A stretch of 64,000 nucleotides of DNA. It comes from Bacteroidota bacterium. Lineage in GTDB: Bacteria > Bacteroidota > Rhodothermia > Balneolales > HLUCCA01. The notes beneath the pieces were generated by a model. The model had not been told where the DNA came from. It worked only from the letters and a program-made list of their open reading frames with translations, and ran no database searches. Shown piece by piece: positions 1-64,000 of the stretch; position 1 is the stretch's first letter, and each line of letters starts with the position of its first letter. The translations under genes were made by a program, and so were the position numbers. The stretch is taken from NCBI GenBank assembly GCA_020832235.1, contig JAFIEZ010000008.1, positions 1-64,000 on the forward strand, given 5' to 3'.

Positions 1-65
1 GTGGGATTGGTTGATCAGCCAACCAAACCGCAATACAATCAACTAAATTCAATCTAAGCGAAAAT

Positions 66-78
66 CCCCCCCCCCCCC
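66..78. repeat. Homopolymer tract of 13 C
   Basis: Thirteen consecutive C lie about 107 bases upstream of the first gene. Base composition changes sharply across it: AT-rich before, GC-rich after. Such tracts slip readily in replication and sequencing. The reading frame of the downstream gene stays open across the tract, but there is no ATG upstream in that frame, so nothing shows that the tract is coding. Confidence 0.8.
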
Positions 79-184
79 TCATCTTTCCGGCCCGGCAGGC
101 TCGGAAGGTGCCCCTGCTGCATCCCGCAGGGCGTCAGGTACCGGCCAGCGCACAGCACGCCGCCCCCACTGGCGGACACTCACG

Positions 185-1690
185 TTGTTTAGTCTCGTTG
201 TTTTAGCCACCTACGGCTGGACCGGCTGTGAGCGCGTAAGTTCCGGAGTGGATACCGGTCCTTCGCTAACCCCCGAAGAGTTGCCCCTGCGCGGGGAAAC
301 CATGCTCCCTGACATTGGCCGGCCTCTGCCCGACATCCGCATCACCCCGCTGGGTGACCATAGAGGCAAGTCCGGCATGGGGCAGGCGAGCGATAACCAG
401 CCCGGCCTCGATATTGACGAAGTCGCTCTGCGCGCTTACATCGAAGCCATGGCGGACATCTTCCAGGAACCTCATCTATCCTTGTTTATCGTGGCCGACT
501 CAACCGGAGAGTTTTACTCGTACGGATATCGCATCATTGATTTTCATCCGGTGGAGCAGGAGCTCTCCGGCGGGCAGCGAGAGCTGTATATCTATGTGCA
601 TCCCAATGAAACTGGAGACGGTCTTTACCGAATGAATGTGGGACTTATTCCCCGTACACAATCGGCCTTCGAAGATTATCAGCGCTGGTTGCTGCCAGAG
701 TATGTTGGATTGGAACGTGTAGATCCTATGCAATCGGATTTGGGAAAAAATAAACCTGGGGCTGCTTTAATTCAGGAAACCGGGGTACGCGTAAGCTGTT
801 TTTGGGAAACATGCGTATTGTTCGTGTTGCCTCAACCTTTTAGTGGTGATTACACAACTACACGTGGGTCCTGTTTTAGATGCATACTCTTAATTACTTT
901 TGGAGGTGGTAGTTCACCACCTTCTAGCCCTGGTCCTGGTACTGACGGAGGAAACTCCTGCTGGGAGACCGACTCGTGCCGACCTAATACAGGTGGCGAT
1001 AGACGAGATGGGCTGGATCGTACGGGCTGCGATGGGGATCCGGCGGCATTCCGTGACCACTGTGGCCGGTGTGTGGGCGGGGATACGGACCGTTTACCAG
1101 CCAGGCCTGGTGATGATTGCAACAATCTGAACATACCCTGCGCAGGGGATGTGGTTAAAAACCCCGAAATCACCAGTCCGGGAGCCTCAGGAAAAACAGG
1201 AGGGCGGTTCAGACCGTGTGTCGGTACCCCGTGCCTTGAAGAGCTCAGAGCCGTGCGGAATGATGGAGTTGACCCTCATCACGGCACTGATATCACCTGT
1301 ACCGTGGGTGACCCGATTTATGCCCCCTTTGATATGAGTGGGCTTGAAAGGGGGTATCAGGTAAATTCTCGCGGGCGGGGCTACGGCTATTTTGTGCGGG
1401 GCTGGGCAACCGTTAACGGAGAGCGCAGGAATTTCGGGGTGGCGCACCTGCAAGAAGCCCGCCGTGCGTCGGGCTCGATCAAAAGAGGGGATATCATCGG
1501 ATATTGTGGCCGATCAGGGATTACTGACCGCGATCTCACCACCCACGCACACCTCGAATGGGGTACACAGGTGGTGTTTTTTAGTGGGACTCGATCTTCA
1601 CTACTCAACCCGGAACTTGTTTTATCTACCAAGTTTGCCAATACTTCGGAAGCAAACCCACTCAATGCCAATCCTTGTGGACAAGAATAA
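185..1690 (+). CDS. Cys-rich lipoprotein with C-terminal M23-like peptidase domain
   Basis: The 501-residue product begins at a TTG; no ATG is available in frame upstream. Its N-terminus is hydrophobic and ends in a lipobox-like GWTGC, so it is probably lipidated at Cys15. The middle (about residues 205-335) is rich in Gly and Cys. The C-terminal part, about residues 345-490, has the LytM/M23 pattern: HHGTD at 365-369, a YGYF strand, an IGYCG strand and HAHLEW with His454 and His456. The zinc ligands of M23 endopeptidases therefore appear intact, which predicts cleavage of peptidoglycan cross-links or another glycine-rich peptide in the envelope. The exact start is uncertain because the upstream region is unusual. 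Confidence 0.7.
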   Translation: MFSLVVLATYGWTGCERVSSGVDTGPSLTPEELPLRGETMLPDIGRPLPDIRITPLGDHRGKSGMGQASDNQPGLDIDEVALRAYIEAMADIFQEPHLSLFIVADSTGEFYSYGYRIIDFHPVEQELSGGQRELYIYVHPNETGDGLYRMNVGLIPRTQSAFEDYQRWLLPEYVGLERVDPMQSDLGKNKPGAALIQETGVRVSCFWETCVLFVLPQPFSGDYTTTRGSCFRCILLITFGGGSSPPSSPGPGTDGGNSCWETDSCRPNTGGDRRDGLDRTGCDGDPAAFRDHCGRCVGGDTDRLPARPGDDCNNLNIPCAGDVVKNPEITSPGASGKTGGRFRPCVGTPCLEELRAVRNDGVDPHHGTDITCTVGDPIYAPFDMSGLERGYQVNSRGRGYGYFVRGWATVNGERRNFGVAHLQEARRASGSIKRGDIIGYCGRSGITDRDLTTHAHLEWGTQVVFFSGTRSSLLNPELVLSTKFANTSEANPLNANPCGQE

Positions 1691-1728
1691 CGACAATAAA
1701 TTAACCTTAAATACAGTTTATACCCATT

Positions 1729-2280
1729 ATGAAAACACTACCAAACCTCCTCATATGGGCACTTCTTGTGCTCAGTCCGATTCACCTTTTTGGGCAGAAC
1801 CGACCACCTCTTGACGAACTTCAGACCTTTTCCATTCACTCCAATGCTACGGGGCAGGATATTGGCCGTACCCCTGACCAAATAAGGCACATCATGGGTA
1901 CCCCAACTGATGAAATTCACGGGAGTACGGAGGGTTTTGGAAAATATATTGTATTGGAATATGGAATCTCCAGTGTGAGTTTTACGGAGGAACTCGATAA
2001 TCGGAATCGGGATTTCTGGATCGATTATGTAGAGATTAACGATCAACGTATGTTCATGAGGGTGAACGGCGTGGATATCCGCGTAGGCGCTCTTGCCGAA
2101 GAACTGGCCGAGCACTTCCCGAAGTCATGGGAAGCGCGACGCTTTAATTGGCCTTCGGGGGATGGATATCCCCAAAACGAGATTATGATAATCCGTTATG
2201 ATATAAGCTCGGTAGCAATTCTGATTGACCCCGCTACGGGAATAATCACACAGATCGAGTACAGCGTGCGCTTAACCTAA
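1729..2280 (+). CDS. Secreted protein of unknown function
   Basis: The 183-residue product starts with a clear signal peptide (positive MKTL start, hydrophobic core, likely cleavage after LFGQ near residue 23). It follows the M23-like gene by 38 bases on the same strand, so co-transcription is plausible. A stretch near residue 45 (TPDQIRHIMGTPTD) resembles the helix found in SmpA/OmlA (BamE-like) domains, but the match is short and I do not assign that function. The rest predicts beta strands. No catalytic motif is visible. Confidence 0.6.
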   Translation: MKTLPNLLIWALLVLSPIHLFGQNRPPLDELQTFSIHSNATGQDIGRTPDQIRHIMGTPTDEIHGSTEGFGKYIVLEYGISSVSFTEELDNRNRDFWIDYVEINDQRMFMRVNGVDIRVGALAEELAEHFPKSWEARRFNWPSGDGYPQNEIMIIRYDISSVAILIDPATGIITQIEYSVRLT

Positions 2281-2497
2281 CACACGCATGACTGGACGGT
2301 CTGGCATAGGGTTCGTCCGCTCACCGCAGATGAACCTTATGTGTCCTGATGTACAATCCCCAGCAATCAGGGGAGCTTTCTGTTACACCTCATGCCTGTG
2401 TTTCTCTTCCGTTTAAACTCGAAATCGCTTGTTTGTCTTTAAATCAGTACCTGAACTAACCATGCTCATAGTAAACTACGTACGTTGATCCCCCACC

Positions 2498-2992
2498 ATG
2501 AAAACACAAACGATTATAGCACTATTGCTGGCAACCTGTTTGATCACTGTCATGACATTTGCCTCGATTTCGCAGACATCCCGGCAAACAGACCCCTGGT
2601 TAGGTAAATATATTTTCGATATTGAACACATTAAAGGTAGTGTAACCATTGAAAAAAATGATCAGGGGGACTACGTGGCATGGCATTGTTTCACCGACGG
2701 GAGGATACGTGGAGGGGCATCTGACTGCGCTGATTCAAAGTGGTTGCCCTATACCATGACCAATGTCCGGCACATAAATTCAACCACCCTGGAGTTTGAT
2801 TTTGTTTCGGGATATTCAATGACAACAGGCATTGCTCGCCTCATAAAGGTTGATACGCAATCCATCCGGATGATAGTAACCGAAGTACATGATGACTATT
2901 TTCCAACATCACCACTAGCAAATATGCTCTACTTGACGGACGGTGAAGGCCCGAATGCGCCGGGTGGCATCGTATTCGTCCGGGAACAGTAG
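2498..2992 (+). CDS. Secreted small protein of unknown function
   Basis: The 164-residue product has a typical signal peptide (MKTQTIIALLLATCLIT..., cleavage probably near ISQT). The mature part begins with WLGKYIFDIEHIKGSVTIEK, a pattern seen in small lipocalin-like or META-like beta-barrel proteins of Bacteroidota, with two Cys (in AWHCF and ASDCAD) that could pair. I cannot name a family. A strong hairpin follows the stop codon. The next gene downstream has a similar GKWV opening after its signal peptide, so the two may be distant relatives. Confidence 0.6.
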   Translation: MKTQTIIALLLATCLITVMTFASISQTSRQTDPWLGKYIFDIEHIKGSVTIEKNDQGDYVAWHCFTDGRIRGGASDCADSKWLPYTMTNVRHINSTTLEFDFVSGYSMTTGIARLIKVDTQSIRMIVTEVHDDYFPTSPLANMLYLTDGEGPNAPGGIVFVREQ

Positions 2993-3008
2993 CCTGATAC
3001 GTCTATAA

Positions 3009-3042
3009 TAGAAAAGAAGAAGCCATGACTTCTTCTTTTCTA
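3009..3042 (+). terminator. Hairpin after the small secreted gene
   Basis: A perfect 14-bp inverted repeat (3009-3022 with 3029-3042) has a 6-base loop. It starts 17 bases after a stop codon. There is no T tract after it, so it may terminate only weakly or protect the 3' end. Confidence 0.6.
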
Positions 3043-3096
3043 TGTACTCTACCAAACATTAGAATTTGGCATTGATAAAGCAATGGAGGAAATAAC

Positions 3097-3501
3097 ATGT
3101 TGAACAGAGTAATACTCATTATCGCACTGATTTTATGCGGCGGGTTTGCCTATTTTGTAAGCGCTCAATACCAACCACTGCCCATACAAGAAGACCTGAA
3201 CTAAAAAATACTGGGCAAGTGGGTAGCAGAAGCCGACTCGAAATCCATCATGGAATTCCTGCCTGATCAGAAATTAAAGTTGTACTACAACGGCGTGTTT
3301 ATTGCTGAAGATAAATGGGAATTCACCGATGTATGTGATAGGGCCATCCTTGAGGAAGGAGATTACGGCATTCTGAAAATCACCGCGATAGACGACGAAT
3401 CGGATTATATGTGTTATGTGGTTCAAGGATTAGAATCCGTGTTAACCCTGCTTCGCATCCCAGAGGGCAACCTGCTTATATACGACCGCGTCGTGGAGTA
3501 A
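3097..3501 (+). pseudogene. Secreted lipocalin-like gene interrupted by an in-frame stop
   Basis: An ATG at 3097 has a good ribosome binding site (GGAGGA at 3085-3090) and opens a signal peptide ending in FVSAQ. The frame meets a TAA at 3202-3204 after 35 codons, then continues without interruption to 3501. The second part (LGKWVAEADSK..., about 98 residues) fits a small lipocalin-like beta-barrel and stays in the same frame as the signal peptide. The simplest reading is a single-base nonsense mutation in a gene of about 134 codons. Restart at the ATG at 3250 would give an 83-residue protein without export signal. Recoding of the stop is possible but nothing nearby supports it. Confidence 0.7.
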
Positions 3502-4057
3502 AATCAGCGCGGATACATGCAATCTACAAGCACAGGGCTGACGGGTCAAACGTCAGTCCCTGTTTTATACCATTCTAACGGAGTATCCTATCTGTCTGGC
3601 TGGTGGCAGGGCGGTGATAGATGCCTTCATACAGCTGTGATATCGTACCATTCGAATGGATATTTCTCATGGAATCATCCATCCTTTTATTCCTGATAGG
3701 AATTCTCGCCTTACCGACGAGCAAAACGGTTCCGGGTATTGATGCCACAACCGAATTTGGCGTACAGGAACATCCCTGACCACCCTTCAAGAAACAGGTG
3801 TACCATCATCTCATTGAGTTTGCACCCATTAGTTTACCGCAATCAACGGTAGGGGGAATATTTTTTCATCGATTCACTATAAAATAATCGCAGTAATTTG
3901 GCTCAAAAAGGCGATTTAGCTCCTGCTAAACACACTTGTCAAAATTTCTTTGTCACAAATGCCCCTCGAAATACTCTATATAGTGTAGGTGATGGTAGGC
4001 AAGTTTTACAGTTATTCTATTTGTAATAGTGCTCTCTGATAGTAAATCATTAAGCCT
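3502..4057. other. Gene-poor stretch
   Basis: About 550 bases without a convincing gene. A 36-codon frame at 3669-3779 on the plus strand begins like a signal peptide (MESSILLFLIGILALPTS) and then stops, which may be a remnant. I see no RNA gene here. Confidence 0.5.
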
Positions 4058-5085
4058 ATGATTCAAAAAAACTACTGGCAGCACTTCTTATTTCGTGGTT
4101 GGCATTCCTCAGCTGCACAAAAAACGATGACCTGCCGAATGAGGTGTTGGTTGAACCATCAAACACGCGCGAAATAACCGTTGAATTGCGCGACCTATTT
4201 CTAGAGTCGCCATTCAATATATCACTTAATTCGTTGCTGCAAGCCTCGAACGATGTGCTCTACGTAACGTCCGCTACTACACCATACCAAGATGCTCTTG
4301 TAATTGGATATGAATTAGATGCTACTCAAACGCATCCAACACCTGTCGTCGGGTATGGAGACGGTCCGTTCGAAGCGAGAGTGATATCCGCCAGCAATAA
4401 AACTACCGGGAATGACACCATTGTTTTTCTGTCGCTAAGCAGTGCAAAGCTCCTGTTTATCAATAATCACCAGGAGAAATCTGAGTGGATTGTTAATCCC
4501 GACTTGTTTGCAGACCTTGGTGATGTCGTTGCTTACAACAATGGACAAGTTGTGTTTTCACTTGCCCCGAATTCCAGAAGGGGTAAGCTAATAGGCGTGT
4601 ATTCTTTAGAAAAAGGAACCATATCGTATGGGATTCCACTACGGGTACCCTATCAAATGCAACCGGCTATCCGTAATCGTATATTTTCCATTACGCCCAC
4701 TCCAGATGGTTTTGCACTCGCATTTGTTGGAGATAGAAAAGTTTACATCATAGATAATCAGGCAAGGGTAAAAGACCGCATCTACTTCGGCGAGAGTGAC
4801 CCCATAGGCACACCCTTTACCATCTCAAATCCATTCGATGCTCCGGGCTCAAGGCCATACATACCGAAGATGGAATATCAGGATGGTGTGTTGCACGTTT
4901 TGGTGGATGGTGTCCTCCACCTGCTTGATGTACAAACGATGGAGGTACTGAGCATGCTGAAATTTGAATCTATAGATAATGAGAACATCGTTCCGCTCGA
5001 GTTCACGGTTAATGAACAGCATCTCTTTGTGCGAGTGGGTCGAAATGATATCTATAGAGTGAATTTACAATCAGAATGGTACTAA
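4058..5085 (+). CDS. Beta-propeller-like lipoprotein with start codon one base out of frame
   Basis: The long frame from 4099 to 5085 encodes about 328 residues of repeated beta strands (YVTSAT, VYIID, LHLLDVQTMEVL) resembling six-bladed beta-propeller lipoproteins of Bacteroidota; it ends naturally at 5085. Just upstream in the same frame the DNA encodes KKLLAALLISWLAFLSC, a textbook lipoprotein signal, but that frame has no ATG. The only nearby ATG (4058) is in another frame and joins it exactly if one A is added to the run of seven A at 4065-4071. The gene therefore carries a one-base deletion, an assembly error, or a slippage site. A TTG at 4099 would cut the signal peptide in half. Confidence 0.6.
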
Positions 5086-5212
5086 AATAGACGACAAGCG
5101 AACGTCGGGTCAACACCGAAATGGCGTATTCGTTCTTGCAGCATCCCACGCACAATTGGCACCAAAAGCCCATCATAAACGGTCATCATAGAATAGCTAT
5201 GGGGCATACCCA

Positions 5213-5716
5213 TCATGAAAACGGAACGGTCGATCGCGCTTCCAGTATGTCATTAATCTGTTTCATCGCGACTGCGTCGTCGTACACGGATGCATCTGTA
5301 ATTTTACTATTATCGAGCAACCACTTGCAAACATGAACCCAGCTCCAGATCATTGTTTTTGTGGTAACTCCAGCCAATGGCACGGGGAACGTACCATTAC
5401 CCCTGCTGCCGGATATGAGTTGCTGAACAGATTGCCTGCTGCGATTTAGCCTTCGTGCTATTTCTGCACTTGTCACCAGGTCGGATGGTTCTACGCGTTT
5501 AACCTGGACCGTAGTTGAGTCACACTCCACTTGTTTAATGGCCGATCGAACGGCTTCGCTCAGAGTGGCGCCCTCCCTGTCGAAATCAAGATATATAATG
5601 CCATTTCTTCTTAACAGTAATGCATCATCGCACCCGGCTTCAAAGAGCATGTTTTCTGTGGCATCGTTGATTTCAATACCAGAATCGAGTACTAATGTAA
5701 AGTTATAGTTTTTCAT
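5213..5716 (-). CDS. Antitoxin-like DNA-binding protein of a HicA-like pair
   Basis: The 167-residue product starts 4 bases inside the end of the upstream small gene (ATGA overlap), the usual arrangement of a toxin-antitoxin pair. The first 75 residues look like the HicB-type partner fold (FTLVLDSG, then LFEAGCDDALLLRRNGIIYLDFDREG). Residues about 80-115 form a helix-turn-helix (TSAEIARRLNRSRQSVQQLI), expected for DNA-binding autoregulation. The last 50 residues are unassigned. Toxin first, antitoxin second fits hicAB order. The operator is probably the palindrome at 5976-6001. Confidence 0.6.
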   Translation of the reverse strand: MKNYNFTLVLDSGIEINDATENMLFEAGCDDALLLRRNGIIYLDFDREGATLSEAVRSAIKQVECDSTTVQVKRVEPSDLVTSAEIARRLNRSRQSVQQLISGSRGNGTFPVPLAGVTTKTMIWSWVHVCKWLLDNSKITDASVYDDAVAMKQINDILEARSTVPFS

Positions 5717-5949
5717 ATGTGATATTGATGTGCACAGTTAGTTACAGCTCTAATTATTTGTCGAGCATGATTTTCGGGCACTCGTGGTGTACTCCAAACG
5801 GAGATGATACATCCGTCTCTGGATCGCTCCGGGCACTTCAGCCTGCCCCATGCATGCGACGAGCCACCAGTCTCCTGCAAAACCCAACCTTTAGATAATG
5901 CGAACATAATGGCCAATTGTATTTCTTTGATTGGATGTTTGTTTCCCAA
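5713..5949 (-). CDS. HicA-like small toxin
   Basis: The 78-residue product has the HicA layout: an opening helix, a GWVLQETGGSSHAWGRL segment matching the GW..(R/E)..GSHH core in which His is catalytic in HicA ribonucleases, then a strand with CIISVWSTP and a closing helix. The conserved double His is reduced to one (GSSHAW), so activity is uncertain. It overlaps the helix-turn-helix gene by 4 bases. HicA toxins cleave mRNA at the ribosome; that role is inferred from the family, not shown here. Confidence 0.55.
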   Translation of the reverse strand: MGNKHPIKEIQLAIMFALSKGWVLQETGGSSHAWGRLKCPERSRDGCIISVWSTPRVPENHARQIIRAVTNCAHQYHI

Positions 5950-5975
5950 AAGTTTTCTCCTTGCACAATATCAAA

Positions 5976-6001
5976 ATTATGTTGACAAAAGTCAACATAA
6001 T
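5976..6001. promoter_or_regulatory. Perfect palindrome upstream of the HicA-like pair
   Basis: The arms ATTATGTTGAC (5976-5986) and GTCAACATAAT (5991-6001) are perfect 11-base inverted repeats around AAAA. The site lies 27 bases before the minus-strand start codon of the HicA-like gene and contains a TTGAC that could serve as a -35 element on either strand. An operator for the helix-turn-helix partner is the likely role. Confidence 0.7.
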
Positions 6002-6101
6002 GAAAAAGACTATTTCTACCTAGATTAGATGTAACTCTTTGCGCAAATTGCTATTATGTCGGAGGCAGACATGTTATTTTTCCGAATTATCATCTACAGC
6101 T

Positions 6102-6659
6102 ATGACTCCTTCGACCGCCTTTTTGCAAGGTGAACGTGTTTTTCTCCGCGCTCCCGAACCCGCCGACATCCCCATGATTACCCGGCTCGAAAACCATCCC
6201 GATCCGCGTCAAACCCTGTTTTACGCCCTTCCAACCAGCCAACAGCAGCAGCGCGAGAAAACCGAAAAGCAGATTCACGATTCCAATACCATCCTGTTTA
6301 CCATCTGTCGCACCGATTCCCTCGAACCTATCGGACAAACCGCACTCGTGCGTATCGATTGGGTGGGCAGGATGGGCACATTCTACCTGGGTATTGCCGA
6401 TAAAGAGAACTGGTCCGGCGGATTTGGCTCCGAAACCACCCGCCTCATGATTCATTATGCCTTCCAAACCCTCAATTTTAACCGCATCGAGCTGAAAGTG
6501 GCCGCCGAGAATACCGCCGCATATCGGGTATATGAAAAGTCCGGTTTCCGGCTCGAAGGCACCCTCCGGCAAGCCATGTACCACGAAGGGCGATACTGCG
6601 ATTTCTACGTTATGGGCATACTTCGCGAGGAGTTCAATCAAATGGAGGAGACAAAATGA
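6102..6659 (+). CDS. GNAT-family N-acetyltransferase, RimJ/RimL type
   Basis: About 185 residues from the ATG at 6102, chosen because the fold starts at GERVFLRAPEPADIPMITR; the earlier alternative start (6039) adds residues unlike the family. The acetyl-CoA loop is replaced in part by the W-SGGFGSETTRLMIHYAF segment, followed by the family strand NRIELKVAAENTAAYRVYEKSGFRLEGTLR and a closing EGRYCDFYVMGILREEF. It probably transfers acetyl groups from acetyl-CoA to a protein N-terminus or small amine; the substrate cannot be read from sequence. Its stop overlaps the next start (ATGA), so the two are translationally coupled. Confidence 0.85.
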   Translation: MTPSTAFLQGERVFLRAPEPADIPMITRLENHPDPRQTLFYALPTSQQQQREKTEKQIHDSNTILFTICRTDSLEPIGQTALVRIDWVGRMGTFYLGIADKENWSGGFGSETTRLMIHYAFQTLNFNRIELKVAAENTAAYRVYEKSGFRLEGTLRQAMYHEGRYCDFYVMGILREEFNQMEETK

Positions 6660-8149
6660 GTATTCAATTAGATGTTAATCATGTTCCAACCCATGACCTT
6701 TTAAGACGATTTGCCCATGTGCCTTTGTGGATTCTGGCGTTGCTCGTAATCGCATCTTGCGCGCAGAAACCACCCGTTTTTCCCGATGAACCCGACATCC
6801 GTGTGCGTATTCTGGAGTCCCAGCCTCACATACACGTAGAGTCAGCCTACGGATTTACACTTCGCGCAGATGGGGAGGAGATTCGCACGAGTAGTCGGTT
6901 AACCATCAAGGCTGTTGCGGTGGATGTCGAGGGTGTAGTGGGTGGCGAGGGTGCAGCATTGGAAGCCGAGGGCGCAGTATTGGATGCCGAGGGCGCTGAG
7001 GGGGACCTTTCGAATGAAACACATATCGAAAACCGCAACCCGGATGCCGCTACATCCCATAATCCCAATGGAAATGCAGACCCTAATCGTTCGGCAGCCT
7101 CCCTTTTGGTGACCGACCGTGATGGTGGCATCTGGCAGGCGTCGGAGCTGTGGCTGGAGTCGGTCGACCCCGAATTCCTGGTGGAGGATGTTCCCTTCGG
7201 CGTGGGCTGGTGGTGGGGTGGACGAGAGCATCGCACCTACGAAGGACGTCTCCATGTATATGTGGATGCATCCGGCAGACTGGATGCGGTGCTGCATCTG
7301 CCCATGGAAACCTATTTGAAAGGGGTTATTCCGTATGAAATCGGTCCGGAGTCGCCGCTGGAGGCATTGAAAGCGCAAGCGGTTGCGGCGCGATCGGAGA
7401 TTGTACAGACCATGGTCACGGGCAAGTATCGGGGGGAATTTCATGATGTGTGCGCCGATGTGGAGTGTCAGGTATTCGCGGGCAACATCCGGCGGTCGGC
7501 ACGGTCTGATTCGGCTGTGGTGCTTACCCGCGCAGAGGTGCTGGTGGATGGAATCGATGTGATTGATGCCTATTATGCCTCGAATTGCGGCGGGATGTCG
7601 GAGGTGGTGGAAAAGGTCTGGCCCTGGCGTGGCGGACCTAAATCGTACCTGATTTCCCGATACGATGGTGTGGATCCGGCCCCGTCGGATCCCAGAATTG
7701 ACATCGACGCCTGGCTGGACAATCCGCCCGAGAGTTGGTGTAATCCGCATATTCACACCGAATTACCGTCGTGGAGCAAGGCGAATTTCCGATGGACGCG
7801 TGAAATGGGTCCGGAGGATTTCAGCGAGGGTTTTCAGGCCGTTGATTCATTGCAGGTGGTTGAGCGGGGTGCCTCCGGCCGTATCCATCGATTGATTGTC
7901 TGGCAAGAAGGTCGGGCTACAGAGCTGGATTTCGAACTGGCGATTCGACAAATGGTACATCCTCCGCTGCGGAGCTCGGCGTTTCGGTGGAGGCAGACTG
8001 GCGAGCGCTTCGTATTTGAAGGCGCGGGCTGGGGGCATGGCGTAGGAATGTGTCAGAGTGGCGCGCTGTCGCAGGCACTAACCGGTCGCACGTATGATGT
8101 CATTCTGGAGCACTATTTCCCGGGAACGCAGCTGCATCGTGTGTTTTAG
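6656..8149 (+). CDS. SpoIID/LytB-domain lipoprotein
   Basis: The 497-residue product has a lipobox (LLVIASC, Cys35) after a long N-terminus. Residues about 105-125 are a low-complexity repeat of Gly, Glu and Ala. The SpoIID domain follows: METYLKGVIPYEIGPESPLEALKAQAVAARS near residue 215, YYASNCGGMSE near 305, and the closing GWGHGVGMCQSGA near 460 with HYFPGTQLHRV at the end. In Bacillus, SpoIID is a lytic transglycosylase acting on peptidoglycan stripped of stem peptides; this family member should act on peptidoglycan in the periplasm. It is coupled to the acetyltransferase gene by a 4-base overlap. Confidence 0.85.
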   Translation: MSIQLDVNHVPTHDLLRRFAHVPLWILALLVIASCAQKPPVFPDEPDIRVRILESQPHIHVESAYGFTLRADGEEIRTSSRLTIKAVAVDVEGVVGGEGAALEAEGAVLDAEGAEGDLSNETHIENRNPDAATSHNPNGNADPNRSAASLLVTDRDGGIWQASELWLESVDPEFLVEDVPFGVGWWWGGREHRTYEGRLHVYVDASGRLDAVLHLPMETYLKGVIPYEIGPESPLEALKAQAVAARSEIVQTMVTGKYRGEFHDVCADVECQVFAGNIRRSARSDSAVVLTRAEVLVDGIDVIDAYYASNCGGMSEVVEKVWPWRGGPKSYLISRYDGVDPAPSDPRIDIDAWLDNPPESWCNPHIHTELPSWSKANFRWTREMGPEDFSEGFQAVDSLQVVERGASGRIHRLIVWQEGRATELDFELAIRQMVHPPLRSSAFRWRQTGERFVFEGAGWGHGVGMCQSGALSQALTGRTYDVILEHYFPGTQLHRVF

Positions 8150-8211
8150 AAGGGGGATGTCTCCAAGATACCTCACCAAATAATATGCGTGTAATGTTGA
8201 TTCTCGTACGA

Positions 8212-8828
8212 TCAACTCTTTAGCCGGACCATGCGGGCGTTAATGAGATCGATGTACCTCTGTTTGAATACCTCCGACAAAAAAGAAGATTCAATGATTT
8301 CGGTAAATTGCTTTTGCCGACTTGTGAATATTTCGATATCGCTTTCGATTTGTTTTCGGTAAGTCGATCTGTGAGTTGGCACATGTCTTCCATAGGGATT
8401 TTTAAACCATCTGGAGATCGGTCAATTCGACGAGTGATGTAGGCTAATTCACCTGATTTGAGCCGATTTAACCCGTTTGGAACAACTTCTATACATGCTT
8501 CTCTGGCAAGAAGCATGGTACAGTGCTCGTTTTCTGGAAGTTCGGGCCATTGGTTTGACGGAGGCTTCAGAATGAAATTACCCCATAATCCAACGATGGT
8601 GAGTTTTCCGGTGGTTCCCTTTTTACGAAGGAGTTCCATAGAGAGTTTTACCTGAACACCCGGGATGGTTATGTGCTGTATAACGGATTTTCGTGCGAGT
8701 TCGGCGATTTCATCGCCTGTAATCTCGAGAGATGGAGGTTCCGGTTGCAAAAAAAGTGTTTGTGAGCATGCTTTATGATAGCCGGATAGTTCAAGCGTCG
8801 GTTTTGCGCAAATCAAGCAGGGATTCAT
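8212..8828 (-). pseudogene. hipT: HipT-like kinase with the catalytic core deleted
   Basis: The frame starting at 8828 opens with a CxxC-type finger (MNPCLICAKP...YHKACSQTLF) and continues with GNFILKPP, LPENEH, LAYITRRIDR and MEDMCQLTDRLTENK, all typical of the N-terminal half of HipT/HipA serine kinases. It then runs out of family sequence and stops at 8220. In another frame of the same strand, roughly 8360 down to 8212, the DNA encodes FTEIIESSFLSEVFKQRY and a closing ARMVRLKS, which resembles the C-terminal helix of these kinases. The middle with the catalytic Asp and the KN metal site is missing, so the toxin looks inactivated by an internal deletion with a frame change. It overlaps the HipS-like gene by 4 bases. 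Confidence 0.7.
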
Positions 8829-9148
8829 ACTGGCCTCATGTGTATGTGGCCAATACAATCCCGGCAGCTTACAAGTAAAAGCCCCATGCGGTCGCGAGGG
8901 GAAACTTTCCAAGTCTGTTCAACAACATCCAGTAACCATCCCTCAGGTATAAGTCCGTCGAAGAACGGGAACATCCGATTACTTTCGAATGGCTCATGTT
9001 GTAATGGGAGTGTCAAGCTTATTGGGTGAACATTATCCGATTTCAAGTACATCGGGTCGTAAGTAAAACGGTAGCCAGATTCGATTTCTTCCAAAACTCC
9101 GGCAAAGATTTCACCTGCATATATGTTGGCCGATCTATAGCTCATCAC
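8825..9148 (-). CDS. hipS: HipS-like protein (HipA N-terminal subdomain 1)
   Basis: The 107-residue product matches the stand-alone N-subdomain of HipA: YAGEIFAGVLEE, the strand pair ending PISLTLPLQHEPFES, and FFDGLIPEGWLLDVVEQTWKVSPRDRMGLL. In HipBST systems this part is a separate protein that acts as the antitoxin to the HipT kinase, with HipB as DNA-binding partner. The gene overlaps hipB upstream by 14 bases and hipT downstream by 4, giving the order hipB-hipS-hipT. It appears intact although its kinase target is broken. Confidence 0.75.
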   Translation of the reverse strand: MMSYRSANIYAGEIFAGVLEEIESGYRFTYDPMYLKSDNVHPISLTLPLQHEPFESNRMFPFFDGLIPEGWLLDVVEQTWKVSPRDRMGLLLVSCRDCIGHIHMRPV

Positions 9149-9395
9149 GGTTGGTCAAGGGGATAGGTCCGAGTTTGTAGCCAAACAGTAGCAGGACTTC
9201 ATTGACCTTGTCTGTGCGGAGGTGGTCTTTGCCCTGCTCGAGATCGCGAATAAATCGTAGCCCAACACCTGCCTGATAGGCGAGATCTTTTTGTGTGAAA
9301 CCGAGTTCACGCCGCTTATTCTTCACGAATTCGATAATTTCGCGGGTAATGTTTGGTCGGTGTATATCCCTTTTATTCACGGTCTCCTTACGCAT
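9135..9395 (-). CDS. hipB: HipB-like XRE-family regulator
   Basis: About 86 residues from the ATG at 9395 (an alternative start at 9428 adds 11 unsupported residues). Residues about 15-70 form an XRE helix-turn-helix (RRELGFTQKDLAYQAGVGLRFIRDLEQGKDHLRTDKVNEVLLLFG), the standard HipB DNA-binding domain. It is first in the hipB-hipS-hipT operon. Three copies of a TATACC-N6-GGTATA palindrome lie in the 150 bases upstream and are probably its operators, so repression of its own operon is expected. Confidence 0.8.
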   Translation of the reverse strand: MRKETVNKRDIHRPNITREIIEFVKNKRRELGFTQKDLAYQAGVGLRFIRDLEQGKDHLRTDKVNEVLLLFGYKLGPIPLTNRDEL

Positions 9396-9442
9396 ATAAT
9401 GGGTAGAATTAAGAAGTCTTGGTGACAAGAATGCCTATAATT

Positions 9443-9541
9443 TATACCATTTTGGGTATAAAGCAAGGGTGTTATAAATATTTTATACCTTTTATGGTAT
9501 AAAATATGATTGTGCTACTGTGTTATACCCTTTGTGGTATA
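9443..9541. promoter_or_regulatory. Three evenly spaced TATACC-N6-GGTATA operators
   Basis: Perfect 6-base inverted repeats TATACC and GGTATA with a 6-base spacer occur at 9443-9460, 9484-9501 and 9524-9541. The starts are 41 and 40 bases apart, close to four helical turns, so bound dimers would sit on one face of the DNA. They precede hipB and are its probable binding sites. Confidence 0.8.
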
Positions 9542-9696
9542 CGCATGTGGTTGTGGGAGTCGTCTTTGTTTTTTTAAGAGGCGATATTTCACCAAGAAAA
9601 TCAAGGCTGTGTAGATCGGAAGTGAGGCCGAGGAGTATGCTGCAGAAGCTCATGTTACGTATGAATCGCATACCCGATCAGCCTCACTATTACCCA

Positions 9697-12189
9697 TCAG
9701 AAACTATATCCAACCGTTATGTACACGTTTCTGCCCGGCTCGTAGATGGGTTGGCCTGTTCCGGCAATGTTGCGGCTAAGGTGCTCATAATAAGCGGTGT
9801 CGAGCAGGTTCTGCACCCCGGCGACAATGCGCAGGTTACTCCAGACCGACTGCATGCCACCGCTGGGTCTTACCCCCAGGCTTACATCCACCCGCGTGAA
9901 CGCATCGGAGGGCAGCTCTCCGAAACTCTCCGATACCCGGTCCTGGGCGCGGACGTGGCGAACAGATAGCTCCGGATGTACACGCCCATCCCATAATATC
10001 AATCCTACCCGATAACGCAGGTCGAGGGGGGCGATTTCGGGCAGAGCTTCATTGCTATCCAGGTTTTCGCCGTAGGTCCAGGCCAGCTGTGCACCATGAT
10101 TTATATAAGGCCCAATCAGTTGATTAAGGCTGACTTCAACGCCGCCCAGCCAGGCCCGGTCGAGGTTCACATAGCGCCTTACACCCGGCGCCGTGCCCAT
10201 TCGCGGAGCCAGATCTGGGTCAATCTGAGAGGAGATATAATTGGTGATGAGGGACTGAAAGAGGTTGATTTCTGCACGCAGGGCAGCTGTATTCCAGCTG
10301 AAAATCACGTCGGCCTGATGGTTGACCTCCTGCTTCAACGATGGATTACCCAGCATTTCGTACGGGTCGAGGCCGACGGGAAAGAAGTTGATATACCGTT
10401 CCGTTATCCCCGCGCTGCGCACCGACCGACCGGCCCAGAATCCTGTTTCCAACGTGTTTCCCCAGCTTCGAATGATACCAGCACTCAGCGAGGGATTGAT
10501 CTGCGTGACCTTTAGCTCGTTGGTTGTGGTGAGAAATCGTTCGTCGGGGTCCAGTGCTTCGGCGTGATTTACATCCAGCCTTGCCGATGCTACAAAGCGG
10601 TAATCACCGGCGGATTGCTGCATTTCAGCGAATATTCCGGTGTTCTGGATGCGGCTTTTCTGCCATGCGTTGTCGAAAAAGGTATTTCCTGCCATAGGTC
10701 CCATCAACATCTCGCGCTCACGTATACCTTCGGCCTGCTCGCTTCGGAAGTCGAGTCCTACATAGGTTTTCCCGCCTCGGGGCATGTTTAGCTGGGCTTC
10801 GGAGCGTGCGCCGAAGTTTAGTGTTTCGGCCTGGGTGCCGGCATTGACCATACGAGGGTTAAGCTCGCGAAGCTCATTGCTCATGAAGTGGTCTACGTAG
10901 GAGAACCAGAGATTGGCTTCCACATGGTGAAGGATACCGGCACGTGCACCGGGCATTAGTGTTGCCTCGGTCGTTTGGGCGTGGGTACCCGTTGAGGGGA
11001 TGTCCACATGCTGGGCTGAAGTTGTTGCTCGTGCAGATTGACGGTAACCCGTACGCGCTTCCATGTTGCTGTTGTGAGACCGGGTGTCCCCCGGCGTATA
11101 CTGCCAGGTGGCGCTCCCCATCCAGGTTTTGTCGGATATGAGGTCCATTGCCAGGGACGGGAACTGCGTGTCGGAGGCCACATTACGTTGCAGGCTCACG
11201 TCCACACGATGGGCGTCGTTGGCCCTTATGGCAGACTTCATACCGTAACTGCCGCGCTCGAACCCCGAAGCAATGCGTTGTCCGCGGCCGTCGGTGTAGG
11301 AGGCCGCCTCCGACCATGACCCAAACAGGGACACATCCGTCTGTGCTGTCCGAACTCCTGCAACGGCTTCGGTGCGGTACACCGCGTTATTGCTCTCAAC
11401 ACTGCCCGAAAACCTTCCGTACGGTGTGAGTCCTTCGCTGAACTCCGGCGATGCCGAGATGAAATTGATGGTTCCTCCGAATCCGTTGCCAAAACGCAGG
11501 GCGTAAGGTCCTTTGAGCACCTCCACCCGCTCAATCATGCTCATGGCGACTTGCGAGGTGGGCGGATCCATCCGGTTAGGACAAGCCGCTGAGGCACTCA
11601 TACTCCCATCGATCACCACATTCAGCTGGTCGTACTTGAATCCACGCAGCACCGGGTCGAACCCATATCCCCCGCTTTTACGAACGCCCGAGAAGGCCGC
11701 AAGATTCTGCAGAAATGATCCGGCATCGTGCGAAAGCTTGTCGCCCGTTTCGAGGGTCATCACTGTACGCGACTGCTCGCCGGGTCGCACCGATACCACG
11801 GTAACGGGCTGCATCTGCGTGGTGCGTTCCATCCAGTAAAAGGCGCCGGATGCGGTTGCAAGGCGGATGTCGTCGTTGGTGAGGGTGCGCGATCCGTAGC
11901 TGACATGCGAGAGCTCGAGGCGAACATTTTCACGGAGATTGACCCGGATAACGCCCTGCGCACCGGTACTGCCCTGCTGGTCCCCATAGCGATACAGGAT
12001 GTGGGCAACGGGCTGGCGCGAAACCGCATCCCGCACAATAAGTTCAATGGTTTCGTTGGAAGTAGCCTCTGCTGCACCGATGCGTTCACTGTTGATTGCC
12101 TGATTTATACCGATGGCAATACTATAATCAGCAGAAATCAGTCCGAAAAAAATAAAAGACAATAATATGTTAATAAATAATGTTTTCAT
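9697..12189 (-). CDS. TonB-dependent receptor, copper-receptor-like
   Basis: The 830-residue product has a signal peptide, a short carboxypeptidase-like beta domain (about 45-115), then a TonB plug (LSHDAGSFLQNLAAFSGVRKSGGYGFDP, DQLNVVIDGS) and a 22-strand-type barrel ending in a C-terminal aromatic (VYITVGYSF), the outer-membrane insertion signal. The plug contains ACPNRMDPPTSQV; the MDPPTS motif is characteristic of copper receptors such as OprC and NosA, so a metal, most likely copper, is the expected cargo. It lies downstream of a small Cys-rich membrane protein gene on the same strand. The substrate is an inference from that motif and the neighbour. Confidence 0.8.
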   Translation of the reverse strand: MKTLFINILLSFIFFGLISADYSIAIGINQAINSERIGAAEATSNETIELIVRDAVSRQPVAHILYRYGDQQGSTGAQGVIRVNLRENVRLELSHVSYGSRTLTNDDIRLATASGAFYWMERTTQMQPVTVVSVRPGEQSRTVMTLETGDKLSHDAGSFLQNLAAFSGVRKSGGYGFDPVLRGFKYDQLNVVIDGSMSASAACPNRMDPPTSQVAMSMIERVEVLKGPYALRFGNGFGGTINFISASPEFSEGLTPYGRFSGSVESNNAVYRTEAVAGVRTAQTDVSLFGSWSEAASYTDGRGQRIASGFERGSYGMKSAIRANDAHRVDVSLQRNVASDTQFPSLAMDLISDKTWMGSATWQYTPGDTRSHNSNMEARTGYRQSARATTSAQHVDIPSTGTHAQTTEATLMPGARAGILHHVEANLWFSYVDHFMSNELRELNPRMVNAGTQAETLNFGARSEAQLNMPRGGKTYVGLDFRSEQAEGIREREMLMGPMAGNTFFDNAWQKSRIQNTGIFAEMQQSAGDYRFVASARLDVNHAEALDPDERFLTTTNELKVTQINPSLSAGIIRSWGNTLETGFWAGRSVRSAGITERYINFFPVGLDPYEMLGNPSLKQEVNHQADVIFSWNTAALRAEINLFQSLITNYISSQIDPDLAPRMGTAPGVRRYVNLDRAWLGGVEVSLNQLIGPYINHGAQLAWTYGENLDSNEALPEIAPLDLRYRVGLILWDGRVHPELSVRHVRAQDRVSESFGELPSDAFTRVDVSLGVRPSGGMQSVWSNLRIVAGVQNLLDTAYYEHLSRNIAGTGQPIYEPGRNVYITVGYSF

Positions 12190-12504
12190 GATTAAATCAT
12201 TTTATGCGAAATAGAAGACTTTTGTACTAGGCGGGTAAACCGGGGAATGGATCTGCCGGTAATCGCGCCCTATGATTGGATGTGCGTCAGGAAAGCAGTT
12301 GCAGCTGTCTCATCGGAGCTGTGCGCTCTGAACCCATATGATTACGATGGCATGAATCCATTGCACGTACCAGAATGGGAGTCAGGATCGCCGGAATACG
12401 GACATCTCATGTTCCAGAATGGGAGTCAATGTCACCGGAATATGCATCTATCGCGTCCAGACGGACCGCATCCATAGAGTTTGTTCCTGTCGAGGGCAAA
12501 TTGT
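12190..12504. repeat. Intergenic stretch with a diverged 44-bp direct duplication
   Basis: About 315 bases between the Cys-rich gene and the TonB receptor. The segment beginning at 12370 (CCAGAATGGGAGTCA then a CCGGAATA box) is repeated 44 bases later at 12414 with several differences. A 76-codon plus-strand frame covers it, but it has no family features and I do not call it a gene. Confidence 0.5.
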
Positions 12505-12882
12505 CTATATCCGGGGAGGATGAAAGATATCGGAGATGAGCTGGGTTTCTGGTAATCTATCGTGATACGTCATAGGTGTCGAAAGCGGCCTGAACGGCGA
12601 ATGCAACGTCGAAATCACTTCCGGAAGCATGGCCAGTACCGATCTGGATTGTTCCAGCAAGGTTGCCAGGGGGACATCCTCTGAGGAGGCCTGTTGCTGA
12701 GCCTTAAGCTGTGCGGTAAGATAGCATGTTCCACCACAGTCAGATTCAGCCAAATCACGCTCAACGCACATAGTACGGGCAATGTAAGCCTGATTCGCCT
12801 TCCATGACACAACAATCACCAGGTCGCTGAATACGACCGCCAGCAAGGATACCATCAAAAGGGTAGTGATTGTGTTTCGCAT
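12505..12882 (-). CDS. Small membrane protein with Cys cluster, partner of the TonB receptor
   Basis: About 125 residues from the ATG at 12882 (an upstream ATG at 12924 adds 14 residues before a normal-looking signal/anchor). A hydrophobic helix at about 5-26 is followed by YIARTMC-VERDLAESDCGGTCYLTAQL, with Cys39, Cys49 and Cys53. Bacteroidota commonly carry such short proteins with a CVNRDKP..CxGKCxL pattern next to TonB receptors; metal binding is a reasonable inference but the function is not established to my knowledge. It precedes the copper-receptor-like gene by 315 bases on the same strand, so a shared transcript is plausible. Confidence 0.65.
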   Translation of the reverse strand: MRNTITTLLMVSLLAVVFSDLVIVVSWKANQAYIARTMCVERDLAESDCGGTCYLTAQLKAQQQASSEDVPLATLLEQSRSVLAMLPEVISTLHSPFRPLSTPMTYHDRLPETQLISDIFHPPRI

Positions 12883-13093
12883 GACGTGTCTAAATAATAC
12901 CCATTTATTCGCTGACAAATGCAAGCAAATTGCATCTACTTTGTCTTACTCCAAGTCGCACAAACCGCCCAAAAGAGACAGGGATGTCTTAAAAAAGGGG
13001 GGGCGTTATGCTGTTTTATATCCATTGATTTTACATAGAATGTCAAAATAATGACCAAACGCTGATTGCGTTTGAATAGATATTTGCATAAAG

Positions 13094-13122
13094 TATACGT
13101 ATAAATAAAAACTATACGTATT
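13094..13122. promoter_or_regulatory. Paired TATACGTA sites before the PIN toxin operon
   Basis: A self-complementary TATACGTATA at 13094-13103 and a second TATACGTATT at 13113-13122 end right at the antitoxin start codon (13123). The 19-base spacing and position over the start suggest binding sites for the antitoxin or its complex with the toxin. Confidence 0.55.
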
Positions 13123-13398
13123 ATGTCTACGGGTAAAAAATTAACGCTTTATATTGATGAGGAGCTTATTCAGCGAGTTAAAGAATTTGCTCATCAGGAG
13201 GGGGTATCCGTATCAGAACTGGTAGGGAATTATTTCACGGCGATTACCGCGGATGCACCTCCAGATTTGGATGGTATTTCACCTGAGATTCAGGCCTTAG
13301 TTGGAGCTGCTTCCCCAGATGTTCCGCCTGACGGGCGCTCACTCGCGCGTGAGCAAAGAGCTCGTCACAAAGCATCCGGTTCAAACCCGGAGGATTAA
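13123..13398 (+). CDS. DUF6364-like antitoxin
   Basis: The 91-residue product starts with KKLTLYIDEELIQRVKEFAHQEGVSVSELVGNYF, a ribbon-helix-helix of the DUF6364 type: one strand that reads DNA, then two helices. The C-terminal half is Pro/Asp-rich and unstructured, as expected of the part that wraps the toxin. It is followed after 64 bases by a PIN-domain gene. Together they form a VapBC-like toxin-antitoxin pair, probably autoregulated through the TATACGTA sites. Confidence 0.75.
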   Translation: MSTGKKLTLYIDEELIQRVKEFAHQEGVSVSELVGNYFTAITADAPPDLDGISPEIQALVGAASPDVPPDGRSLAREQRARHKASGSNPED

Positions 13399-13462
13399 TC
13401 GTACCGTAGATACGATTCAATACAGTTGGTACAGCGGGTTATCAAATCGTCAGGAAAAGCCA

Positions 13463-13870
13463 TTGAAAAAGTTATGTATTGACACAAATATTGTTCTGGA
13501 TGTCCTTCAGAACAGGCAGCCAAACGTAGTGTACTCTTCCAGAGTATTGCATCTCGCACGCGAGGGTACCATTGCGTTGTATGCTACATCCGAATGTATT
13601 TCAACCAGTTGGTATGTGCTGGCCAGAGGAGGAAATAAAGCCAGGGCAAGGCAACATCTTCGTACGTTAATGGAAATCATCCACATCGTCCCGGTATCGC
13701 ACCGGGCGGTTGATCTGGCAGTTTCATCCGATTTCAATGACGTAGAAGACGCGATTCTTCATTTTGCAGCGCTGGAACTTGGCAACATCGATGCTATTGT
13801 TACTGGAAACGTTCGTGATTTCAGAAATTCCGTATTGCCGGTTTTACACCCTTCTAAAGTAGAGCCGTAA
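13463..13870 (+). CDS. PIN-domain toxin (VapC-like)
   Basis: About 135 residues from a TTG at 13463, chosen because the fold begins at once with LKKLCIDTNIVLDVLQNRQP; an ATG at 13301 in the same frame would overlap the antitoxin and add an unrelated 54 residues. The acidic PIN residues are visible: Asp in CIDTN, Glu in ATSECISTSW, and the pair in FNDVEDAILHFAAL, then the closing DAIVTGNVRDF. PIN toxins are metal-dependent RNases that cleave tRNA or rRNA. Its partner is the DUF6364-like protein upstream. Confidence 0.8.
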   Translation: MKKLCIDTNIVLDVLQNRQPNVVYSSRVLHLAREGTIALYATSECISTSWYVLARGGNKARARQHLRTLMEIIHIVPVSHRAVDLAVSSDFNDVEDAILHFAALELGNIDAIVTGNVRDFRNSVLPVLHPSKVEP

Positions 13871-13906
13871 TAATCGAATAATTGCAGGTATTTCATAGCA
13901 TCCGTA

Positions 13907-14938
13907 TTAGGCTGTCACACCTAGCGCTTTTTCAACGGCCGGTCTCACTTCGGTGGCAAACAGCTCGATAGAGCGCATCATTTTTTTATGCGGCACCGAA
14001 CCCACACTCATCTGCAGCAGGAACCGGTCGTGACCAAATATTTCATGCTGAAACAGAATCTTATCGATAATCTGCTGCGGACTTCCCACCGCGTTGGCGC
14101 CCCGCAACGTGGTGGATGCATCGAATTGGGCACGCGACATCGGACCCCATCCACGCTCCTGACCAATCTTGTCCATGGTGATTTTGAATGCTGGCAACGC
14201 AATATCGGCCGCTTCCTGCGAGGTGTCGGCTATAAATCCATGTGAGTTAATGCTCAGGCGCTGCGGCGGATGTCCGCCTTCTTCGGTCCCTAGACGATGC
14301 AGATCGGCCATGCCTTTGAACTGCTCCGGATATCCACCGATGATAGCTATGGCCATGGGCAATCCCAGATAACCGGTCCTATACGCCGACTGAGGTGTGC
14401 CTCCAACGGCAATCCACAGCGGGATTTCATCCTGCAAGGGCTGGGGGTACACCCCGCGACCATCAATCGACGGACGATGCTTGCCTTTCCAGTCTATCAC
14501 CGTACGTTCACGCAGTGCCATGAGCAGCTGCAGCTTCTCGGCAAAAATCGCATCATAATCACTCAAATCCTGACCAAACAGCGGAAACGATTCAGTAAAC
14601 GACCCTCGTCCGGCAATAATCTCGGCTCGACCACCGCTAAGCTGGTCGATGGTGGCAAACTGTTGATACACGCGCACCGGATCTTCGCTTCCCAACACCG
14701 TCACCGCGCTGCTCAACCGGATGTTCTTCGTGCGTGCCGCAATAGCCGCCAACAACGTGGATGGGGATGAAGCCAAATATTCCTCGCGATGATGCTCGCC
14801 GATGGCGTACATAGACAGTCCGGCCTGATCGGCCAATTCCGCCTCCTCCATCATATTGGCAAGGCGCTGCCGTGTACTGAGTTTTTCTCCGCCAGGGAGA
14901 GGCGTGTTTTCAACGAAGGTATATAAACCGAGTTCCAT
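13907..14938 (-). CDS. LLM-class flavin-dependent oxidoreductase
   Basis: The 343-residue product has the luciferase-like barrel: [12 protein letters not shown] at the start, [29 protein letters not shown] near 35-58, and the flavin-binding region around [36 protein letters not shown] at about 95-130. This is the bacterial-luciferase/alkanal-monooxygenase-like subgroup that uses reduced FMN or F420; the natural substrate cannot be deduced. It is transcribed alone, toward the PIN toxin gene and away from the ArsB-like gene. Confidence 0.85.
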
Positions 14939-15223
14939 AGTTTCGATGTTGTTTTTTTGTCGGCCTGATGGTGTGAACGGCCTAATCCTATTTCTGTCAT
15001 GGACTTAGACCGCGAATTCACCATCTACACAGACCAGTATCTATTATCATAAACTCATAAGATATAATTTATTTGTTTAAACAACAAATATCGAGCTGTT
15101 AGGTTAGGGTTTTGTGTTAAGGATTTCCATGTATAGTGTTCATCCTTTATCGGGAAGGGATTTGGCCTTATTATTTGGCTTCAAAAGGTGGTCAATTTTT
15201 AGCAACCAACAATTAACAACATC

Positions 15224-16518
15224 TTGTCTGTACTACTCGCTGTAAGCATATTCCTTCTAACACTTACCCTCGTAATCTGGCAGCCCCGCGGACTTTCCAT
15301 CGGTTGGTCGGCCATATTCGGCGCAGCACTCGCGCTCCTGGCGGGAGTAGTTTCAACTGCAGATGTGGTCACGGTAACCGGAATCGTCTGGAATGCCACC
15401 CTCACCTTCATCGCCATCATCATTATCTCCCTCATCCTCGATGATATCGGCTTTTTGAGTGGGCCGCATTACATATGGCGCGGTTTGCAGGTGGAAGTGG
15501 ACTTCGCATGTTTATCCTCATCACCCTGCTCGGAGCCATGGTTGCTGCGTTTTTCGCCAACGACGGTGCCGCGCTCATTCTAACCCCCATTGTTTTGGCG
15601 ATGATGCGGGCACTGGACCTCAAAGACCGTATGATTCTGCCTTTTGTGATGGCCTGTGGATTTATTGCCGATACCGCTTCTTCGCCGCTGGTTGTGAGCA
15701 ATCTGACGAATATTGTATCGGCCGACTTTTTTGGCATCGGTTTCCTGGAATATGCTACCCGAATGATTGTGCCTAATTTCTTTGCCATAGCCGGTAGTTT
15801 GCTGGTACTTTTTCTTGTCTATCGAAAAGACATCCCCTCAACCTACTCCGTTGAAAACCTGAAACGCCCGTCTGAAGCTGTTCGCGACCAGAAGATGTTT
15901 CGAATTTCCTGGTTTGTTTTAGCCATACTGCTCATCGGGTACTTCGTGGTAGAGTTTGTTTCATTGCCCGTATCGCTGGTAGCCGGTATCGTCGCCCTGG
16001 TGTTTTCATTCCTGGGGTCTAGGAGTCCTGCCGTTAACGTTCGGAAGATTGTCGTGGGCGCCCCGTGGGCTATCGTATTCTTTTCAATCGGGATGTATGT
16101 GGTTGTTTACGGACTGCAAAATGTTGGTCTTACCGACAAGCTGGCCGATTTCATCGTGATCGGTGCTGAGCAGGGGTTATTTGCAGGAACCATGCTGATG
16201 GGATTCCTCGCGGCGTTTTTATCCTCCGTGATGAACAACATGCCAACGATTATGATTGGCGCCCTGGCTATTCAGTCAACCGGCACCGAAGGACTTATGC
16301 AGGAAGCCTTGATTTATGCGAACATCGTAGGGTCAAACCTGGGCCCGAAAATAACCCCTATCGGCTCGCTGGCCACGTTGCTTTGGCTGCATGTACTGCG
16401 AAGTAAAGGTGTGGTAATCACCTGGGGTTACTACTTCAAAATCGGTATTATATTGACCATTCCAACCCTGTTCATAACCCTTAGTGGACTGGTTTTCTGG
16501 CTTTGGCTGATCGGGTAA
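15224..16518 (+). CDS. arsB: ArsB/NhaD-type permease, frameshifted at a T run
   Basis: Two overlapping frames encode one protein. The first (from a TTG at 15224) covers the first transmembrane helices and reaches LILDDIGF; the second continues with [40 protein letters not shown] and runs to 16518. Adding one T to the T5 run at 15452-15456 gives the uninterrupted family sequence [16 protein letters not shown]. The joined product, about 430 residues with about 11 helices, belongs to the ArsB arsenite/antimonite efflux or related anion permease group (ion transporter superfamily). No arsR or arsC lies nearby, so arsenite as cargo is not certain. The frame break is either a real one-base deletion or an assembly error. 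Confidence 0.75.
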
Positions 16519-16536
16519 TTGGAATAGTGCCGGCAA

Positions 16537-17121
16537 CTAGTCAGCATTTTTTTTCATCAGTCGGAAAATACTGCGTGTGTCGGGGTCAACATCCCCGTAA
16601 ATGGCAAACATAAGAATGGCTTCTATCATGGCCAGACAGTAGTTCAATACTACAAGTGTGATCAGAAAGGTAGTGTCGATATAAAATGATGAGAGAAAAA
16701 CACCCACTAAAAAAACGGCTCCGAATCGACTTAAATGGGAGTGAATAAAGAGAATTCGCCCGGTTTTGATACGGGATACGAGAATGTTTCCGACAAACAA
16801 CACGCCAAAAATTCCCACATAGGGCAGACTTGGCAGGATGTTTTCCGGAAAGAGCGCGATAAAGAAATAGACAGTCGAGATGTACAGGGCGATGTCACCG
16901 ATGGAGTCGAGCATGGAACCGAATTCGGATACCTGATTCCATCTTCGGGCGAGGAAACCATCCAGCCAGTCGGTAAAAGCGAGCAATGTGTATAGGAATA
17001 CAAAATAACCGACGTCTTCAAGCCCAACCAGTATAAACAAGAAGGGCACCCCGATTATTCGGGAAGCGGATAGGGCATTGGGCACCGAGATGCGCGATTG
17101 TTGTGCTACAGGACTGATCAT
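16537..17121 (-). CDS. CDP-alcohol phosphatidyltransferase family protein
   Basis: About 195 residues from the ATG at 17121; the earlier start at 17253 adds 44 residues unlike the family. The signature DG-x2-AR-x8-G-x3-D-x3-D is complete in DGFLARRWNQVSEFGSMLD followed by SIGD, with its four metal- and substrate-binding Asp. Six hydrophobic helices fit an inner-membrane enzyme that joins a CDP-diacylglycerol or CDP-alcohol to an acceptor (phosphatidylglycerophosphate-synthase-like). The exact phospholipid product is not determinable. It ends 18 bases from the convergent ArsB-like gene. Confidence 0.85.
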   Translation of the reverse strand: MISPVAQQSRISVPNALSASRIIGVPFLFILVGLEDVGYFVFLYTLLAFTDWLDGFLARRWNQVSEFGSMLDSIGDIALYISTVYFFIALFPENILPSLPYVGIFGVLFVGNILVSRIKTGRILFIHSHLSRFGAVFLVGVFLSSFYIDTTFLITLVVLNYCLAMIEAILMFAIYGDVDPDTRSIFRLMKKNAD

Positions 17122-17436
17122 GAATAGAATATACCAATCGACTGTGATTTTTCGACAAAAAATCGGAGTGTTAAAGATGATATATATCGCTGTCAAGCGT
17201 GTATGTGCGGGAAACAGCCAATGAGTAGATTGAAGGTATGTGGTTCTGCCCATATTGAACCGATTTAAATTAATACGTAAAGGCGGTTTCCATTCCGCGT
17301 AGTGAATGAGATTAGCCCGGTAGAAATATTCTGGCTATCCGATGTCAAATTGAGCGAATACTTGTGAACACCTTTTTAAAATACTGTTATATTTTGCGAA
17401 TAATGTTTAACCAATAACTGTAAGGAAATTAGTACG

Positions 17437-18291
17437 ATGCAGGTGTATCTGAATGGCGAATTTATGGAGGCTGATAAGGCCCATATCTCAGCAATGGACC
17501 GGGGTTTTTTATTCGGGGATGGTATTTACGAAGTCACGCGGGTAGTAAACGGCAATCCTTTCCGGCTGGATGATCACCTCGCTAGAATGGATCATGGGTT
17601 GCAGGCTCTGGGCATTGAGTTAAGTCCCGATGAACGCGCACGTATACCGCAGTTGCACCTGGATTTACTCGAGAAAAACAAGCTCACTGAAGGTCAGGCT
17701 ACCATTTACTTGCAAGTTTCTCGGGGTACAGCATTTCCTCGGACCCATGCATTCCCCGATCCTGCAGTAAAGCCCACCTTGTTCATGACGGCGGCTCCGT
17801 TTAAGCCCTTTACCGAACTTCATGCCAAAGGTATTACGGCGATTACCATAAGCGATGTACGCTGGTCACGCTGTAATCTGAAAACCGTGAACCTCCTGCC
17901 CAACGTACTGGCTACCAACGAAGCAAAGAAAGCCGGTGTTGGAACAGCTCTTATGGTGCGCGACGGAGTTATTACCGAGTCGCCCAATGCCAACGTGTTC
18001 GGGGTAATTGATGGTGTACTGTATACGTACCCGGTTTCGCATTACATCTTGAATGGCATCACCAGAATGACCGTTGTTGAAATGGCCCGTGATCTGGGGA
18101 TTCCCCTTTGTGAAGTAGCTGTACGCGATACCGATCTTTCCCGACTGAGTGAACTCTTTGTCTCCGGAACAACCACCGATGTGCAGCCCATTGTTACCCT
18201 CGATGGAGCACCCGTCGGCGATGGGAAGCGAGGTCCGGTTGCGAAGGCTTTGCAAGACGAATTGCTGAAGCGTTTCGAACAGGGACATTAG
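17437..18291 (+). CDS. dat: D-amino-acid aminotransferase (class IV, PLP)
   Basis: The 284-residue length is normal for the family. It begins VYLNGEFMEADKAHISAMDRGFLFGDGIYEVTRVVNG, the class IV start. The PLP lysine is Lys149 in NLKTVNLLPNVLA, and ITESPNANVFGVIDGVLYT plus the SGTTTDVQPI loop close the fold. The ELF-x-SGTTTDV and CNLKT patterns favour D-alanine aminotransferase over branched-chain or aminodeoxychorismate enzymes. It would interconvert D-alanine and D-glutamate for peptidoglycan supply in the cytosol. It appears to be a single-gene unit. Confidence 0.85.
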   Translation: MQVYLNGEFMEADKAHISAMDRGFLFGDGIYEVTRVVNGNPFRLDDHLARMDHGLQALGIELSPDERARIPQLHLDLLEKNKLTEGQATIYLQVSRGTAFPRTHAFPDPAVKPTLFMTAAPFKPFTELHAKGITAITISDVRWSRCNLKTVNLLPNVLATNEAKKAGVGTALMVRDGVITESPNANVFGVIDGVLYTYPVSHYILNGITRMTVVEMARDLGIPLCEVAVRDTDLSRLSELFVSGTTTDVQPIVTLDGAPVGDGKRGPVAKALQDELLKRFEQGH

Positions 18292-18512
18292 CGTTTCCGT
18301 TGAGTTGGAATTTAATGCAAACAGGGAACGTTTGTCTTCCCCGTTTGTCGTAATGGCCAACTGTCACACGTTTTCGCTGGGCTACCGTGTTCGGACTGAG
18401 AGTTCACCATAAGAACTGACCGTTTCTTCATGATTAGTCGCTGTAATCTGGGGCAAATTGTCCATTTCCGTCACGGATATCTTTATGGGTATGTTTATGT
18501 ATCTTTGCTCAT

Positions 18513-19199
18513 ATGAAGTCCCACAATTTCGAAAACCTCTACAACGAAATCATCGATCTCTATGCTTCCGATGTGGGTGTGCTGGGCTGTTATGTCTCGG
18601 GCAGTGCGTCTTACGGAGGAATGACCGACGAGTCGGATGTGGACTTTTATGTGCTAACTACCGACTATCACGGCTTTCTGGAGCGTATTCATGGCGCCCG
18701 TAGGGTGGAAATCCGCTGGCGTACCTATGATGAAATTTCCCTGGATATTTCCCGTGGCGGACCATTCATCTACCAGCTCATGGACGCCGCGCCGGTGCGT
18801 GATCCCGCCGGTAACGTTCAAGAACTCATGGCTGAAGCCCGTGAACGCTACGAAGGTTTTTCACACTCGGTTACTACGATTAAAGATGTACACTTCCGAA
18901 TTGGTGAAGCCCGAATGAAGCTACGCTCTGCCATCCGTTCAGAAGATAAGCCAAAGCAAGCCTACCTTTGTGCTATTTATACCGCCCTGCTGCTGGAGGC
19001 CCTTTTTGTGATGCTCGATAAACCTGTAGCTACCGGTACTACAGCCTGGCGATGGCTGCATAAATTGCCCGGACTCACCTCCGAGGGGCTCACCCATACT
19101 ACCCATATGCTACAGTTGCCTTTGGAGGAACGTGCGCCTATGATGGAAGCCTATCTCAATCAGCTGCACGGTTCGCTCACGGCGAAACTAAAGCGCTAA
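18513..19199 (+). CDS. Nucleotidyltransferase-domain protein
   Basis: The 228-residue product carries the nucleotidyltransferase motif GSASYGGMTDESDVDFYVL near residue 30-48 (GS followed by D-x-D), the metal site of polymerase-beta-like transferases. The remaining part is helical and contains LRSAIRSEDKPKQAYLCAIYTALLLEALFVML, reminiscent of HEPN-like helices often joined to such domains, and a C-terminal LHGSLTAKLKR. Possible roles include nucleotidylation of a small molecule or a protein; no partner toxin is adjacent, so I do not assign one. Confidence 0.7.
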   Translation: MKSHNFENLYNEIIDLYASDVGVLGCYVSGSASYGGMTDESDVDFYVLTTDYHGFLERIHGARRVEIRWRTYDEISLDISRGGPFIYQLMDAAPVRDPAGNVQELMAEARERYEGFSHSVTTIKDVHFRIGEARMKLRSAIRSEDKPKQAYLCAIYTALLLEALFVMLDKPVATGTTAWRWLHKLPGLTSEGLTHTTHMLQLPLEERAPMMEAYLNQLHGSLTAKLKR

Positions 19200-19209
19200 T
19201 AGCCAAATA

Positions 19210-19467
19210 TTACCGAGGAAACTCTTCTCGGGGCACTATCCGACCGTCTGGAGTGATGGTCTCGTTGGGTCGTGGTCTTACCATAGGAAACTCATGAACG
19301 TGAACATTCGGATCACGGTCGCGGGGCACATAATGAACATGATTTCCATGGGGTACAATGATATACTCGTCCGGATTAACCAAACGGTTTGCATCCACAA
19401 TTACAATAGCAGCAATAATGGCCACTATAGAAAGAAAAATGAGTCTGCGCTTTTTTGATAATGTCAT
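19210..19467 (-). CDS. Small His-rich membrane-anchored protein
   Basis: The 85-residue product has one N-terminal membrane helix (about 9-27) and a short periplasmic tail with PHGNHVHYVPRD and NVHVHEFP, five His within 22 residues. The HGxHxHYxP pattern is the zinc-binding triad seen in streptococcal histidine-triad proteins, but here there is one copy. Metal binding in the periplasm is an inference from that pattern. It converges with the nucleotidyltransferase gene and shares no obvious operon. Confidence 0.6.
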   Translation of the reverse strand: MTLSKKRRLIFLSIVAIIAAIVIVDANRLVNPDEYIIVPHGNHVHYVPRDRDPNVHVHEFPMVRPRPNETITPDGRIVPREEFPR

Positions 19468-19576
19468 AAGGAAGCGTTGTTTTTAGCAACTATGATTGTC
19501 TGGTATCGGAGTGGTTGCCGGAGGATAGCACAGGCAGGAGTTCCAAAACACTAAAACTTACGGATTTTGACCGAAA

Positions 19577-20479
19577 TTATTGCTTATTTGCCGTTGAGTC
19601 GTCCGATAACTCGATGTGTGTATCGGTAATTACAATCACACCTTCTTTATACAATTTACCGATAGCTTGTTTGAAGGTTTTCTTACTCATCTGCAGCTGC
19701 TGACGGATGTCGTCGGGATCACTTTTATCGTGCAGCATGAGGATGCCTCCGACCGATTTCAGTGAATCAAGAATCTTTTTGGCATTGGGTTCAATTTTCA
19801 GGTAACCAATCGGACGCAGCGTTACATCAATGTTTCCATCCTCACGAATGGTACTGATGTAGCCTTTTCGATGCTCCCCCATTTTAACCGTTTCAAAGAT
19901 GTCGTTATGATAGACCAGCCCCTTGTGTTTCTGGTTGATGATGACGTTGTAGCCTAGGTCGGTTTTGCGCCATATTATCAGATCAACTTCCTGACCTTCT
20001 TCAACAGTAAGCTCTGAATTCTGCAGCATCCGTTCGATGCGGGCCGTGGCTGCGAGTCGGTCGGTTAACGCATCTACATACAGGTGAACCAGGTATTTTC
20101 CGCCGGCTTCCATTTTGTCGTTCTGTTCGCGATAGGGGACGAAGAGGTCTTTGTCGAGCCCCCACATGAGCCAGGCCCCGCGGTCATCCACATTGCGTAC
20201 TTCCAGCCGGGCGAAGCCTCCGAGGGTTATCAGAGGCTCTTGCAGGGTTGCGGTAAGGCGCTCCTCATTGTCTTTGTACACGAAAACACGTAGCAGATCG
20301 CCGGGTTTGGGCACTTTAGGCGTGAGCCGCTTGGGCAGCAGAATGCGTCGGGCGCGGCGTTCTTCTTCGGTTACCTCCATCTCGGGATCGGGCTCCGGAG
20401 CTTCGGGGTCGACAAGGAAGTACCCGAAATCACTGATTTCATCCACTTTGAGTATCTGGTATTGTCCGAGGTTGAACAT
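19577..20479 (-). CDS. CvfB-like S1 RNA-binding protein
   Basis: The 300-residue product has the CvfB family layout: an S1-like opening (FNLGQYQILKVDEISDFGYFLVD), a second barrel with GDLLRVFVYKDNEERLTATL, a third with KGLVYHNDIFETVKMGEHRKGYISTIREDGNIDVTLRP, and a C-terminal winged helix (LMLHDKSDPDDIRQQLQMSKKTFKQAIGKLYKEG). A charged insertion (PEAPEPDPEMEVTEEERRA) sits in the first barrel. CvfB binds RNA and affects virulence gene expression in staphylococci; the role here is unknown. It is divergent from yajQ. Confidence 0.85.
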   Translation of the reverse strand: MFNLGQYQILKVDEISDFGYFLVDPEAPEPDPEMEVTEEERRARRILLPKRLTPKVPKPGDLLRVFVYKDNEERLTATLQEPLITLGGFARLEVRNVDDRGAWLMWGLDKDLFVPYREQNDKMEAGGKYLVHLYVDALTDRLAATARIERMLQNSELTVEEGQEVDLIIWRKTDLGYNVIINQKHKGLVYHNDIFETVKMGEHRKGYISTIREDGNIDVTLRPIGYLKIEPNAKKILDSLKSVGGILMLHDKSDPDDIRQQLQMSKKTFKQAIGKLYKEGVIVITDTHIELSDDSTANKQ

Positions 20480-20577
20480 GAAATGGCGCCAATTTTATGA
20501 TTAAATGCGTAAATTCAACCCAAATATAGGGTTAATCGAACACCCATCACACGATATACATCTTAATTATTCTGATT

Positions 20578-21069
20578 ATGCCATCGCTAGACGTAGTAAA
20601 TGAGGTCGACCTGCAGGAGGTTGACAATGCCATCAACAACACCATCAAAGAAATCCAGACCCGGTACGACTTCCGCGACTCAAAAACGGAAGTGGAGTTT
20701 AATAAAAAGAATAAGGTGATTTCGGTAGTAACCGAAGATAATATGAAGGTGAAGGCCGTTAAGGAAATGCTCACCGCTAATTTTGTAAAGCGTAACCTGA
20801 GCCATAAATCAATCGATTTTCAGGAGCCGGAGGGCACATCCCATGGCGGACTCAAATTTAATGTACTCTTGAAAGAGGGGATTAGTCGGGAGAATGCCAA
20901 GACCATCATCAAGCTCATTAAAGATACCAAATTGAAGGTTCAAGCCTCCATCCATGATGATAAGGTGCGGGTTACCGGCAAAAAAATTGACGATCTTCAG
21001 GCGGTGATGACTATGCTTCGCAAAGAAAATCTGGAAATTCCTGTGCAGTTCGAAAACATGAAGTCGTAA
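20578..21069 (+). CDS. yajQ: YajQ family nucleotide-binding protein
   Basis: The 163-residue product is full length and collinear with YajQ: PSLDVVNEVDLQEVDNAINNT at the start, ISREN-AKTIIKLIKDTKLKVQ in the middle and RVTGKKIDDLQAVMTMLR at the end. Members bind cyclic di-GMP or RNA and work as small two-domain cytosolic proteins. The gene is preceded by an AT-rich promoter region shared with the divergent cvfB-like gene. Confidence 0.92.
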   Translation: MPSLDVVNEVDLQEVDNAINNTIKEIQTRYDFRDSKTEVEFNKKNKVISVVTEDNMKVKAVKEMLTANFVKRNLSHKSIDFQEPEGTSHGGLKFNVLLKEGISRENAKTIIKLIKDTKLKVQASIHDDKVRVTGKKIDDLQAVMTMLRKENLEIPVQFENMKS

Positions 21070-21089
21070 GAGCCTCCTGGCTGCGACAT

Positions 21090-22145
21090 TTACGTCACGT
21101 TTTTATAATGGTTTTCGAAAGCAGGGGTGAGCTGTGTTGAACTTTCACGGACGGTGAGAGATACGGGCACAAGGCTCATATAGCCCGAGTGGGTATAATC
21201 GCTTTTATTGTTCAATCTATCCATAATCATTTCGAGTGCTTTTCTTCCGAGTAATTCATACGGAGTGTGAACAGAGGTTATACTGGGGGTATACATTCCG
21301 CAAGTCCGCAGGTCGTCGAAGCCGGCCAATGCCACATCGTCCGGGATGTGAACGCCATCCCGAATTGCGCTATGAGTAAAGCCGATCGCAGTATCGTCGT
21401 TGCTGCAAAATATCGCTTCGGGCTTAATCACACTATTTTTGAAGTTTTCGTAGGCCTCTTTTCCTTGGATTGTAGAGTAATCGCCGCCGAAATCCCAAAC
21501 CAACTCCATCATTCCTGATGCCTGCACATAGTCGATGAAGCCGTTTTTACGCAGCATAGCTTCCGATCTTGAAGCCGGACCTTGAATTATGCCTATCTTT
21601 TTGTAGCCACGTTCTTCAAAGTGGCGGGCTACGAGGTGCCCTCCACGGTAATTGTCAAACGTAACGGTGTCGATAACAGGGTTCGCAATAGGGGCAATAG
21701 AAACAACCGGAAGGTCTGGCGGCAACTCATGGAGCATAGATATGTAGTCTGGCCCCTTGAAGTCAGGCATGAACAAGACCGCACCATCAAATTGTCTTCT
21801 TTTGAGATTTGCCAGTATTCGGTTAACAGAGTTGTAGCTGTGCGTAACACTGATCATGCTCATTGTAATATTTGAGCTCTCACTGGCGATGTCGAATCCC
21901 CTGAACAGGGATGCAAAAAACTCACCAGTAAAGTGATGTGTTACTAAAGCAATGTTGAGACCATCTCTCAATTCAATTGGAGTATGCATGGTCGCAAGCG
22001 GATAATTCAGGCGCTGGGCACTTTCGTACACTTTTTTGAGATTCTCTTTACTGATTTTGCCGCTATGTGTCAATGCTCTGGAAACCGTAGATATAGAAAG
22101 ACCTGAGTCTTTCGCAATATCTTTCATTGTTACTTTTTTGATCAT
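21090..22145 (-). CDS. LacI-family transcriptional regulator of the glucan cluster
   Basis: About 351 residues from the ATG at 22145 (MIKKVTMKDIAKDSGLSISTVSRALTHSGKISKENLKKV), the standard LacI helix-turn-helix; an ATG at 22175 adds ten extra residues. Residues about 60-340 form the periplasmic-binding-like sugar-sensing core, including TVTFDNYRGGHLVARHFEERGYKKIGIIQGP. It is transcribed away from the glucan genes across a 420-base region that holds a perfect LacI-family operator at 22501-22516. It probably represses the cluster until a beta-1,3-gluco-oligosaccharide or glucose binds; the inducer is inferred from the neighbours. Confidence 0.85.
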   Translation of the reverse strand: MIKKVTMKDIAKDSGLSISTVSRALTHSGKISKENLKKVYESAQRLNYPLATMHTPIELRDGLNIALVTHHFTGEFFASLFRGFDIASESSNITMSMISVTHSYNSVNRILANLKRRQFDGAVLFMPDFKGPDYISMLHELPPDLPVVSIAPIANPVIDTVTFDNYRGGHLVARHFEERGYKKIGIIQGPASRSEAMLRKNGFIDYVQASGMMELVWDFGGDYSTIQGKEAYENFKNSVIKPEAIFCSNDDTAIGFTHSAIRDGVHIPDDVALAGFDDLRTCGMYTPSITSVHTPYELLGRKALEMIMDRLNNKSDYTHSGYMSLVPVSLTVRESSTQLTPAFENHYKNVT

Positions 22146-22242
22146 AGTGCTGTCCTGTAAATGATAGGTCGCCAAGTGTGAGAAAATTTTTCAGTAAGCT
22201 AAGGCACTACAGGGGTACATTGCAAGTTATATTTTTACATTC

Positions 22243-22259
22243 GTGAAAATAAATTTCAC
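22243..22259. promoter_or_regulatory. Second inverted repeat in the control region
   Basis: GTGAAA and TTTCAC form a perfect 6-base inverted repeat around a 5-base spacer. It sits about 100 bases upstream of the LacI-type regulator start and 320 before the first glucan gene. It lacks the central CG of LacI operators, so it may bind a different regulator (for example a CRP-like protein) or be chance. Confidence 0.35.
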
Positions 22260-22500
22260 AATTTGAGGAAAATGAAGCAAAATATTTTTAGGTGATAAGG
22301 GTGCTTGTGCGTCTTTTGCAGGCTTGCTAGCTAAGAGTGAAAATAGCGTTTTTGTTTATGTAAGCCCTTTTTTATAGGTTCTATAGGCTGTGTATTGCAG
22401 AATTGTTGTTTCAACAAATGAGGATTGGCGCTGAAATATTTGAGAAAAAAAATTTTATTTTTGTGAGAATTGTTTGCATTTAGTTTCAGCTTGACCTAAA

Positions 22501-22516
22501 TTGGAAGCGATTCCAA
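22501..22516. promoter_or_regulatory. LacI-family operator upstream of the glucan genes
   Basis: TTGGAAGCGATTCCAA contains the family consensus TGnAAnCGnTTnCA without a mismatch. Its arms are perfect 6-base repeats around the central GCGA. It lies 50 bases before the first glucan start codon, a position where bound repressor would block initiation, and faces the LacI-family gene. Confidence 0.85.
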
Positions 22517-22565
22517 TATCATTTCGTTTAGAGGGATTTAATATCAATCAAATAAATAGCTTGCT

Positions 22566-25181
22566 ATGAAAAAAAATATACAACATGCAGTCCTCGCGCT
22601 TGCGCTTAGCTTGGGATTCATGTCTTATGTCGCGCCGGCAGTAAATGCGCAGGATGCAGACAATCTTATAATTAATGGAGATTTCGCCACTGGAAATCTG
22701 GATGGATGGACGACCTTTACCAATGGTATAACGGTCGAATTTGGTGTTCAAAACGGTGAAGCTGCTGTAACGAATATTGCTAACCCTGGTGGAGCCGTTT
22801 GGTACATTCAGCTCAATCAAGTTTTAAGTCCTGCTCAAATCGATGCTCTCGAAGTAGGACAAGCGTACAAAGTAACCTTTGATGCCCGTTCGCCGGAGGC
22901 TGGAAGACAACTTCGCATGTTTTTCGGTGAAGAACGTGGCGGATTTGCTTCACAAAATATCACGGATATTGCTTTAACAACATCAATGCAAGGCTATGAA
23001 GCTACATTTACATTAACGGCCAAGTATCCAGAAATGAAGCTCGGTTTTGAGCTGGGATTGAGCGCTGCCGATGTATTCATCGACAATGTTGTGATGGTAG
23101 CAACGGACGATGCTCCGGTAGCCGGAGGTGGACTTAATCTTCCCATTACGTTTGAAGATCCTGATCTTGACTACGGTCTAGAGGATTTCGGTGGTAACAC
23201 ATCTGAAATCGTTGAGGATCCTACCGATTCCGGTAACCGTGTTGTTCGCAGCTTGAAAACAGAAAATTCTGAGCCATGGGCTGGTACATCTGTGGGCGCT
23301 GGAAGTGGTTTCGCCACTCCAATTCCGTTTAGTCCCGGTAATACAACTATGAGCGTTCGCGTTTGGTCGCCCAAGGCAGACATTCCTGTTCGACTCAAAG
23401 TTGAAAATGTTAATGATAATACCATGTCTGTGGAAACAGAAGTGCGTACAACAGTTGCCGAAGCTTGGGAAACACTGGTTTTCGACTTCGCAGTACAAGC
23501 TGCGGGTACAGAGCCGATAAATTTTGGTAGTACCTATAATATGGCTTCCATGTTTTTCAATTTTGGCACCCCGGGCGACGGTTCCGTTTACTTCTGGGAT
23601 GACCTCGAGTTCGGTGGAGAAGGTTCTGCTACAGGTCCTGCTGCTCCGGTCGGATTTGATGTAAATAACGCTCCTGCAGCCGTTCCTATGGAGCCAGGCG
23701 ATATCTTTCTCTCCGTAGGTCCTAATAATGTAGGTCAGGGTGGTATCGTCTACCGCTTATTCTACGCGCTCGCAGCCGATAATGTAGCCGATCCAATAAC
23801 CGGCGCCACCCAGTATACATTCGGTAGTACAGCTGGTGATGGTAATGGAACGGGTGCATTTGGATTCGTACTTGGTGGACTACAACCTGGTGCAGAATAT
23901 ACATTCTGGTTATTCCAATACAATACGACTACCGAAGAGTACTCTGCGCCTGCAGTTGTTACCCGAAGCACTGTAGGTGAAGGTAATGGCGACGATAACG
24001 GCAACGGCAACGGCGGCGATAACGGTGATACCAACACACTGAATCTTCCGGTTACCTTTGAAGACGTTGACAGAGACTATGGGTTTGATGATTTCGGTGA
24101 CGGAACTACTACAGACATCGTTGTAGATCCTACCGACTCGAACAACAGAGTTGCACGTACGGTTAAAGACGGTGGTGAGCCATGGTCTGGTACCACACTT
24201 GGACATCCTGCTGGATTTGCAACGGCTATTCCATTCGATCAAAATAACACAACCATGAGTGTGCGTGTTTGGTCTCCAAATGCTGATATCCCTGTGCGTC
24301 TCAAAGTTGAAAATTCAAATGATCCTACCGTAAGTGTAGAAGCGGAAGTTCGAACTACCGTAGCTGCTCAGTGGGAAACACTTGTATTCGACTTTACGAA
24401 TCAGGCTCCTGGAACAGCTCCAATTAATTTTGCCAGCCGTTATAACAAAGCATCTATATTCTTTGATTTTAACACCGTTGGAACCGGAGAAACCTATTAC
24501 TGGGATGATATGATTTTCGGTGGAGAGGCCGTTGTTACGGCGCCGGGTACACCGCTCGGATTTGAAGCTAGTTCTTCCATCGGTGGTGATCCGGTAGGTT
24601 CAGGTGAAATATTCCTCGTAGCAGGTCCTAACAACACCGATCAGGCGAACATTTCATACCGTCTGTTCTACGCGAAGACTGCCGACGCACTTGAAGATCC
24701 TCTTCAGGGTACACAGCACGTCTTTGGTACCATCGCCGGCGACGGTGAAGGCAACGGGCCATTCGGATTCGTACTAGGCGGACTTGAAGCAGGTACGGAG
24801 TATAACTTCTGGTTATTCCAGTACAACAGTGCAACCGATCTGTATTCTGAGCCTGCTCTGGCCGTAGCCGTAACAGGCGGGGAGTCAACCAACCTCGAAG
24901 ATGGTGCTAACGTACCTGCCGAGTACTCCTTGAGTCAAAACTTCCCTAACCCGTTCAACCCGACTACCCGAATTCAATTCGAGCTGCCGGAAAGCGGACA
25001 GGTTAAACTGGAAGTATTCAATATGATGGGTCAACGTGTTGCCACTTTGGTGAACGAAACCCGCTCAGCCGGATCCCATTCGGTAACTTTTGATGCAAGT
25101 GCACTCTCCAGTGGAATGTACCTGTACCGACTCCAGGCCGGTAATACCGTCCTGATGAATAAAATGACGTTGCTCAAGTAA
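22566..25181 (+). CDS. Secreted modular carbohydrate-binding protein with C-terminal sorting tail
   Basis: The 871-residue product has a signal peptide ending near residue 28. Residues about 33-180 resemble a CBM4/9-like domain (NLIINGDFATGNLDGW). Two copies of a longer beta-sandwich follow (about 191-352 and 493-655); each has TFED, AIPF or PIPF, RLKVEN, ETLVFDF and YFWDD or YYWDD signatures, and each is followed by a fibronectin-III-like domain. An Asn/Gly linker joins the halves. The last 90 residues, with NFPNPFNPTTRI and MGQRVATL, form a sorting tail like those of the type IX pathway. No catalytic residues are visible, so it probably binds glucan at or outside the cell surface. It is the first gene after the operator. 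Confidence 0.75.
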   Translation: MKKNIQHAVLALALSLGFMSYVAPAVNAQDADNLIINGDFATGNLDGWTTFTNGITVEFGVQNGEAAVTNIANPGGAVWYIQLNQVLSPAQIDALEVGQAYKVTFDARSPEAGRQLRMFFGEERGGFASQNITDIALTTSMQGYEATFTLTAKYPEMKLGFELGLSAADVFIDNVVMVATDDAPVAGGGLNLPITFEDPDLDYGLEDFGGNTSEIVEDPTDSGNRVVRSLKTENSEPWAGTSVGAGSGFATPIPFSPGNTTMSVRVWSPKADIPVRLKVENVNDNTMSVETEVRTTVAEAWETLVFDFAVQAAGTEPINFGSTYNMASMFFNFGTPGDGSVYFWDDLEFGGEGSATGPAAPVGFDVNNAPAAVPMEPGDIFLSVGPNNVGQGGIVYRLFYALAADNVADPITGATQYTFGSTAGDGNGTGAFGFVLGGLQPGAEYTFWLFQYNTTTEEYSAPAVVTRSTVGEGNGDDNGNGNGGDNGDTNTLNLPVTFEDVDRDYGFDDFGDGTTTDIVVDPTDSNNRVARTVKDGGEPWSGTTLGHPAGFATAIPFDQNNTTMSVRVWSPNADIPVRLKVENSNDPTVSVEAEVRTTVAAQWETLVFDFTNQAPGTAPINFASRYNKASIFFDFNTVGTGETYYWDDMIFGGEAVVTAPGTPLGFEASSSIGGDPVGSGEIFLVAGPNNTDQANISYRLFYAKTADALEDPLQGTQHVFGTIAGDGEGNGPFGFVLGGLEAGTEYNFWLFQYNSATDLYSEPALAVAVTGGESTNLEDGANVPAEYSLSQNFPNPFNPTTRIQFELPESGQVKLEVFNMMGQRVATLVNETRSAGSHSVTFDASALSSGMYLYRLQAGNTVLMNKMTLLK

Positions 25182-25192
25182 CAGTCAGACAA

Positions 25193-25240
25193 CACAAACA
25201 CCTGCCCCGCCACATAGGCAGGTGTTTGTGATTTATTTTT
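25193..25240 (+). terminator. Terminator between the binding-protein gene and the fused glycosidase
   Basis: A perfect 14-bp stem (25193-25206 with 25217-25230) with a 10-base loop is followed by an A/T-rich ATTTATTTTT. It sits 12 bases after the stop of the first glucan gene and 42 before the next start. It may end most transcripts there or lower expression of the downstream genes. Confidence 0.8.
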
Positions 25241-25281
25241 CCTTGCGACATTCATCGTAATTCTTACGCAATCCAATAGAT

Positions 25282-28200
25282 ATGAACAGAGTGAAACGCT
25301 ATTTGACTTTACTGAGCATATTATTATGTGTATCAGTAGCAGTATCAGCCCAAACCAACCGCGTATGGGTTGAAGAAAATGAGGATGGATGGCGACTGCT
25401 AGTTGACGGTCAGCCATTGATGGTTAACGGTATGAACTGGGATTATTTCCCAATCGGTACCAACTACGAATACGACTTCTGGGGACAACCCGATCGCTTT
25501 ATCCAGAATGCCCTCAACTATGAAATGGGGCTGCTTCAAAATATGGGCGTAAACGCCATTCGTGTTTACACCGGTATTACCCCAAGATGGGTTGAATATA
25601 TTTACGACAATTTCGGTATCTACACCATGCTTAACCACTCGTTTGGTCGCTATGGTGTTATGCTTAACGACGGTTGGATGGCTAACACCGAGTATTCCGA
25701 TCCTCGTGTTCAGGAACTCCTCCTGCGTGAAGTAACCGAAATGGTTGAAGAGTTTCGCGGTACCCGCGGACTTTTGCTTTATCTGCTCGGTAACGAGAAT
25801 AACTACGGACTTTTCTGGGGCGGTGCCGAAACGGAGGATATTCCTGTTGTTGACCGCACCTCTACGGTACGTGCACGTGCCATGTATCAGCTTTTCAATG
25901 AGGCAGCCCTGGCTATGAAAGATGTAGATCAGAATCGCCCGATAGCCATGGCTAATGGTGACCTCCTGTTCATGGACCTGGTCGTACAGTACATGCCCGA
26001 TATGGATATTTTCGGTGCAAACGTATATCGTGGCGAAACTTTTACCGATCTCTACGATCGTGTTGCTGCTGAATATGGCAAACCTGTACTGCTTACCGAG
26101 TTTGGCTCAGATGCATTTAACGCACGAACCAATCAGGAAGACCAGCTCATGCAGGCCCACTTCAAGCATCTTAACTGGCTTGACATCTATCAAAATGCAG
26201 CTGGTTTAGGTCGCGCAAACAATTCTATCGGTGGATTTACTTTCCAATGGAGTGACGGTTGGTGGAAGCTTGGTCAGACAGAAGACCTCGATGTTCATAA
26301 CACAGGCGCTTCATGGGCGAATGGCGGTTATTGGTGGGACTATCAAGAGGGCGAAAATAATATGAACGAGGAGTGGTTTGGTATTATGGCTAAGGGCCAG
26401 ACCAACGCAGCTGGTCATTTCGAGCTTTTCCCGCGTGCAGCCTACTATGTTTTGCAGCGAGCTCATCAACTTGATGTGTATGCACCAGGAACTACTCTGG
26501 AAACAATTGCCGAGTATTTCAGTCATATTAATCTGATGGATGCTGTACTTCAAGCTCGTGGCGATCGCGCCGCATTACAGGTAGAGCGCCTTTCAGGTAT
26601 CCGTCTGAGTCGATTTACTGCTGATTTTATGACCTTTAATACCGGCGGTGATAAAATTACCACACCGAATGCAGCCGATCCAAACACCCGCCAGTTCCCG
26701 AATGAACAGGGCTTTGATCACATGCAGTCGTTCTATATCGGAGTTGAGGCAGAGCCAGCACCAAATATGCGTGCTGAAGTACAATTCAACGTATTGGCGA
26801 ACGTAGCCCAGAACCCGATTGATGAGATTTTCTATGAAAATCGCGGTCGACAACTTGAGGTTCTTACTCCCGAAGGCATCGCTATGCTTCAGGATGTGAA
26901 TCGCCTGAAGGTGTACAATGCCAGTTATAGCTGGAACCACCGGATGTTTGATCTTACCGGTTTCTACCGAACGGGCCGCTACCACTGGGGGTATGAAGGT
27001 GACTTCTTTGGTCTGTATCCTGAAGCTAATTACGGTGACCAGATAGATATCTATAACGGCATAGCGCCGTTCGGATTCGAAGCCGCAGGCCGTCGTCAAT
27101 TTGATGGGCTTAAATTTGCTTTCGGTCCACAGCTTTGGTGGGGAGCCAACCCTGCATTTCTCGTGAAGTACCGCTACCGTCCCGGTCAGTGGGATATGGC
27201 CGCTATCTATCATGAAGATGTGGCAAAGCAAGGTCAGGCCGAAAGCTCCTTTGCTATTCCACAACCTAAAACCCGTCGTGTAACGTTTGCCGCAGGTCGC
27301 GATTTCGGTCCTCTCGGTGTTGAAGCCGGTGTAATTTGGGCTGGTCAGCCACTAAATGGTCGCGAATTCCAACTCTACCGTGAAAACAGTGATGGAAGCA
27401 GCAGTGTTTTTGTAGATGAAATCAAACCGGAAGATAACTGGGGTGGTAAAATCAAACTTACTGTTCAGCAAGGTAATTTTAACTGGTATGCACAGTCTGC
27501 GGTTATGGGCCTTGTTGCCAACGGTGGATTTGATCAAACCATGACATTCACCGGATGGCACCTGAAAGACAGCGGAAGCGGTAACCAGTATAATTTCCTT
27601 ACCGGTTTTGCCTACCAGCTGGGCAATTTTCAGATTGCTCCAAACTTCCTGTGGCAACAGCCAATTGAAGGTCCAATACCAACCGACGCCGGTGGTGCAT
27701 CACGACCAAGAAATATCCTGGATGATCCATTTGTGGTTCGAGCCAACAGAGAAATGGTTGCCGGTGAGCTCTTAATTACATTCGATCCCACTCCGGCTAC
27801 ATACATGTTCGACTGGAATAACGATTACCGCGAAGACGCTCCGTTTGCAGCTAGCGTAGGTTTCATTTATCGTCACCTGCCAACTACACAAGATGCTGCT
27901 ATCGGTATTCTTCCCGACGGTCGTACCACATTCGCCTTCCCTGGTGCGCCTCCTGCAAAAGATCTCTGGGAAGTACATGCACGCATCGTTTCGCGTCTGA
28001 GTCCGGATCTGGGTATGATAGCCCGTCTATATGGTGGCGATGCCCAGGCGAACGGCAGTGATGATCGGACCGTAAGCCGCTATGGTGGCGACCTCCGACT
28101 GATATATCGAAATATCATGTTGAATACATTTGCAAGAGTAAATGACTGGGGCCCCTACGATTATCACCGCGATTTTAACCTTACCTTCCCGCTTCAGCTC

Positions 28201-28425
28201 ATGGCCGATGTGTCTATGTCGCTTGGCGAACAAGATTGGTTCAATATGCCCCGCACCCGAATTGGTGTACGAGGTACATACCGTACACTCGATCAGTTTT
28301 CACCACGTTACGCTCCGGCTTTCATGACGGACCCAAGTGGCGCAACTGTACCTAACCCTACCGCCCCCGGTTTCGGGAACGGCAATGAGTGGGAGTTTAG
28401 AACCTACATTCAGATTAACATATAA
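25282..28425 (+). CDS. Clan GH-A glycosidase fused to a C-terminal outer-membrane beta-barrel-like domain
   Basis: The 1047-residue product has a signal peptide ending at VSAQ (residue 24). Residues about 28-390 form a TIM barrel of clan GH-A: GVNAIRVYTG near 90, the acid/base Glu172 in LGNEN and the nucleophile Glu273 in LLTEFGSDAF. The start of the domain resembles GH2 TIM barrels and GH72 glucanosyltransferases, but I do not fix a family. From about 400 to the end the sequence is a long series of alternating, aromatic-rich strands (LTGFYRTGRYHW, GLKFAFGPQLWWGA, FLVKYRYRPGQW) finishing in WEFRTYIQINI, the look of an outer-membrane barrel. Two domains in one chain would place a glycosidase on a pore or anchor at the surface. 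It shares a direction and short spacing (12 bases) with the next gene. Confidence 0.7.
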   Translation: MNRVKRYLTLLSILLCVSVAVSAQTNRVWVEENEDGWRLLVDGQPLMVNGMNWDYFPIGTNYEYDFWGQPDRFIQNALNYEMGLLQNMGVNAIRVYTGITPRWVEYIYDNFGIYTMLNHSFGRYGVMLNDGWMANTEYSDPRVQELLLREVTEMVEEFRGTRGLLLYLLGNENNYGLFWGGAETEDIPVVDRTSTVRARAMYQLFNEAALAMKDVDQNRPIAMANGDLLFMDLVVQYMPDMDIFGANVYRGETFTDLYDRVAAEYGKPVLLTEFGSDAFNARTNQEDQLMQAHFKHLNWLDIYQNAAGLGRANNSIGGFTFQWSDGWWKLGQTEDLDVHNTGASWANGGYWWDYQEGENNMNEEWFGIMAKGQTNAAGHFELFPRAAYYVLQRAHQLDVYAPGTTLETIAEYFSHINLMDAVLQARGDRAALQVERLSGIRLSRFTADFMTFNTGGDKITTPNAADPNTRQFPNEQGFDHMQSFYIGVEAEPAPNMRAEVQFNVLANVAQNPIDEIFYENRGRQLEVLTPEGIAMLQDVNRLKVYNASYSWNHRMFDLTGFYRTGRYHWGYEGDFFGLYPEANYGDQIDIYNGIAPFGFEAAGRRQFDGLKFAFGPQLWWGANPAFLVKYRYRPGQWDMAAIYHEDVAKQGQAESSFAIPQPKTRRVTFAAGRDFGPLGVEAGVIWAGQPLNGREFQLYRENSDGSSSVFVDEIKPEDNWGGKIKLTVQQGNFNWYAQSAVMGLVANGGFDQTMTFTGWHLKDSGSGNQYNFLTGFAYQLGNFQIAPNFLWQQPIEGPIPTDAGGASRPRNILDDPFVVRANREMVAGELLITFDPTPATYMFDWNNDYREDAPFAASVGFIYRHLPTTQDAAIGILPDGRTTFAFPGAPPAKDLWEVHARIVSRLSPDLGMIARLYGGDAQANGSDDRTVSRYGGDLRLIYRNIMLNTFARVNDWGPYDYHRDFNLTFPLQLMADVSMSLGEQDWFNMPRTRIGVRGTYRTLDQFSPRYAPAFMTDPSGATVPNPTAPGFGNGNEWEFRTYIQINI

Positions 28426-28437
28426 GGAACTAAACGA

Positions 28438-29877
28438 ATGTTTATTAGCATGAAGAATTTAGTCTTAAACAATATGAAATACGCACTAGTAATGAGCCTT
28501 CTGCTGATTGTCAGCATCACGGCCTGTGAACGAGCGGTAGATGGACTCGCGGAGCCTGAGCTTACCTCAAATCCTGAAGTCTTTATCGATAGCTTTAGTC
28601 CGGGACTCGAATATTACCCGTACGAGGGCTCTCTTATGAATGCATTTACCGTAGATACCGACGTATTCTTCGGGAATCGCGGTGCATCAATGCGTTTTGA
28701 CGTACCTAATGTTGGTGACCCGATGGGCGCATTCGCTGGAGCTATCTTCAGAGATGACTTTGGAGGCAGAAACCTGACTTCCTACAATGCCCTTACCTTC
28801 TATGCCAAAGGCACAAGAGGCGGAACCATAAACGATATCGGTTTCGGTCAGGATTTCCTGGGGAATCAATTCGAAGTTACCCGTCAGAATATGAGGCTTA
28901 CCACCAACTGGCGTAAGTACACCATTCCAATTCCCGACCCTTCATTGCTAACTGCCAGCCAGGGTCTCTTCTGGTATGCCGAAGGTCCTGAGGATGGCGA
29001 GGGCTATACTTTCTGGATTGACGAGTTGAGATACGAGTTTATCGAGAATATGGCACAGCCTCGTCCTGCTATTTTCAATGGGGAAGAAGTTACACAAACA
29101 TCTTTTGTTGGTTCGGGGCCGCAGGTAACAGGGTTAGCCTATACCATCAATCAGGCTGACGGTATCGATGTTACTGTACGACCTGCTCCTGCATATTTCA
29201 CGTTCAGCAGCTCCAATCCATCAGTAGCGACCGTTGACGAGACAGGGCGCGTGAACGTTTTGGCTGCTGGAAATGCAGATATTACGGCATCATTGGCAGG
29301 TATACCAGCCACCGGTAAGTTAACGGTGGAGTCAATGGGTGAGTTTACCTTTGCGCCCACCCCTACCCGAAATCCAGCCAATGTTATCTCCATCTTCAGT
29401 GATGTATATGAAAACGTACCGGTTGATTTCTACAACGGATTCTACGAGCCGTTCCAGACAACAACATCGAACGACTTCGAGATTAATGGTGATAATATTC
29501 TTGCTTATGAGAACTTCAACTTTGTTGGGATCGAGTTCAGACAGAATGTGCCCACCATTGACGGAACCAACATGACGCACCTTACTATGGACGTCTTCCT
29601 TCCTAACCCTGTTCCGCCCGGTTCTGCTTTAAGAGCACGGATTGTGAACAATGTGGGTGCCGGAGAGAGCTCCGTAAGTGCAACTATATTCCAGAACATT
29701 GGAACAAACCGATTGGTATCCGGAGAGTGGATAACCCTCGAGGTAGACATCAGAACGCTGTCACCGCGAAATAATCTGGGTCAGATAGTATTAGATTCCG
29801 ATCAGGGGCCTGCTTTACGCGGAGCCACCATCTGGGTTGATAATATCTATCTGTACAATGCGAACGCACCAGACTAA
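28438..29877 (+). CDS. Surface glycan-binding-type lipoprotein with Ig-like (Big_2) domain
   Basis: The 479-residue product carries a lipobox (ITAC, Cys30 counted from 28438; an internal start at 28474 is also possible). Residues about 45-200 and 310-479 resemble carbohydrate-binding beta sandwiches (ALTFYAKGTRGG, YTFWIDELRYEF; THLTMDVFLP, ATIWVDNIYLYN). Between them, about 220-300, lies a bacterial Ig-like domain (FTFSSSNPSVATVDETGRVNVLAAGNADITA). It has no catalytic signature and probably captures glucan at the outer membrane, as SusE/SGBP proteins do in SusCD systems. A ribosome binding site (AAGGA) precedes it 12 bases after the fused glycosidase. Confidence 0.7.
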   Translation: MFISMKNLVLNNMKYALVMSLLLIVSITACERAVDGLAEPELTSNPEVFIDSFSPGLEYYPYEGSLMNAFTVDTDVFFGNRGASMRFDVPNVGDPMGAFAGAIFRDDFGGRNLTSYNALTFYAKGTRGGTINDIGFGQDFLGNQFEVTRQNMRLTTNWRKYTIPIPDPSLLTASQGLFWYAEGPEDGEGYTFWIDELRYEFIENMAQPRPAIFNGEEVTQTSFVGSGPQVTGLAYTINQADGIDVTVRPAPAYFTFSSSNPSVATVDETGRVNVLAAGNADITASLAGIPATGKLTVESMGEFTFAPTPTRNPANVISIFSDVYENVPVDFYNGFYEPFQTTTSNDFEINGDNILAYENFNFVGIEFRQNVPTIDGTNMTHLTMDVFLPNPVPPGSALRARIVNNVGAGESSVSATIFQNIGTNRLVSGEWITLEVDIRTLSPRNNLGQIVLDSDQGPALRGATIWVDNIYLYNANAPD

Positions 29878-29899
29878 GTACATAATTGTTTTAAAAATT

Positions 29900-30730
29900 A
29901 TGAGACAATTTGCTATGTCAATAATCGCTGTCTTTATTGCTGCATCCCTATCATGGGGATGCAGTGATGTTAATGATCCTGAAGTAAATCGTTTTCCAAA
30001 CCTGGTTTGGAGTGACGAGTTTGATGTGGAGGGAAGTGTAGATCCAAATCGATGGATATTTGATATCGGAACCGGAGCTGAAGTAGGACTGCAGGGCTGG
30101 GGAAACCAGGAATTGCAATACTACACCGACCGTCCCGAAAACGTGAAAGTAGAAGGAGGCATGCTCCATATTACTGCCCGCCGAGAGTCGTTCAGCGGCT
30201 CTAACTTTACTTCCGGTAAAATCCTCACCAGAGGCCTCTTCGAAACAACCTATGGCCGATTCGAAGCCAGTATAAAGCTTCCTTTCGGACAAGGTATATG
30301 GCCGGCATTCTGGCTGCTCGGTGATGACTCTGACGGAACGGTTATCTGGCCGCAAATCGGTGAAATAGACATCATGGAGTACCGTGGTCAGCAGCCAACC
30401 ATCATTCATGGCAGCGTGCATGGTCCGGGTTACTCCGGCGGCAATGCTGTTACCAAAACCTATCAGCTTACCAACTCCAGATTCGACACGAAATTTCATG
30501 TGTTCGCAATTGAGTGGGGACCTGATTTTATCGACTTCTTTGTAGATGATGTGCTTTACAATACGATCACACCATCGGATGTCGGCAATAACGAATGGGT
30601 ATTCAACGACAATACCTTTTACATCATTTTGAACGTCGCTGTAGGCGGGACCTTTGTAGGCTCGCCGAATAATAGTACCCCTTTTCCTCAAACCATGCTG
30701 GTCGATTACGTGAGAGTGTATTCCAAATAA
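29900..30730 (+). CDS. GH16 endo-beta-1,3-glucanase (laminarinase-type) lipoprotein
   Basis: About 276 residues from the ATG at 29900; a start at 29837 lies inside the preceding gene and would spoil the signal sequence. The lipobox SWGC (Cys21) predicts membrane attachment. The GH16 fold is clear: VWSDEFDVEGSVDPNRWIFDIGTG, NQELQYYTDR, and the catalytic GEIDIMEYRG with Glu155, Asp157 and Glu160. The extra Met in the ExDxME motif is the form found in laminarinases. WPAFWLLG and FIDFFVDDVLYNT complete the family pattern. It should cut beta-1,3-glucan internally at the cell surface or in the periplasm. Confidence 0.9.
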   Translation: MRQFAMSIIAVFIAASLSWGCSDVNDPEVNRFPNLVWSDEFDVEGSVDPNRWIFDIGTGAEVGLQGWGNQELQYYTDRPENVKVEGGMLHITARRESFSGSNFTSGKILTRGLFETTYGRFEASIKLPFGQGIWPAFWLLGDDSDGTVIWPQIGEIDIMEYRGQQPTIIHGSVHGPGYSGGNAVTKTYQLTNSRFDTKFHVFAIEWGPDFIDFFVDDVLYNTITPSDVGNNEWVFNDNTFYIILNVAVGGTFVGSPNNSTPFPQTMLVDYVRVYSK

Positions 30731-30797
30731 AACGCTCTTCCATACAATCTATTTATTATTAGTTGTTAACCAAACCTGAACTTAAAATTTTAACACC

Positions 30798-33700
30798 TTG
30801 TCTATCTCAACAGAACAAATTCAGAACGGTAAATGGTTTAAAATAACGAACTACCACACGATGCGTCCTTTTTTTATGAGCATCGTAAGTGATTCTAACC
30901 ATTGGATGTTTATTTCGAGTAACGGTGGACTAACCGCAGGCCGAAAAAACAATGAATATGCCTTATTCCCATATTATACCGACGATAAAATAACCGAATC
31001 AGCAGATATAACGGGCAGCAAAACTATTGTACAGGTAACATCCGGCGAACAATTAATAATCTGGGAGCCTTTTTCTGAGCGCAATGCCGACAAGTACAAA
31101 CTCACCCGTAATTTGTACAAAAGCTTTTATGGTAACAAGATCATGTTTGAGGAAGTGAACCATGATCTGGGTCTCACATACAGCTATGAATGGAACTCGA
31201 GTAACCTATACGGTTTTGTGCGTAAGTCGGAACTTCGCAATCATTCTGGTAAGGTCTGCAAGGTTAAGATATTGGATGGTATTCAGAATATTATGCCGTA
31301 TGGCGTTGACCCCGACCTTCAGACCGCGTCGTCCAATCTGGCTGATGCATACAAGCGTAGTGAACTCGCCGGCGAATCAGGTTTGGGGATCTATGCCCTG
31401 AGTGCCATTATTGTCGATAAAGCCGAGCCTAGTGAAGCTCTTAAAGCTAATGTGGTATGGTCGCTCGGTGTTGAAAACCCAAACTACTTGCTATCATCGT
31501 TACAGTTGAACGCGTTCCGCAAGGGGCAGGATGTTCAACCGGAGTATGATATTAAAGGCGAGAAAGGTGCGTATTTCACAGTCAGTGAGGTAGAGCTGGA
31601 AAATGATACCGCACGTAACTGGCAACTCGTGGCTAATGTAAATCAGCATCATGGCCAGGTTATTGCCCTGGATAAAGAAATTCGAGAGAATGTTAGTCTA
31701 TCGGAACGCATTGAAACCGACATCCAAAAAGGAACAGAAACATTAATTCAGCTCATTGCCGGAGCCGACGGACTACGTACCAGCGCCGATCCGCTTAAAG
31801 ATGCACGCCATTATTCCAACGTACTGTTCAATATCATGCGTGGTGGGACATTTGATCAGAATTATAACATCGAAAAAGGCGATCTGACCGGCTACTTGCG
31901 CAACGCAAGCAGAGAGGTATACGAGCGTAATGCCGATTTCATAGGTTCATTGCCGGAGTTACTTGATAAGAGTACGTTGTATGACCGACTTGCAGACTGT
32001 ACAGATCCGGATTTGTATCGCCTTTGCAAAGAATACCTGCCACTCAAATTCAGTCGCCGACACGGCGATCCAAGCAGACCGTGGAATAAGTTTTCTATCA
32101 ACACAAACAGTGAAATAGACGGTTCCAAAATTCTGGATTACGAGGGCAACTGGAGAGACATTTTCCAGAACTGGGAAGCACTCGTGCATTCGTATCCTGG
32201 TTTCATCGAGGGGATGATATTCAAGTTTTTAAACACATCTACCTTCGATGGATATAACCCCTACCGCGTCACCAAAGGTGGATTCGACTGGGAAACGATC
32301 GAACCCGATAATCCCTGGTCGTACATTGGCTACTGGGGAGATCATCAAATTATATACCTGCTTAAGTTTCTGGAGTTTTACCATCAGCGCGAACCCAGCG
32401 CGATGCAGAAGTTATTTAGCAGAAACATATTTGTGTACGCTAATGTACCCTACAAAATTAAGTCGTATGACCAGATCTCCAATGATCCAAAGAATACCAT
32501 AGATTTTGATGAAGATCTTGATCGGCATATACGCGATCAGGTTGCCCGAAAAGGCGCCGATGGTGCTTTATTAAAATTGACGAACGGTGGCATATACCGG
32601 GTTAACTTCTTAGAGAAAATACTGGCCACAGTACTCGCAAAAATGTCGAACTTCATCCCCGAAGGCGGTATTTGGATGAATACGCAACGACCCGAGTGGA
32701 ATGACGCCAATAATGCTCTTGTAGGCAACGGGGTTTCCATGGTTACTCTGTACTACCTGCGCCGGTTCCTGAAGTTTTTCCAAAGCGTGGTTGAAGAAAG
32801 CTCGTTTACAGATACCGAAATATCGGATGAGCTTAAGACCTTCTTTTCAAGTGTTGCATTGGTGCTCATTGACAATAAGCGTCTGTTAAATGGCGGTATG
32901 AATGATGCAGCTCGTAAACGTATTACCGACGCTCTGGGCAAAGCAGGCAGTGATTATCGCTCCGAAATTTATAAAAAAGGATTTAAGGGAGAGACGAGCG
33001 AAATCCACAAAGGCGAATTGCTCCAATTTATTGAGCAATCGCTTGAGTGGTTAGAGCATTCTATTGATGCAAACCAGCGTGAAGATGGATTGTATCACAG
33101 CTATAATATCATGACCATGATGCCGGAAGGTATTCGCATTGAGTATCTTAGCGAAATGCTGGAAGGGCAGGTAGCTGTATTGAGCTCCCATTACCTTAAT
33201 CCTGAAAGTGCAGCCAGTGTACTCAATGCGCTTCGAAACAGCGCCCTTTACAGAGCTGATCAAAACAGTTATATGCTGTATCCGAACAAGAGCTTGCCGG
33301 GATTCCTTCAAAAAAATCAGATTCCTGAAACAGCAATCGTACGTTCGCCGCTGCTTAAAAAGCTGGTAGCCGATGGTAATACAACGTTGATTATCAAAGA
33401 TGTAAATGGAGGATACCATTTTAATGGGAACTTCCGAAATGCCACCGATGTATCCAAAGCGCTGGAAGAACTTAGTAGTTCAGGCTATAAAGCACTGGTG
33501 ACGGCCGATGCCAATGTGGTTCTCGAAATTTTTGAAGAAGTGTTTAATCATAAAGCCTTCACGGGTAGATCCGGTACATTCTTTGCCTATGAAGGACTCG
33601 GATCGATATACTGGCACATGGTTTCAAAACTTTACCTTGCTGCCCATGAGGTTGCTCTTGAAGCTAAAAGAACCGATAACCCATGCGCTGAAACCCTTCT

Positions 33701-34205
33701 GAATCATTTCCATGCGATTGGCGACGGGATTGGGATTCATAAAACACCAAAGCTTTATGGTGCTTTCCCTACCGACCCATATTCCCACACACCATGGCAC
33801 AGAGGTGCTCAGCAACCCGGCATGACCGGTCAGGTGAAAGAAGACATCCTGGTAAGTATCGGCGAACTCGGTATTCAATCAAAAGGGGGTGAATTGCAAT
33901 TCAAGCCCAGATTGCTTCGTAAAGCCGAGTTCACGCAAGCGCCTACTCGTTTAGATTTTGTAAATGTGAAGCAGGAACAAGAGACGGTAGAGATACCATC
34001 CGGCGGATTGTGCTTCTCCTATGTACAAGTACCCGTTGTATACAGTATATCTGATTACGACAAAATCAAGGTAATCTACCGAAACGGAGAGGAGCAAACT
34101 GCTGATGGTCTCATTCTCGGGCCTTCTATAAGCAGAAATATATTCGATCGTACCGGTGAAATTAAGCAATTGCACGTGATGCTACGCGAAAACCACCTTA
34201 ACTAA
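30798..34205 (+). CDS. GH149-like beta-1,3-glucan phosphorylase
   Basis: The 1135-residue product has no signal peptide, so it is cytosolic. It opens WFKITNYHTMRPFFMSIVSDSNHWMFISSNGGLTAGRKN, the N-terminal beta sandwich of disaccharide-phosphorylase-type enzymes, and has the helical barrel with RPEWNDANNALVGNG; Asp636 there corresponds to the catalytic Asp in GH94 relatives. Size (about 1,100) and Gram-negative context match GH149 rather than GH94 or GH161. These enzymes split beta-1,3-gluco-oligosaccharides with phosphate into glucose 1-phosphate. The start is a TTG (30798); no in-frame ATG would keep the N-terminal strands. It lies between the GH16 and GH17 genes, 12 bases before the latter. 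Confidence 0.75.
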   Translation: MSISTEQIQNGKWFKITNYHTMRPFFMSIVSDSNHWMFISSNGGLTAGRKNNEYALFPYYTDDKITESADITGSKTIVQVTSGEQLIIWEPFSERNADKYKLTRNLYKSFYGNKIMFEEVNHDLGLTYSYEWNSSNLYGFVRKSELRNHSGKVCKVKILDGIQNIMPYGVDPDLQTASSNLADAYKRSELAGESGLGIYALSAIIVDKAEPSEALKANVVWSLGVENPNYLLSSLQLNAFRKGQDVQPEYDIKGEKGAYFTVSEVELENDTARNWQLVANVNQHHGQVIALDKEIRENVSLSERIETDIQKGTETLIQLIAGADGLRTSADPLKDARHYSNVLFNIMRGGTFDQNYNIEKGDLTGYLRNASREVYERNADFIGSLPELLDKSTLYDRLADCTDPDLYRLCKEYLPLKFSRRHGDPSRPWNKFSINTNSEIDGSKILDYEGNWRDIFQNWEALVHSYPGFIEGMIFKFLNTSTFDGYNPYRVTKGGFDWETIEPDNPWSYIGYWGDHQIIYLLKFLEFYHQREPSAMQKLFSRNIFVYANVPYKIKSYDQISNDPKNTIDFDEDLDRHIRDQVARKGADGALLKLTNGGIYRVNFLEKILATVLAKMSNFIPEGGIWMNTQRPEWNDANNALVGNGVSMVTLYYLRRFLKFFQSVVEESSFTDTEISDELKTFFSSVALVLIDNKRLLNGGMNDAARKRITDALGKAGSDYRSEIYKKGFKGETSEIHKGELLQFIEQSLEWLEHSIDANQREDGLYHSYNIMTMMPEGIRIEYLSEMLEGQVAVLSSHYLNPESAASVLNALRNSALYRADQNSYMLYPNKSLPGFLQKNQIPETAIVRSPLLKKLVADGNTTLIIKDVNGGYHFNGNFRNATDVSKALEELSSSGYKALVTADANVVLEIFEEVFNHKAFTGRSGTFFAYEGLGSIYWHMVSKLYLAAHEVALEAKRTDNPCAETLLNHFHAIGDGIGIHKTPKLYGAFPTDPYSHTPWHRGAQQPGMTGQVKEDILVSIGELGIQSKGGELQFKPRLLRKAEFTQAPTRLDFVNVKQEQETVEIPSGGLCFSYVQVPVVYSISDYDKIKVIYRNGEEQTADGLILGPSISRNIFDRTGEIKQLHVMLRENHLN

Positions 34206-34217
34206 TATCTAGCAGTT

Positions 34218-35501
34218 ATGTTTCGAAAAATAATTCCATTGATTCTTGTCCTTAGCATTATGGCATCTTGTGCACCCACACAAAAGCACGATTTCTCAGC
34301 GATTACCATAACCGCGGAGGAAATTTTAGGCAATCCGGACTATCAAGCGATTTCCTTCGGGGCGTACCGCGAGAATACGCGGGATATTCAGCCTACGATA
34401 CCTCAGCTCAAAGACGATATCCGACTGCTCCACGCTATGGGTGTAAGGGTACTGCGTACATACAACGTGTACCTGCCTGAAGCAACCAATCTGCTCAAAG
34501 CCATCAGAGAAGTTCGCGCTGAGGATCCTGAATTTGAAATGTATGTGATGCTCGGAGCCTGGATTGACGCGAAGAATGCCTGGACGGATGAACCGGAGCG
34601 CATTCGCGATGTTGATGCACCCCGAAATGCCGAGGAAATAGCGCGCTCTGTAGAACTCGCCCAGGAATTTCCTGACATTGTGAAAATCATAGCGGTAGGT
34701 AACGAAGCTATGGTGCATTGGGCGCAGGAATATTACGTTGAGCCCTCTATCATCCTCCGATGGGTTCGCCATCTTCAAGATTTAAAGCGACAAGGTGAAT
34801 TACCTGAATCGCTGTGGATTACCACATCCGATAACTTCGCCTCATGGGGAGGCGGTGGAGAAGAGTATCACAACGAAGACCTCAACGACCTTATCCGCGA
34901 AGTGGACTTTATTTCGATGCATACCTATCCGATGCACGATACCTACTATAACCCGGAATTCTGGGGGGTGCCACGCGAAGAGTATGGACTAAGTGATCGT
35001 GAAAAGGTACATGCCGCCATGATCCGTTCACGTGATTATGCCATAGCGCAGTTCGAAAGCGTAGTTGAATACATGCGTAGTCTCGGAGTAGAGAAACCTG
35101 TTCACATTGGCGAAACCGGCTGGGCAACCATCTCCAACGAGAAATATGGTCCCGACGGAATGCGCGCCATTGATGAGTACAAATCAGGTCTTTACTATCA
35201 GCATATCCGAGAGTGGTCAAACGCAAACAACATCAGTGTTTTCTATTTCGAGGCATTTGATGAGCCCTGGAAAGATGCCGGAAATCCAATGGGATCTGAA
35301 AACCATTTCGGACTCATCAACCTGCAGGCTCAGGCGAAGTTTCCAATATGGCATTATGTGGATGCCGGGGTGTTCGACGGACTTACCCGCGACGGGGTAC
35401 CGATAACCAAAACATACGGAGGCGATCTGGATTCACTGCTGCGCGATGTGCTGGTACCGCCCACCGCAGCGGAAATTCGGGCAATGCGGGAAAATGAATA
35501 G
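34218..35501 (+). CDS. GH17 beta-1,3-glucanase-type lipoprotein
   Basis: The 427-residue product has a short signal peptide with lipobox IMASC (Cys18). The GH17 barrel runs through residues about 50-395 with the proton donor Glu163 in IAVGNEAM and the nucleophile Glu299 in VHIGETGWAT; FYFEAFDEPWK near 340 is the last barrel strand. A C-terminal extension of about 40 residues (DGLTRDGVPITKTYGGDL...) follows. GH17 enzymes hydrolyse or transglycosylate beta-1,3-glucan. It resembles the 319-residue cytosolic GH17 at 39202 more than the other two copies. It begins 12 bases after the phosphorylase gene. Confidence 0.88.
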   Translation: MFRKIIPLILVLSIMASCAPTQKHDFSAITITAEEILGNPDYQAISFGAYRENTRDIQPTIPQLKDDIRLLHAMGVRVLRTYNVYLPEATNLLKAIREVRAEDPEFEMYVMLGAWIDAKNAWTDEPERIRDVDAPRNAEEIARSVELAQEFPDIVKIIAVGNEAMVHWAQEYYVEPSIILRWVRHLQDLKRQGELPESLWITTSDNFASWGGGGEEYHNEDLNDLIREVDFISMHTYPMHDTYYNPEFWGVPREEYGLSDREKVHAAMIRSRDYAIAQFESVVEYMRSLGVEKPVHIGETGWATISNEKYGPDGMRAIDEYKSGLYYQHIREWSNANNISVFYFEAFDEPWKDAGNPMGSENHFGLINLQAQAKFPIWHYVDAGVFDGLTRDGVPITKTYGGDLDSLLRDVLVPPTAAEIRAMRENE

Positions 35502-35595
35502 CTGGGTAGAGGTGATCTGATGGAGTTGAAATAGGTTGGTCTGGTTAACAAATACAAGCGATGGGATTTAAACAGAATTAATTTAAAGCACAATT

Positions 35596-37998
35596 ATGTC
35601 ATCAAATAGTGTCGTTGTGGGCAAGGGCAAAGTCCCTACTACCCAAAAAGTTGCGTTTGGTCTTGGTATGCTGGCAAATCAAATGTTTCCGGCAGCGCTG
35701 GGAATATTTATGGTGGTATTGGTACAGGATTTGGGCTTTCCCGGATGGATGTGGGCTGCCATCTACTTCTTCCCAAGAATATTTGATTCTATTACCGACC
35801 CCATTATGGGGTATATCTCCGATAACACCCGGTCGGTTTGGGGACGGCGACGACCGTATGTGTTTATTGGTGCCATTATTATGGGTCTGGCATTTATTGC
35901 CATGTGGCAGTTGTATAGAGAAAGCGGGTTGGAGTACAACTTTATCTACTTCATGACCTGGTCGTTCATATTCTATTTGGGCCTTACCATATTTAGTGTG
36001 CCTTACGTGGCGATGGGCTACGAAATGAGCGACGATTTCCACGAGCGTACATCCATCATGGCTACGGCACAATGGATAGGACAATGGGCTTGGGTTATTG
36101 CGCCCTGGTTCTGGGTAATTATGTACGATCCAAATTGGTTTCCGAATGCAGATACTGCTACCCGTACGCTTGCCATTTATGTTGGGGTGGGCTGTGCCAT
36201 ACTGGCCATGATACCGGCGATATTCATCAAGAGTACATCCACTAAATACGACGAGAGTCTGGCCAAATTGAGCTTTGCAGGCATTGGCGACAGCTTGCTT
36301 CAAATTTTTAAAGGATTTAAAGAAGCGTTTCAGTCCCGACCTTTCCGCAAGCTTTGTATTTCTACCTTCTTCATTTTCAATGCGTTTAACACGGTAGCCG
36401 CATTTTCCTTTTTCATTGTAGTCTATCATTTATTTGGAGGAGATGCTCCATCAGCAGGTATCTGGCCAACATTATTCGGTAGTTTGGGCGCACTGGTAAC
36501 CACCTTTTTGGTTATCCCCATTGTCGCCTGGATGTCGAAAAAGATGGGTAAAAAACGGGCATTCTTGCTATCACAAGGGATATCTATTTTTGGCTACATC
36601 TTGCTGTGGTTTTTGTTTATACCCGGCAAACCCTACATGTTTATTTTCGCGCTTCCGTTCTTTTCATTCGGAATCGGTAGTTTATTTACGCTGATGATGT
36701 CGATGACCGCCGATGTCTGTGATCTCGACGAGCTTAACACCGGTAAACGTCGGGAAGGTATATTCGGCGCTATTTATTGGTGGATGGTTAAATTTGGTTT
36801 TGCCATTGCCGGAGGACTTAGCGGCCTCATCATATCGTACGTCGGACTGGATCCCGGTGCTATTGAGCAGCCGGAAGGAGCGGTTACAGGCTTGCGGTTA
36901 TTTTTCTCCGGTGTGCCTATAGGAGGTACCCTCATCGCGATGTTTATCATGCGAAATTATGATCTGGATGAGGCGCGGGCTCGTGAAATTCAGGCTGAAC
37001 TGGCAATGAGAAAAGCTGAAAAGCCAACAGCCTACACCAAATTGCGTCTGTTGCCCAAACTGGGTGTGGAAGGCATGTCCAAGTCCGAAATCTTGAATCA
37101 ATTTCCGCAATTTTTCCATACGCCCCTCGACATAAGCAGTATGAGTAAAAATGCCCTGCGTCGGCAGTTTAATAAACAGCTTGAGGGAGGCATACATGGA
37201 ATTTGTTTTAGTGCCTACACCGAAGGGCAAGATCCACGAGATATGATCACAGCCGATCAAATCCGACGTAGGCTTAAACTTGTGAAGCCCTACACCAAAT
37301 GGATACGAACCTTCTCGTGTACAAATGGACACGAGTTGATTCCCCAAATTGCCAGGGAGATGGGTTTGAAAACGTTTGTTGGTGCATGGATAAGCAAAGA
37401 TCCCGAACAAAATGAGCGCGAACTACAGTCGCTCATAGCTTTGGCTGGAAAAGGCGTTGCTGATATCGCCGCCGTTGGAAACGAGGTATTATACCGTGGT
37501 GATTTATCCCAACAAGCCTTGCTTGATTACATAGACCGCGCAAAACAAGCCATACCTAAAGTACCGGTAACCACCGTAGATGCGTACTTCGAATTCATTA
37601 ATAATCCTGCACTGGTTGAGGCCTGTGATGTTATACCCATCAACTGTTATCCTTTCTGGGAGGGCAGCAGCGTAGAGCACGCAGCATTGTATCTACAGGA
37701 GATGTACCGAAAAACCAAAGAAGTTGCCAAAGGGAAACGCATTATCATTGCAGAAACCGGCTGGCCAAGTAAGGGTGAGCCAATTGATGATGCGATTCCA
37801 TCTGAAGACAACTATATTCGATATTTCCTGGAGTCGCAATCATGGGCAACGCACCTGAAAGTAGATTGTTTTCATTTCTCATCTCATGATGAGTCATGGA
37901 AAATACATGCCGAGGGCTGGGCCGGTACTTCCTGGGGAATTTGGGATGTTAACGACAAGCTCAAATTCACGGCTTCAGATCCGGCAAAAAAACCATAA
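35596..37998 (+). CDS. MFS/GPH sugar transporter fused to a GH17 domain
   Basis: The 800-residue product joins two enzymes. Residues about 15-460 form a 12-helix transporter of the glycoside-pentoside-hexuronide (GPH, MelB-like) type: ARG-free start, RIFDSITDPIMGYISDNTRS and GRRRPYVFIGA are its marks. A charged, helical linker of about 70 residues (DEARAREIQAELAMRKAEK) leads to a complete GH17 barrel (about 530-790) with Glu630 in AAVGNEV and Glu720 in IIAETGWPSKGE. Twelve helices put both ends in the cytosol, so the hydrolase would meet oligosaccharide as it enters. The GH17 part is close to the free-standing enzyme at 38181. Confidence 0.85.
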   Translation: MSSNSVVVGKGKVPTTQKVAFGLGMLANQMFPAALGIFMVVLVQDLGFPGWMWAAIYFFPRIFDSITDPIMGYISDNTRSVWGRRRPYVFIGAIIMGLAFIAMWQLYRESGLEYNFIYFMTWSFIFYLGLTIFSVPYVAMGYEMSDDFHERTSIMATAQWIGQWAWVIAPWFWVIMYDPNWFPNADTATRTLAIYVGVGCAILAMIPAIFIKSTSTKYDESLAKLSFAGIGDSLLQIFKGFKEAFQSRPFRKLCISTFFIFNAFNTVAAFSFFIVVYHLFGGDAPSAGIWPTLFGSLGALVTTFLVIPIVAWMSKKMGKKRAFLLSQGISIFGYILLWFLFIPGKPYMFIFALPFFSFGIGSLFTLMMSMTADVCDLDELNTGKRREGIFGAIYWWMVKFGFAIAGGLSGLIISYVGLDPGAIEQPEGAVTGLRLFFSGVPIGGTLIAMFIMRNYDLDEARAREIQAELAMRKAEKPTAYTKLRLLPKLGVEGMSKSEILNQFPQFFHTPLDISSMSKNALRRQFNKQLEGGIHGICFSAYTEGQDPRDMITADQIRRRLKLVKPYTKWIRTFSCTNGHELIPQIAREMGLKTFVGAWISKDPEQNERELQSLIALAGKGVADIAAVGNEVLYRGDLSQQALLDYIDRAKQAIPKVPVTTVDAYFEFINNPALVEACDVIPINCYPFWEGSSVEHAALYLQEMYRKTKEVAKGKRIIIAETGWPSKGEPIDDAIPSEDNYIRYFLESQSWATHLKVDCFHFSSHDESWKIHAEGWAGTSWGIWDVNDKLKFTASDPAKKP

Positions 37999-38180
37999 CA
38001 AGTTGGTTAAGCCGTATTTAGAAACGATAAAAACCCTCAGAATTGTCGATATTGTTTACACATAGCAGTTATCATGGTCATCTGGATGAGCTGGGATACA
38101 GTCTTGTCGAACGTAAAGCAAAAAATAAAGCCGAATTGGTAATCCACCGCGGCGAACGTTAACATCAAGCATTATACATT

Positions 38181-39089
38181 ATGTCATTTCGTTCCGAAAA
38201 TTATTTAAACTACAAAGGTATTGAAACCCTTTCGGGTAATACGTATCTCAAAAATAAAACCGAAGAACAACGCAAAAAACTCTTCAGTGAAATTTTGGAA
38301 GAAGGCGTTCACGGATTTTGCTTCAGCCTGTACGAAGAAGGGCAAAAACCCGGTGATATTATATCTGAAGATCAAATTCGCAGACGCCTACGAATACTAA
38401 AGCCATACACATCCTGGGTTCGGTCTTTCTCCTGCACCGAGGGCAATGAATTGATACCACGGATCGCTAAGGAAATGGGTATAAAAACATTGGTTGGTGC
38501 GTGGCTTGGCAGCGATCTAGAAAAAAATAGGGAAGAGCTCGACGGATTGATTGCCTTGGCAAATGAAGGGCTTGTAGATGTTGCAGCTGTCGGTAATGAA
38601 GTATTATACCGAAAAGACCTAAGCGAAGAAGAGCTGCTGGCATATATCAATGAAATAAAAGAAGTATTGCCGGGTAGAATTCCCGTTGGCTATGTGGATG
38701 CATACTATGAGTTTGTTCAAAGACCTGCAATTTCCGATGCCTGCGACGTGATTCTGTGTAACTGCTATCCCTATTGGGAGGGAACGCCATTCGAGTACGC
38801 TTACGATCACATGAAGCATATGTATGATTTAGCTGTGCAGGCCGGCAAGGGTAAACCCGTTATGGTTACCGAAACCGGCTGGCCCAGCAAGGGTGAAGGA
38901 CTTGGCGGCGCCATGCCTTCCCACGAAAACGCCCGCGATTATTTTATCAACGCGCAGTTATGGTCGGCCAAGGATGACATCCCCATGTTCTATTTTGCAT
39001 CCTTTGACGAGGCCTGGAAGGTCGGCGCCGAAGGCGAAGTTGGAGGGTACTGGGGTATTTGGGACAGCAAAGAAAAGCTCAAATTCTGA
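38181..39089 (+). CDS. Cytosolic GH17 enzyme, paralogue of the fused domain
   Basis: The 302-residue product has no signal peptide. Its sequence runs parallel to the GH17 half of the upstream fusion: LEEGVHGFCFSLYEEGQKPGDIISEDQIRRRL versus the fusion's matching line, ending FYFASFDEAWK and YWGIWDSKEKLKF. The donor is Glu140 (AAVGNEVLYR) and the nucleophile Glu231 (MVTETGWPSKGEG). It looks like a tandem duplicate of that domain, or the source from which the fusion arose. It probably trims imported beta-1,3-gluco-oligosaccharides. Confidence 0.88.
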   Translation: MSFRSENYLNYKGIETLSGNTYLKNKTEEQRKKLFSEILEEGVHGFCFSLYEEGQKPGDIISEDQIRRRLRILKPYTSWVRSFSCTEGNELIPRIAKEMGIKTLVGAWLGSDLEKNREELDGLIALANEGLVDVAAVGNEVLYRKDLSEEELLAYINEIKEVLPGRIPVGYVDAYYEFVQRPAISDACDVILCNCYPYWEGTPFEYAYDHMKHMYDLAVQAGKGKPVMVTETGWPSKGEGLGGAMPSHENARDYFINAQLWSAKDDIPMFYFASFDEAWKVGAEGEVGGYWGIWDSKEKLKF

Positions 39090-39201
39090 TCGGACGGACG
39101 TTGTGCTGAGTTCATACCATCTGTTCAGAGCAACCACCTGTAAACTAAGCCTTACGTTGCTCAAATAAGCTCCATTTAACTGTAATTCAATCGCGTATTC
39201 G

Positions 39202-40161
39202 ATGAAAAAATCAACCTTTGAACAGCTCGGCATTGCGCCGGGCAGGGCCATCTGCTATTCCGGATTTCGGGAAGGGCAGCATCCCGGTGGGGAATATCCT
39301 TCGTATGAGCAGGTTCTCGAAGACCTCCGACTGCTTCAGCCCCACTGGACCTACCTGCGCATGTACGATGTAGATGACCACGCCAAAACGGTTCTGGAGG
39401 TGATTACCCGCGAGAAGCTTCCGTTTAAACTGATGCTCGGAGCGTACATCGTAGCCGAGATGAATAATTTTAATTGTCCATGGGGCGGTGGAGTGTACTC
39501 CGAAGAACAGCTTCAGGCTAATGTGGAGCTTAATTCCAGCAAAATCGACCGGATGATTGAGTGGGCCAATGCCTATCCGGATGTTGTGATGTCGCTTTCG
39601 GTGGGTAACGAAGCCTGTGTGGAGTGGACCGACCACTATGTGCATGAAAACAGCGTACTGGAATATGTGCGCCGGGTTAAAGCAGGTGCACCTCAGCCCG
39701 TTACGTTCTGCGAGAACTATGTGCCCTGGCTGTACAAGCTTGAGAAGCTGGCCGCGGAGGTCGACTTCATCTCCATCCATACTTATCCGGTCTGGGAGTA
39801 CAAACACATTGATGAGGGACTAGCCTACACCAAAGAGAATTACTACGCCGTAGCGGATAAATATCCCGATACGCCGGTTATTATAACCGAAGCAGGATGG
39901 GCCACCAACTCCAACGGACAAGGTATTGATCCCGGTAATGTGAACGAAACCTATCAGAACATCTACTTCGAGAAGCTCGAAGCCTGGACCCGCGCAGAAG
40001 GCATTGTATCGTTTTTCTTTGAGGCCTTTGATGAGGACTGGAAAGGCTCGCCCGAGCCGCTCGAGCCCGAGAAACACTGGGGGGTATTTCACATCGACCG
40101 TACTCCGAAAATGGCTGTTCAAAAACTGTATGCCAAGATTCGTTCGAATACTTCTGTGTAG
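39202..40161 (+). CDS. Cytosolic GH17 enzyme, second type
   Basis: The 319-residue product lacks a signal peptide. GH17 residues are Glu137 in LSVGNEACVEW and Glu230 in VIITEAGWATNSN; the last strand reads FFFEAFDEDWK followed by a HWGVFH segment. It shares the AYIVAEMNN/ GAWIDAKN-type loop and the E-x-GWAT nucleophile context with the lipoprotein at 34218, so these two form one GH17 subtype and the fused and 302-residue copies form another. It is the last glucan gene; the downstream peptidase gene begins 179 bases later. Confidence 0.87.
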   Translation: MKKSTFEQLGIAPGRAICYSGFREGQHPGGEYPSYEQVLEDLRLLQPHWTYLRMYDVDDHAKTVLEVITREKLPFKLMLGAYIVAEMNNFNCPWGGGVYSEEQLQANVELNSSKIDRMIEWANAYPDVVMSLSVGNEACVEWTDHYVHENSVLEYVRRVKAGAPQPVTFCENYVPWLYKLEKLAAEVDFISIHTYPVWEYKHIDEGLAYTKENYYAVADKYPDTPVIITEAGWATNSNGQGIDPGNVNETYQNIYFEKLEAWTRAEGIVSFFFEAFDEDWKGSPEPLEPEKHWGVFHIDRTPKMAVQKLYAKIRSNTSV

Positions 40162-40340
40162 GTTCTCTGTTTGAGAGTACGAATTCAAGTTGTCTACTCC
40201 TGCAAATAAACGATTTCATCGTAATTCAGGAAATTTAGGTGGATTAGACCAGTTTTGAATTCTTACAGCAATTTACTTGATGGTGTGCATGGATTTGCTC
40301 AACTTGAGATCATCTTTTGTCACTCAATCTACGTACCACC

Positions 40341-42044
40341 ATGAATATCCTGATTATGCTGCTATTTGCCAGTATGGCCGCCGGAAACCCGTCTGAAGAC
40401 CGCGGAACTGAACCCCAATCTAAAAACTACACATCAGATCACCACGGCAGCTCAGCCCATCAGGCCCCTCAACAACCTCAGGTAGATAACCATACCTCCG
40501 AATCGCTCCACCACCGATTCTACCAGGCTTTTGAGCGTTTCGCCGACAGTACCATAACCGATCGGTTTTTCAAACAGGCCGACATCGACCCGCTCATTAA
40601 TCAACTCCACGACCACCCCGATTTTACCGTTCAGCAAGAGGGGGAGTCGGTTCAGGGCCGGCCGATTTATCTCGTGAAGTGGGGCAACGGACCGCAAACG
40701 GTGTTTATGTGGTCGCAGATGCATGGCAACGAGCCTACCGCCACGATGGCACTCATGGATGTGTTCAATTTTCTGGCATCCGACGGCGACCAGTTTGCCC
40801 ACCTTCGCCGGGAATGGTCGAGCGAGCTGACCCTTTTGTTCATGCCTATGGTTAATCCCGATGGCGCCGAGGTGTATCAACGTCGGAATGCGCTGGATGT
40901 CGACCTGAACCGGGACGCCCTGCGGTTGTCGAGTCCGGAGTCTGTTCTGCTCAAAGGCGTGCGTGATCGCTATAACGCCGTATTCGGATTCAACCTCCAC
41001 GACCAGAGTGTGTACTACGGCACCGATTCCGGTAATGATCCGGTAGCCATTGCCTTCCTCGCGCCGGCCTACAACGTTGAGAAAGAAACCAACGAGGTAC
41101 GGGAGCGCGCCAAGCGCCTCATCGGCATGATGCATCGCGACCTCCGCGCGTACATTCCGGGTCAGATTGCCCGCTACGATGATACCTTCGAACCCCGTGC
41201 CTTCGGCGACAACATGCAGCGCTGGGGAACATCCACCATTTTAATTGAGTCGGGCGGATTTCGGGAAGATCCCGAGAAACAATACCTGCGAAAACTGCAC
41301 TTTATGATGCTGTTGAGCTCATTTTCGTACATCGCCCGGGGCGATTACGCCTCCGCCGATATGCAGGAGTATCTGGATTTACCCATGAACCGGTTTAACG
41401 GGGTGTTTGGATATGTGCTTCGAAACGGAACCGTGGTGCCCGACGAGCGGATTGTTGCCCGGGCTGATGACCGGTCAGAAGTTGCCCCTGCAAATGCATC
41501 GCAAGAAGGTGTTCAACAGCGCGTTTCCAGAGCAGAAAAGACTGCTTCGGGCAGGTCCCGCGATAACCAAACATCAGCAAGTGACTCTGGCGAGGAAACC
41601 GCTGCCGGCTTCGTGCTCGACCTCGCTTTTCGTGCCCAGGAAATCCTCGGCACTCCAGCCTCCCTCGAACGCTACACCTGGCGTGTCTCCGATGTGGGTG
41701 ATGTATCCACCTTCGGCTCCTACGATGAATTTGACGCAGAGGGATTCGAAATTCGCAATATGAAGGTGTTTCCAGAGATTTTTGCCAACGTGGAAACGTT
41801 ACTGGAGCAGGACTGGCGCCGTTTACTTCGACAAGGATATGGGTATTTCAGGGTCTATGCGCTGGATCCGAATCGTGTGCTTCGCGACGCGCAACATTTG
41901 CCCTTCAGAGTACTCCTCGAAAACCAGCAACCTCCGGCCTTTCCACGCATCGGTGGGGATGTGGCGCTATCGCTGCAGCATGAAGACGGCAGGCACTATG
42001 TCTTCGCCAACGGGCAACTGCTTCGGCTCGACCGGCGGGAATAA
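40341..42044 (+). CDS. M14-family zinc carboxypeptidase, secreted
   Basis: About 567 residues from the ATG at 40341, chosen because it gives a clean signal peptide (MNILIMLLFASMAAG); a TTG at 40317 would add eight residues. The zinc site is visible as His128 and Glu131 in QMHGNEPT and a His in FGFNLHDQS; DVDLNRDA matches the substrate-carboxylate motif and TILIESGGF the catalytic Glu region. A low-complexity, Ala/Ser-rich insertion (about 390-425) splits the chain, followed by an unassigned C-terminal domain. It likely removes C-terminal residues from peptides in the periplasm. Its link to the glucan genes is only position. Confidence 0.82.
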   Translation: MNILIMLLFASMAAGNPSEDRGTEPQSKNYTSDHHGSSAHQAPQQPQVDNHTSESLHHRFYQAFERFADSTITDRFFKQADIDPLINQLHDHPDFTVQQEGESVQGRPIYLVKWGNGPQTVFMWSQMHGNEPTATMALMDVFNFLASDGDQFAHLRREWSSELTLLFMPMVNPDGAEVYQRRNALDVDLNRDALRLSSPESVLLKGVRDRYNAVFGFNLHDQSVYYGTDSGNDPVAIAFLAPAYNVEKETNEVRERAKRLIGMMHRDLRAYIPGQIARYDDTFEPRAFGDNMQRWGTSTILIESGGFREDPEKQYLRKLHFMMLLSSFSYIARGDYASADMQEYLDLPMNRFNGVFGYVLRNGTVVPDERIVARADDRSEVAPANASQEGVQQRVSRAEKTASGRSRDNQTSASDSGEETAAGFVLDLAFRAQEILGTPASLERYTWRVSDVGDVSTFGSYDEFDAEGFEIRNMKVFPEIFANVETLLEQDWRRLLRQGYGYFRVYALDPNRVLRDAQHLPFRVLLENQQPPAFPRIGGDVALSLQHEDGRHYVFANGQLLRLDRRE

Positions 42045-42060
42045 AACTACCAAAACTAAG

Positions 42061-42149
42061 TCAGGACGTAGTGCTTACCCGATGACAAGGGATGTCGGTT
42101 GGTGTGGCCGAACGATTATGCATTGAAAAGTTCGGCCACAAAGTCCTGA
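42061..42149. other. Structured intergenic element with nested stems
   Basis: TCAGGAC (42061-42067) pairs with GTCCTGA (42143-42149). Inside it GTGGCCGAAC (42104-42113) pairs with GTTCGGCCAC (42130-42139), a perfect 10-bp stem. A third weak stem (CCGA with TCGG near 42080-42099) could complete a three-way junction. It lies between the convergent ends of the peptidase and the small membrane protein. It may be a terminator for both, or a folded RNA. Confidence 0.5.
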
Positions 42150-42181
42150 TGATAGGTGTTCGGACTTGAATGCCATTAATT

Positions 42182-42694
42182 TTATGCGGGAAAATGCTCC
42201 TCATACATCTTAACGATGTAATTCTTCGGAGGCAGTATCAAAATGATATGAAACACCATGTAGGCCAGGGGTAAAAATGTCCCCCACATAATGGGGTTCA
42301 CTTGAGTGTATCCGTCCAGGGCTCCCATCAGGAAGCTAACCGCGCCCAATAATGCAGCCCCTTCAATGAGGGCTAACTGCACCAGCATGCCGGTACGGAT
42401 GTTATTTACAACCAGGTATGGATCTTTGATTCCTGCCCCGGGCTTGGCAAACTTCTTGAAAAGTATTCTGGAAACCGGGATGGTAATGGCAAAATAGATC
42501 AAGGTAATCTGCGCGAGTGTCCGGGCCAGATGGCCATCATTGAACGCATCAGCCGGAGGCATTTCCGCACTTAAATGGATGAAATACCCGATGCCATACA
42601 TAAACAAAACACCCAGAAGAAAGGATGCGGCGATAATGGTAAGTCCCTGATTAATCTGGGGTTCAATAGCTGCGGCGATGTCGTTTTTGTTCAT
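42182..42694 (-). CDS. Four-helix inner-membrane protein of unknown function
   Basis: The 170-residue product has about four hydrophobic helices (near residues 18-40, 58-82, 100-122 and 135-158) and the short loops of a small integral membrane protein. I recognise no family motif. It stands alone on the minus strand, convergent with the peptidase gene and divergent from the antiporter gene. Confidence 0.65.
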   Translation of the reverse strand: MNKNDIAAAIEPQINQGLTIIAASFLLGVLFMYGIGYFIHLSAEMPPADAFNDGHLARTLAQITLIYFAITIPVSRILFKKFAKPGAGIKDPYLVVNNIRTGMLVQLALIEGAALLGAVSFLMGALDGYTQVNPIMWGTFLPLAYMVFHIILILPPKNYIVKMYEEHFPA

Positions 42695-43140
42695 GGTACC
42701 TGAGCGTTTAGGTGAGTCAAAGTTCTGCCACTATACTACGAAATTAATCAACGAAATTAAATGTTCTTAAATCCGCCTTCAATGCACTCTGAAGTGCATT
42801 ATTTTGTAAAAAGGTTGAATAATGGCAACCAAATTCGAGGGAGCTGTTGAAAATTTTCATCCACCTCGTTAGATTCGAAATAGCCTAATTAATCATCAAA
42901 TGATTAAGCGGAGGACCCAAAATTTGGGGTGAATTTAGAGCAATCTGATAGGGCAATTCTCTCAGCCCGAACCCGTCAGCTAACTTCGTAGGCTTTGAGG
43001 GAAGCCAAGGGTACATCCTAGCGTGTCATCTTTGTCTTCTGAAACGTATAACCGACCAGAAGATTTGCACGTTACTCGTCCAATAATGTACTCTTCATTT
43101 GTTTGAGAGCTGCAAAGGTTCTGTTTTAGAAGGAAAAGCC
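42695..43140. other. Divergent intergenic region with an 8-bp inverted repeat
   Basis: About 445 bases, AT-rich, without a convincing gene. AATGCACT (42781-42788) and AGTGCATT (42793-42800) form a perfect inverted repeat with a 4-base loop, 90 bases before the minus-strand membrane protein start; an operator is possible. Nothing else stands out. Confidence 0.45.
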
Positions 43141-45177
43141 ATGTACAGCTACACCATCTCAATTGCATCTGAGCCTATACTCACGTTTGGCATTCTTTTG
43201 CTCATCATTCTCGTTGTCCCCATATTTTTTCAGCAAATTCGTTTACCAGGCATTGTAGGACTGCTGCTCGCAGGTACCATCATTGGTCCGAAAGGGTTCG
43301 GCTTGGTAGAAGCTGCCGGTGTAATTGATGTACTTGGCAAAGTCGGGCTCCTGTACCTGATGTTCCTGGCCGGACTCGAAATCAACCTCGACCAGTTCAA
43401 AAAGGAGCGCAAAAATACCCTGATTTTTGGCTCGCTCACGTTCCTCATACCCCAAATCGCCGGAACATTCATTTTCATGTGGATGGGGTATTCTGTTCCC
43501 GCATCCATCCTTATAGCCAGTATGTTTGCCTCCCACACTCTCGTGGCCTATCCCATAATTTCGCGTCTGGGACTGCTTAAGGAGAAGAGTGTTTCTGCTG
43601 CAGTAGGAGGCACCATTATCACCGATACCGTGGCGCTATTGGTTCTCGCGGTGGTTGCGCGCTCTGTTGATGGCGACCTGAATACACTGTTCTGGGTAAC
43701 ACTGATCGGACTCTTCCTGCTTTATCTGGTATTCATGTTTTTCGTGCTGCCGAAAGTCAGTTTTATCTTTTTCCGGTTCATCGGTGAAAAAGGCCGCTTT
43801 ACCTATGTCTATGTGATTGGCGTGATGCTGATTACATCCTGGATGGCAGAGGCTATTGGTATTGAAGCCATTGTTGGAGCGTTTCTGGCCGGACTCGCCC
43901 TGAATCCGCTGCTTTCGAACAAAGGTCCGCTCAAAAACAGGGTTGAATTCTTTGGAGACGCCTTTTTTATACCGCTATTCCTCATTTTTGTGGGGATGCA
44001 GGTAGATATTGAGGTCCTGACCAGCAATGTTGATGTATGGGTTGTCATGGGAGCGATGACCGCTACGGTAGTGGTTACGAAATGGCTCGCAGCCTTCGGG
44101 AGTTCTAAACTGCTTGGATTTTCCAACGATCAGGCATGGGTAATTTTCGGACTCACCAACTCACAGGCTGCCGCAACACTTGCTGCCGTTTTCGTTGGGA
44201 TGGAAGTTGGCCTGATAGGGGAGGAAATCCTGAATGGTGCCGTTATGATGATTTTAGTAACCTGCATTATTGGTCCGATGGTGGTTGAAAAGTATGGTCG
44301 CAGGCTTGCCGATGATGTGGTGCTTGAATCAGAGTCGGAGGTGCAGGTTCGTCAGCGTATTCTGGTTCCTTTGGCCAATCCTGCTACTACGGCACGCCTG
44401 ATTGAGTTCGCCGCCAACCTTAAAACCGAAGGGCAGAATCCCATATTCCCGTTGACGGTAATCAATACCTATAAGGATGCCGACAATCAGCGTGAGCGGG
44501 CTGCCAAAACACTGGAAATTGCAAAGGGACATATTTTTGCCGTTAACAGTCAGGCAAGTCCGGTTGTAGAGACGAATCTCAACATTGCCGAAGGTATCGC
44601 CAACGCCGCGAAGAGGAATTCCATTACCGATATTGTAATTGGCTGGAATGGTGTTATTTCAACGCCGATCAGAATTTTCGGCAGTATTCTGGATCAGGTT
44701 TTGATGTCGACCCGTCAGCAGGTATACATCTGCAAGCTGACCAAACCGGTAACGACTTACCGTAAACTGGTACTATTGGTACAGCCCAACACCTTAACGG
44801 GCAGAAGCTTTCTGATACTGCTGGAATCCATTTTGAAGCTTGCCGAAAACCTGAAAACCAGCGTTGAAATTGTGCATCTCGATGAAGACGAGGGGAAAAT
44901 TCAGCGCGATTTGTATCTGATTACAACGGAAGTCAGTGTGACGCTGAAGCCGGTTTCTAATCTAAACCAGACAATTCCCGATACCATTGATGGATTAAAT
45001 GAAGATGAACTGCTGGTCGTGGCAAGTTCTCGATCCGGTAAATCGGACTGGAATCAGGGTATTAATTTCATCCCCAGGCTCATGTCTTCACAAAAACCGG
45101 ATGCCAGCTTTATTGTAGCATTTCCACATTCGCAGGTTGAAGATGACACCTATATGGACATCCTCTACTCGAATTAG
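43141..45177 (+). CDS. CPA2-type cation:proton antiporter with C-terminal universal-stress-like region
   Basis: About 678 residues from the ATG at 43141, which has an AGAAGGAA ribosome site; the upstream start adds 14 residues. Residues about 10-385 form the 12-13-helix antiporter (IRLPGIVGLLLAGTIIGPKG, LYLMFLAGLEINLDQFK, IVGAFLAGLALNPLLSN). The remaining 290 residues resemble tandem universal-stress-protein-like folds (RQRILVPLANPATTARLIEFAANL ... DIVIGWNG). It should exchange Na+ or K+ for protons across the inner membrane, useful in salt or pH stress; which ion is not readable. Confidence 0.85.
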   Translation: MYSYTISIASEPILTFGILLLIILVVPIFFQQIRLPGIVGLLLAGTIIGPKGFGLVEAAGVIDVLGKVGLLYLMFLAGLEINLDQFKKERKNTLIFGSLTFLIPQIAGTFIFMWMGYSVPASILIASMFASHTLVAYPIISRLGLLKEKSVSAAVGGTIITDTVALLVLAVVARSVDGDLNTLFWVTLIGLFLLYLVFMFFVLPKVSFIFFRFIGEKGRFTYVYVIGVMLITSWMAEAIGIEAIVGAFLAGLALNPLLSNKGPLKNRVEFFGDAFFIPLFLIFVGMQVDIEVLTSNVDVWVVMGAMTATVVVTKWLAAFGSSKLLGFSNDQAWVIFGLTNSQAAATLAAVFVGMEVGLIGEEILNGAVMMILVTCIIGPMVVEKYGRRLADDVVLESESEVQVRQRILVPLANPATTARLIEFAANLKTEGQNPIFPLTVINTYKDADNQRERAAKTLEIAKGHIFAVNSQASPVVETNLNIAEGIANAAKRNSITDIVIGWNGVISTPIRIFGSILDQVLMSTRQQVYICKLTKPVTTYRKLVLLVQPNTLTGRSFLILLESILKLAENLKTSVEIVHLDEDEGKIQRDLYLITTEVSVTLKPVSNLNQTIPDTIDGLNEDELLVVASSRSGKSDWNQGINFIPRLMSSQKPDASFIVAFPHSQVEDDTYMDILYSN

Positions 45178-45432
45178 GGTATAAAGATGTGTTTCTACTA
45201 CTCGAGTTTATAGGTTAACGGTTTTGGCCTTACTCCATAAAGTTTGTTTTCCTTTTTGTTCATGTTGAATGCCCAACGTTACTTCCTAGCTATTTAATGT
45301 GCGTGTTCACCCGGGCTATAATGATCGCAAAAAGCTTCTGTTATTACTGTAGTTAAGCATGAATAGAGCCTGGACTGTATTTTTGTGTGTAAATCGCCGT
45401 ATATTTGTCTTGTCCAATCTTTGACAAAACAA

Positions 45433-45509
45433 GGTTGGGGGTGCTGGCAAAACTGGCTGAGATTATACCCCAAAATACCTGATCCGGATAATGCCGGCGA
45501 AGGGAAACC
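45433..45509 (+). ncRNA. TPP (thiamine pyrophosphate) riboswitch
   Basis: The conserved cores are present and ordered: GGGGTGCT, then CTGAGATTATACCC, then ACCTGATCCGGATAATGCC and GGCGAAGGGAAAC. P1 closes between GGTT (45433-45436) and AACC (45506-45509). The CTGAGA element binds the pyrimidine ring and the GCGAAGGGA side the pyrophosphate. A 250-base leader follows before a TonB receptor gene, so binding of thiamine pyrophosphate should turn that receptor off. Confidence 0.93.
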
Positions 45510-45759
45510 GGTACAGACGCGTTCATTTTAATGAACCCCTGTGCTTGTCGCCTCGCTGCAGTTTACCGCCAGGTAGCCTTTTGATGAGTATGCTGCGAGC
45601 GTTTCCCGGAGGTACATCCTTCGTTGATCTGCAAACCAAAGCGGTCTTATCAATCTGGTTACTTGCAACGTATACTGCTCGAGATGCCTCAAGCACAATA
45701 GTGTCTGCTCAACATCGCCATGTATGCTGCATCTCCTCTAACATCACTTAAAGGAGAAT

Positions 45760-48396
45760 ATGCATATGCAATTCAAATCTATGATCTCGCACTGGGACCC
45801 GCTTGAAAATCAACGGTGTGCCAAGACGTACGCAACATCGCCGAAAACCCGAAACGCGGGAATTCAGCAAAAACAAGCGAACGTATGTAGGAGTTTTATT
45901 CAACGAAATATCGTTGCGCTTGCGGTATTGCTGCTGTTGCCGCTATGGGTGCATGCCCAGACTATTGACGGCGTTGTGCGCGATGCACAAACCCGTCAGG
46001 CGCTGGAAGGTGCTGCCGTATTTCATGTGGAATCTGGCATTGGAGCCGTAACTGGCACCGATGGGAGATTCTCGCTGAACCTGTCGTCTTGGTACCGAAA
46101 TCTCGGATCCGACCGATCGGTGAGCACTGAAATACAAGTTTCCTATCTTGGATATCGACGATACACCGGTGATATCCGCATCCCGCGAGACACCGAAATA
46201 TCGGTTTCGCTCATTCCCGAAACGTTCGTTACTTCAGAGGTTTTTGTCACCGCTCAGCGGGTCGACGACTCCGTTCCGATGACCTACACGAACGTGAATC
46301 GCGATGAAATCGAGCGCCGCGACAATGCCCGCGACATTCCCTTTCTGCTGCAGCACACGCCTTCGGTTGTGAGTACATCCGATGCCGGTGCGGGAGTGGG
46401 CTACACCGGAATCCGCATCCGTGGTGTCGACGATACCCGTATCAACGTAACCATCAACGGTATTCCGGTGAACGATTCCGAGTCGCACGGGGTGTTCTGG
46501 GTAAACATGCCCGATTTTGCCAGCTCAGTTGGCAGCATGCAGGTGCAGCGTGGTGTTGGTACCTCCACCAATGGTCCTGCCGCTTTCGGAGCTACGCTGA
46601 ACTTGCAAACCGGAGCCCTGCAAACCGAACCTAGCGCCCGAACCACGCTTTCGTACGGTAGTTTCAACACACAGCGCTACAACCTGGAACTGGGCACCGG
46701 ACTGCTGAACAACGGCTGGGCAGTAGAAGGCCGTCTCTCACAGATCACCTCCGATGGATTCATCGACCGGGCCGAGTCGGACCTGAGTTCCTGGTACCTG
46801 TCCGCCTCCCGCTACGGAAAAAACGATTTGCTCAAAGTCGTGGCGTTTTCCGGAAGTGAGCGAACCTATCAAGCATGGAACGGTATTCCGGAAGCCCGCC
46901 TTCGGGGGGATGTAGACGGGATGAACTTCTATGCCGACCAGCATGGACTTAGCAGTGCCGAACGTACACGCCTGCTGAATGCAAACTCGCGCACATATAA
47001 CATGTTTACGTACGACAATCAGATTGACCGCTACACACAGTCGCATTACCAGCTGCATTACTCGCGCCGGGTGGCTGAGAACTGGACCGCAAATGCGTCG
47101 CTTCACCTCACCCGCGGACTTGGATACTTCGAAGAGTTTCGTCCGAGAGATCGTTTGTCTACCTACGGACTACCTCCGGCTGTGATCGGCGGTGAGACCA
47201 TCGCCCGAACCGATATCATTCGTCGTCGATGGCTGGATAACTGGTTCTACGGCATGGTGGTTTCCAGCGAATATCAGCCCACTGAAAGTCTGCAGTTAAC
47301 GCTCGGAGGCGGGTATAATGAGTACGATGGCGACCACTACGGCGAAGTCATCTGGGCAAGGGTTTCTCCCGATGCCGACATCCGTCATCGTTACTATGAC
47401 AACAACGGACTCAAGCGCGATTTCAACGTTTACGCCAAAGCCAACCTCCGGCTAAGCGAAGCCCTCAGCGTGTACGGAGATGTGCAGCTCCGCACCATCA
47501 ACTACACGTTTTTGGGTCCGGTAATCGACAACGATGGCAACCGAGTAGAGCTGGATCAGACCGTAGATTATGCGTTTTTTAATCCCAAGGCCGGACTTGT
47601 TTACCGCCTCGGTGAAGGGCAGCGTGTGTATGCTTCGTTCGCGGTGGCCAACAAAGAGCCCGTGCGCCGCGAGTTAACCCGTACTTCACCCGAGTCCCGT
47701 CCGTCGCACGAAACCCTGTATAACTGGGAGGCGGGCTATCGCATCGATCGTCAGCGCTGGTTCGGTGGCGTCAACCTGTACTACATGGATTATGACAATC
47801 AGCTCATCTTAACGGGGCAGCTGAACGATGTGGGTGCCGCGGTTCGCACCAACGTGAAGGACAGTTACCGCGCCGGGATTGAGCTGGAAGGCGGATGGCA
47901 GTTTAATCGCGCGTTTCAGGCCATCGGTAACCTCACGTTGAGCCGGAATATTATTCCCGAATTCAGCGAGTTTATCGATACCAGTGATGAAAACTGGAAT
48001 CCGTTGCCGCAAACCGAGGTGCGTTATACCAACACGCCGATAGCTTTGTCACCCGATGTGGTGGGATCAGCTACTCTGCGATATACCCGTCGCGGACTGC
48101 AGGCGGACCTGATCAACAAATACGTTTCGCGGCAGTATCTGGATAATAGCGGACTCACCTCGCGTTCGATTGATCCATACTTCGTGAATGACCTGGTTCT
48201 TGGCTACCGTTTCAGCGATCGCAGTTTCGCGCGTAGCGTTGAGCTTAACCTGCATGTGATGAACGTGTTGGATGTTCGTTATGAAACCAATGGATATACC
48301 TACGCGTGGATTACCGGTCAGCAGGAGAACCGATTCAATTTCTTCTATCCACAGGCCGGCCGCCACTTTATGGCCCAGGTTCGTGTAGGATTTTAA
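45760..48396 (+). CDS. TonB-dependent receptor, probably for thiamine or a precursor
   Basis: The 878-residue product begins at an ATG after AAGGAG (45751-45756); a second ATG at 45766 is better spaced. A long N-terminus precedes a signal-like helix (IVALAVLLLLPLWVHAQ). A carboxypeptidase-like domain (TIDGVVRDAQTRQALEGAAVF) is followed by the plug (RDNARDIPFLLQHTPSVVSTSDAGAGVGYTGIRIRG) and the barrel, which ends FMAQVRVGF. The TPP riboswitch upstream is the argument for thiamine; receptors under this switch are known in Bacteroidota. No inner-membrane thiamine permease is adjacent. Confidence 0.85.
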   Translation: MHMQFKSMISHWDPLENQRCAKTYATSPKTRNAGIQQKQANVCRSFIQRNIVALAVLLLLPLWVHAQTIDGVVRDAQTRQALEGAAVFHVESGIGAVTGTDGRFSLNLSSWYRNLGSDRSVSTEIQVSYLGYRRYTGDIRIPRDTEISVSLIPETFVTSEVFVTAQRVDDSVPMTYTNVNRDEIERRDNARDIPFLLQHTPSVVSTSDAGAGVGYTGIRIRGVDDTRINVTINGIPVNDSESHGVFWVNMPDFASSVGSMQVQRGVGTSTNGPAAFGATLNLQTGALQTEPSARTTLSYGSFNTQRYNLELGTGLLNNGWAVEGRLSQITSDGFIDRAESDLSSWYLSASRYGKNDLLKVVAFSGSERTYQAWNGIPEARLRGDVDGMNFYADQHGLSSAERTRLLNANSRTYNMFTYDNQIDRYTQSHYQLHYSRRVAENWTANASLHLTRGLGYFEEFRPRDRLSTYGLPPAVIGGETIARTDIIRRRWLDNWFYGMVVSSEYQPTESLQLTLGGGYNEYDGDHYGEVIWARVSPDADIRHRYYDNNGLKRDFNVYAKANLRLSEALSVYGDVQLRTINYTFLGPVIDNDGNRVELDQTVDYAFFNPKAGLVYRLGEGQRVYASFAVANKEPVRRELTRTSPESRPSHETLYNWEAGYRIDRQRWFGGVNLYYMDYDNQLILTGQLNDVGAAVRTNVKDSYRAGIELEGGWQFNRAFQAIGNLTLSRNIIPEFSEFIDTSDENWNPLPQTEVRYTNTPIALSPDVVGSATLRYTRRGLQADLINKYVSRQYLDNSGLTSRSIDPYFVNDLVLGYRFSDRSFARSVELNLHVMNVLDVRYETNGYTYAWITGQQENRFNFFYPQAGRHFMAQVRVGF

Positions 48397-48420
48397 CGAG
48401 GTTCGATGCCGGCATTTGAT

Positions 48421-48461
48421 GTGTTATCGTGTCAGTTGTCGCTTGAGCTGACAGGTAACAC
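48421..48461. other. Two-part hairpin after the thiamine receptor
   Basis: GTGTTA (48421-48426) pairs with TAACAC (48456-48461) and, inside, TGTCAG (48430-48435) pairs with CTGACA (48448-48453). It sits 25 bases after the stop of the receptor gene and before the terminator, so it may be part of the 3' end structure. Confidence 0.4.
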
Positions 48462-48481
48462 AGCCTCCCTCGCATGAACAT

Positions 48482-48528
48482 AAAAAGCCGCTGTTCTAAG
48501 CTATTATTGTTGGAACAGCGGCTTTTTT
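48482..48528. terminator. Bidirectional terminator after the thiamine receptor
   Basis: GCCGCTGTTC (48487-48496) pairs with GAACAGCGGC (48513-48522); a run of A precedes and a run of six T follows, so it works for transcripts from either side. Confidence 0.85.
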
Positions 48529-48652
48529 ATTGGGTTGGGTGGTCATACTAACATGAGGCATGCCAATATGTAAGACAACTATTGGGAGTATGATTGTGCT
48601 AATGAATGATCATTATGACATAGCTTTTTTGTCAAAGCGGTCTTATCAACAT

Positions 48653-48934
48653 TTACTTCTCTTTGTCTGTCAATTTACCAGTTACATATTTGTGCAAAAC
48701 CGATGTAACCATTGTTTGGTAGGGTAATCCCTCATCCATCGCCATAGTTTTGAGTAGCTCAAGGTCTCTGCCGGATATGCGGATGGTTATTTTGCTGTCT
48801 TTTGCTGTAGTTTGTCGTGCAATCTCACGAGCTTTTTCAACTTCGGCATCTAGATTGGAGACCGAATTCCACTCATCCTGATGGATGCTCTCTATTAATC
48901 GCTCTTCATAATCGTTGAATTGCAGTTTACTCAT
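48653..48934 (-). CDS. BrnA-like antitoxin
   Basis: The 93-residue product ends in a BrnA/CopG-type ribbon-helix-helix: KDSKITIRISGRDLELLKTMAMDEGLPYQTMVTSVLHKYVTG (about residues 42-85). The N-terminal 40 residues are acidic and helical, suitable for covering the toxin. It overlaps the toxin gene by 4 bases and follows it, the order found in brnT-brnA operons. Confidence 0.75.
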   Translation of the reverse strand: MSKLQFNDYEERLIESIHQDEWNSVSNLDAEVEKAREIARQTTAKDSKITIRISGRDLELLKTMAMDEGLPYQTMVTSVLHKYVTGKLTDKEK

Positions 48935-49212
48935 GGTTTTTGTCCTTTATATAGTTGCTGAAATTTTCTGCTCGGGAATGCTGTGATCAATACTCGTGAT
49001 TGGTTTTGGTGGTCATCATAAAAAGGAACAACCCAGGTGTAGTTGTCGATCTCAATGATCATTATTCGTAGATGGATATATTCGGGGTTTGCCAAGTTTT
49101 CTCTTATATCAAGAATGTTTCCATTCTCAATGGCAATACAAATTCTCTCGAAACTTATGCTCGGTTCTTTTTTTAGAAGCTGGTTTTTTTCTTCATTCCA
49201 TACATATTCCAT
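48931..49212 (-). CDS. BrnT-like toxin
   Basis: The 93-residue product has the BrnT layout: YVWNEEKNQLLKKEPSISFERICIAIENG at the start, then HLRIMIIEIDNYTWVVPFYDD and a closing RVLITAFPSRKFQQLY. BrnT toxins are small RelE-fold RNases; the usual catalytic Arg/Glu pattern is only partly visible, so activity is not certain. The antitoxin follows with a 4-base overlap. A strong -35/-10 pair ends only six bases before its start codon. Confidence 0.65.
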   Translation of the reverse strand: MEYVWNEEKNQLLKKEPSISFERICIAIENGNILDIRENLANPEYIHLRIMIIEIDNYTWVVPFYDDHQNQSRVLITAFPSRKFQQLYKGQKP

Positions 49213-49217
49213 TTTCT

Positions 49218-49246
49218 AATATAGTATTATGTATGTATATTGTCAA
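49218..49246 (-). promoter_or_regulatory. Consensus-like promoter of the BrnT/BrnA-like operon
   Basis: Read on the minus strand, TTGACA (49246-49241) and TATATT (49223-49218) are separated by exactly 17 bases, the classic spacing. The start codon of the toxin (49212) follows so closely that transcription would begin about at the ATG, giving a nearly leaderless messenger. TGTAT and ATACA arms around the -35 box could bind the antitoxin. Confidence 0.6.
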
Positions 49247-49277
49247 TACAATGAATGCACAATTGCTTGACTTTGGG

Positions 49278-49314
49278 GCTTCGATACGCTTCGATACGCT
49301 TCGATACGCTTCGA
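49278..49314. repeat. 10-bp tandem repeat, about 3.7 copies
   Basis: The unit GCTTCGATAC is repeated without change from 49278, ending in a partial copy. It is part of the 5' leader of the oxidoreductase-like gene that starts at 49372. Copy-number changes there could alter expression. Confidence 0.8.
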
Positions 49315-49371
49315 AAGCTCTGTAATCCCTGCCCTGCCGAGGCGCTAAGTAATTCACAAATAACAGTCCCC

Positions 49372-50082
49372 ATGCCTAAACACGCCCTAATATTCGGAAG
49401 TACCGGACTCATCGGAACCCAGCTTTTGCACGAGCTCGCCGCCTCGATAAGCAACCATAACGGTGACTCCGCGCCAGCCATAACATCCGTAACCCTGGTC
49501 AACCGCCGACCTCACCCCGACAACCACCTCCTCCAACAGAACGAACACATTACTGAACAGCTGTTCGATTTTAGTGCCTGGTCGGAGGTCGCCTCCTTAT
49601 TTACGCCCGAAACCAGCGTGTTTATCTGCCTGGGAACAACGCGCAAGAAAACACCCGATAAAAAGCAGTACCAGTACATCGACCGCGATATTCCGGTTGC
49701 GATTGCAAAAGCAGCGCAAGAGGGAGGATGCGCCAACATACAGGTCGTTTCTGCTATAGGCGCCGATGCCACATCAAACGTGTTCTATAACCGCACCAAA
49801 GGTGAGATGGAAGAAGGTGTGAAAAAAGCATTTACTTGTGGGCAAACCGTGATCTTCCGTCCGGCACTCCTCCTCGGAAACCGCACCGAAACCCGCCTTG
49901 GAGAACGAATCGGAGAGATTATTTTCAACATAGCAGACCCTTTTTTGAGGGGAAGTGCCACGAAGTATCGCTCAATCGAAAGCCGTGATGTGGCCAGGGC
50001 CATGATTTTTGCGGCCTCCCAAAACGTACCTGCTACTACCGCCTACTTCGATACCATCAAAAGTTGGAGTAAAGCCCTGTAG
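49372..50082 (+). CDS. NAD(P)-binding Rossmann-fold protein (HTATIP2-like)
   Basis: About 236 residues from the ATG at 49372, chosen because it starts the fold directly (MPKHALIFGSTGLIGTQLLHEL, the GxxGxxG dinucleotide loop); the upstream in-frame start passes through the tandem repeat. VSAIGADATSNVFYNRTKGEMEEGV carries the S...Y-x3-K type pattern of atypical short-chain dehydrogenases. Relatives include human HTATIP2/TIP30 and bacterial oxidoreductases of unknown substrate. Confidence 0.8.
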   Translation: MPKHALIFGSTGLIGTQLLHELAASISNHNGDSAPAITSVTLVNRRPHPDNHLLQQNEHITEQLFDFSAWSEVASLFTPETSVFICLGTTRKKTPDKKQYQYIDRDIPVAIAKAAQEGGCANIQVVSAIGADATSNVFYNRTKGEMEEGVKKAFTCGQTVIFRPALLLGNRTETRLGERIGEIIFNIADPFLRGSATKYRSIESRDVARAMIFAASQNVPATTAYFDTIKSWSKAL

Positions 50083-50304
50083 GTATAAAGATTATGGCAA
50101 AATCTGAGAAGAATAACAGATTGGTGAAGGCTTGAACTACATAAAGCGAGAAAAAAATGCTGGAGCGAGACACTCTTGTAACGACTAACTTTAGGCGATT
50201 GTAGTTCTATTTAATTGTTGCAGGACTAAGGATTGAGTATTTTACGTCGCCATCTGAGATTCACGCACGCCGCGCGGAATTCATTAAACTAACTACTGAA
50301 ATCT

Positions 50305-51267
50305 GTGGATGCATTAATTTCCAACCTCACTTCCCCCATCGTTCTGGCCTATGTGTTGGGCATAATTGTTAGACTTGCTAAAAGCGATCTGGAAATTCCC
50401 AAACCGGTTTACCAGGGTATTTCTATCTATCTCTTACTTGCTATCGGACTTAAGGGAGGGGTGGAACTAAGTAAAACCCCCTTTTCAGAGATATCAGGTC
50501 CTTTGCTGGCAACGCTCATTATGGGTGTTTTAACACCGATTATAGCATTCGCTGTACTTCGGTACATCGGTAAGATGGATATCATCAACGCCTCGGCCAT
50601 AGCTGCCCATTATGGCTCGGTATCGGCGGTAACTTTTATTGCAGCAATCAGCTATACACAGGCCCAGGGCCTTGAGCCCGAAGGTTTCATGCCAACGTTG
50701 CTCGCCCTGCTGGAGGTGCCCGGAATTATGGTTGCATTGCTGATACCTCATTTTATGGCTAAAGACAGCAAAGTTTCTCTTAAGAAAGCTGTACATGAAG
50801 TGGCAACCGGAGGGAGTATTGTACTGCTCACGGGTGGGCTTGTCATAGGTTTTCTGGCCGGTCCGGCGAAATTTGTACCCATTGAGCCTTTCTTTGTGAG
50901 TGGTTTTCAGGGCGCACTGGTAATATTCTTGCTGGAACTTGGTATGGTAACGGCATCGCGCCTTGGAGACCTTCGAAAGGCCGGGTGGTTCCTAGGGGCA
51001 TTTGGTATTATCGTACCGATTATATTCGGCACTATGGCCATAATTGCAGGGAGCTGGGCGGGACTTAGCGTAGCAGGTTGTACGGTTTTTGCAGCCATGG
51101 TATCGAGCGGCTCCTATATCGCGGCCCCGGCTGCTGTTCGTATAGCGTTGCCTAAGGCTAGTCCGGCTCTGTACCTTACTGCCGCATTGGGTATTACATT
51201 CCCGTTCAATATTGCGCTGGGAATTCCGTTATATCTGTATATCGCACAGTGGATTGCATCGTTCTAA
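50305..51267 (+). CDS. sbtA: SbtA-type sodium-dependent bicarbonate transporter
   Basis: The 320-residue product starts at a GTG. Ten hydrophobic helices and the paired family motifs (AHYGSVSAVTFIAA near residue 95 and MVSSGSYIAAPAAVRIALP near 270) identify SbtA, the high-affinity Na+/HCO3- symporter. A PII-like gene follows after 15 bases, the usual SbtB partner. In cyanobacteria the pair feeds carbon fixation; here, with no carboxysome or RuBisCO genes nearby, bicarbonate probably supports carboxylases or pH balance. Confidence 0.85.
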   Translation: MDALISNLTSPIVLAYVLGIIVRLAKSDLEIPKPVYQGISIYLLLAIGLKGGVELSKTPFSEISGPLLATLIMGVLTPIIAFAVLRYIGKMDIINASAIAAHYGSVSAVTFIAAISYTQAQGLEPEGFMPTLLALLEVPGIMVALLIPHFMAKDSKVSLKKAVHEVATGGSIVLLTGGLVIGFLAGPAKFVPIEPFFVSGFQGALVIFLLELGMVTASRLGDLRKAGWFLGAFGIIVPIIFGTMAIIAGSWAGLSVAGCTVFAAMVSSGSYIAAPAAVRIALPKASPALYLTAALGITFPFNIALGIPLYLYIAQWIASF

Positions 51268-51282
51268 TCAGGAGAAAAAATA

Positions 51283-51591
51283 ATGACACTTACCAAGGCC
51301 AGACTGATCACTATAATAACCGAAAGGGTTCTTCGCAGCGAAATTATCACCATGTTGAAAGAAAAAGGGGCTACAGGCTATACCGAGACAGAAGCTACCG
51401 GTGAAGGATCGCGCGGAATTCGTGCCTCCGACTGGGCCGGTCGAAATGTAAAAATACAAACAATTGTTTCGGATAAGGTTGCAGAAGCTATCATGGAGAA
51501 CATTGCGGAAAACTACTTTGAAAACTATGCCGTAATTGTATACTTGCGCGATGTGGAGGTCATGCGAGGCGATAAATACTTTACAACGTAA
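51283..51591 (+). CDS. sbtB: PII-like regulator of SbtA (SbtB)
   Basis: The 102-residue product has the ferredoxin-like PII fold: KARLITIITERVLRSEIITMLKEKGATGYTETEATGEGSRG (with the flexible T-loop region after EATGEG) and VAEAIMENIAENYFENYAVIVYLRDVEVMR. The spacing of 15 bases behind sbtA fixes its role as a SbtB-type sensor that binds adenine nucleotides and shuts the transporter. It lacks the C-terminal Cys pair known from some cyanobacterial SbtB. Confidence 0.82.
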   Translation: MTLTKARLITIITERVLRSEIITMLKEKGATGYTETEATGEGSRGIRASDWAGRNVKIQTIVSDKVAEAIMENIAENYFENYAVIVYLRDVEVMRGDKYFTT

Positions 51592-51715
51592 GCTGAGCAA
51601 AGCTCTGCTGGCACTGTATTAATCTGAGAAAGGGAAGCTTCATCAACAGAAGCCCAGCGAGGACAGTTGAACGTTAAAGAATCATGTTTTTCGGCTCGTC
51701 ACCTTTCCCGGTTCG

Positions 51716-52261
51716 TCACCCAAAATGTTCTTTATACATGAGCAGACTATCCCCAAGAATCTGCATGGCCATCGCTTTACCCAGAAACTCTTCAACCATA
51801 ACCTGCTTATTCTCCAGCTTTTTATAGTCTTCAAAGAAATTGCGAAGTTCCGTAATGAAGTGGTTCGGAAGTTCGTCGATATCCTGAATGTGATCCACAC
51901 TAGGGTCGCCCATCATAACGGCAATCAATTTGTCATCTGCCTCGCCCTGGTCCATCATCCGCATAACGCCAATCACACGAGCCGGTACAATGCACATAGG
52001 CACGATATCTACCTGTGATAAAATCATAATATCCAGCGGATCGTTATCATCGCAATAGGTTTTAGGGATGAAGCCATAATTAGCGGGATAGTATACCGAT
52101 GAATAGAGTACACGATCGATGCGAAGCAGACCGCTGTCTTTGTCAAGTTCGTACTTAGCCCGCGTACCTTTGGGAATTTCAATGATGCCACTTACTTTGT
52201 CAGGCTCCTGATATTCAGGATCAACATGATGCCAGGGATTGAAATGAACAGAATTTCGCAT
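51716..52261 (-). CDS. ppa: Inorganic pyrophosphatase (family I)
   Basis: The 181-residue product is full length. [23 protein letters not shown] is the N-terminal active-site strand and [12 protein letters not shown] the metal-binding signature D-x-D-P-x-D. It hydrolyses pyrophosphate made in biosynthesis, in the cytosol. The gene is a single unit. Confidence 0.93.
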
Positions 52262-52501
52262 AAACTAAGCTTTACTTTACTCTTTTGAATTCCAAAAAAG
52301 GGTTGACGATACCCCTGTTCCGGAAGGTTGCAGATACATAAGGATTCGATTTACAATTAATGCACCGAAATCCATAAATTCTTCCTGGTCCGAAATCCCG
52401 GATACGTCCAGGGTAGCTGCACAATCAGCCGGTCTCTCTACCAGTTTGAGCCGCCAAGATACGCAATTACCAACTATTCATGTTTAGAATTGTACACAAG
52501 T

Positions 52502-53023
52502 ATGTCAAATACATTAACATTCCCAGCCGATATGGCAAAGTCAGAAGTTTTTCTAAAGGTCCGTGATTATATTTTGTCACTCGGACTTCGAATTTCTGAT
52601 TATGATGATTCTCGGCCCTGGGGTGGATTCTATTATATTGATGAGGCCCAATCTGCAACATTCATCGAAACCTACTTCCCGCATCTCAATGTAGCGGATT
52701 TTGCCGGGTATTCCCGATTGAGTCCCAAAATCTTGCTGGTTGCCCCTGAGAAACGACTCTCATGGCAATATCACCATCGACGCTCGGAAATCTGGAAGCT
52801 TATCGGAGGCAAAGCCGCCGTTGTAATCAGCGATACTAACGAGCAGACACCGGAACGTTCTCTGGTACCCGGAGATATTGTTGAGTTGCGCCAGGGGGAG
52901 CGTCACCGCCTTGTGGGAACCTCTGAGTGGGGCATTGTAGCTGAAATTTGGCAGCACACCAATCCAAATCACCCATCCGATGAAGACGATATTGTTCGTG
53001 TAGAAGACGACTTCGGAAGGTAA
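52502..53023 (+). CDS. Cupin-fold protein resembling type II phosphomannose isomerase
   Basis: About 173 residues from the ATG at 52502 (a TTG at 52490 is four codons longer). RPWGGFYYI at about 32-40 is the WG-fold entry seen in mannose-6-phosphate isomerase/GDP-mannose pyrophosphorylase C-terminal domains, and RLSWQYHHRRSEIWKLIGGKAAVVI with LVPGDIVELRQGERHRLVG supplies the two cupin motifs with metal-ligand His and Glu. The substrate is unproven. It points away from the pyrophosphatase gene and toward the phosphatase gene. Confidence 0.75.
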   Translation: MSNTLTFPADMAKSEVFLKVRDYILSLGLRISDYDDSRPWGGFYYIDEAQSATFIETYFPHLNVADFAGYSRLSPKILLVAPEKRLSWQYHHRRSEIWKLIGGKAAVVISDTNEQTPERSLVPGDIVELRQGERHRLVGTSEWGIVAEIWQHTNPNHPSDEDDIVRVEDDFGR

Positions 53024-53033
53024 ACAATCTTTA

Positions 53034-53732
53034 TCAGTAGGAATGTTCTACTCCACCCCGCGACAGGTGAATTAACCGGGTCCTGCGATTATCCCTGTTT
53101 ATCTCCAGCTGGGTAACACTACCGTGCCTGAGTATCAGTTTGAAGCTATGCTCCATCTCAATACCCAGAACATGGCATAAAATAGCCCTTAAAACGCCTC
53201 CGTGACCGAATATGTAGACAACGGGCTCTTCACTGGCAACCGTTTTTACACTAGCCGTACTCACCTCGCCGGGTAAAACATCCAGAGGTTCGGCACAAAG
53301 TGGCATGATGAATTCATCCCAAAAAGCCACACTTCGTTTCATAACCTGAGCGAAGCTTTCACCCTCCGGTGTAGCTGCATTAACAAAGTCGCCCATCCAG
53401 GCGTCAATCTCATCACGAGGAATGTCGGCCCAACGTTTCATCTCCCAGGTTCCGAAATCAATTTCGCGGAGGCGGTCATCATAAACGATAGGTTCTGAAG
53501 GTGTGAGCTCATGTTCCGCCATATATTCGGCCATTTTGCTGCAACGAATTAGCGGACTGGAATAAAATAAATGTTGTTGCTGCTGACGGTCAGCTAAATT
53601 TTTAGGCCAGAGAAAACGCGCAATATCGTTAAAGAGCGGCTCATAGGGTTCGGCAATATCTAGATCAGTACTTCCGTAAATAATCCCTTTCTCGGCAACA
53701 GTAGGAGTATGCCGTATCAGAAAAACTTTCAT
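53034..53732 (-). CDS. Histidine phosphatase family protein
   Basis: The 232-residue product begins KVFLIRHTPTV, the RH catalytic motif in its RHTPT form (His8 takes the phosphate), and has the second His in YIFGHGGVLRAIL near residue 175. DFGTWEMKRWADIP is the usual phosphoglycerate-mutase-like glutamate region. The form is close to alpha-ribazole phosphatase (CobC) and related enzymes, but no cobalamin genes are adjacent. Confidence 0.8.
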   Translation of the reverse strand: MKVFLIRHTPTVAEKGIIYGSTDLDIAEPYEPLFNDIARFLWPKNLADRQQQQHLFYSSPLIRCSKMAEYMAEHELTPSEPIVYDDRLREIDFGTWEMKRWADIPRDEIDAWMGDFVNAATPEGESFAQVMKRSVAFWDEFIMPLCAEPLDVLPGEVSTASVKTVASEEPVVYIFGHGGVLRAILCHVLGIEMEHSFKLILRHGSVTQLEINRDNRRTRLIHLSRGGVEHSY

Positions 53733-53788
53733 CAGAAATTTTTGGTGTTATTAATACGATGGGGGCGTGTAATGCGGGAGATGATATC

Positions 53789-53822
53789 AAAAAAAAAGCC
53801 CCATCAATTGTGTGATGGGGCT
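53789..53822 (-). terminator. Terminator of the cyclophilin gene
   Basis: AGCCCCATCA (53797-53806) pairs with TGATGGGGCT (53813-53822) around a 6-base loop. On the minus strand the stem is followed by a run of nine T, directly after the cyclophilin stop. Confidence 0.9.
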
Positions 53823-53829
53823 GAAGAGG

Positions 53830-54261
53830 TCACTTGATCGTGATGGAAACAATCTCGTCTCCTTCTTTGATATCATCTATCAGGTCTACGTTTGAGGTAA
53901 CCTTGCCAAAAACCGTGTGCCTGCGGTCGAGATGCTGGGTGTTTTCACGATTGTGGCAAACAAAGAACTGCGAGCCACCGGTATCACGTCCTGCATGAGC
54001 CATAGACAGAACACCTCGTTCGTGATATTGCTTCTCGCCGTCGAGTTCACATTTAATGGTCCATCCCGGTCCGCCACGTCCGGTTCCTTCAGGGCACCCA
54101 CCCTGAATTACAAATCCCGGAATAACCCGATGCCAGGTAAGGCCGTCATAAAAACCTGATTCAACGAGTTTTACGAAGTTGGCCACCGTTCCTGGAGCAT
54201 CTTCATCATACAGCTCAACATCCATTGTTCCGGATTTAAGCTCAATTGCTGCGTGTTTCAT
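53830..54261 (-). CDS. Cyclophilin-type peptidyl-prolyl isomerase
   Basis: The 143-residue length is that of the small bacterial cyclophilins. FVIQGGCPEGTGRGGPG and ERGVLSMAHAGRDTGGSQFFVCHN are the active-site signatures. It lacks a signal peptide and so acts in the cytosol on proline bonds of folding proteins. A strong terminator follows. Confidence 0.92.
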   Translation of the reverse strand: MKHAAIELKSGTMDVELYDEDAPGTVANFVKLVESGFYDGLTWHRVIPGFVIQGGCPEGTGRGGPGWTIKCELDGEKQYHERGVLSMAHAGRDTGGSQFFVCHNRENTQHLDRRHTVFGKVTSNVDLIDDIKEGDEIVSITIK

Positions 54262-54375
54262 GATGTCTGAGTAATGTTAGTGTAAGATATTTGAATGCAT
54301 TCAATATACGATATCCAGCACTTTATTACGGAGAACTCACCGCAATGTTGTGGGTTGTAATTTAGTTTGAGTCAA

Positions 54376-55668
54376 TCAATCAAGGGCGTTCAGTGCGGTT
54401 GTATTTCGTATAAAAACGAATGCATCGTATCGCTGTGCCGGAATACTAATCGGATAATTCTGCTGATTGGCCATGGTTGGATTAAACGTAACACCGATGG
54501 CCCTGTGGGGGAGGGCGCTTCGACCGGGCGGACTATCCGATTCGCCAAAAATGATATAGAAATCTCCCTCATGACTGCTGGCCAGTTTATATTCCCAACT
54601 GTCTTGCCTGGCTCTGCTTACCGGCATGAGCTGTACCGGATTCTCCCATGCGGATGCAGCCAGTACCTTACCTTCGTAGGTACTGAATCCTACAGCGAAT
54701 ACATGGTCTGCCCCAAGTTGTTCGCGGGCAAGCTGACCGATATTCAACATCCCTGCATTACCCATGTCTGTTGCCCTTGCATCGCCAATATGTGTGTTAT
54801 GTGCCCAGATAATGCCACCTTTTTCGTACGTTTCTCCCGCACCATTATAATGCATCAACAAACGCTCTGCTACCTGATAAAAGAATGAAGCACGAACATT
54901 CCATGCCTGTGGGCCTTGTATCAGGTTAGCGCGATAATGCAGCTCCGCCTGCTGAACCATTAAGGCATTCATTTCAGCGTATAAATATTTGTGCGATGCC
55001 ACTTCTGCATTGCTGTTAGTCAGCTGCTGAACCAGGTTCAAAACATTGCTTACTTCCTCCCCGCAATGATCCCCGGTGGAAGCAACACGCTGAAGGTAGG
55101 AACGAATGTCTGTGAATCTGCTCAGACAGCGGTAAGCGGCTTCTGCACCGGGGGCATCATTAGGGTAGAATTCCTTCAGCCAATCTGTTACGTTTATCAT
55201 AGCCTGTTGCTTGGCATACAGATCCATGCCGTAAATACCCACACGCTCTTCCGCCGGGAGACTTTCGTTATGACGTCGCAACCACTCTGCGAAATCTTTA
55301 AATTCCTGATTCCGCCACATCCAATACGGCCAGCGGTTGAGCTGAGCCATGGCTTCATCCAGACTTTCTGGAGCATCCGCATGTAGCTTAACCCAAGAAT
55401 TTAGTGCTGTAAATAGCGACCAGTCGCCCTCTACGGCAACAAATGCATACCTGCCACTTTCAATGAGTTTTCTGCTAATTCGGGCTCGATGTGAATAGTA
55501 TTCGGATGTTCCATGCGAAGCCTCTCCGAGCAGTACCAGCGTGGTGTTGTCAATATACGCTGCAAGATGATGGTATGAGGAGGTGGAATGTTGCTGAAGG
55601 GGTGTTTCACCTGATGAAATGCGGCTAATAAGGAGAAAGGCTAAAAATAATTGTGGAAACCAGGTCAT
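54376..55668 (-). CDS. Erythromycin-esterase-family protein, exported
   Basis: The 430-residue product has a signal peptide and the family hallmarks LVLLGEASHGTSEYYSHRARISRKLI near residue 45 and FVAVEGDW near 77; the His and Glu in GEASHG and EGDW are the expected catalytic residues. HNTHIGDARATDMG near 300 is the third conserved block. Relatives include macrolide esterases EreA/EreB and many enzymes of unknown substrate, so resistance cannot be assumed. The signal peptide is atypical for the resistance enzymes. Confidence 0.8.
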   Translation of the reverse strand: MTWFPQLFLAFLLISRISSGETPLQQHSTSSYHHLAAYIDNTTLVLLGEASHGTSEYYSHRARISRKLIESGRYAFVAVEGDWSLFTALNSWVKLHADAPESLDEAMAQLNRWPYWMWRNQEFKDFAEWLRRHNESLPAEERVGIYGMDLYAKQQAMINVTDWLKEFYPNDAPGAEAAYRCLSRFTDIRSYLQRVASTGDHCGEEVSNVLNLVQQLTNSNAEVASHKYLYAEMNALMVQQAELHYRANLIQGPQAWNVRASFFYQVAERLLMHYNGAGETYEKGGIIWAHNTHIGDARATDMGNAGMLNIGQLAREQLGADHVFAVGFSTYEGKVLAASAWENPVQLMPVSRARQDSWEYKLASSHEGDFYIIFGESDSPPGRSALPHRAIGVTFNPTMANQQNYPISIPAQRYDAFVFIRNTTALNALD

Positions 55669-55940
55669 ATTGACATTTTTTTTTACGTGAAGTGGTTATG
55701 CACCGAAACTAGCATATGTACCGCAAAAAATCGCTTTCAACAGACAATGAGTTGTAAAATTTGGTGAATCTCTTGTACTAGCCTGTAAAATTTTATTTGG
55801 TATAGCATTAAATAATAGCTATTGTTGCTGTTACGAGCAGTGTAAAATCATTGCCTTTGTGTCAATAAAGATGTAGTACTTGCCGGTTGAGCCTTAAACC
55901 GGTTGGGAATATGAGAACAATTAAACCAAAGTCATACTCT

Positions 55941-58900
55941 ATGAAAAGGAAGATACATTTAGCCTTACTGGCTATCCTGTGCTTCACGGCTAGTGAAGTG
56001 TATGCGCAGGGATTTACCGTATCGGGAACCGTTACCGACGCAGCAACCGGCGAAGCGTTGCCTGGCGTTAACGTTGCCATACCATCATTAAACCGCGGAG
56101 ATGTTACAGATCTGGATGGTCGTTATGCATTTCAGCTGGCTCCTGGCGAGTACCAGCTTGTTGCAACCTATGTAGGTTATCAGCGATTCACTCAGCCGCT
56201 AACTATAACCAACAGCAACGTTATTGTTGATATTCGACTTCGAGCAGATGTAGTTGGTCTCGATCAGGTTGTAGTTGTAGGTTACGGTGAAGTTTCCCGT
56301 AGAAATGTAACCGGCGCCATTACTTCTGTACGTGGCGACGATATACAATTTGCACCGGTTAACACCGTTGAGAACGCAATTCAAGGTCGAATGGCCGGGG
56401 TATTTGTTCAACAGAACAATGGTAAGCTGGGTCAGGGTATCCAAATGCGAATTCGGGGATCCTCATCAGTTTCGGCTAGTAATCAGCCGCTTTATGTGAT
56501 TGATGGTGTACCCGTGGTAATGGACGATTTTTCCATTTCTGCCGCATCTACAAACCCGCTTGCTCAGTTCAACTTTAATGATGTGGAGTCTATTCAGGTC
56601 CTTAAAGATGCCTCAGCTGCAGCCATTTACGGATCGCGCGCAGCAAACGGTGTGGTTTTGATCACTACCCGTCAAGGGCAGCAAGGTCGAACCCAGTTTA
56701 ACTACTCTTACCAAACCGGTTTCAGCGAGCCTACGAATACAGTAGATATGATGAATGCTAAAGAGTACATCAACTACATGTATCAGGCGGCCATCAACGG
56801 CGATAACTTCGCCGGATCAGGATGGAGAGTTTTCGAAATTGAAGACGTTCTTGATTTTTATTCTCTTGGAACCGACTGGAGACAGTGTTTGAATACAGAA
56901 TTTGGCGGCGGTGGACAAGCTAATTGCCCGGTTGATACCGACTGGCAATCTCTCGCTTTCCAAGATGCCAGCATGTTCTCTCACGACTTGTCTGCATCCG
57001 GTGGGAACCAGTCAACCCGCTTCTTCGTAAGCGGTCATTACAGCGACCAGGATGGTATTCTGATCAACGACCGTTTTCAGCGTATCGGTGCTCGTATCAA
57101 CCTTGACCATACGGCAAGCGACAGAATAACCATGGGACTTAACCTGAATACAGGTCGTAGTTTCCATCAGCGTCTTTCTACAGATAACGCGTTCTCTACG
57201 CCAATTCAGTTGATTGCGCTTATGCCAATAAGCCCGCTGTACTATCCAGACCCTGCTGGTCTGCCTGGTTACACACCTACCGACGTACTCAATAATGACA
57301 CGTTCTACTATAACGGTGTTATCCATCGTGACAATACCAAGTACGAAGTTACTACCATGCGTACAACCGGTACCAGTTTCCTTGCTTACAACGTGATGCC
57401 AGGACTAGAGTGGAGATCAGAATTCTCTGCCGACATTGTAACGGGTAAGGACGATCAGTGGTACAGTCCTTTAACTGCCGTTGGTTTTGCATCTGCTGCA
57501 AACGGTGGTTTTGCATCTATGGCATGGCAACAAACGGCCTCATATCGTACGGCACATTACTTGTCGTACAGAGGAAGTCTGTCTGAAGACCAAACTCTGG
57601 ATGTTACCCTTGGTGGTGACTACCAGTACAATGATTACAACTATACCTATACTGCTGGTTCAGGTTTCCCTAACGATTCCTTCCAGCGCTTAACAAGTGC
57701 TGCGAACGTACTTTCTGGTACAACCACCGGTTCAGAGTATAGCTTCCTGTCGTATTTTGCTCGTGCCAACTATACGCTTCGTGATCGTTATCTTGTATCG
57801 GTTAGTGGTCGTGTGGATGGATCTTCGCGATTCGGTACCGATAATCGCTATGGATTTTTCCCGGCTGTTTCAGTAGGATGGATTCTTACCGAGGAGTCTT
57901 TTGCTGAGTCATTTAACCAGATTCTTCCTTATCTGAAACTGCGTACCAGCTTTGGTATCACAGGTAATGCTGCAATTGGTAACTTTGGCTCTCGTGGACT
58001 CTGGGGCGGAACTAACTATGGTGGGCTTTCCGGTATTGCTCCATCACAAATTCCTAACCCGAACCTGACTTGGGAAACGACCAATCAGTTCAACATTGGT
58101 TTTGATTTCGGTATTCTGAATAACCGAATTTCCGGTGAATTTGATTACTATGTGAAAAAAACCGATGACTTGCTTCTGAATGTTCAGATTCCTGCAACAT
58201 CAGGTTTCAATACTTCGCTGCAGAACGTAGGTAGTATGGAGAACAAGGGCTGGGAACTTGTCGTGAATACGATCAATGTTCAGGGTCCGCTGTCATGGAC
58301 ATCCAGCTTTAACATCTCATCAAACGAGAATACTGTAACCAATCTGGATGGTCAGGTACTTACCGGTGGATTAATCAGCCGTGCCATTGAAGGCCAATCA
58401 ATTGGTGTCTTCTTTGCTCCTGAGTTTGCCGGAGTTGATCCTACTAACGGTAACGCACTGTTTAATGTGTATAACGACGATGATTGCCGTGATTTTCTGG
58501 AGACCACTACCAGCTATAATGCAGCTACACGATGTGTGATTGGAAATCCTAACCCGAAATTAATTGGTGGTTTGGGTAATACAGTAACATATCGTGGATT
58601 TGAACTCAACGTGCTGTTCCAGTTTGTTTATGGAAACGATGGGTACATCGGTGGTCACGGTCGATGGAGCCGCGGTAATGGTATCTTCGAAGATAACTCA
58701 ATGCGTGATCAGCTTAATAGCTGGACACCGGAGAATACCAATACCAATATTCCTGAAGCTCGTTATATCGTGTCTAATGGAAACCAGCACTCATCGCGCT
58801 ACATCTCTGATGCATCCTATTTGCGTCTGAAGAATGTTACTCTCGGGTATCAGGTTCCACGCTCTATGTTGGCAGGTACAGGTTTTAACTCCGTCAGATT

Positions 58901-59060
58901 ATATGCTACCGGTGTTAATCTATTAACCTGGACGAACTACAAAGGATGGGATCCTGAAATGAACACCGACTTCCTTGCAGGCAATATTGGTCTGGGAACA
59001 GACTTCTATACCGCACCGCAAGCCCGCACCATTTCATTTGGTGTTGACATCGGGTTTTAA
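55941..59060 (+). CDS. SusC/RagA-type TonB-dependent glycan importer
   Basis: About 1,039 residues from the ATG at 55941, which begins the signal peptide (MKRKIHLALLAILCFT...YAQ); the first ATG-like start at 55887 adds 18 residues. It has the CarboxypepD_reg domain (FTVSGTVTDAATGEALPGVNVAIP), the SusC plug (DQVVVVGYGEVSRRNVTGAI, MRIRGSSSVSASNQPLYVIDGVPV) and a long barrel ending ARTISFGVDIGF. It is paired 43 bases later with a SusD gene. Cargo is unknown: no hydrolase is adjacent, but the glucan cluster 16 kb upstream lacks its own pair. Confidence 0.9.
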   Translation: MKRKIHLALLAILCFTASEVYAQGFTVSGTVTDAATGEALPGVNVAIPSLNRGDVTDLDGRYAFQLAPGEYQLVATYVGYQRFTQPLTITNSNVIVDIRLRADVVGLDQVVVVGYGEVSRRNVTGAITSVRGDDIQFAPVNTVENAIQGRMAGVFVQQNNGKLGQGIQMRIRGSSSVSASNQPLYVIDGVPVVMDDFSISAASTNPLAQFNFNDVESIQVLKDASAAAIYGSRAANGVVLITTRQGQQGRTQFNYSYQTGFSEPTNTVDMMNAKEYINYMYQAAINGDNFAGSGWRVFEIEDVLDFYSLGTDWRQCLNTEFGGGGQANCPVDTDWQSLAFQDASMFSHDLSASGGNQSTRFFVSGHYSDQDGILINDRFQRIGARINLDHTASDRITMGLNLNTGRSFHQRLSTDNAFSTPIQLIALMPISPLYYPDPAGLPGYTPTDVLNNDTFYYNGVIHRDNTKYEVTTMRTTGTSFLAYNVMPGLEWRSEFSADIVTGKDDQWYSPLTAVGFASAANGGFASMAWQQTASYRTAHYLSYRGSLSEDQTLDVTLGGDYQYNDYNYTYTAGSGFPNDSFQRLTSAANVLSGTTTGSEYSFLSYFARANYTLRDRYLVSVSGRVDGSSRFGTDNRYGFFPAVSVGWILTEESFAESFNQILPYLKLRTSFGITGNAAIGNFGSRGLWGGTNYGGLSGIAPSQIPNPNLTWETTNQFNIGFDFGILNNRISGEFDYYVKKTDDLLLNVQIPATSGFNTSLQNVGSMENKGWELVVNTINVQGPLSWTSSFNISSNENTVTNLDGQVLTGGLISRAIEGQSIGVFFAPEFAGVDPTNGNALFNVYNDDDCRDFLETTTSYNAATRCVIGNPNPKLIGGLGNTVTYRGFELNVLFQFVYGNDGYIGGHGRWSRGNGIFEDNSMRDQLNSWTPENTNTNIPEARYIVSNGNQHSSRYISDASYLRLKNVTLGYQVPRSMLAGTGFNSVRLYATGVNLLTWTNYKGWDPEMNTDFLAGNIGLGTDFYTAPQARTISFGVDIGF

Positions 59061-59103
59061 TCATCGCAACTATAGTAAATAAGGACTTGAAGAGAAATAC
59101 ATT

Positions 59104-60501
59104 ATGAAGAAAATCAAAATATATGTCCTGGCTCTCTTTGTAGGTGTCGCTTTTACGGCTTGCGATGACCTGCTGGACCTGGACCCCCAAGCGTCAATAT
59201 CTGATGATATTGCATTGTCTACACCGGGCAATATTCAAACAGCCGTTGTTGGTGGTTATGCCGCTCTCGGTGGTTCGAATGCATACGGTGGAAGTTATAT
59301 CTATCTAACGGATATATACGCTGCTCCGCAGGATGAAGTGAACTTTAACGGTACTTTCATTCAACCAAGAGAAGTAAATGAAAAAGCTATTTTGACTACA
59401 AACTCATATATAGCCGGCTATTGGTCAACATCCTATAATATCATCAACCGAGCGAACAATGTATTGTCTGCTCTTGATGTAATTGAGAATGCCAATACAC
59501 GACAGCGACTGGAAGCTGAGGCGAAGTTCCTTCGTGCAGTGGCTTATTATAACTTGGTTAAGGTTTTCGGTAGGGCATACAATGATGGCGACCCTTCCGC
59601 TAATCCAGGCGTACCTCTCATAACTACGCCTACCCGAGTTATTGATGAGACACTGCAAGTAGAACGGGCAAGTGTTGCTGCCGTCTATCAGCAAATTATC
59701 CAGGATCTGAGTGATGCTAGAGATAATCTGCCTCCGGCTAATAGTTTCTTTGCAAGTGAGTTTACGGCCAGTGCAATGCTCGCCAGAGTTTACCTTACTA
59801 TGGGTAATTACGCGCTCGCAGGTGCTGAAGCCAACAGAGTAATTGAAAGTGGTCGTTTTAGCTTGTTTTCTGATATTCGCGATAACTTCAATCGCAATAA
59901 TGATGGTGCTGAAACAATCTTCGCGGTTCAAAACTCAGCTACTTCATTCAGCCACGATATGGCGGTATTCTATTCTCCACTACCTTATGGTCGTGCAGAT
60001 ATTCAGATCCGTGATGCCCATCTGGCTACATATGAAGCAGGCGACCTACGAGGTACCTTGTTCATCGATACCGGTGGTCGCGGCAGAATGATTACCCGCT
60101 ATCACTCTGATGACAGCAGTATTGATCCCCGCAGAACCAACATCACGGTTATTCGTCTTGCTGAAATGCACCTCATCCGCGCCGAAGCTAATGTGCGACT
60201 CACCGGCTCTGGTGTAGCGGGTATTGGCGGTGTAACTCCTGTAGCAGATATTAATCCACTCCGTGAGCGTGTAGATCTGGCGCCACTCGCAACTGCTACA
60301 TTGGAAGATGTACTGCGCGAGCGTCGCGCTGAGCTGGCTTTTGAAGGGCACAAGCTTGCCGATCTGAAACGTCTCGAGGGAACCACTAACTCAGGATTAA
60401 GAGCAAGCATCCCCTGGAACGATCCGCTGCTGGTATTCCCGATTCCAAATCGTGAAACACTGGTTAATGAGAACCTGGTCCTGAACCCTGGTTATAACTA
60501 A
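59104..60501 (+). CDS. SusD/RagB-type glycan-binding lipoprotein
   Basis: The 465-residue product has a lipobox (FTAC, Cys20) and the SusD start DDLLDLDPQASISDDIALSTPGNIQTAVVGGYAAL. The tetratricopeptide-like helices follow (RQRLEAEAKFLRAVAYYNLVKVFG, ASAMLARVYLTMGNYALAGAEANRVIESG) and the family end LREVAFEGHKLADLKR-type block appears as RRAELAFEGHKLADLKRLEG. It caps the SusC barrel at the outer surface. A terminator follows 34 bases after the stop. Confidence 0.9.
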   Translation: MKKIKIYVLALFVGVAFTACDDLLDLDPQASISDDIALSTPGNIQTAVVGGYAALGGSNAYGGSYIYLTDIYAAPQDEVNFNGTFIQPREVNEKAILTTNSYIAGYWSTSYNIINRANNVLSALDVIENANTRQRLEAEAKFLRAVAYYNLVKVFGRAYNDGDPSANPGVPLITTPTRVIDETLQVERASVAAVYQQIIQDLSDARDNLPPANSFFASEFTASAMLARVYLTMGNYALAGAEANRVIESGRFSLFSDIRDNFNRNNDGAETIFAVQNSATSFSHDMAVFYSPLPYGRADIQIRDAHLATYEAGDLRGTLFIDTGGRGRMITRYHSDDSSIDPRRTNITVIRLAEMHLIRAEANVRLTGSGVAGIGGVTPVADINPLRERVDLAPLATATLEDVLRERRAELAFEGHKLADLKRLEGTTNSGLRASIPWNDPLLVFPIPNRETLVNENLVLNPGYN

Positions 60502-60534
60502 ATCTCCATACCTCTTTTCACAAAGAGTTATGAC

Positions 60535-60571
60535 AAAACCCTGTATGGTGGATATCATGCAGGGTTTTTTT
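60535..60571 (+). terminator. Terminator of the SusC/SusD operon
   Basis: AAAACCCTG (60535-60543) pairs with CAGGG and a T7 run (60560-60571). The stem extends through ATG/CAT with one G-T pair. Confidence 0.88.
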
Positions 60572-60776
60572 ATGCCCTTTTCCGGAGAGCCGACGTATTC
60601 TGCTTTCGTCGTTTTAATCAGCTAGAGTTTCTAAATCCTTCCATAAACGTTATGAAAAAGCTTCTAAATTGTATCGGAATGATATAAGGCCTACACCCGT
60701 TGTATATAGTAAGTGCTTGATTTAAAAGCATCCTCGCTCCAGGTAGTGCGAAAATTCGAATCAAATTGGAGGAAAT

Positions 60777-60959
60777 ATGAGTACCCTATTCATCTATTTA
60801 ATTATACTGGCAGCCGCATTATTGCTAATTGCAGGTTTTATTGCCAGTGCACGTGAATTCAGAAAAATGGAGAAGAACCCAGAGTCTTACAGACACCGAT
60901 GGCCCGTTATGGAAGGCGATCCCGAAGAACAACGACGGAAAAATTACAATCAGCTATAA
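60777..60959 (+). CDS. Small single-helix membrane protein
   Basis: The 60-residue product has one N-terminal helix (about 4-24) followed by a charged tail (REFRKMEKNPESYRHRWPVMEGDPEEQRRKN). GGAGG lies five bases before the start. No family is recognised. A terminator follows immediately. Confidence 0.6.
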   Translation: MSTLFIYLIILAAALLLIAGFIASAREFRKMEKNPESYRHRWPVMEGDPEEQRRKNYNQL

Positions 60960-60964
60960 TAACA

Positions 60965-60998
60965 AAAGCCCTTAGTGTAAATCCTCACCAAGGGCTTT
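60965..60998 (+). terminator. Terminator of the small membrane protein gene
   Basis: AAAGCCCTT (60965-60973) pairs with AAGGGCTTT (60990-60998) across a 16-base loop, six bases after the stop. Confidence 0.7.
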
Positions 60999-61047
60999 CG
61001 TCCAAATAGCGTCTGTTTTAGTTTGTTCAATTTCAACGAGCAATTTT

Positions 61048-61074
61048 ACAGCCTACACAGCCTACACAGCCTAC
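61048..61074. repeat. 9-bp tandem repeat, three copies
   Basis: ACAGCCTAC occurs three times in a row without change, in the space between the small membrane protein and htpX ends. Confidence 0.8.
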
Positions 61075-61118
61075 GACGCTATACATATCTGGAACACTGG
61101 GGCTTTTACCTCCAAACG

Positions 61119-62009
61119 TTAGATTTGGAGCTCTTCTAGTGCTTTAATACGAGCATCTAACGGTGGATGGGTCATGAATAAAGCTTTCATTCCCTCACGC
61201 TTTCCAGCGTTAATACCGAATGCGTTAAGACTCTCAGGCATCTGATCTGGTATATTCATCTCTCGCTTCAGTGTTTTCAAGGCTCCTATCATATCCTCAC
61301 GGCGAGTAAGCCGGGCAGCATACGCATCCGCTTTAAATTCCCGAACCCTTGAAAAGTACATGATGATTATGGAAGCGAGAATCATGAGCAAAATTTCCAT
61401 AATAATGGTAGTTATGTAATACCCGATGCCAAGTCCACGCTCATTTTTAAGCACCACACGATCTACAACAAAGCCCGCAACCCTTGCAAGGAACATCACA
61501 AACGTATTGATTACACCTTGTAATAACGTCATGGTAATCATGTCACCGTTGGCAATGTGCGCAATTTCATGACCTATTACAGCTCGAAGCTCTCCACGGT
61601 CAAAACGCTGCAACATACCAGAACTTACCGCCATCAACGCCTTGTTGCGATTCGCTCCGGTAGCAAAAGCATTCGACTGCTCCATCGGAAAAATACCTAC
61701 ATCGGGCATTCCGATTCCGGCACGGTCAGCCAGCTCACGGGTAGTATCAACCAACCAACGCTCCTGCTGATTAGCTGGCATATCTATGATGCGAACTTTG
61801 GTTGTCCAGATGGCAATTTTCTTACTAAGTAACAGCGAAATTACCGCACCCGTCATACCAAAGACGAAGCAAAATATAAGGAGGGACTGCAAATTCAGAT
61901 TTGTGCCCGATTCATCCAAAAATGAACCAACACCCAGCAACGACAACGTAATACTGGCAACCAGAATTACAGCAATATTCGTCAGTAAAAATAAACCTAC
62001 TCGTTTCAT
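61119..62009 (-). CDS. htpX: HtpX-like membrane zinc protease
   Basis: The 296-residue product has two N-terminal helices (about 4-27 and 40-62), the zinc motif HEIAH near residue 146 in AVIGHEIAHIANGDM, further helices near 160-215 and the ligand Glu in YFSRVREFKADAYAARLT. It is a quality-control protease that cuts damaged inner-membrane proteins. Length and order match HtpX of the M48B family. Confidence 0.92.
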   Translation of the reverse strand: MKRVGLFLLTNIAVILVASITLSLLGVGSFLDESGTNLNLQSLLIFCFVFGMTGAVISLLLSKKIAIWTTKVRIIDMPANQQERWLVDTTRELADRAGIGMPDVGIFPMEQSNAFATGANRNKALMAVSSGMLQRFDRGELRAVIGHEIAHIANGDMITMTLLQGVINTFVMFLARVAGFVVDRVVLKNERGLGIGYYITTIIMEILLMILASIIIMYFSRVREFKADAYAARLTRREDMIGALKTLKREMNIPDQMPESLNAFGINAGKREGMKALFMTHPPLDARIKALEELQI

Positions 62010-62161
62010 GTATTTTAAAAAATCGTGTGGATGGATATAGTTTTGCGGATAATCTTCACCGATTACATAAATCGGTCAGTGGTTGTACCGCAGCACTTGT
62101 TACATACGAACAAGCGTCTCGAAAATTGTACCCAAAAATACGGGTTTAGCCGATTATCTGC

Positions 62162-63520
62162 TCATTTCATTCTGATGCGCCACTCCTGAGGATAGTGATT
62201 ATTTACGCGTCCTCGAGTGGCCTTCCCAAATCCAAGCCCTAAACCTTCATAGGTCAGCAAAACAATGCCGCTTACGTCCGCATCAGCTTCAACACTCTCT
62301 CTGCGTAAATACCGCAATGCTTGCTGCTTATTTAGCTCGATTTCAGTAAAAAAACCGCTACGACGAGAAACAGACAGCGCCAAACTATGACCAACCCTAC
62401 GCTCATCGCCCAGCTCAACGCCCGCATGGTGGATAAACAGTGAGTCGGCAATCTGAGACACCTCTCTAAACTGCTCTGTCAGCACCGCATACGACCGCTT
62501 CCCATCGCTGATGGGGGTAAAGGTTTCGTCTAACTCCAACGCCTGCATCCATTGGTGACCACTCACTTTCCGAAATTTCCCCGAACCACGGGATGATCCA
62601 TAGGCAACCTCAGCCGACGCAGGTTTCTGAACTACACTAAAGGTATAGCCTTCACCTTTGGTAACTCCAGGCATGCAACGGTACATAAAACCACCCGTGC
62701 TCAACTGTTCTTCCAGAACTTCATCGCTGTTGAGTTCGCCCATCGACAAACCCCTCGCACCGTACCTTGAAATCAACCTGTTCACCTGGCCATCATTCTC
62801 ACTACGGTTAAACGTGCAGGTACTGTAAATCAGCACGCCCCCGGGCTTTAACGCCGGCCAAATATCATCAAGAATCTTATGCTGCCGATTCGTACACATG
62901 GCAACTGCATCGGGCGACCAATGCGAAATGGCATCCGGATCACGGCGGAAGAGTCCTTCCCCGGAACAGGGTGCATCCACCACAACAAGATCAAACCACG
63001 ATCCGAGCTGTTGAAAGTGCCCGGCATCATTTCCTGTTACCACTACATTTGGATGACCCCATTTAATGATGTTTTCCGTGAGAATTTGAGCTCTTCCACG
63101 GTGGATTTCATTGGTGACCAGCAGGTCCTGGTCGCTGAGCACACTCGCAAGATGGGTCGACTTCCCGCCGGGTGCCCCGCAAAGATCAAGCACACGCAAC
63201 GGTCTGGATGGCAACACTCCCTGGGAGCAGAGTCTGCGAACCGCCTCCCCCAGCCACATCGAAGATGCCTCCTGAACATAATAAGCACCCGCATGAAATA
63301 AGGGATCAAGCGTGAAAACGGGTCGTTCCCCAAAATATAGGGCCAAAGGCTCCCAGGGTACCGGGCCGTCCGGTATGGCCGGTAACACATGCCTGTTTTC
63401 ATCGAACTTATGCGGATGCAGCCGAAGACTAATCGGCGCCGGTGTATCAAGTGCGTCTACAACGCGCGAGGCATGTTCGGGATGCTCGCGCTGTAATTCT
63501 TGTTTAAAAATGTCGATCAT
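62162..63520 (-). CDS. RsmF/NOL1-NOP2-type RNA m5C methyltransferase
   Basis: About 452 residues from the ATG at 63520 (MIDIFKQELQREHPEHASRVV); an upstream ATG would add 30 residues. The SAM site LCGAPGGKSTHLAS near residue 115 and the two catalytic Cys in DAPCSGEGLFRRDP (about 190) and YSTCTFNRSEND (about 243) define the NOL1/NOP2/sun family. The C-terminal domain matches the long RsmF-like (YebU) group. It should methylate cytosine in 16S rRNA; the target base is not readable from sequence. Confidence 0.88.
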   Translation of the reverse strand: MIDIFKQELQREHPEHASRVVDALDTPAPISLRLHPHKFDENRHVLPAIPDGPVPWEPLALYFGERPVFTLDPLFHAGAYYVQEASSMWLGEAVRRLCSQGVLPSRPLRVLDLCGAPGGKSTHLASVLSDQDLLVTNEIHRGRAQILTENIIKWGHPNVVVTGNDAGHFQQLGSWFDLVVVDAPCSGEGLFRRDPDAISHWSPDAVAMCTNRQHKILDDIWPALKPGGVLIYSTCTFNRSENDGQVNRLISRYGARGLSMGELNSDEVLEEQLSTGGFMYRCMPGVTKGEGYTFSVVQKPASAEVAYGSSRGSGKFRKVSGHQWMQALELDETFTPISDGKRSYAVLTEQFREVSQIADSLFIHHAGVELGDERRVGHSLALSVSRRSGFFTEIELNKQQALRYLRRESVEADADVSGIVLLTYEGLGLGFGKATRGRVNNHYPQEWRIRMK

Positions 63521-63628
63521 GCGGGAAATTACGCAATAACTTATGTAGATTCTTACATCAAATATCATCTGCACCATCGGTAAACAGGAACCGAATAAGG
63601 TAAACTGCACCCGAAGAATATCTCTATC

Positions 63629-64000
63629 ATGCGATTTGTATCTTTATTTAGCGCACTTTTTGTTATTCAAGCCGCCAGCCTATCTGCTCAGCCGTTACCC
63701 GAACATGATGAAAATCGGGCGTCGTTGCAGGTTTCATCGCTAACCGAAGGCATGGATATGTTGGGCAACTCCGTACCTCCTCAACGTGACGAAACAACGG
63801 CAAATCCCGTAGCTCCAGTGTCACCTGCACGCCCCGACATTACTCGCATCGCCATCATCAGCGACCTTAACGGGCCATACGGCACGCTCGACTATTACTG
63901 GCATGTAGACTCTACCGTAGCCCGCATTGCACGGATGCAGCCCGACATCGTCATCGTGGCCGGCGACATGATTGCCGGTCAGGACCGCAGGCTTCCCGAC
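63629..64000 (+). CDS. Exported metallophosphoesterase, cut by the window end
   Basis: The first 124 codons are open to the window edge. A signal peptide (MRFVSLFSALFVIQAASLSAQ) and a Pro-rich linker precede RIAIISDLNGPYGTLDYYWHVDSTV and PDIVIVAGDMIAG. The D-x-N at DLN in place of the usual D-x-H and the GDM segment match calcineurin-like phosphoesterases. The remainder lies outside the window. Confidence 0.7.
   Translation, partial: MRFVSLFSALFVIQAASLSAQPLPEHDENRASLQVSSLTEGMDMLGNSVPPQRDETTANPVAPVSPARPDITRIAIISDLNGPYGTLDYYWHVDSTVARIARMQPDIVIVAGDMIAGQDRRLPD

Follow-up and report, generated by a model that had tools for sequence, protein, structure and literature searches.

The window analysed here (the whole stretch of 64,000 nucleotides, from a genome of the order Balneolales, phylum Bacteroidota) carries a gene whose single product joins a glycoside hydrolase to a predicted outer-membrane beta-barrel; both the fusion and the predicted barrel fold are well supported, and we regard them as highly probable. 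The gene sits in a known laminarin locus, in which GH16, GH17, GH30 or GH149 enzymes and an MFS transporter occur in synteny, and the barrel is strictly coupled to a lipoprotein with Ig or PKD domains. On balance, we consider it somewhat more likely than not that the fusion provides the outer-membrane component of a conserved cassette for the uptake of beta-1,3-glucan (laminarin), in which a plug-less pore is combined with a periplasmic hydrolase.

A hydrolase and a predicted barrel in one chain

The open reading frame (25282-28425, + strand; 1047 codons) has no internal stop, and the gene is single-copy in the 3.38-Mb genome (20 contigs). The following parts can be distinguished.

25282-25350, + strand: signal peptide, read from the sequence (residues 1-23, VSA/Q, without a lipobox)
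25351-26481, + strand: clan GH-A TIM-barrel glycoside hydrolase domain (residues 24-400; PF02836, profile matches to 6pal and 9oro, Foldseek)
25795-25797, + strand: codon of Glu172, the predicted acid/base, in GNEN (GNENNYG), aligned with the GNE motif of BuGH158
26098-26100, + strand: codon of Glu273, the predicted nucleophile, in TEFG, aligned with TEWG/TEFG of GH158
26482-26592, + strand: helical linker (residues 401-437; helices in the AlphaFold2 models)
26599-28422, + strand: predicted outer-membrane beta-barrel of about 24 strands (residues 440-1047, about 610 residues; AlphaFold2, Foldseek, strand statistics)

A mechanical antisense open reading frame (26593-27264) was set aside. The sequence-only reading that preceded this work had described one chain of 1047 residues with a signal peptide, a clan GH-A TIM barrel and both catalytic glutamates (172 and 273), and this description holds: the frame is unbroken, the TIM-barrel region, which begins about 30 residues past the signal peptide, matches PF02836 (E 1.3e-6, 28.3 bits; curated cut-off 21), and N171/Glu172 and Glu273 are invariant in a 57-member alignment of homologues. 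A lipobox-like motif is present in one of 91 fusion homologues. The nearest solved relatives of the enzyme domain are GH158 endo-beta-1,3-glucanases (6pal, E 3.8e-7, and 9oro, E 2.7e-4, with a 22-member profile), these being partial and weak matches with PDB sequences as targets. The best Foldseek match of the whole fusion model is also 6pal (E 2.6e-12), and some members of the family match GH72 weakly. In BuGH158, E137 and E220 have been shown by mutation to be essential (PMC7157763). From these comparisons, the enzyme domain is a putative beta-1,3-glucanase. The helical linker is kept at the end of barrel-less relatives, described below, and is therefore probably part of the enzyme domain.

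For the C-terminal part, the same reading had claimed an outer-membrane barrel-like domain from residue 390. Structure prediction, fold search and strand statistics uphold the barrel, but move its start to about residue 440, because residues 390-437 form a helical tail. The AlphaFold2 model of this part (from residue 393, with 87 homologues; pLDDT 80.9, pTM 0.77) has two helices up to residue 435, followed by a single long meander in which about 24 extended strands continue to the C terminus. All 50 of the 50 listed Foldseek matches in the PDB are outer-membrane proteins, with BtuB-type proteins at the top, and they include TonB-dependent transporters (BtuB, FepA), MOMP, LamB maltoporin, AlgE, Occ porins, LptD and an usher; their TM-scores are low (0.20-0.34), too low to settle which type of barrel is present. 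In the alignment, strand amphipathicity exceeds that of 2000 of 2000 permutations. The model, the Foldseek matches and the strand statistics together rule out a soluble chain of beta-sandwich domains, which was the outcome that would have told against the earlier claim.

Between the strands, long gaps (mean 23 residues) alternate with short ones (mean 5 residues), the long loops are strongly conserved, and by this alternation both barrel ends lie on the side with the short turns, which is the periplasmic one. Pore-facing columns are more conserved than lipid-facing columns (0.81 versus 0.70 in the alignment); because the faces were assigned by hydrophobicity, the residue make-up of each face is partly circular, and the permutation test, the loop alternation and the difference in conservation are less so. 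The homologue of Bacteroides finegoldii (WP_022275059.1) ends in Phe, like classic outer-membrane proteins. According to these models, residues 440-1047 would insert into the outer membrane and close into a barrel.

The domain databases are silent on this half of the protein. A Pfam scan recognised no family in residues 391-1047, where matches were at chance level only, NCBIfam was likewise blank, and a profile of the barrel retrieved nothing from the PDB sequences even at an E-value of 10. The plug domain PF07715, which is matched by the SusC at 55887-59060, has no match in the fusion. RefSeq names a homologue "glycoside hydrolase family 2 TIM barrel-domain containing protein" and leaves the barrel half unnamed. 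In the full-length AlphaFold2 model both domains are predicted and their mutual placement is unsure (pTM 0.54), and for this reason the side of the enzyme was not placed from that model.

The locus, its distribution and the probable loss of the barrel

The locus in the window extends from a LacI-family regulator (21090) to two further GH17 genes (end at 40161), with the fusion among the following genes.

21090-22175, - strand: LacI-family regulator (PF00356, PF13377)
22566-25181, + strand: CBM4_9/CBM-like protein with a T9SS sorting tail, probably a secreted glucan binder (PF02018, PF18962, TIGR04183)
28438-29877, + strand: lipoprotein with a Big_2 Ig-like domain and carbohydrate-binding-like flanks, likely surface glycan-binding (PF02368; lipobox CERAVDGL)
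29837-30730, + strand: GH16 glucanase, likely a surface lipoprotein (PF00722, E 8.7e-25; true start probably near 29900)
30798-34205, + strand: cytoplasmic GH149 beta-1,3-glucan phosphorylase (NF058639, 1714.7 bits; cut-off 1150)
34218-35501, + strand: GH17 lipoprotein, likely periplasmic (weak PF00332; lipobox CAPTQKHD without an acidic signal)
35596-37998, + strand: GPH/MFS sugar transporter fused to a C-terminal GH17 (PF13347, PF00332), laid out as in Formosa FbGH17b
38181-39089 and 39202-40161: the two further GH17 genes, whose starts are not signal peptide-like
55887-60501: SusC/SusD pair (SusC at 55887-59060), about 27 kb downstream of the fusion

The protein directly upstream of the fusion contains CBM4_9 and CBM-like repeats and fn3-like parts. 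No SusC/SusD pair adjoins the window's fusion as in a classic PUL, and the pair listed last is the nearest in the window. Across loci the same gene order is repeated: fusion, Ig/PKD lipoprotein, GH16, GH149, GH17, in some cases GH30, and the GPH transporter. A Muricauda laminarin locus is of the same type and has a "GH2 beta-glycosidase" gene at the corresponding place of the fusion (PMC13188888), and syntenic or similar loci in Formosa are induced by laminarin (PMC6246565). A metagenome survey from 2023 found a highly expressed "GH0" in laminarin loci, as well as a laminarin locus of similar general type without susCD in the NS4 clade MAG W_MB115 (PMC10108472). The "GH0" of that survey may be the enzyme of the fusion, with or without the barrel.

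Counting homologues with the same two-part layout, as had been proposed, revealed a conserved and common family and not a one-off. A pattern-based scan of GTDB contigs gave 576 related loci, and among the best 80 of these 576, which were compared, nearly all align over the whole query, with identities of about 60-88%. Homologues of full length (about 1040-1090 residues, 55-91% identity) occur throughout the Bacteroidota, and the fusion is therefore not due to chance. In one Bacteroidota sample a match was found in 38 of 297 genomes, the gene being missing from most, and among Flavobacteriaceae in 74 of 351 genomes, nearly all with frames of about 1040-1090 residues. Two full-length fusions come from records under other names, Thermoanaerobaculia of the Acidobacteriota (L100) and Calditrichia (L103); the former clusters with Saprospiraceae and may be mis-binned. 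In the human gut species Bacteroides finegoldii (L233, 11867-22903 of NZ_OY725931.1), the fusion is accompanied by an Ig-type lipoprotein, GH16, a fimbrillin-like protein and GH3, and this cassette is not flanked by SusCD. This record is labelled a plasmid, and the presence of valS and rpsA nearby suggests a mislabelled chromosomal piece.

A barrel without the enzyme was not found with the barrel profile in 395 genomes; the sole weak match (G127:C26) proved to be an Omp85/POTRA protein. Barrel-less enzymes do exist, in frames of about 430-480 residues (52-74% identity) that stop once the helical linker is complete. On the enzyme tree, seven switches between the fused and unfused states are required, five of which are forced by well-supported branches, and since the unfused forms are nested among the fused ones, the barrel has most likely been lost repeatedly. 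One genome (G418) has both forms, fused (L182) and unfused (L168), at separate loci with different neighbours. Several fusions are broken by stops or truncated (L167, L159, L179, L181, L037 and L096), and look like copies that are decaying or were shortened recently, unless they are errors of assembly; L159 retains a barrel remnant of about 100 residues, and L179 and L181 are barrel-less loci that look degenerate.

The presence of the barrel and the neighbouring gene go together. The Ig/PKD lipoprotein adjoins the enzyme gene in all 82 fused loci with at least 1.5 kb of downstream sequence and in none of 18 barrel-less loci. In a second sample, from Flavobacteriaceae, it is adjacent in 38 of 38 fused loci, and the 82-locus and 38-locus samples may overlap by a few species. 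Judged from the tree and the neighbourhoods, there were most likely five or more separate losses of the barrel, none of which left the lipoprotein beside the enzyme.

A possible uptake route and its rivals

Acidic-type export signals reportedly mark the surface lipoproteins of Bacteroidota. At least two acidic residues at positions +2 to +6 are found in 46 of 58 orthologues of the Ig/PKD lipoprotein and 37 of 51 of GH16, versus two of 35 of GH17, and in the barrel-less enzymes the signal peptide is either plain or followed by a lipobox that is in most cases non-acidic. These signals, taken together with the barrel topology, favour a periplasmic over a surface enzyme, and the hydrolase more probably lies on the periplasmic side.

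On this basis, a route can be proposed in which the C-terminal half, lacking a TonB plug, would open an outer-membrane pore with about 24 strands. On the outside, glucan would be bound by the Ig/PKD lipoprotein, itself docked at or close to the long conserved loops, and broken into fragments by the lipoprotein GH16. Once through the pore, the fragments would encounter the attached GH158-like hydrolase at the periplasmic mouth, which would shorten them and keep them from diffusing back; from there they would go on to GH17 in the periplasm, to the GPH transporter of the inner membrane and, finally, to the GH149 phosphorylase in the cytoplasm. That the barrel functions as a pore at all seems to us somewhat more plausible than otherwise, and a pore as large as the predicted barrel would leak unless it were occluded by loops or by the enzyme. 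We suggest more tentatively that such proteins could be a distinct class of importer, in which the barrel is plug-less and TonB-independent, cutting by the periplasmic hydrolase gives transport its direction, and the surface lipoprotein replaces SusD.

The barrel might instead be a secretion device and anchor, as in autotransporters, displaying the hydrolase on the surface where it would work with GH16 and the lipoprotein. The order of the domains, with the enzyme N-terminal and the barrel C-terminal, is indeed that of type V secretion, a helical segment precedes the first strand, and the barrel co-occurs with surface-type lipoproteins. However, about 24 strands are predicted and not 12-16, none of 22 family members matches an autotransporter or Omp85 domain of Pfam, and the helical segment is retained by barrel-less enzymes and so looks like a part of the enzyme. 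The signals of these barrel-less enzymes suggest periplasmic work, and it is the pore-facing residues that form the conserved face. We therefore regard surface display as unlikely.

Still more doubtful, in our judgement, is a non-conducting barrel that merely fixes the hydrolase at the outer membrane beside a separate importer, such as SusCD. SusC/SusD genes were found near the fusion in four of 63 loci of the first sample and in 12 of 38 of the Flavobacteriaceae sample, just upstream in some, as an anchor beside an importer would have it; these genes were sought by BLAST with few references, and some may have been missed. In the majority of fused loci, however, no SusCD lies within 8 kb, and SusD-like_3 has no match anywhere in four fusion-bearing genomes. 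In addition, a lipid tail, which some barrel-less forms possess, would be a far cheaper anchor, and the pore-facing residues and long loops are strongly conserved. Barrel-less loci, too, are often without a nearby SusCD, and six have one or both genes adjoining the enzyme (L151, L154, L178, L180, L196 and L200).

The coexistence of SusCD and the fusion in some Flavobacteriaceae also means that the barrel is not simply a substitute for SusC, and a simple replacement of SusCD is ruled out as a general rule. The sequence-only reading had proposed that the enzyme is held by its own barrel or feeds sugar into it. The feeding part fits the locus, with its surface-type lipoprotein, its GH16 and, mostly, no SusC/SusD close by, but it has to be adjusted, because SusCD does adjoin in a minority of loci and the enzyme is more probably periplasmic. 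Export, in which the fusion would help to release or trim a self-made beta-glucan, has in its favour the exopolysaccharide export barrel AlgE among the fold matches and is very improbable, since the genes of the locus are catabolic (GH16, GH149 phosphorylase, GH17, GH30, GPH importer), no glucan synthase was found beside the fusion, and the syntenic Formosa loci are induced by laminarin.

If the uptake cassette proposed here is correct, the fusion may be an unrecognised mode of uptake for laminarin, an algal sugar that ranks among the most abundant in the ocean. Laminarin is among the largest marine carbon flows, and SusC/SusD are credited with bringing it into Bacteroidota. Were the barrel another way in, surveys that tally SusCD pairs in genomes would overlook importers, and a part of the "GH2" and "GH0" labels in marine and gut data would conceal a membrane protein. 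The cassette also occurs in a human gut Bacteroides, and the repeated natural losses of the barrel provide a ready-made comparison set.

Relationship to known systems

With GH158 (BuGH158, 6pal; GH158(Pro), 9oro), the fusion shares the clan GH-A TIM barrel, the NE (N136/E137) and E (E220) motifs and the beta-1,3-glucan context, whereas BuGH158 has a C-terminal Ig-like domain that shapes the cleft and the fusion has a predicted membrane barrel in its place. The match to PF02836 recalls GH2, but it is the sole Pfam match, and the usual N-terminal sugar-binding and Ig-like beta-sandwich domains of GH2 are unmatched. Like SusC and other TonB-dependent transporters, the fusion has a large predicted barrel of the outer-membrane type and is encoded in a glycan locus alongside surface lipoproteins; it differs in having neither a plug nor a carboxypeptidase-like leader, in needing no SusD, in placing an enzyme before the barrel, and in its approximately 24 strands instead of 22. 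The idea of a plug-less sugar pore is shared with LamB maltoporin and the substrate-specific porins, which have 16-18 strands and carry no enzyme.

In the searchable literature (subscription papers lay outside this scope), no glycosidase-barrel fusion is described, in agreement with the earlier impression that this layout was new, and one paper of 2026 apparently lists the gene merely as a "GH2 beta-glycosidase". Functional N-terminal domains ahead of outer-membrane barrels are known from the type Vd patatin-barrel and CBM9-DUF5916 proteins, in which the domain is unrelated and the barrel families are different. FbGH17b of Formosa (MFS-GH17) likewise unites a transporter and a hydrolase in one chain, and in the same kind of locus, but in the inner membrane and from other families. 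In other words, the locus type and the inner-membrane MFS-GH17 fusion have already been published, and the outer-membrane fusion is a component of a known glycan system whose membrane half had gone unrecognised.
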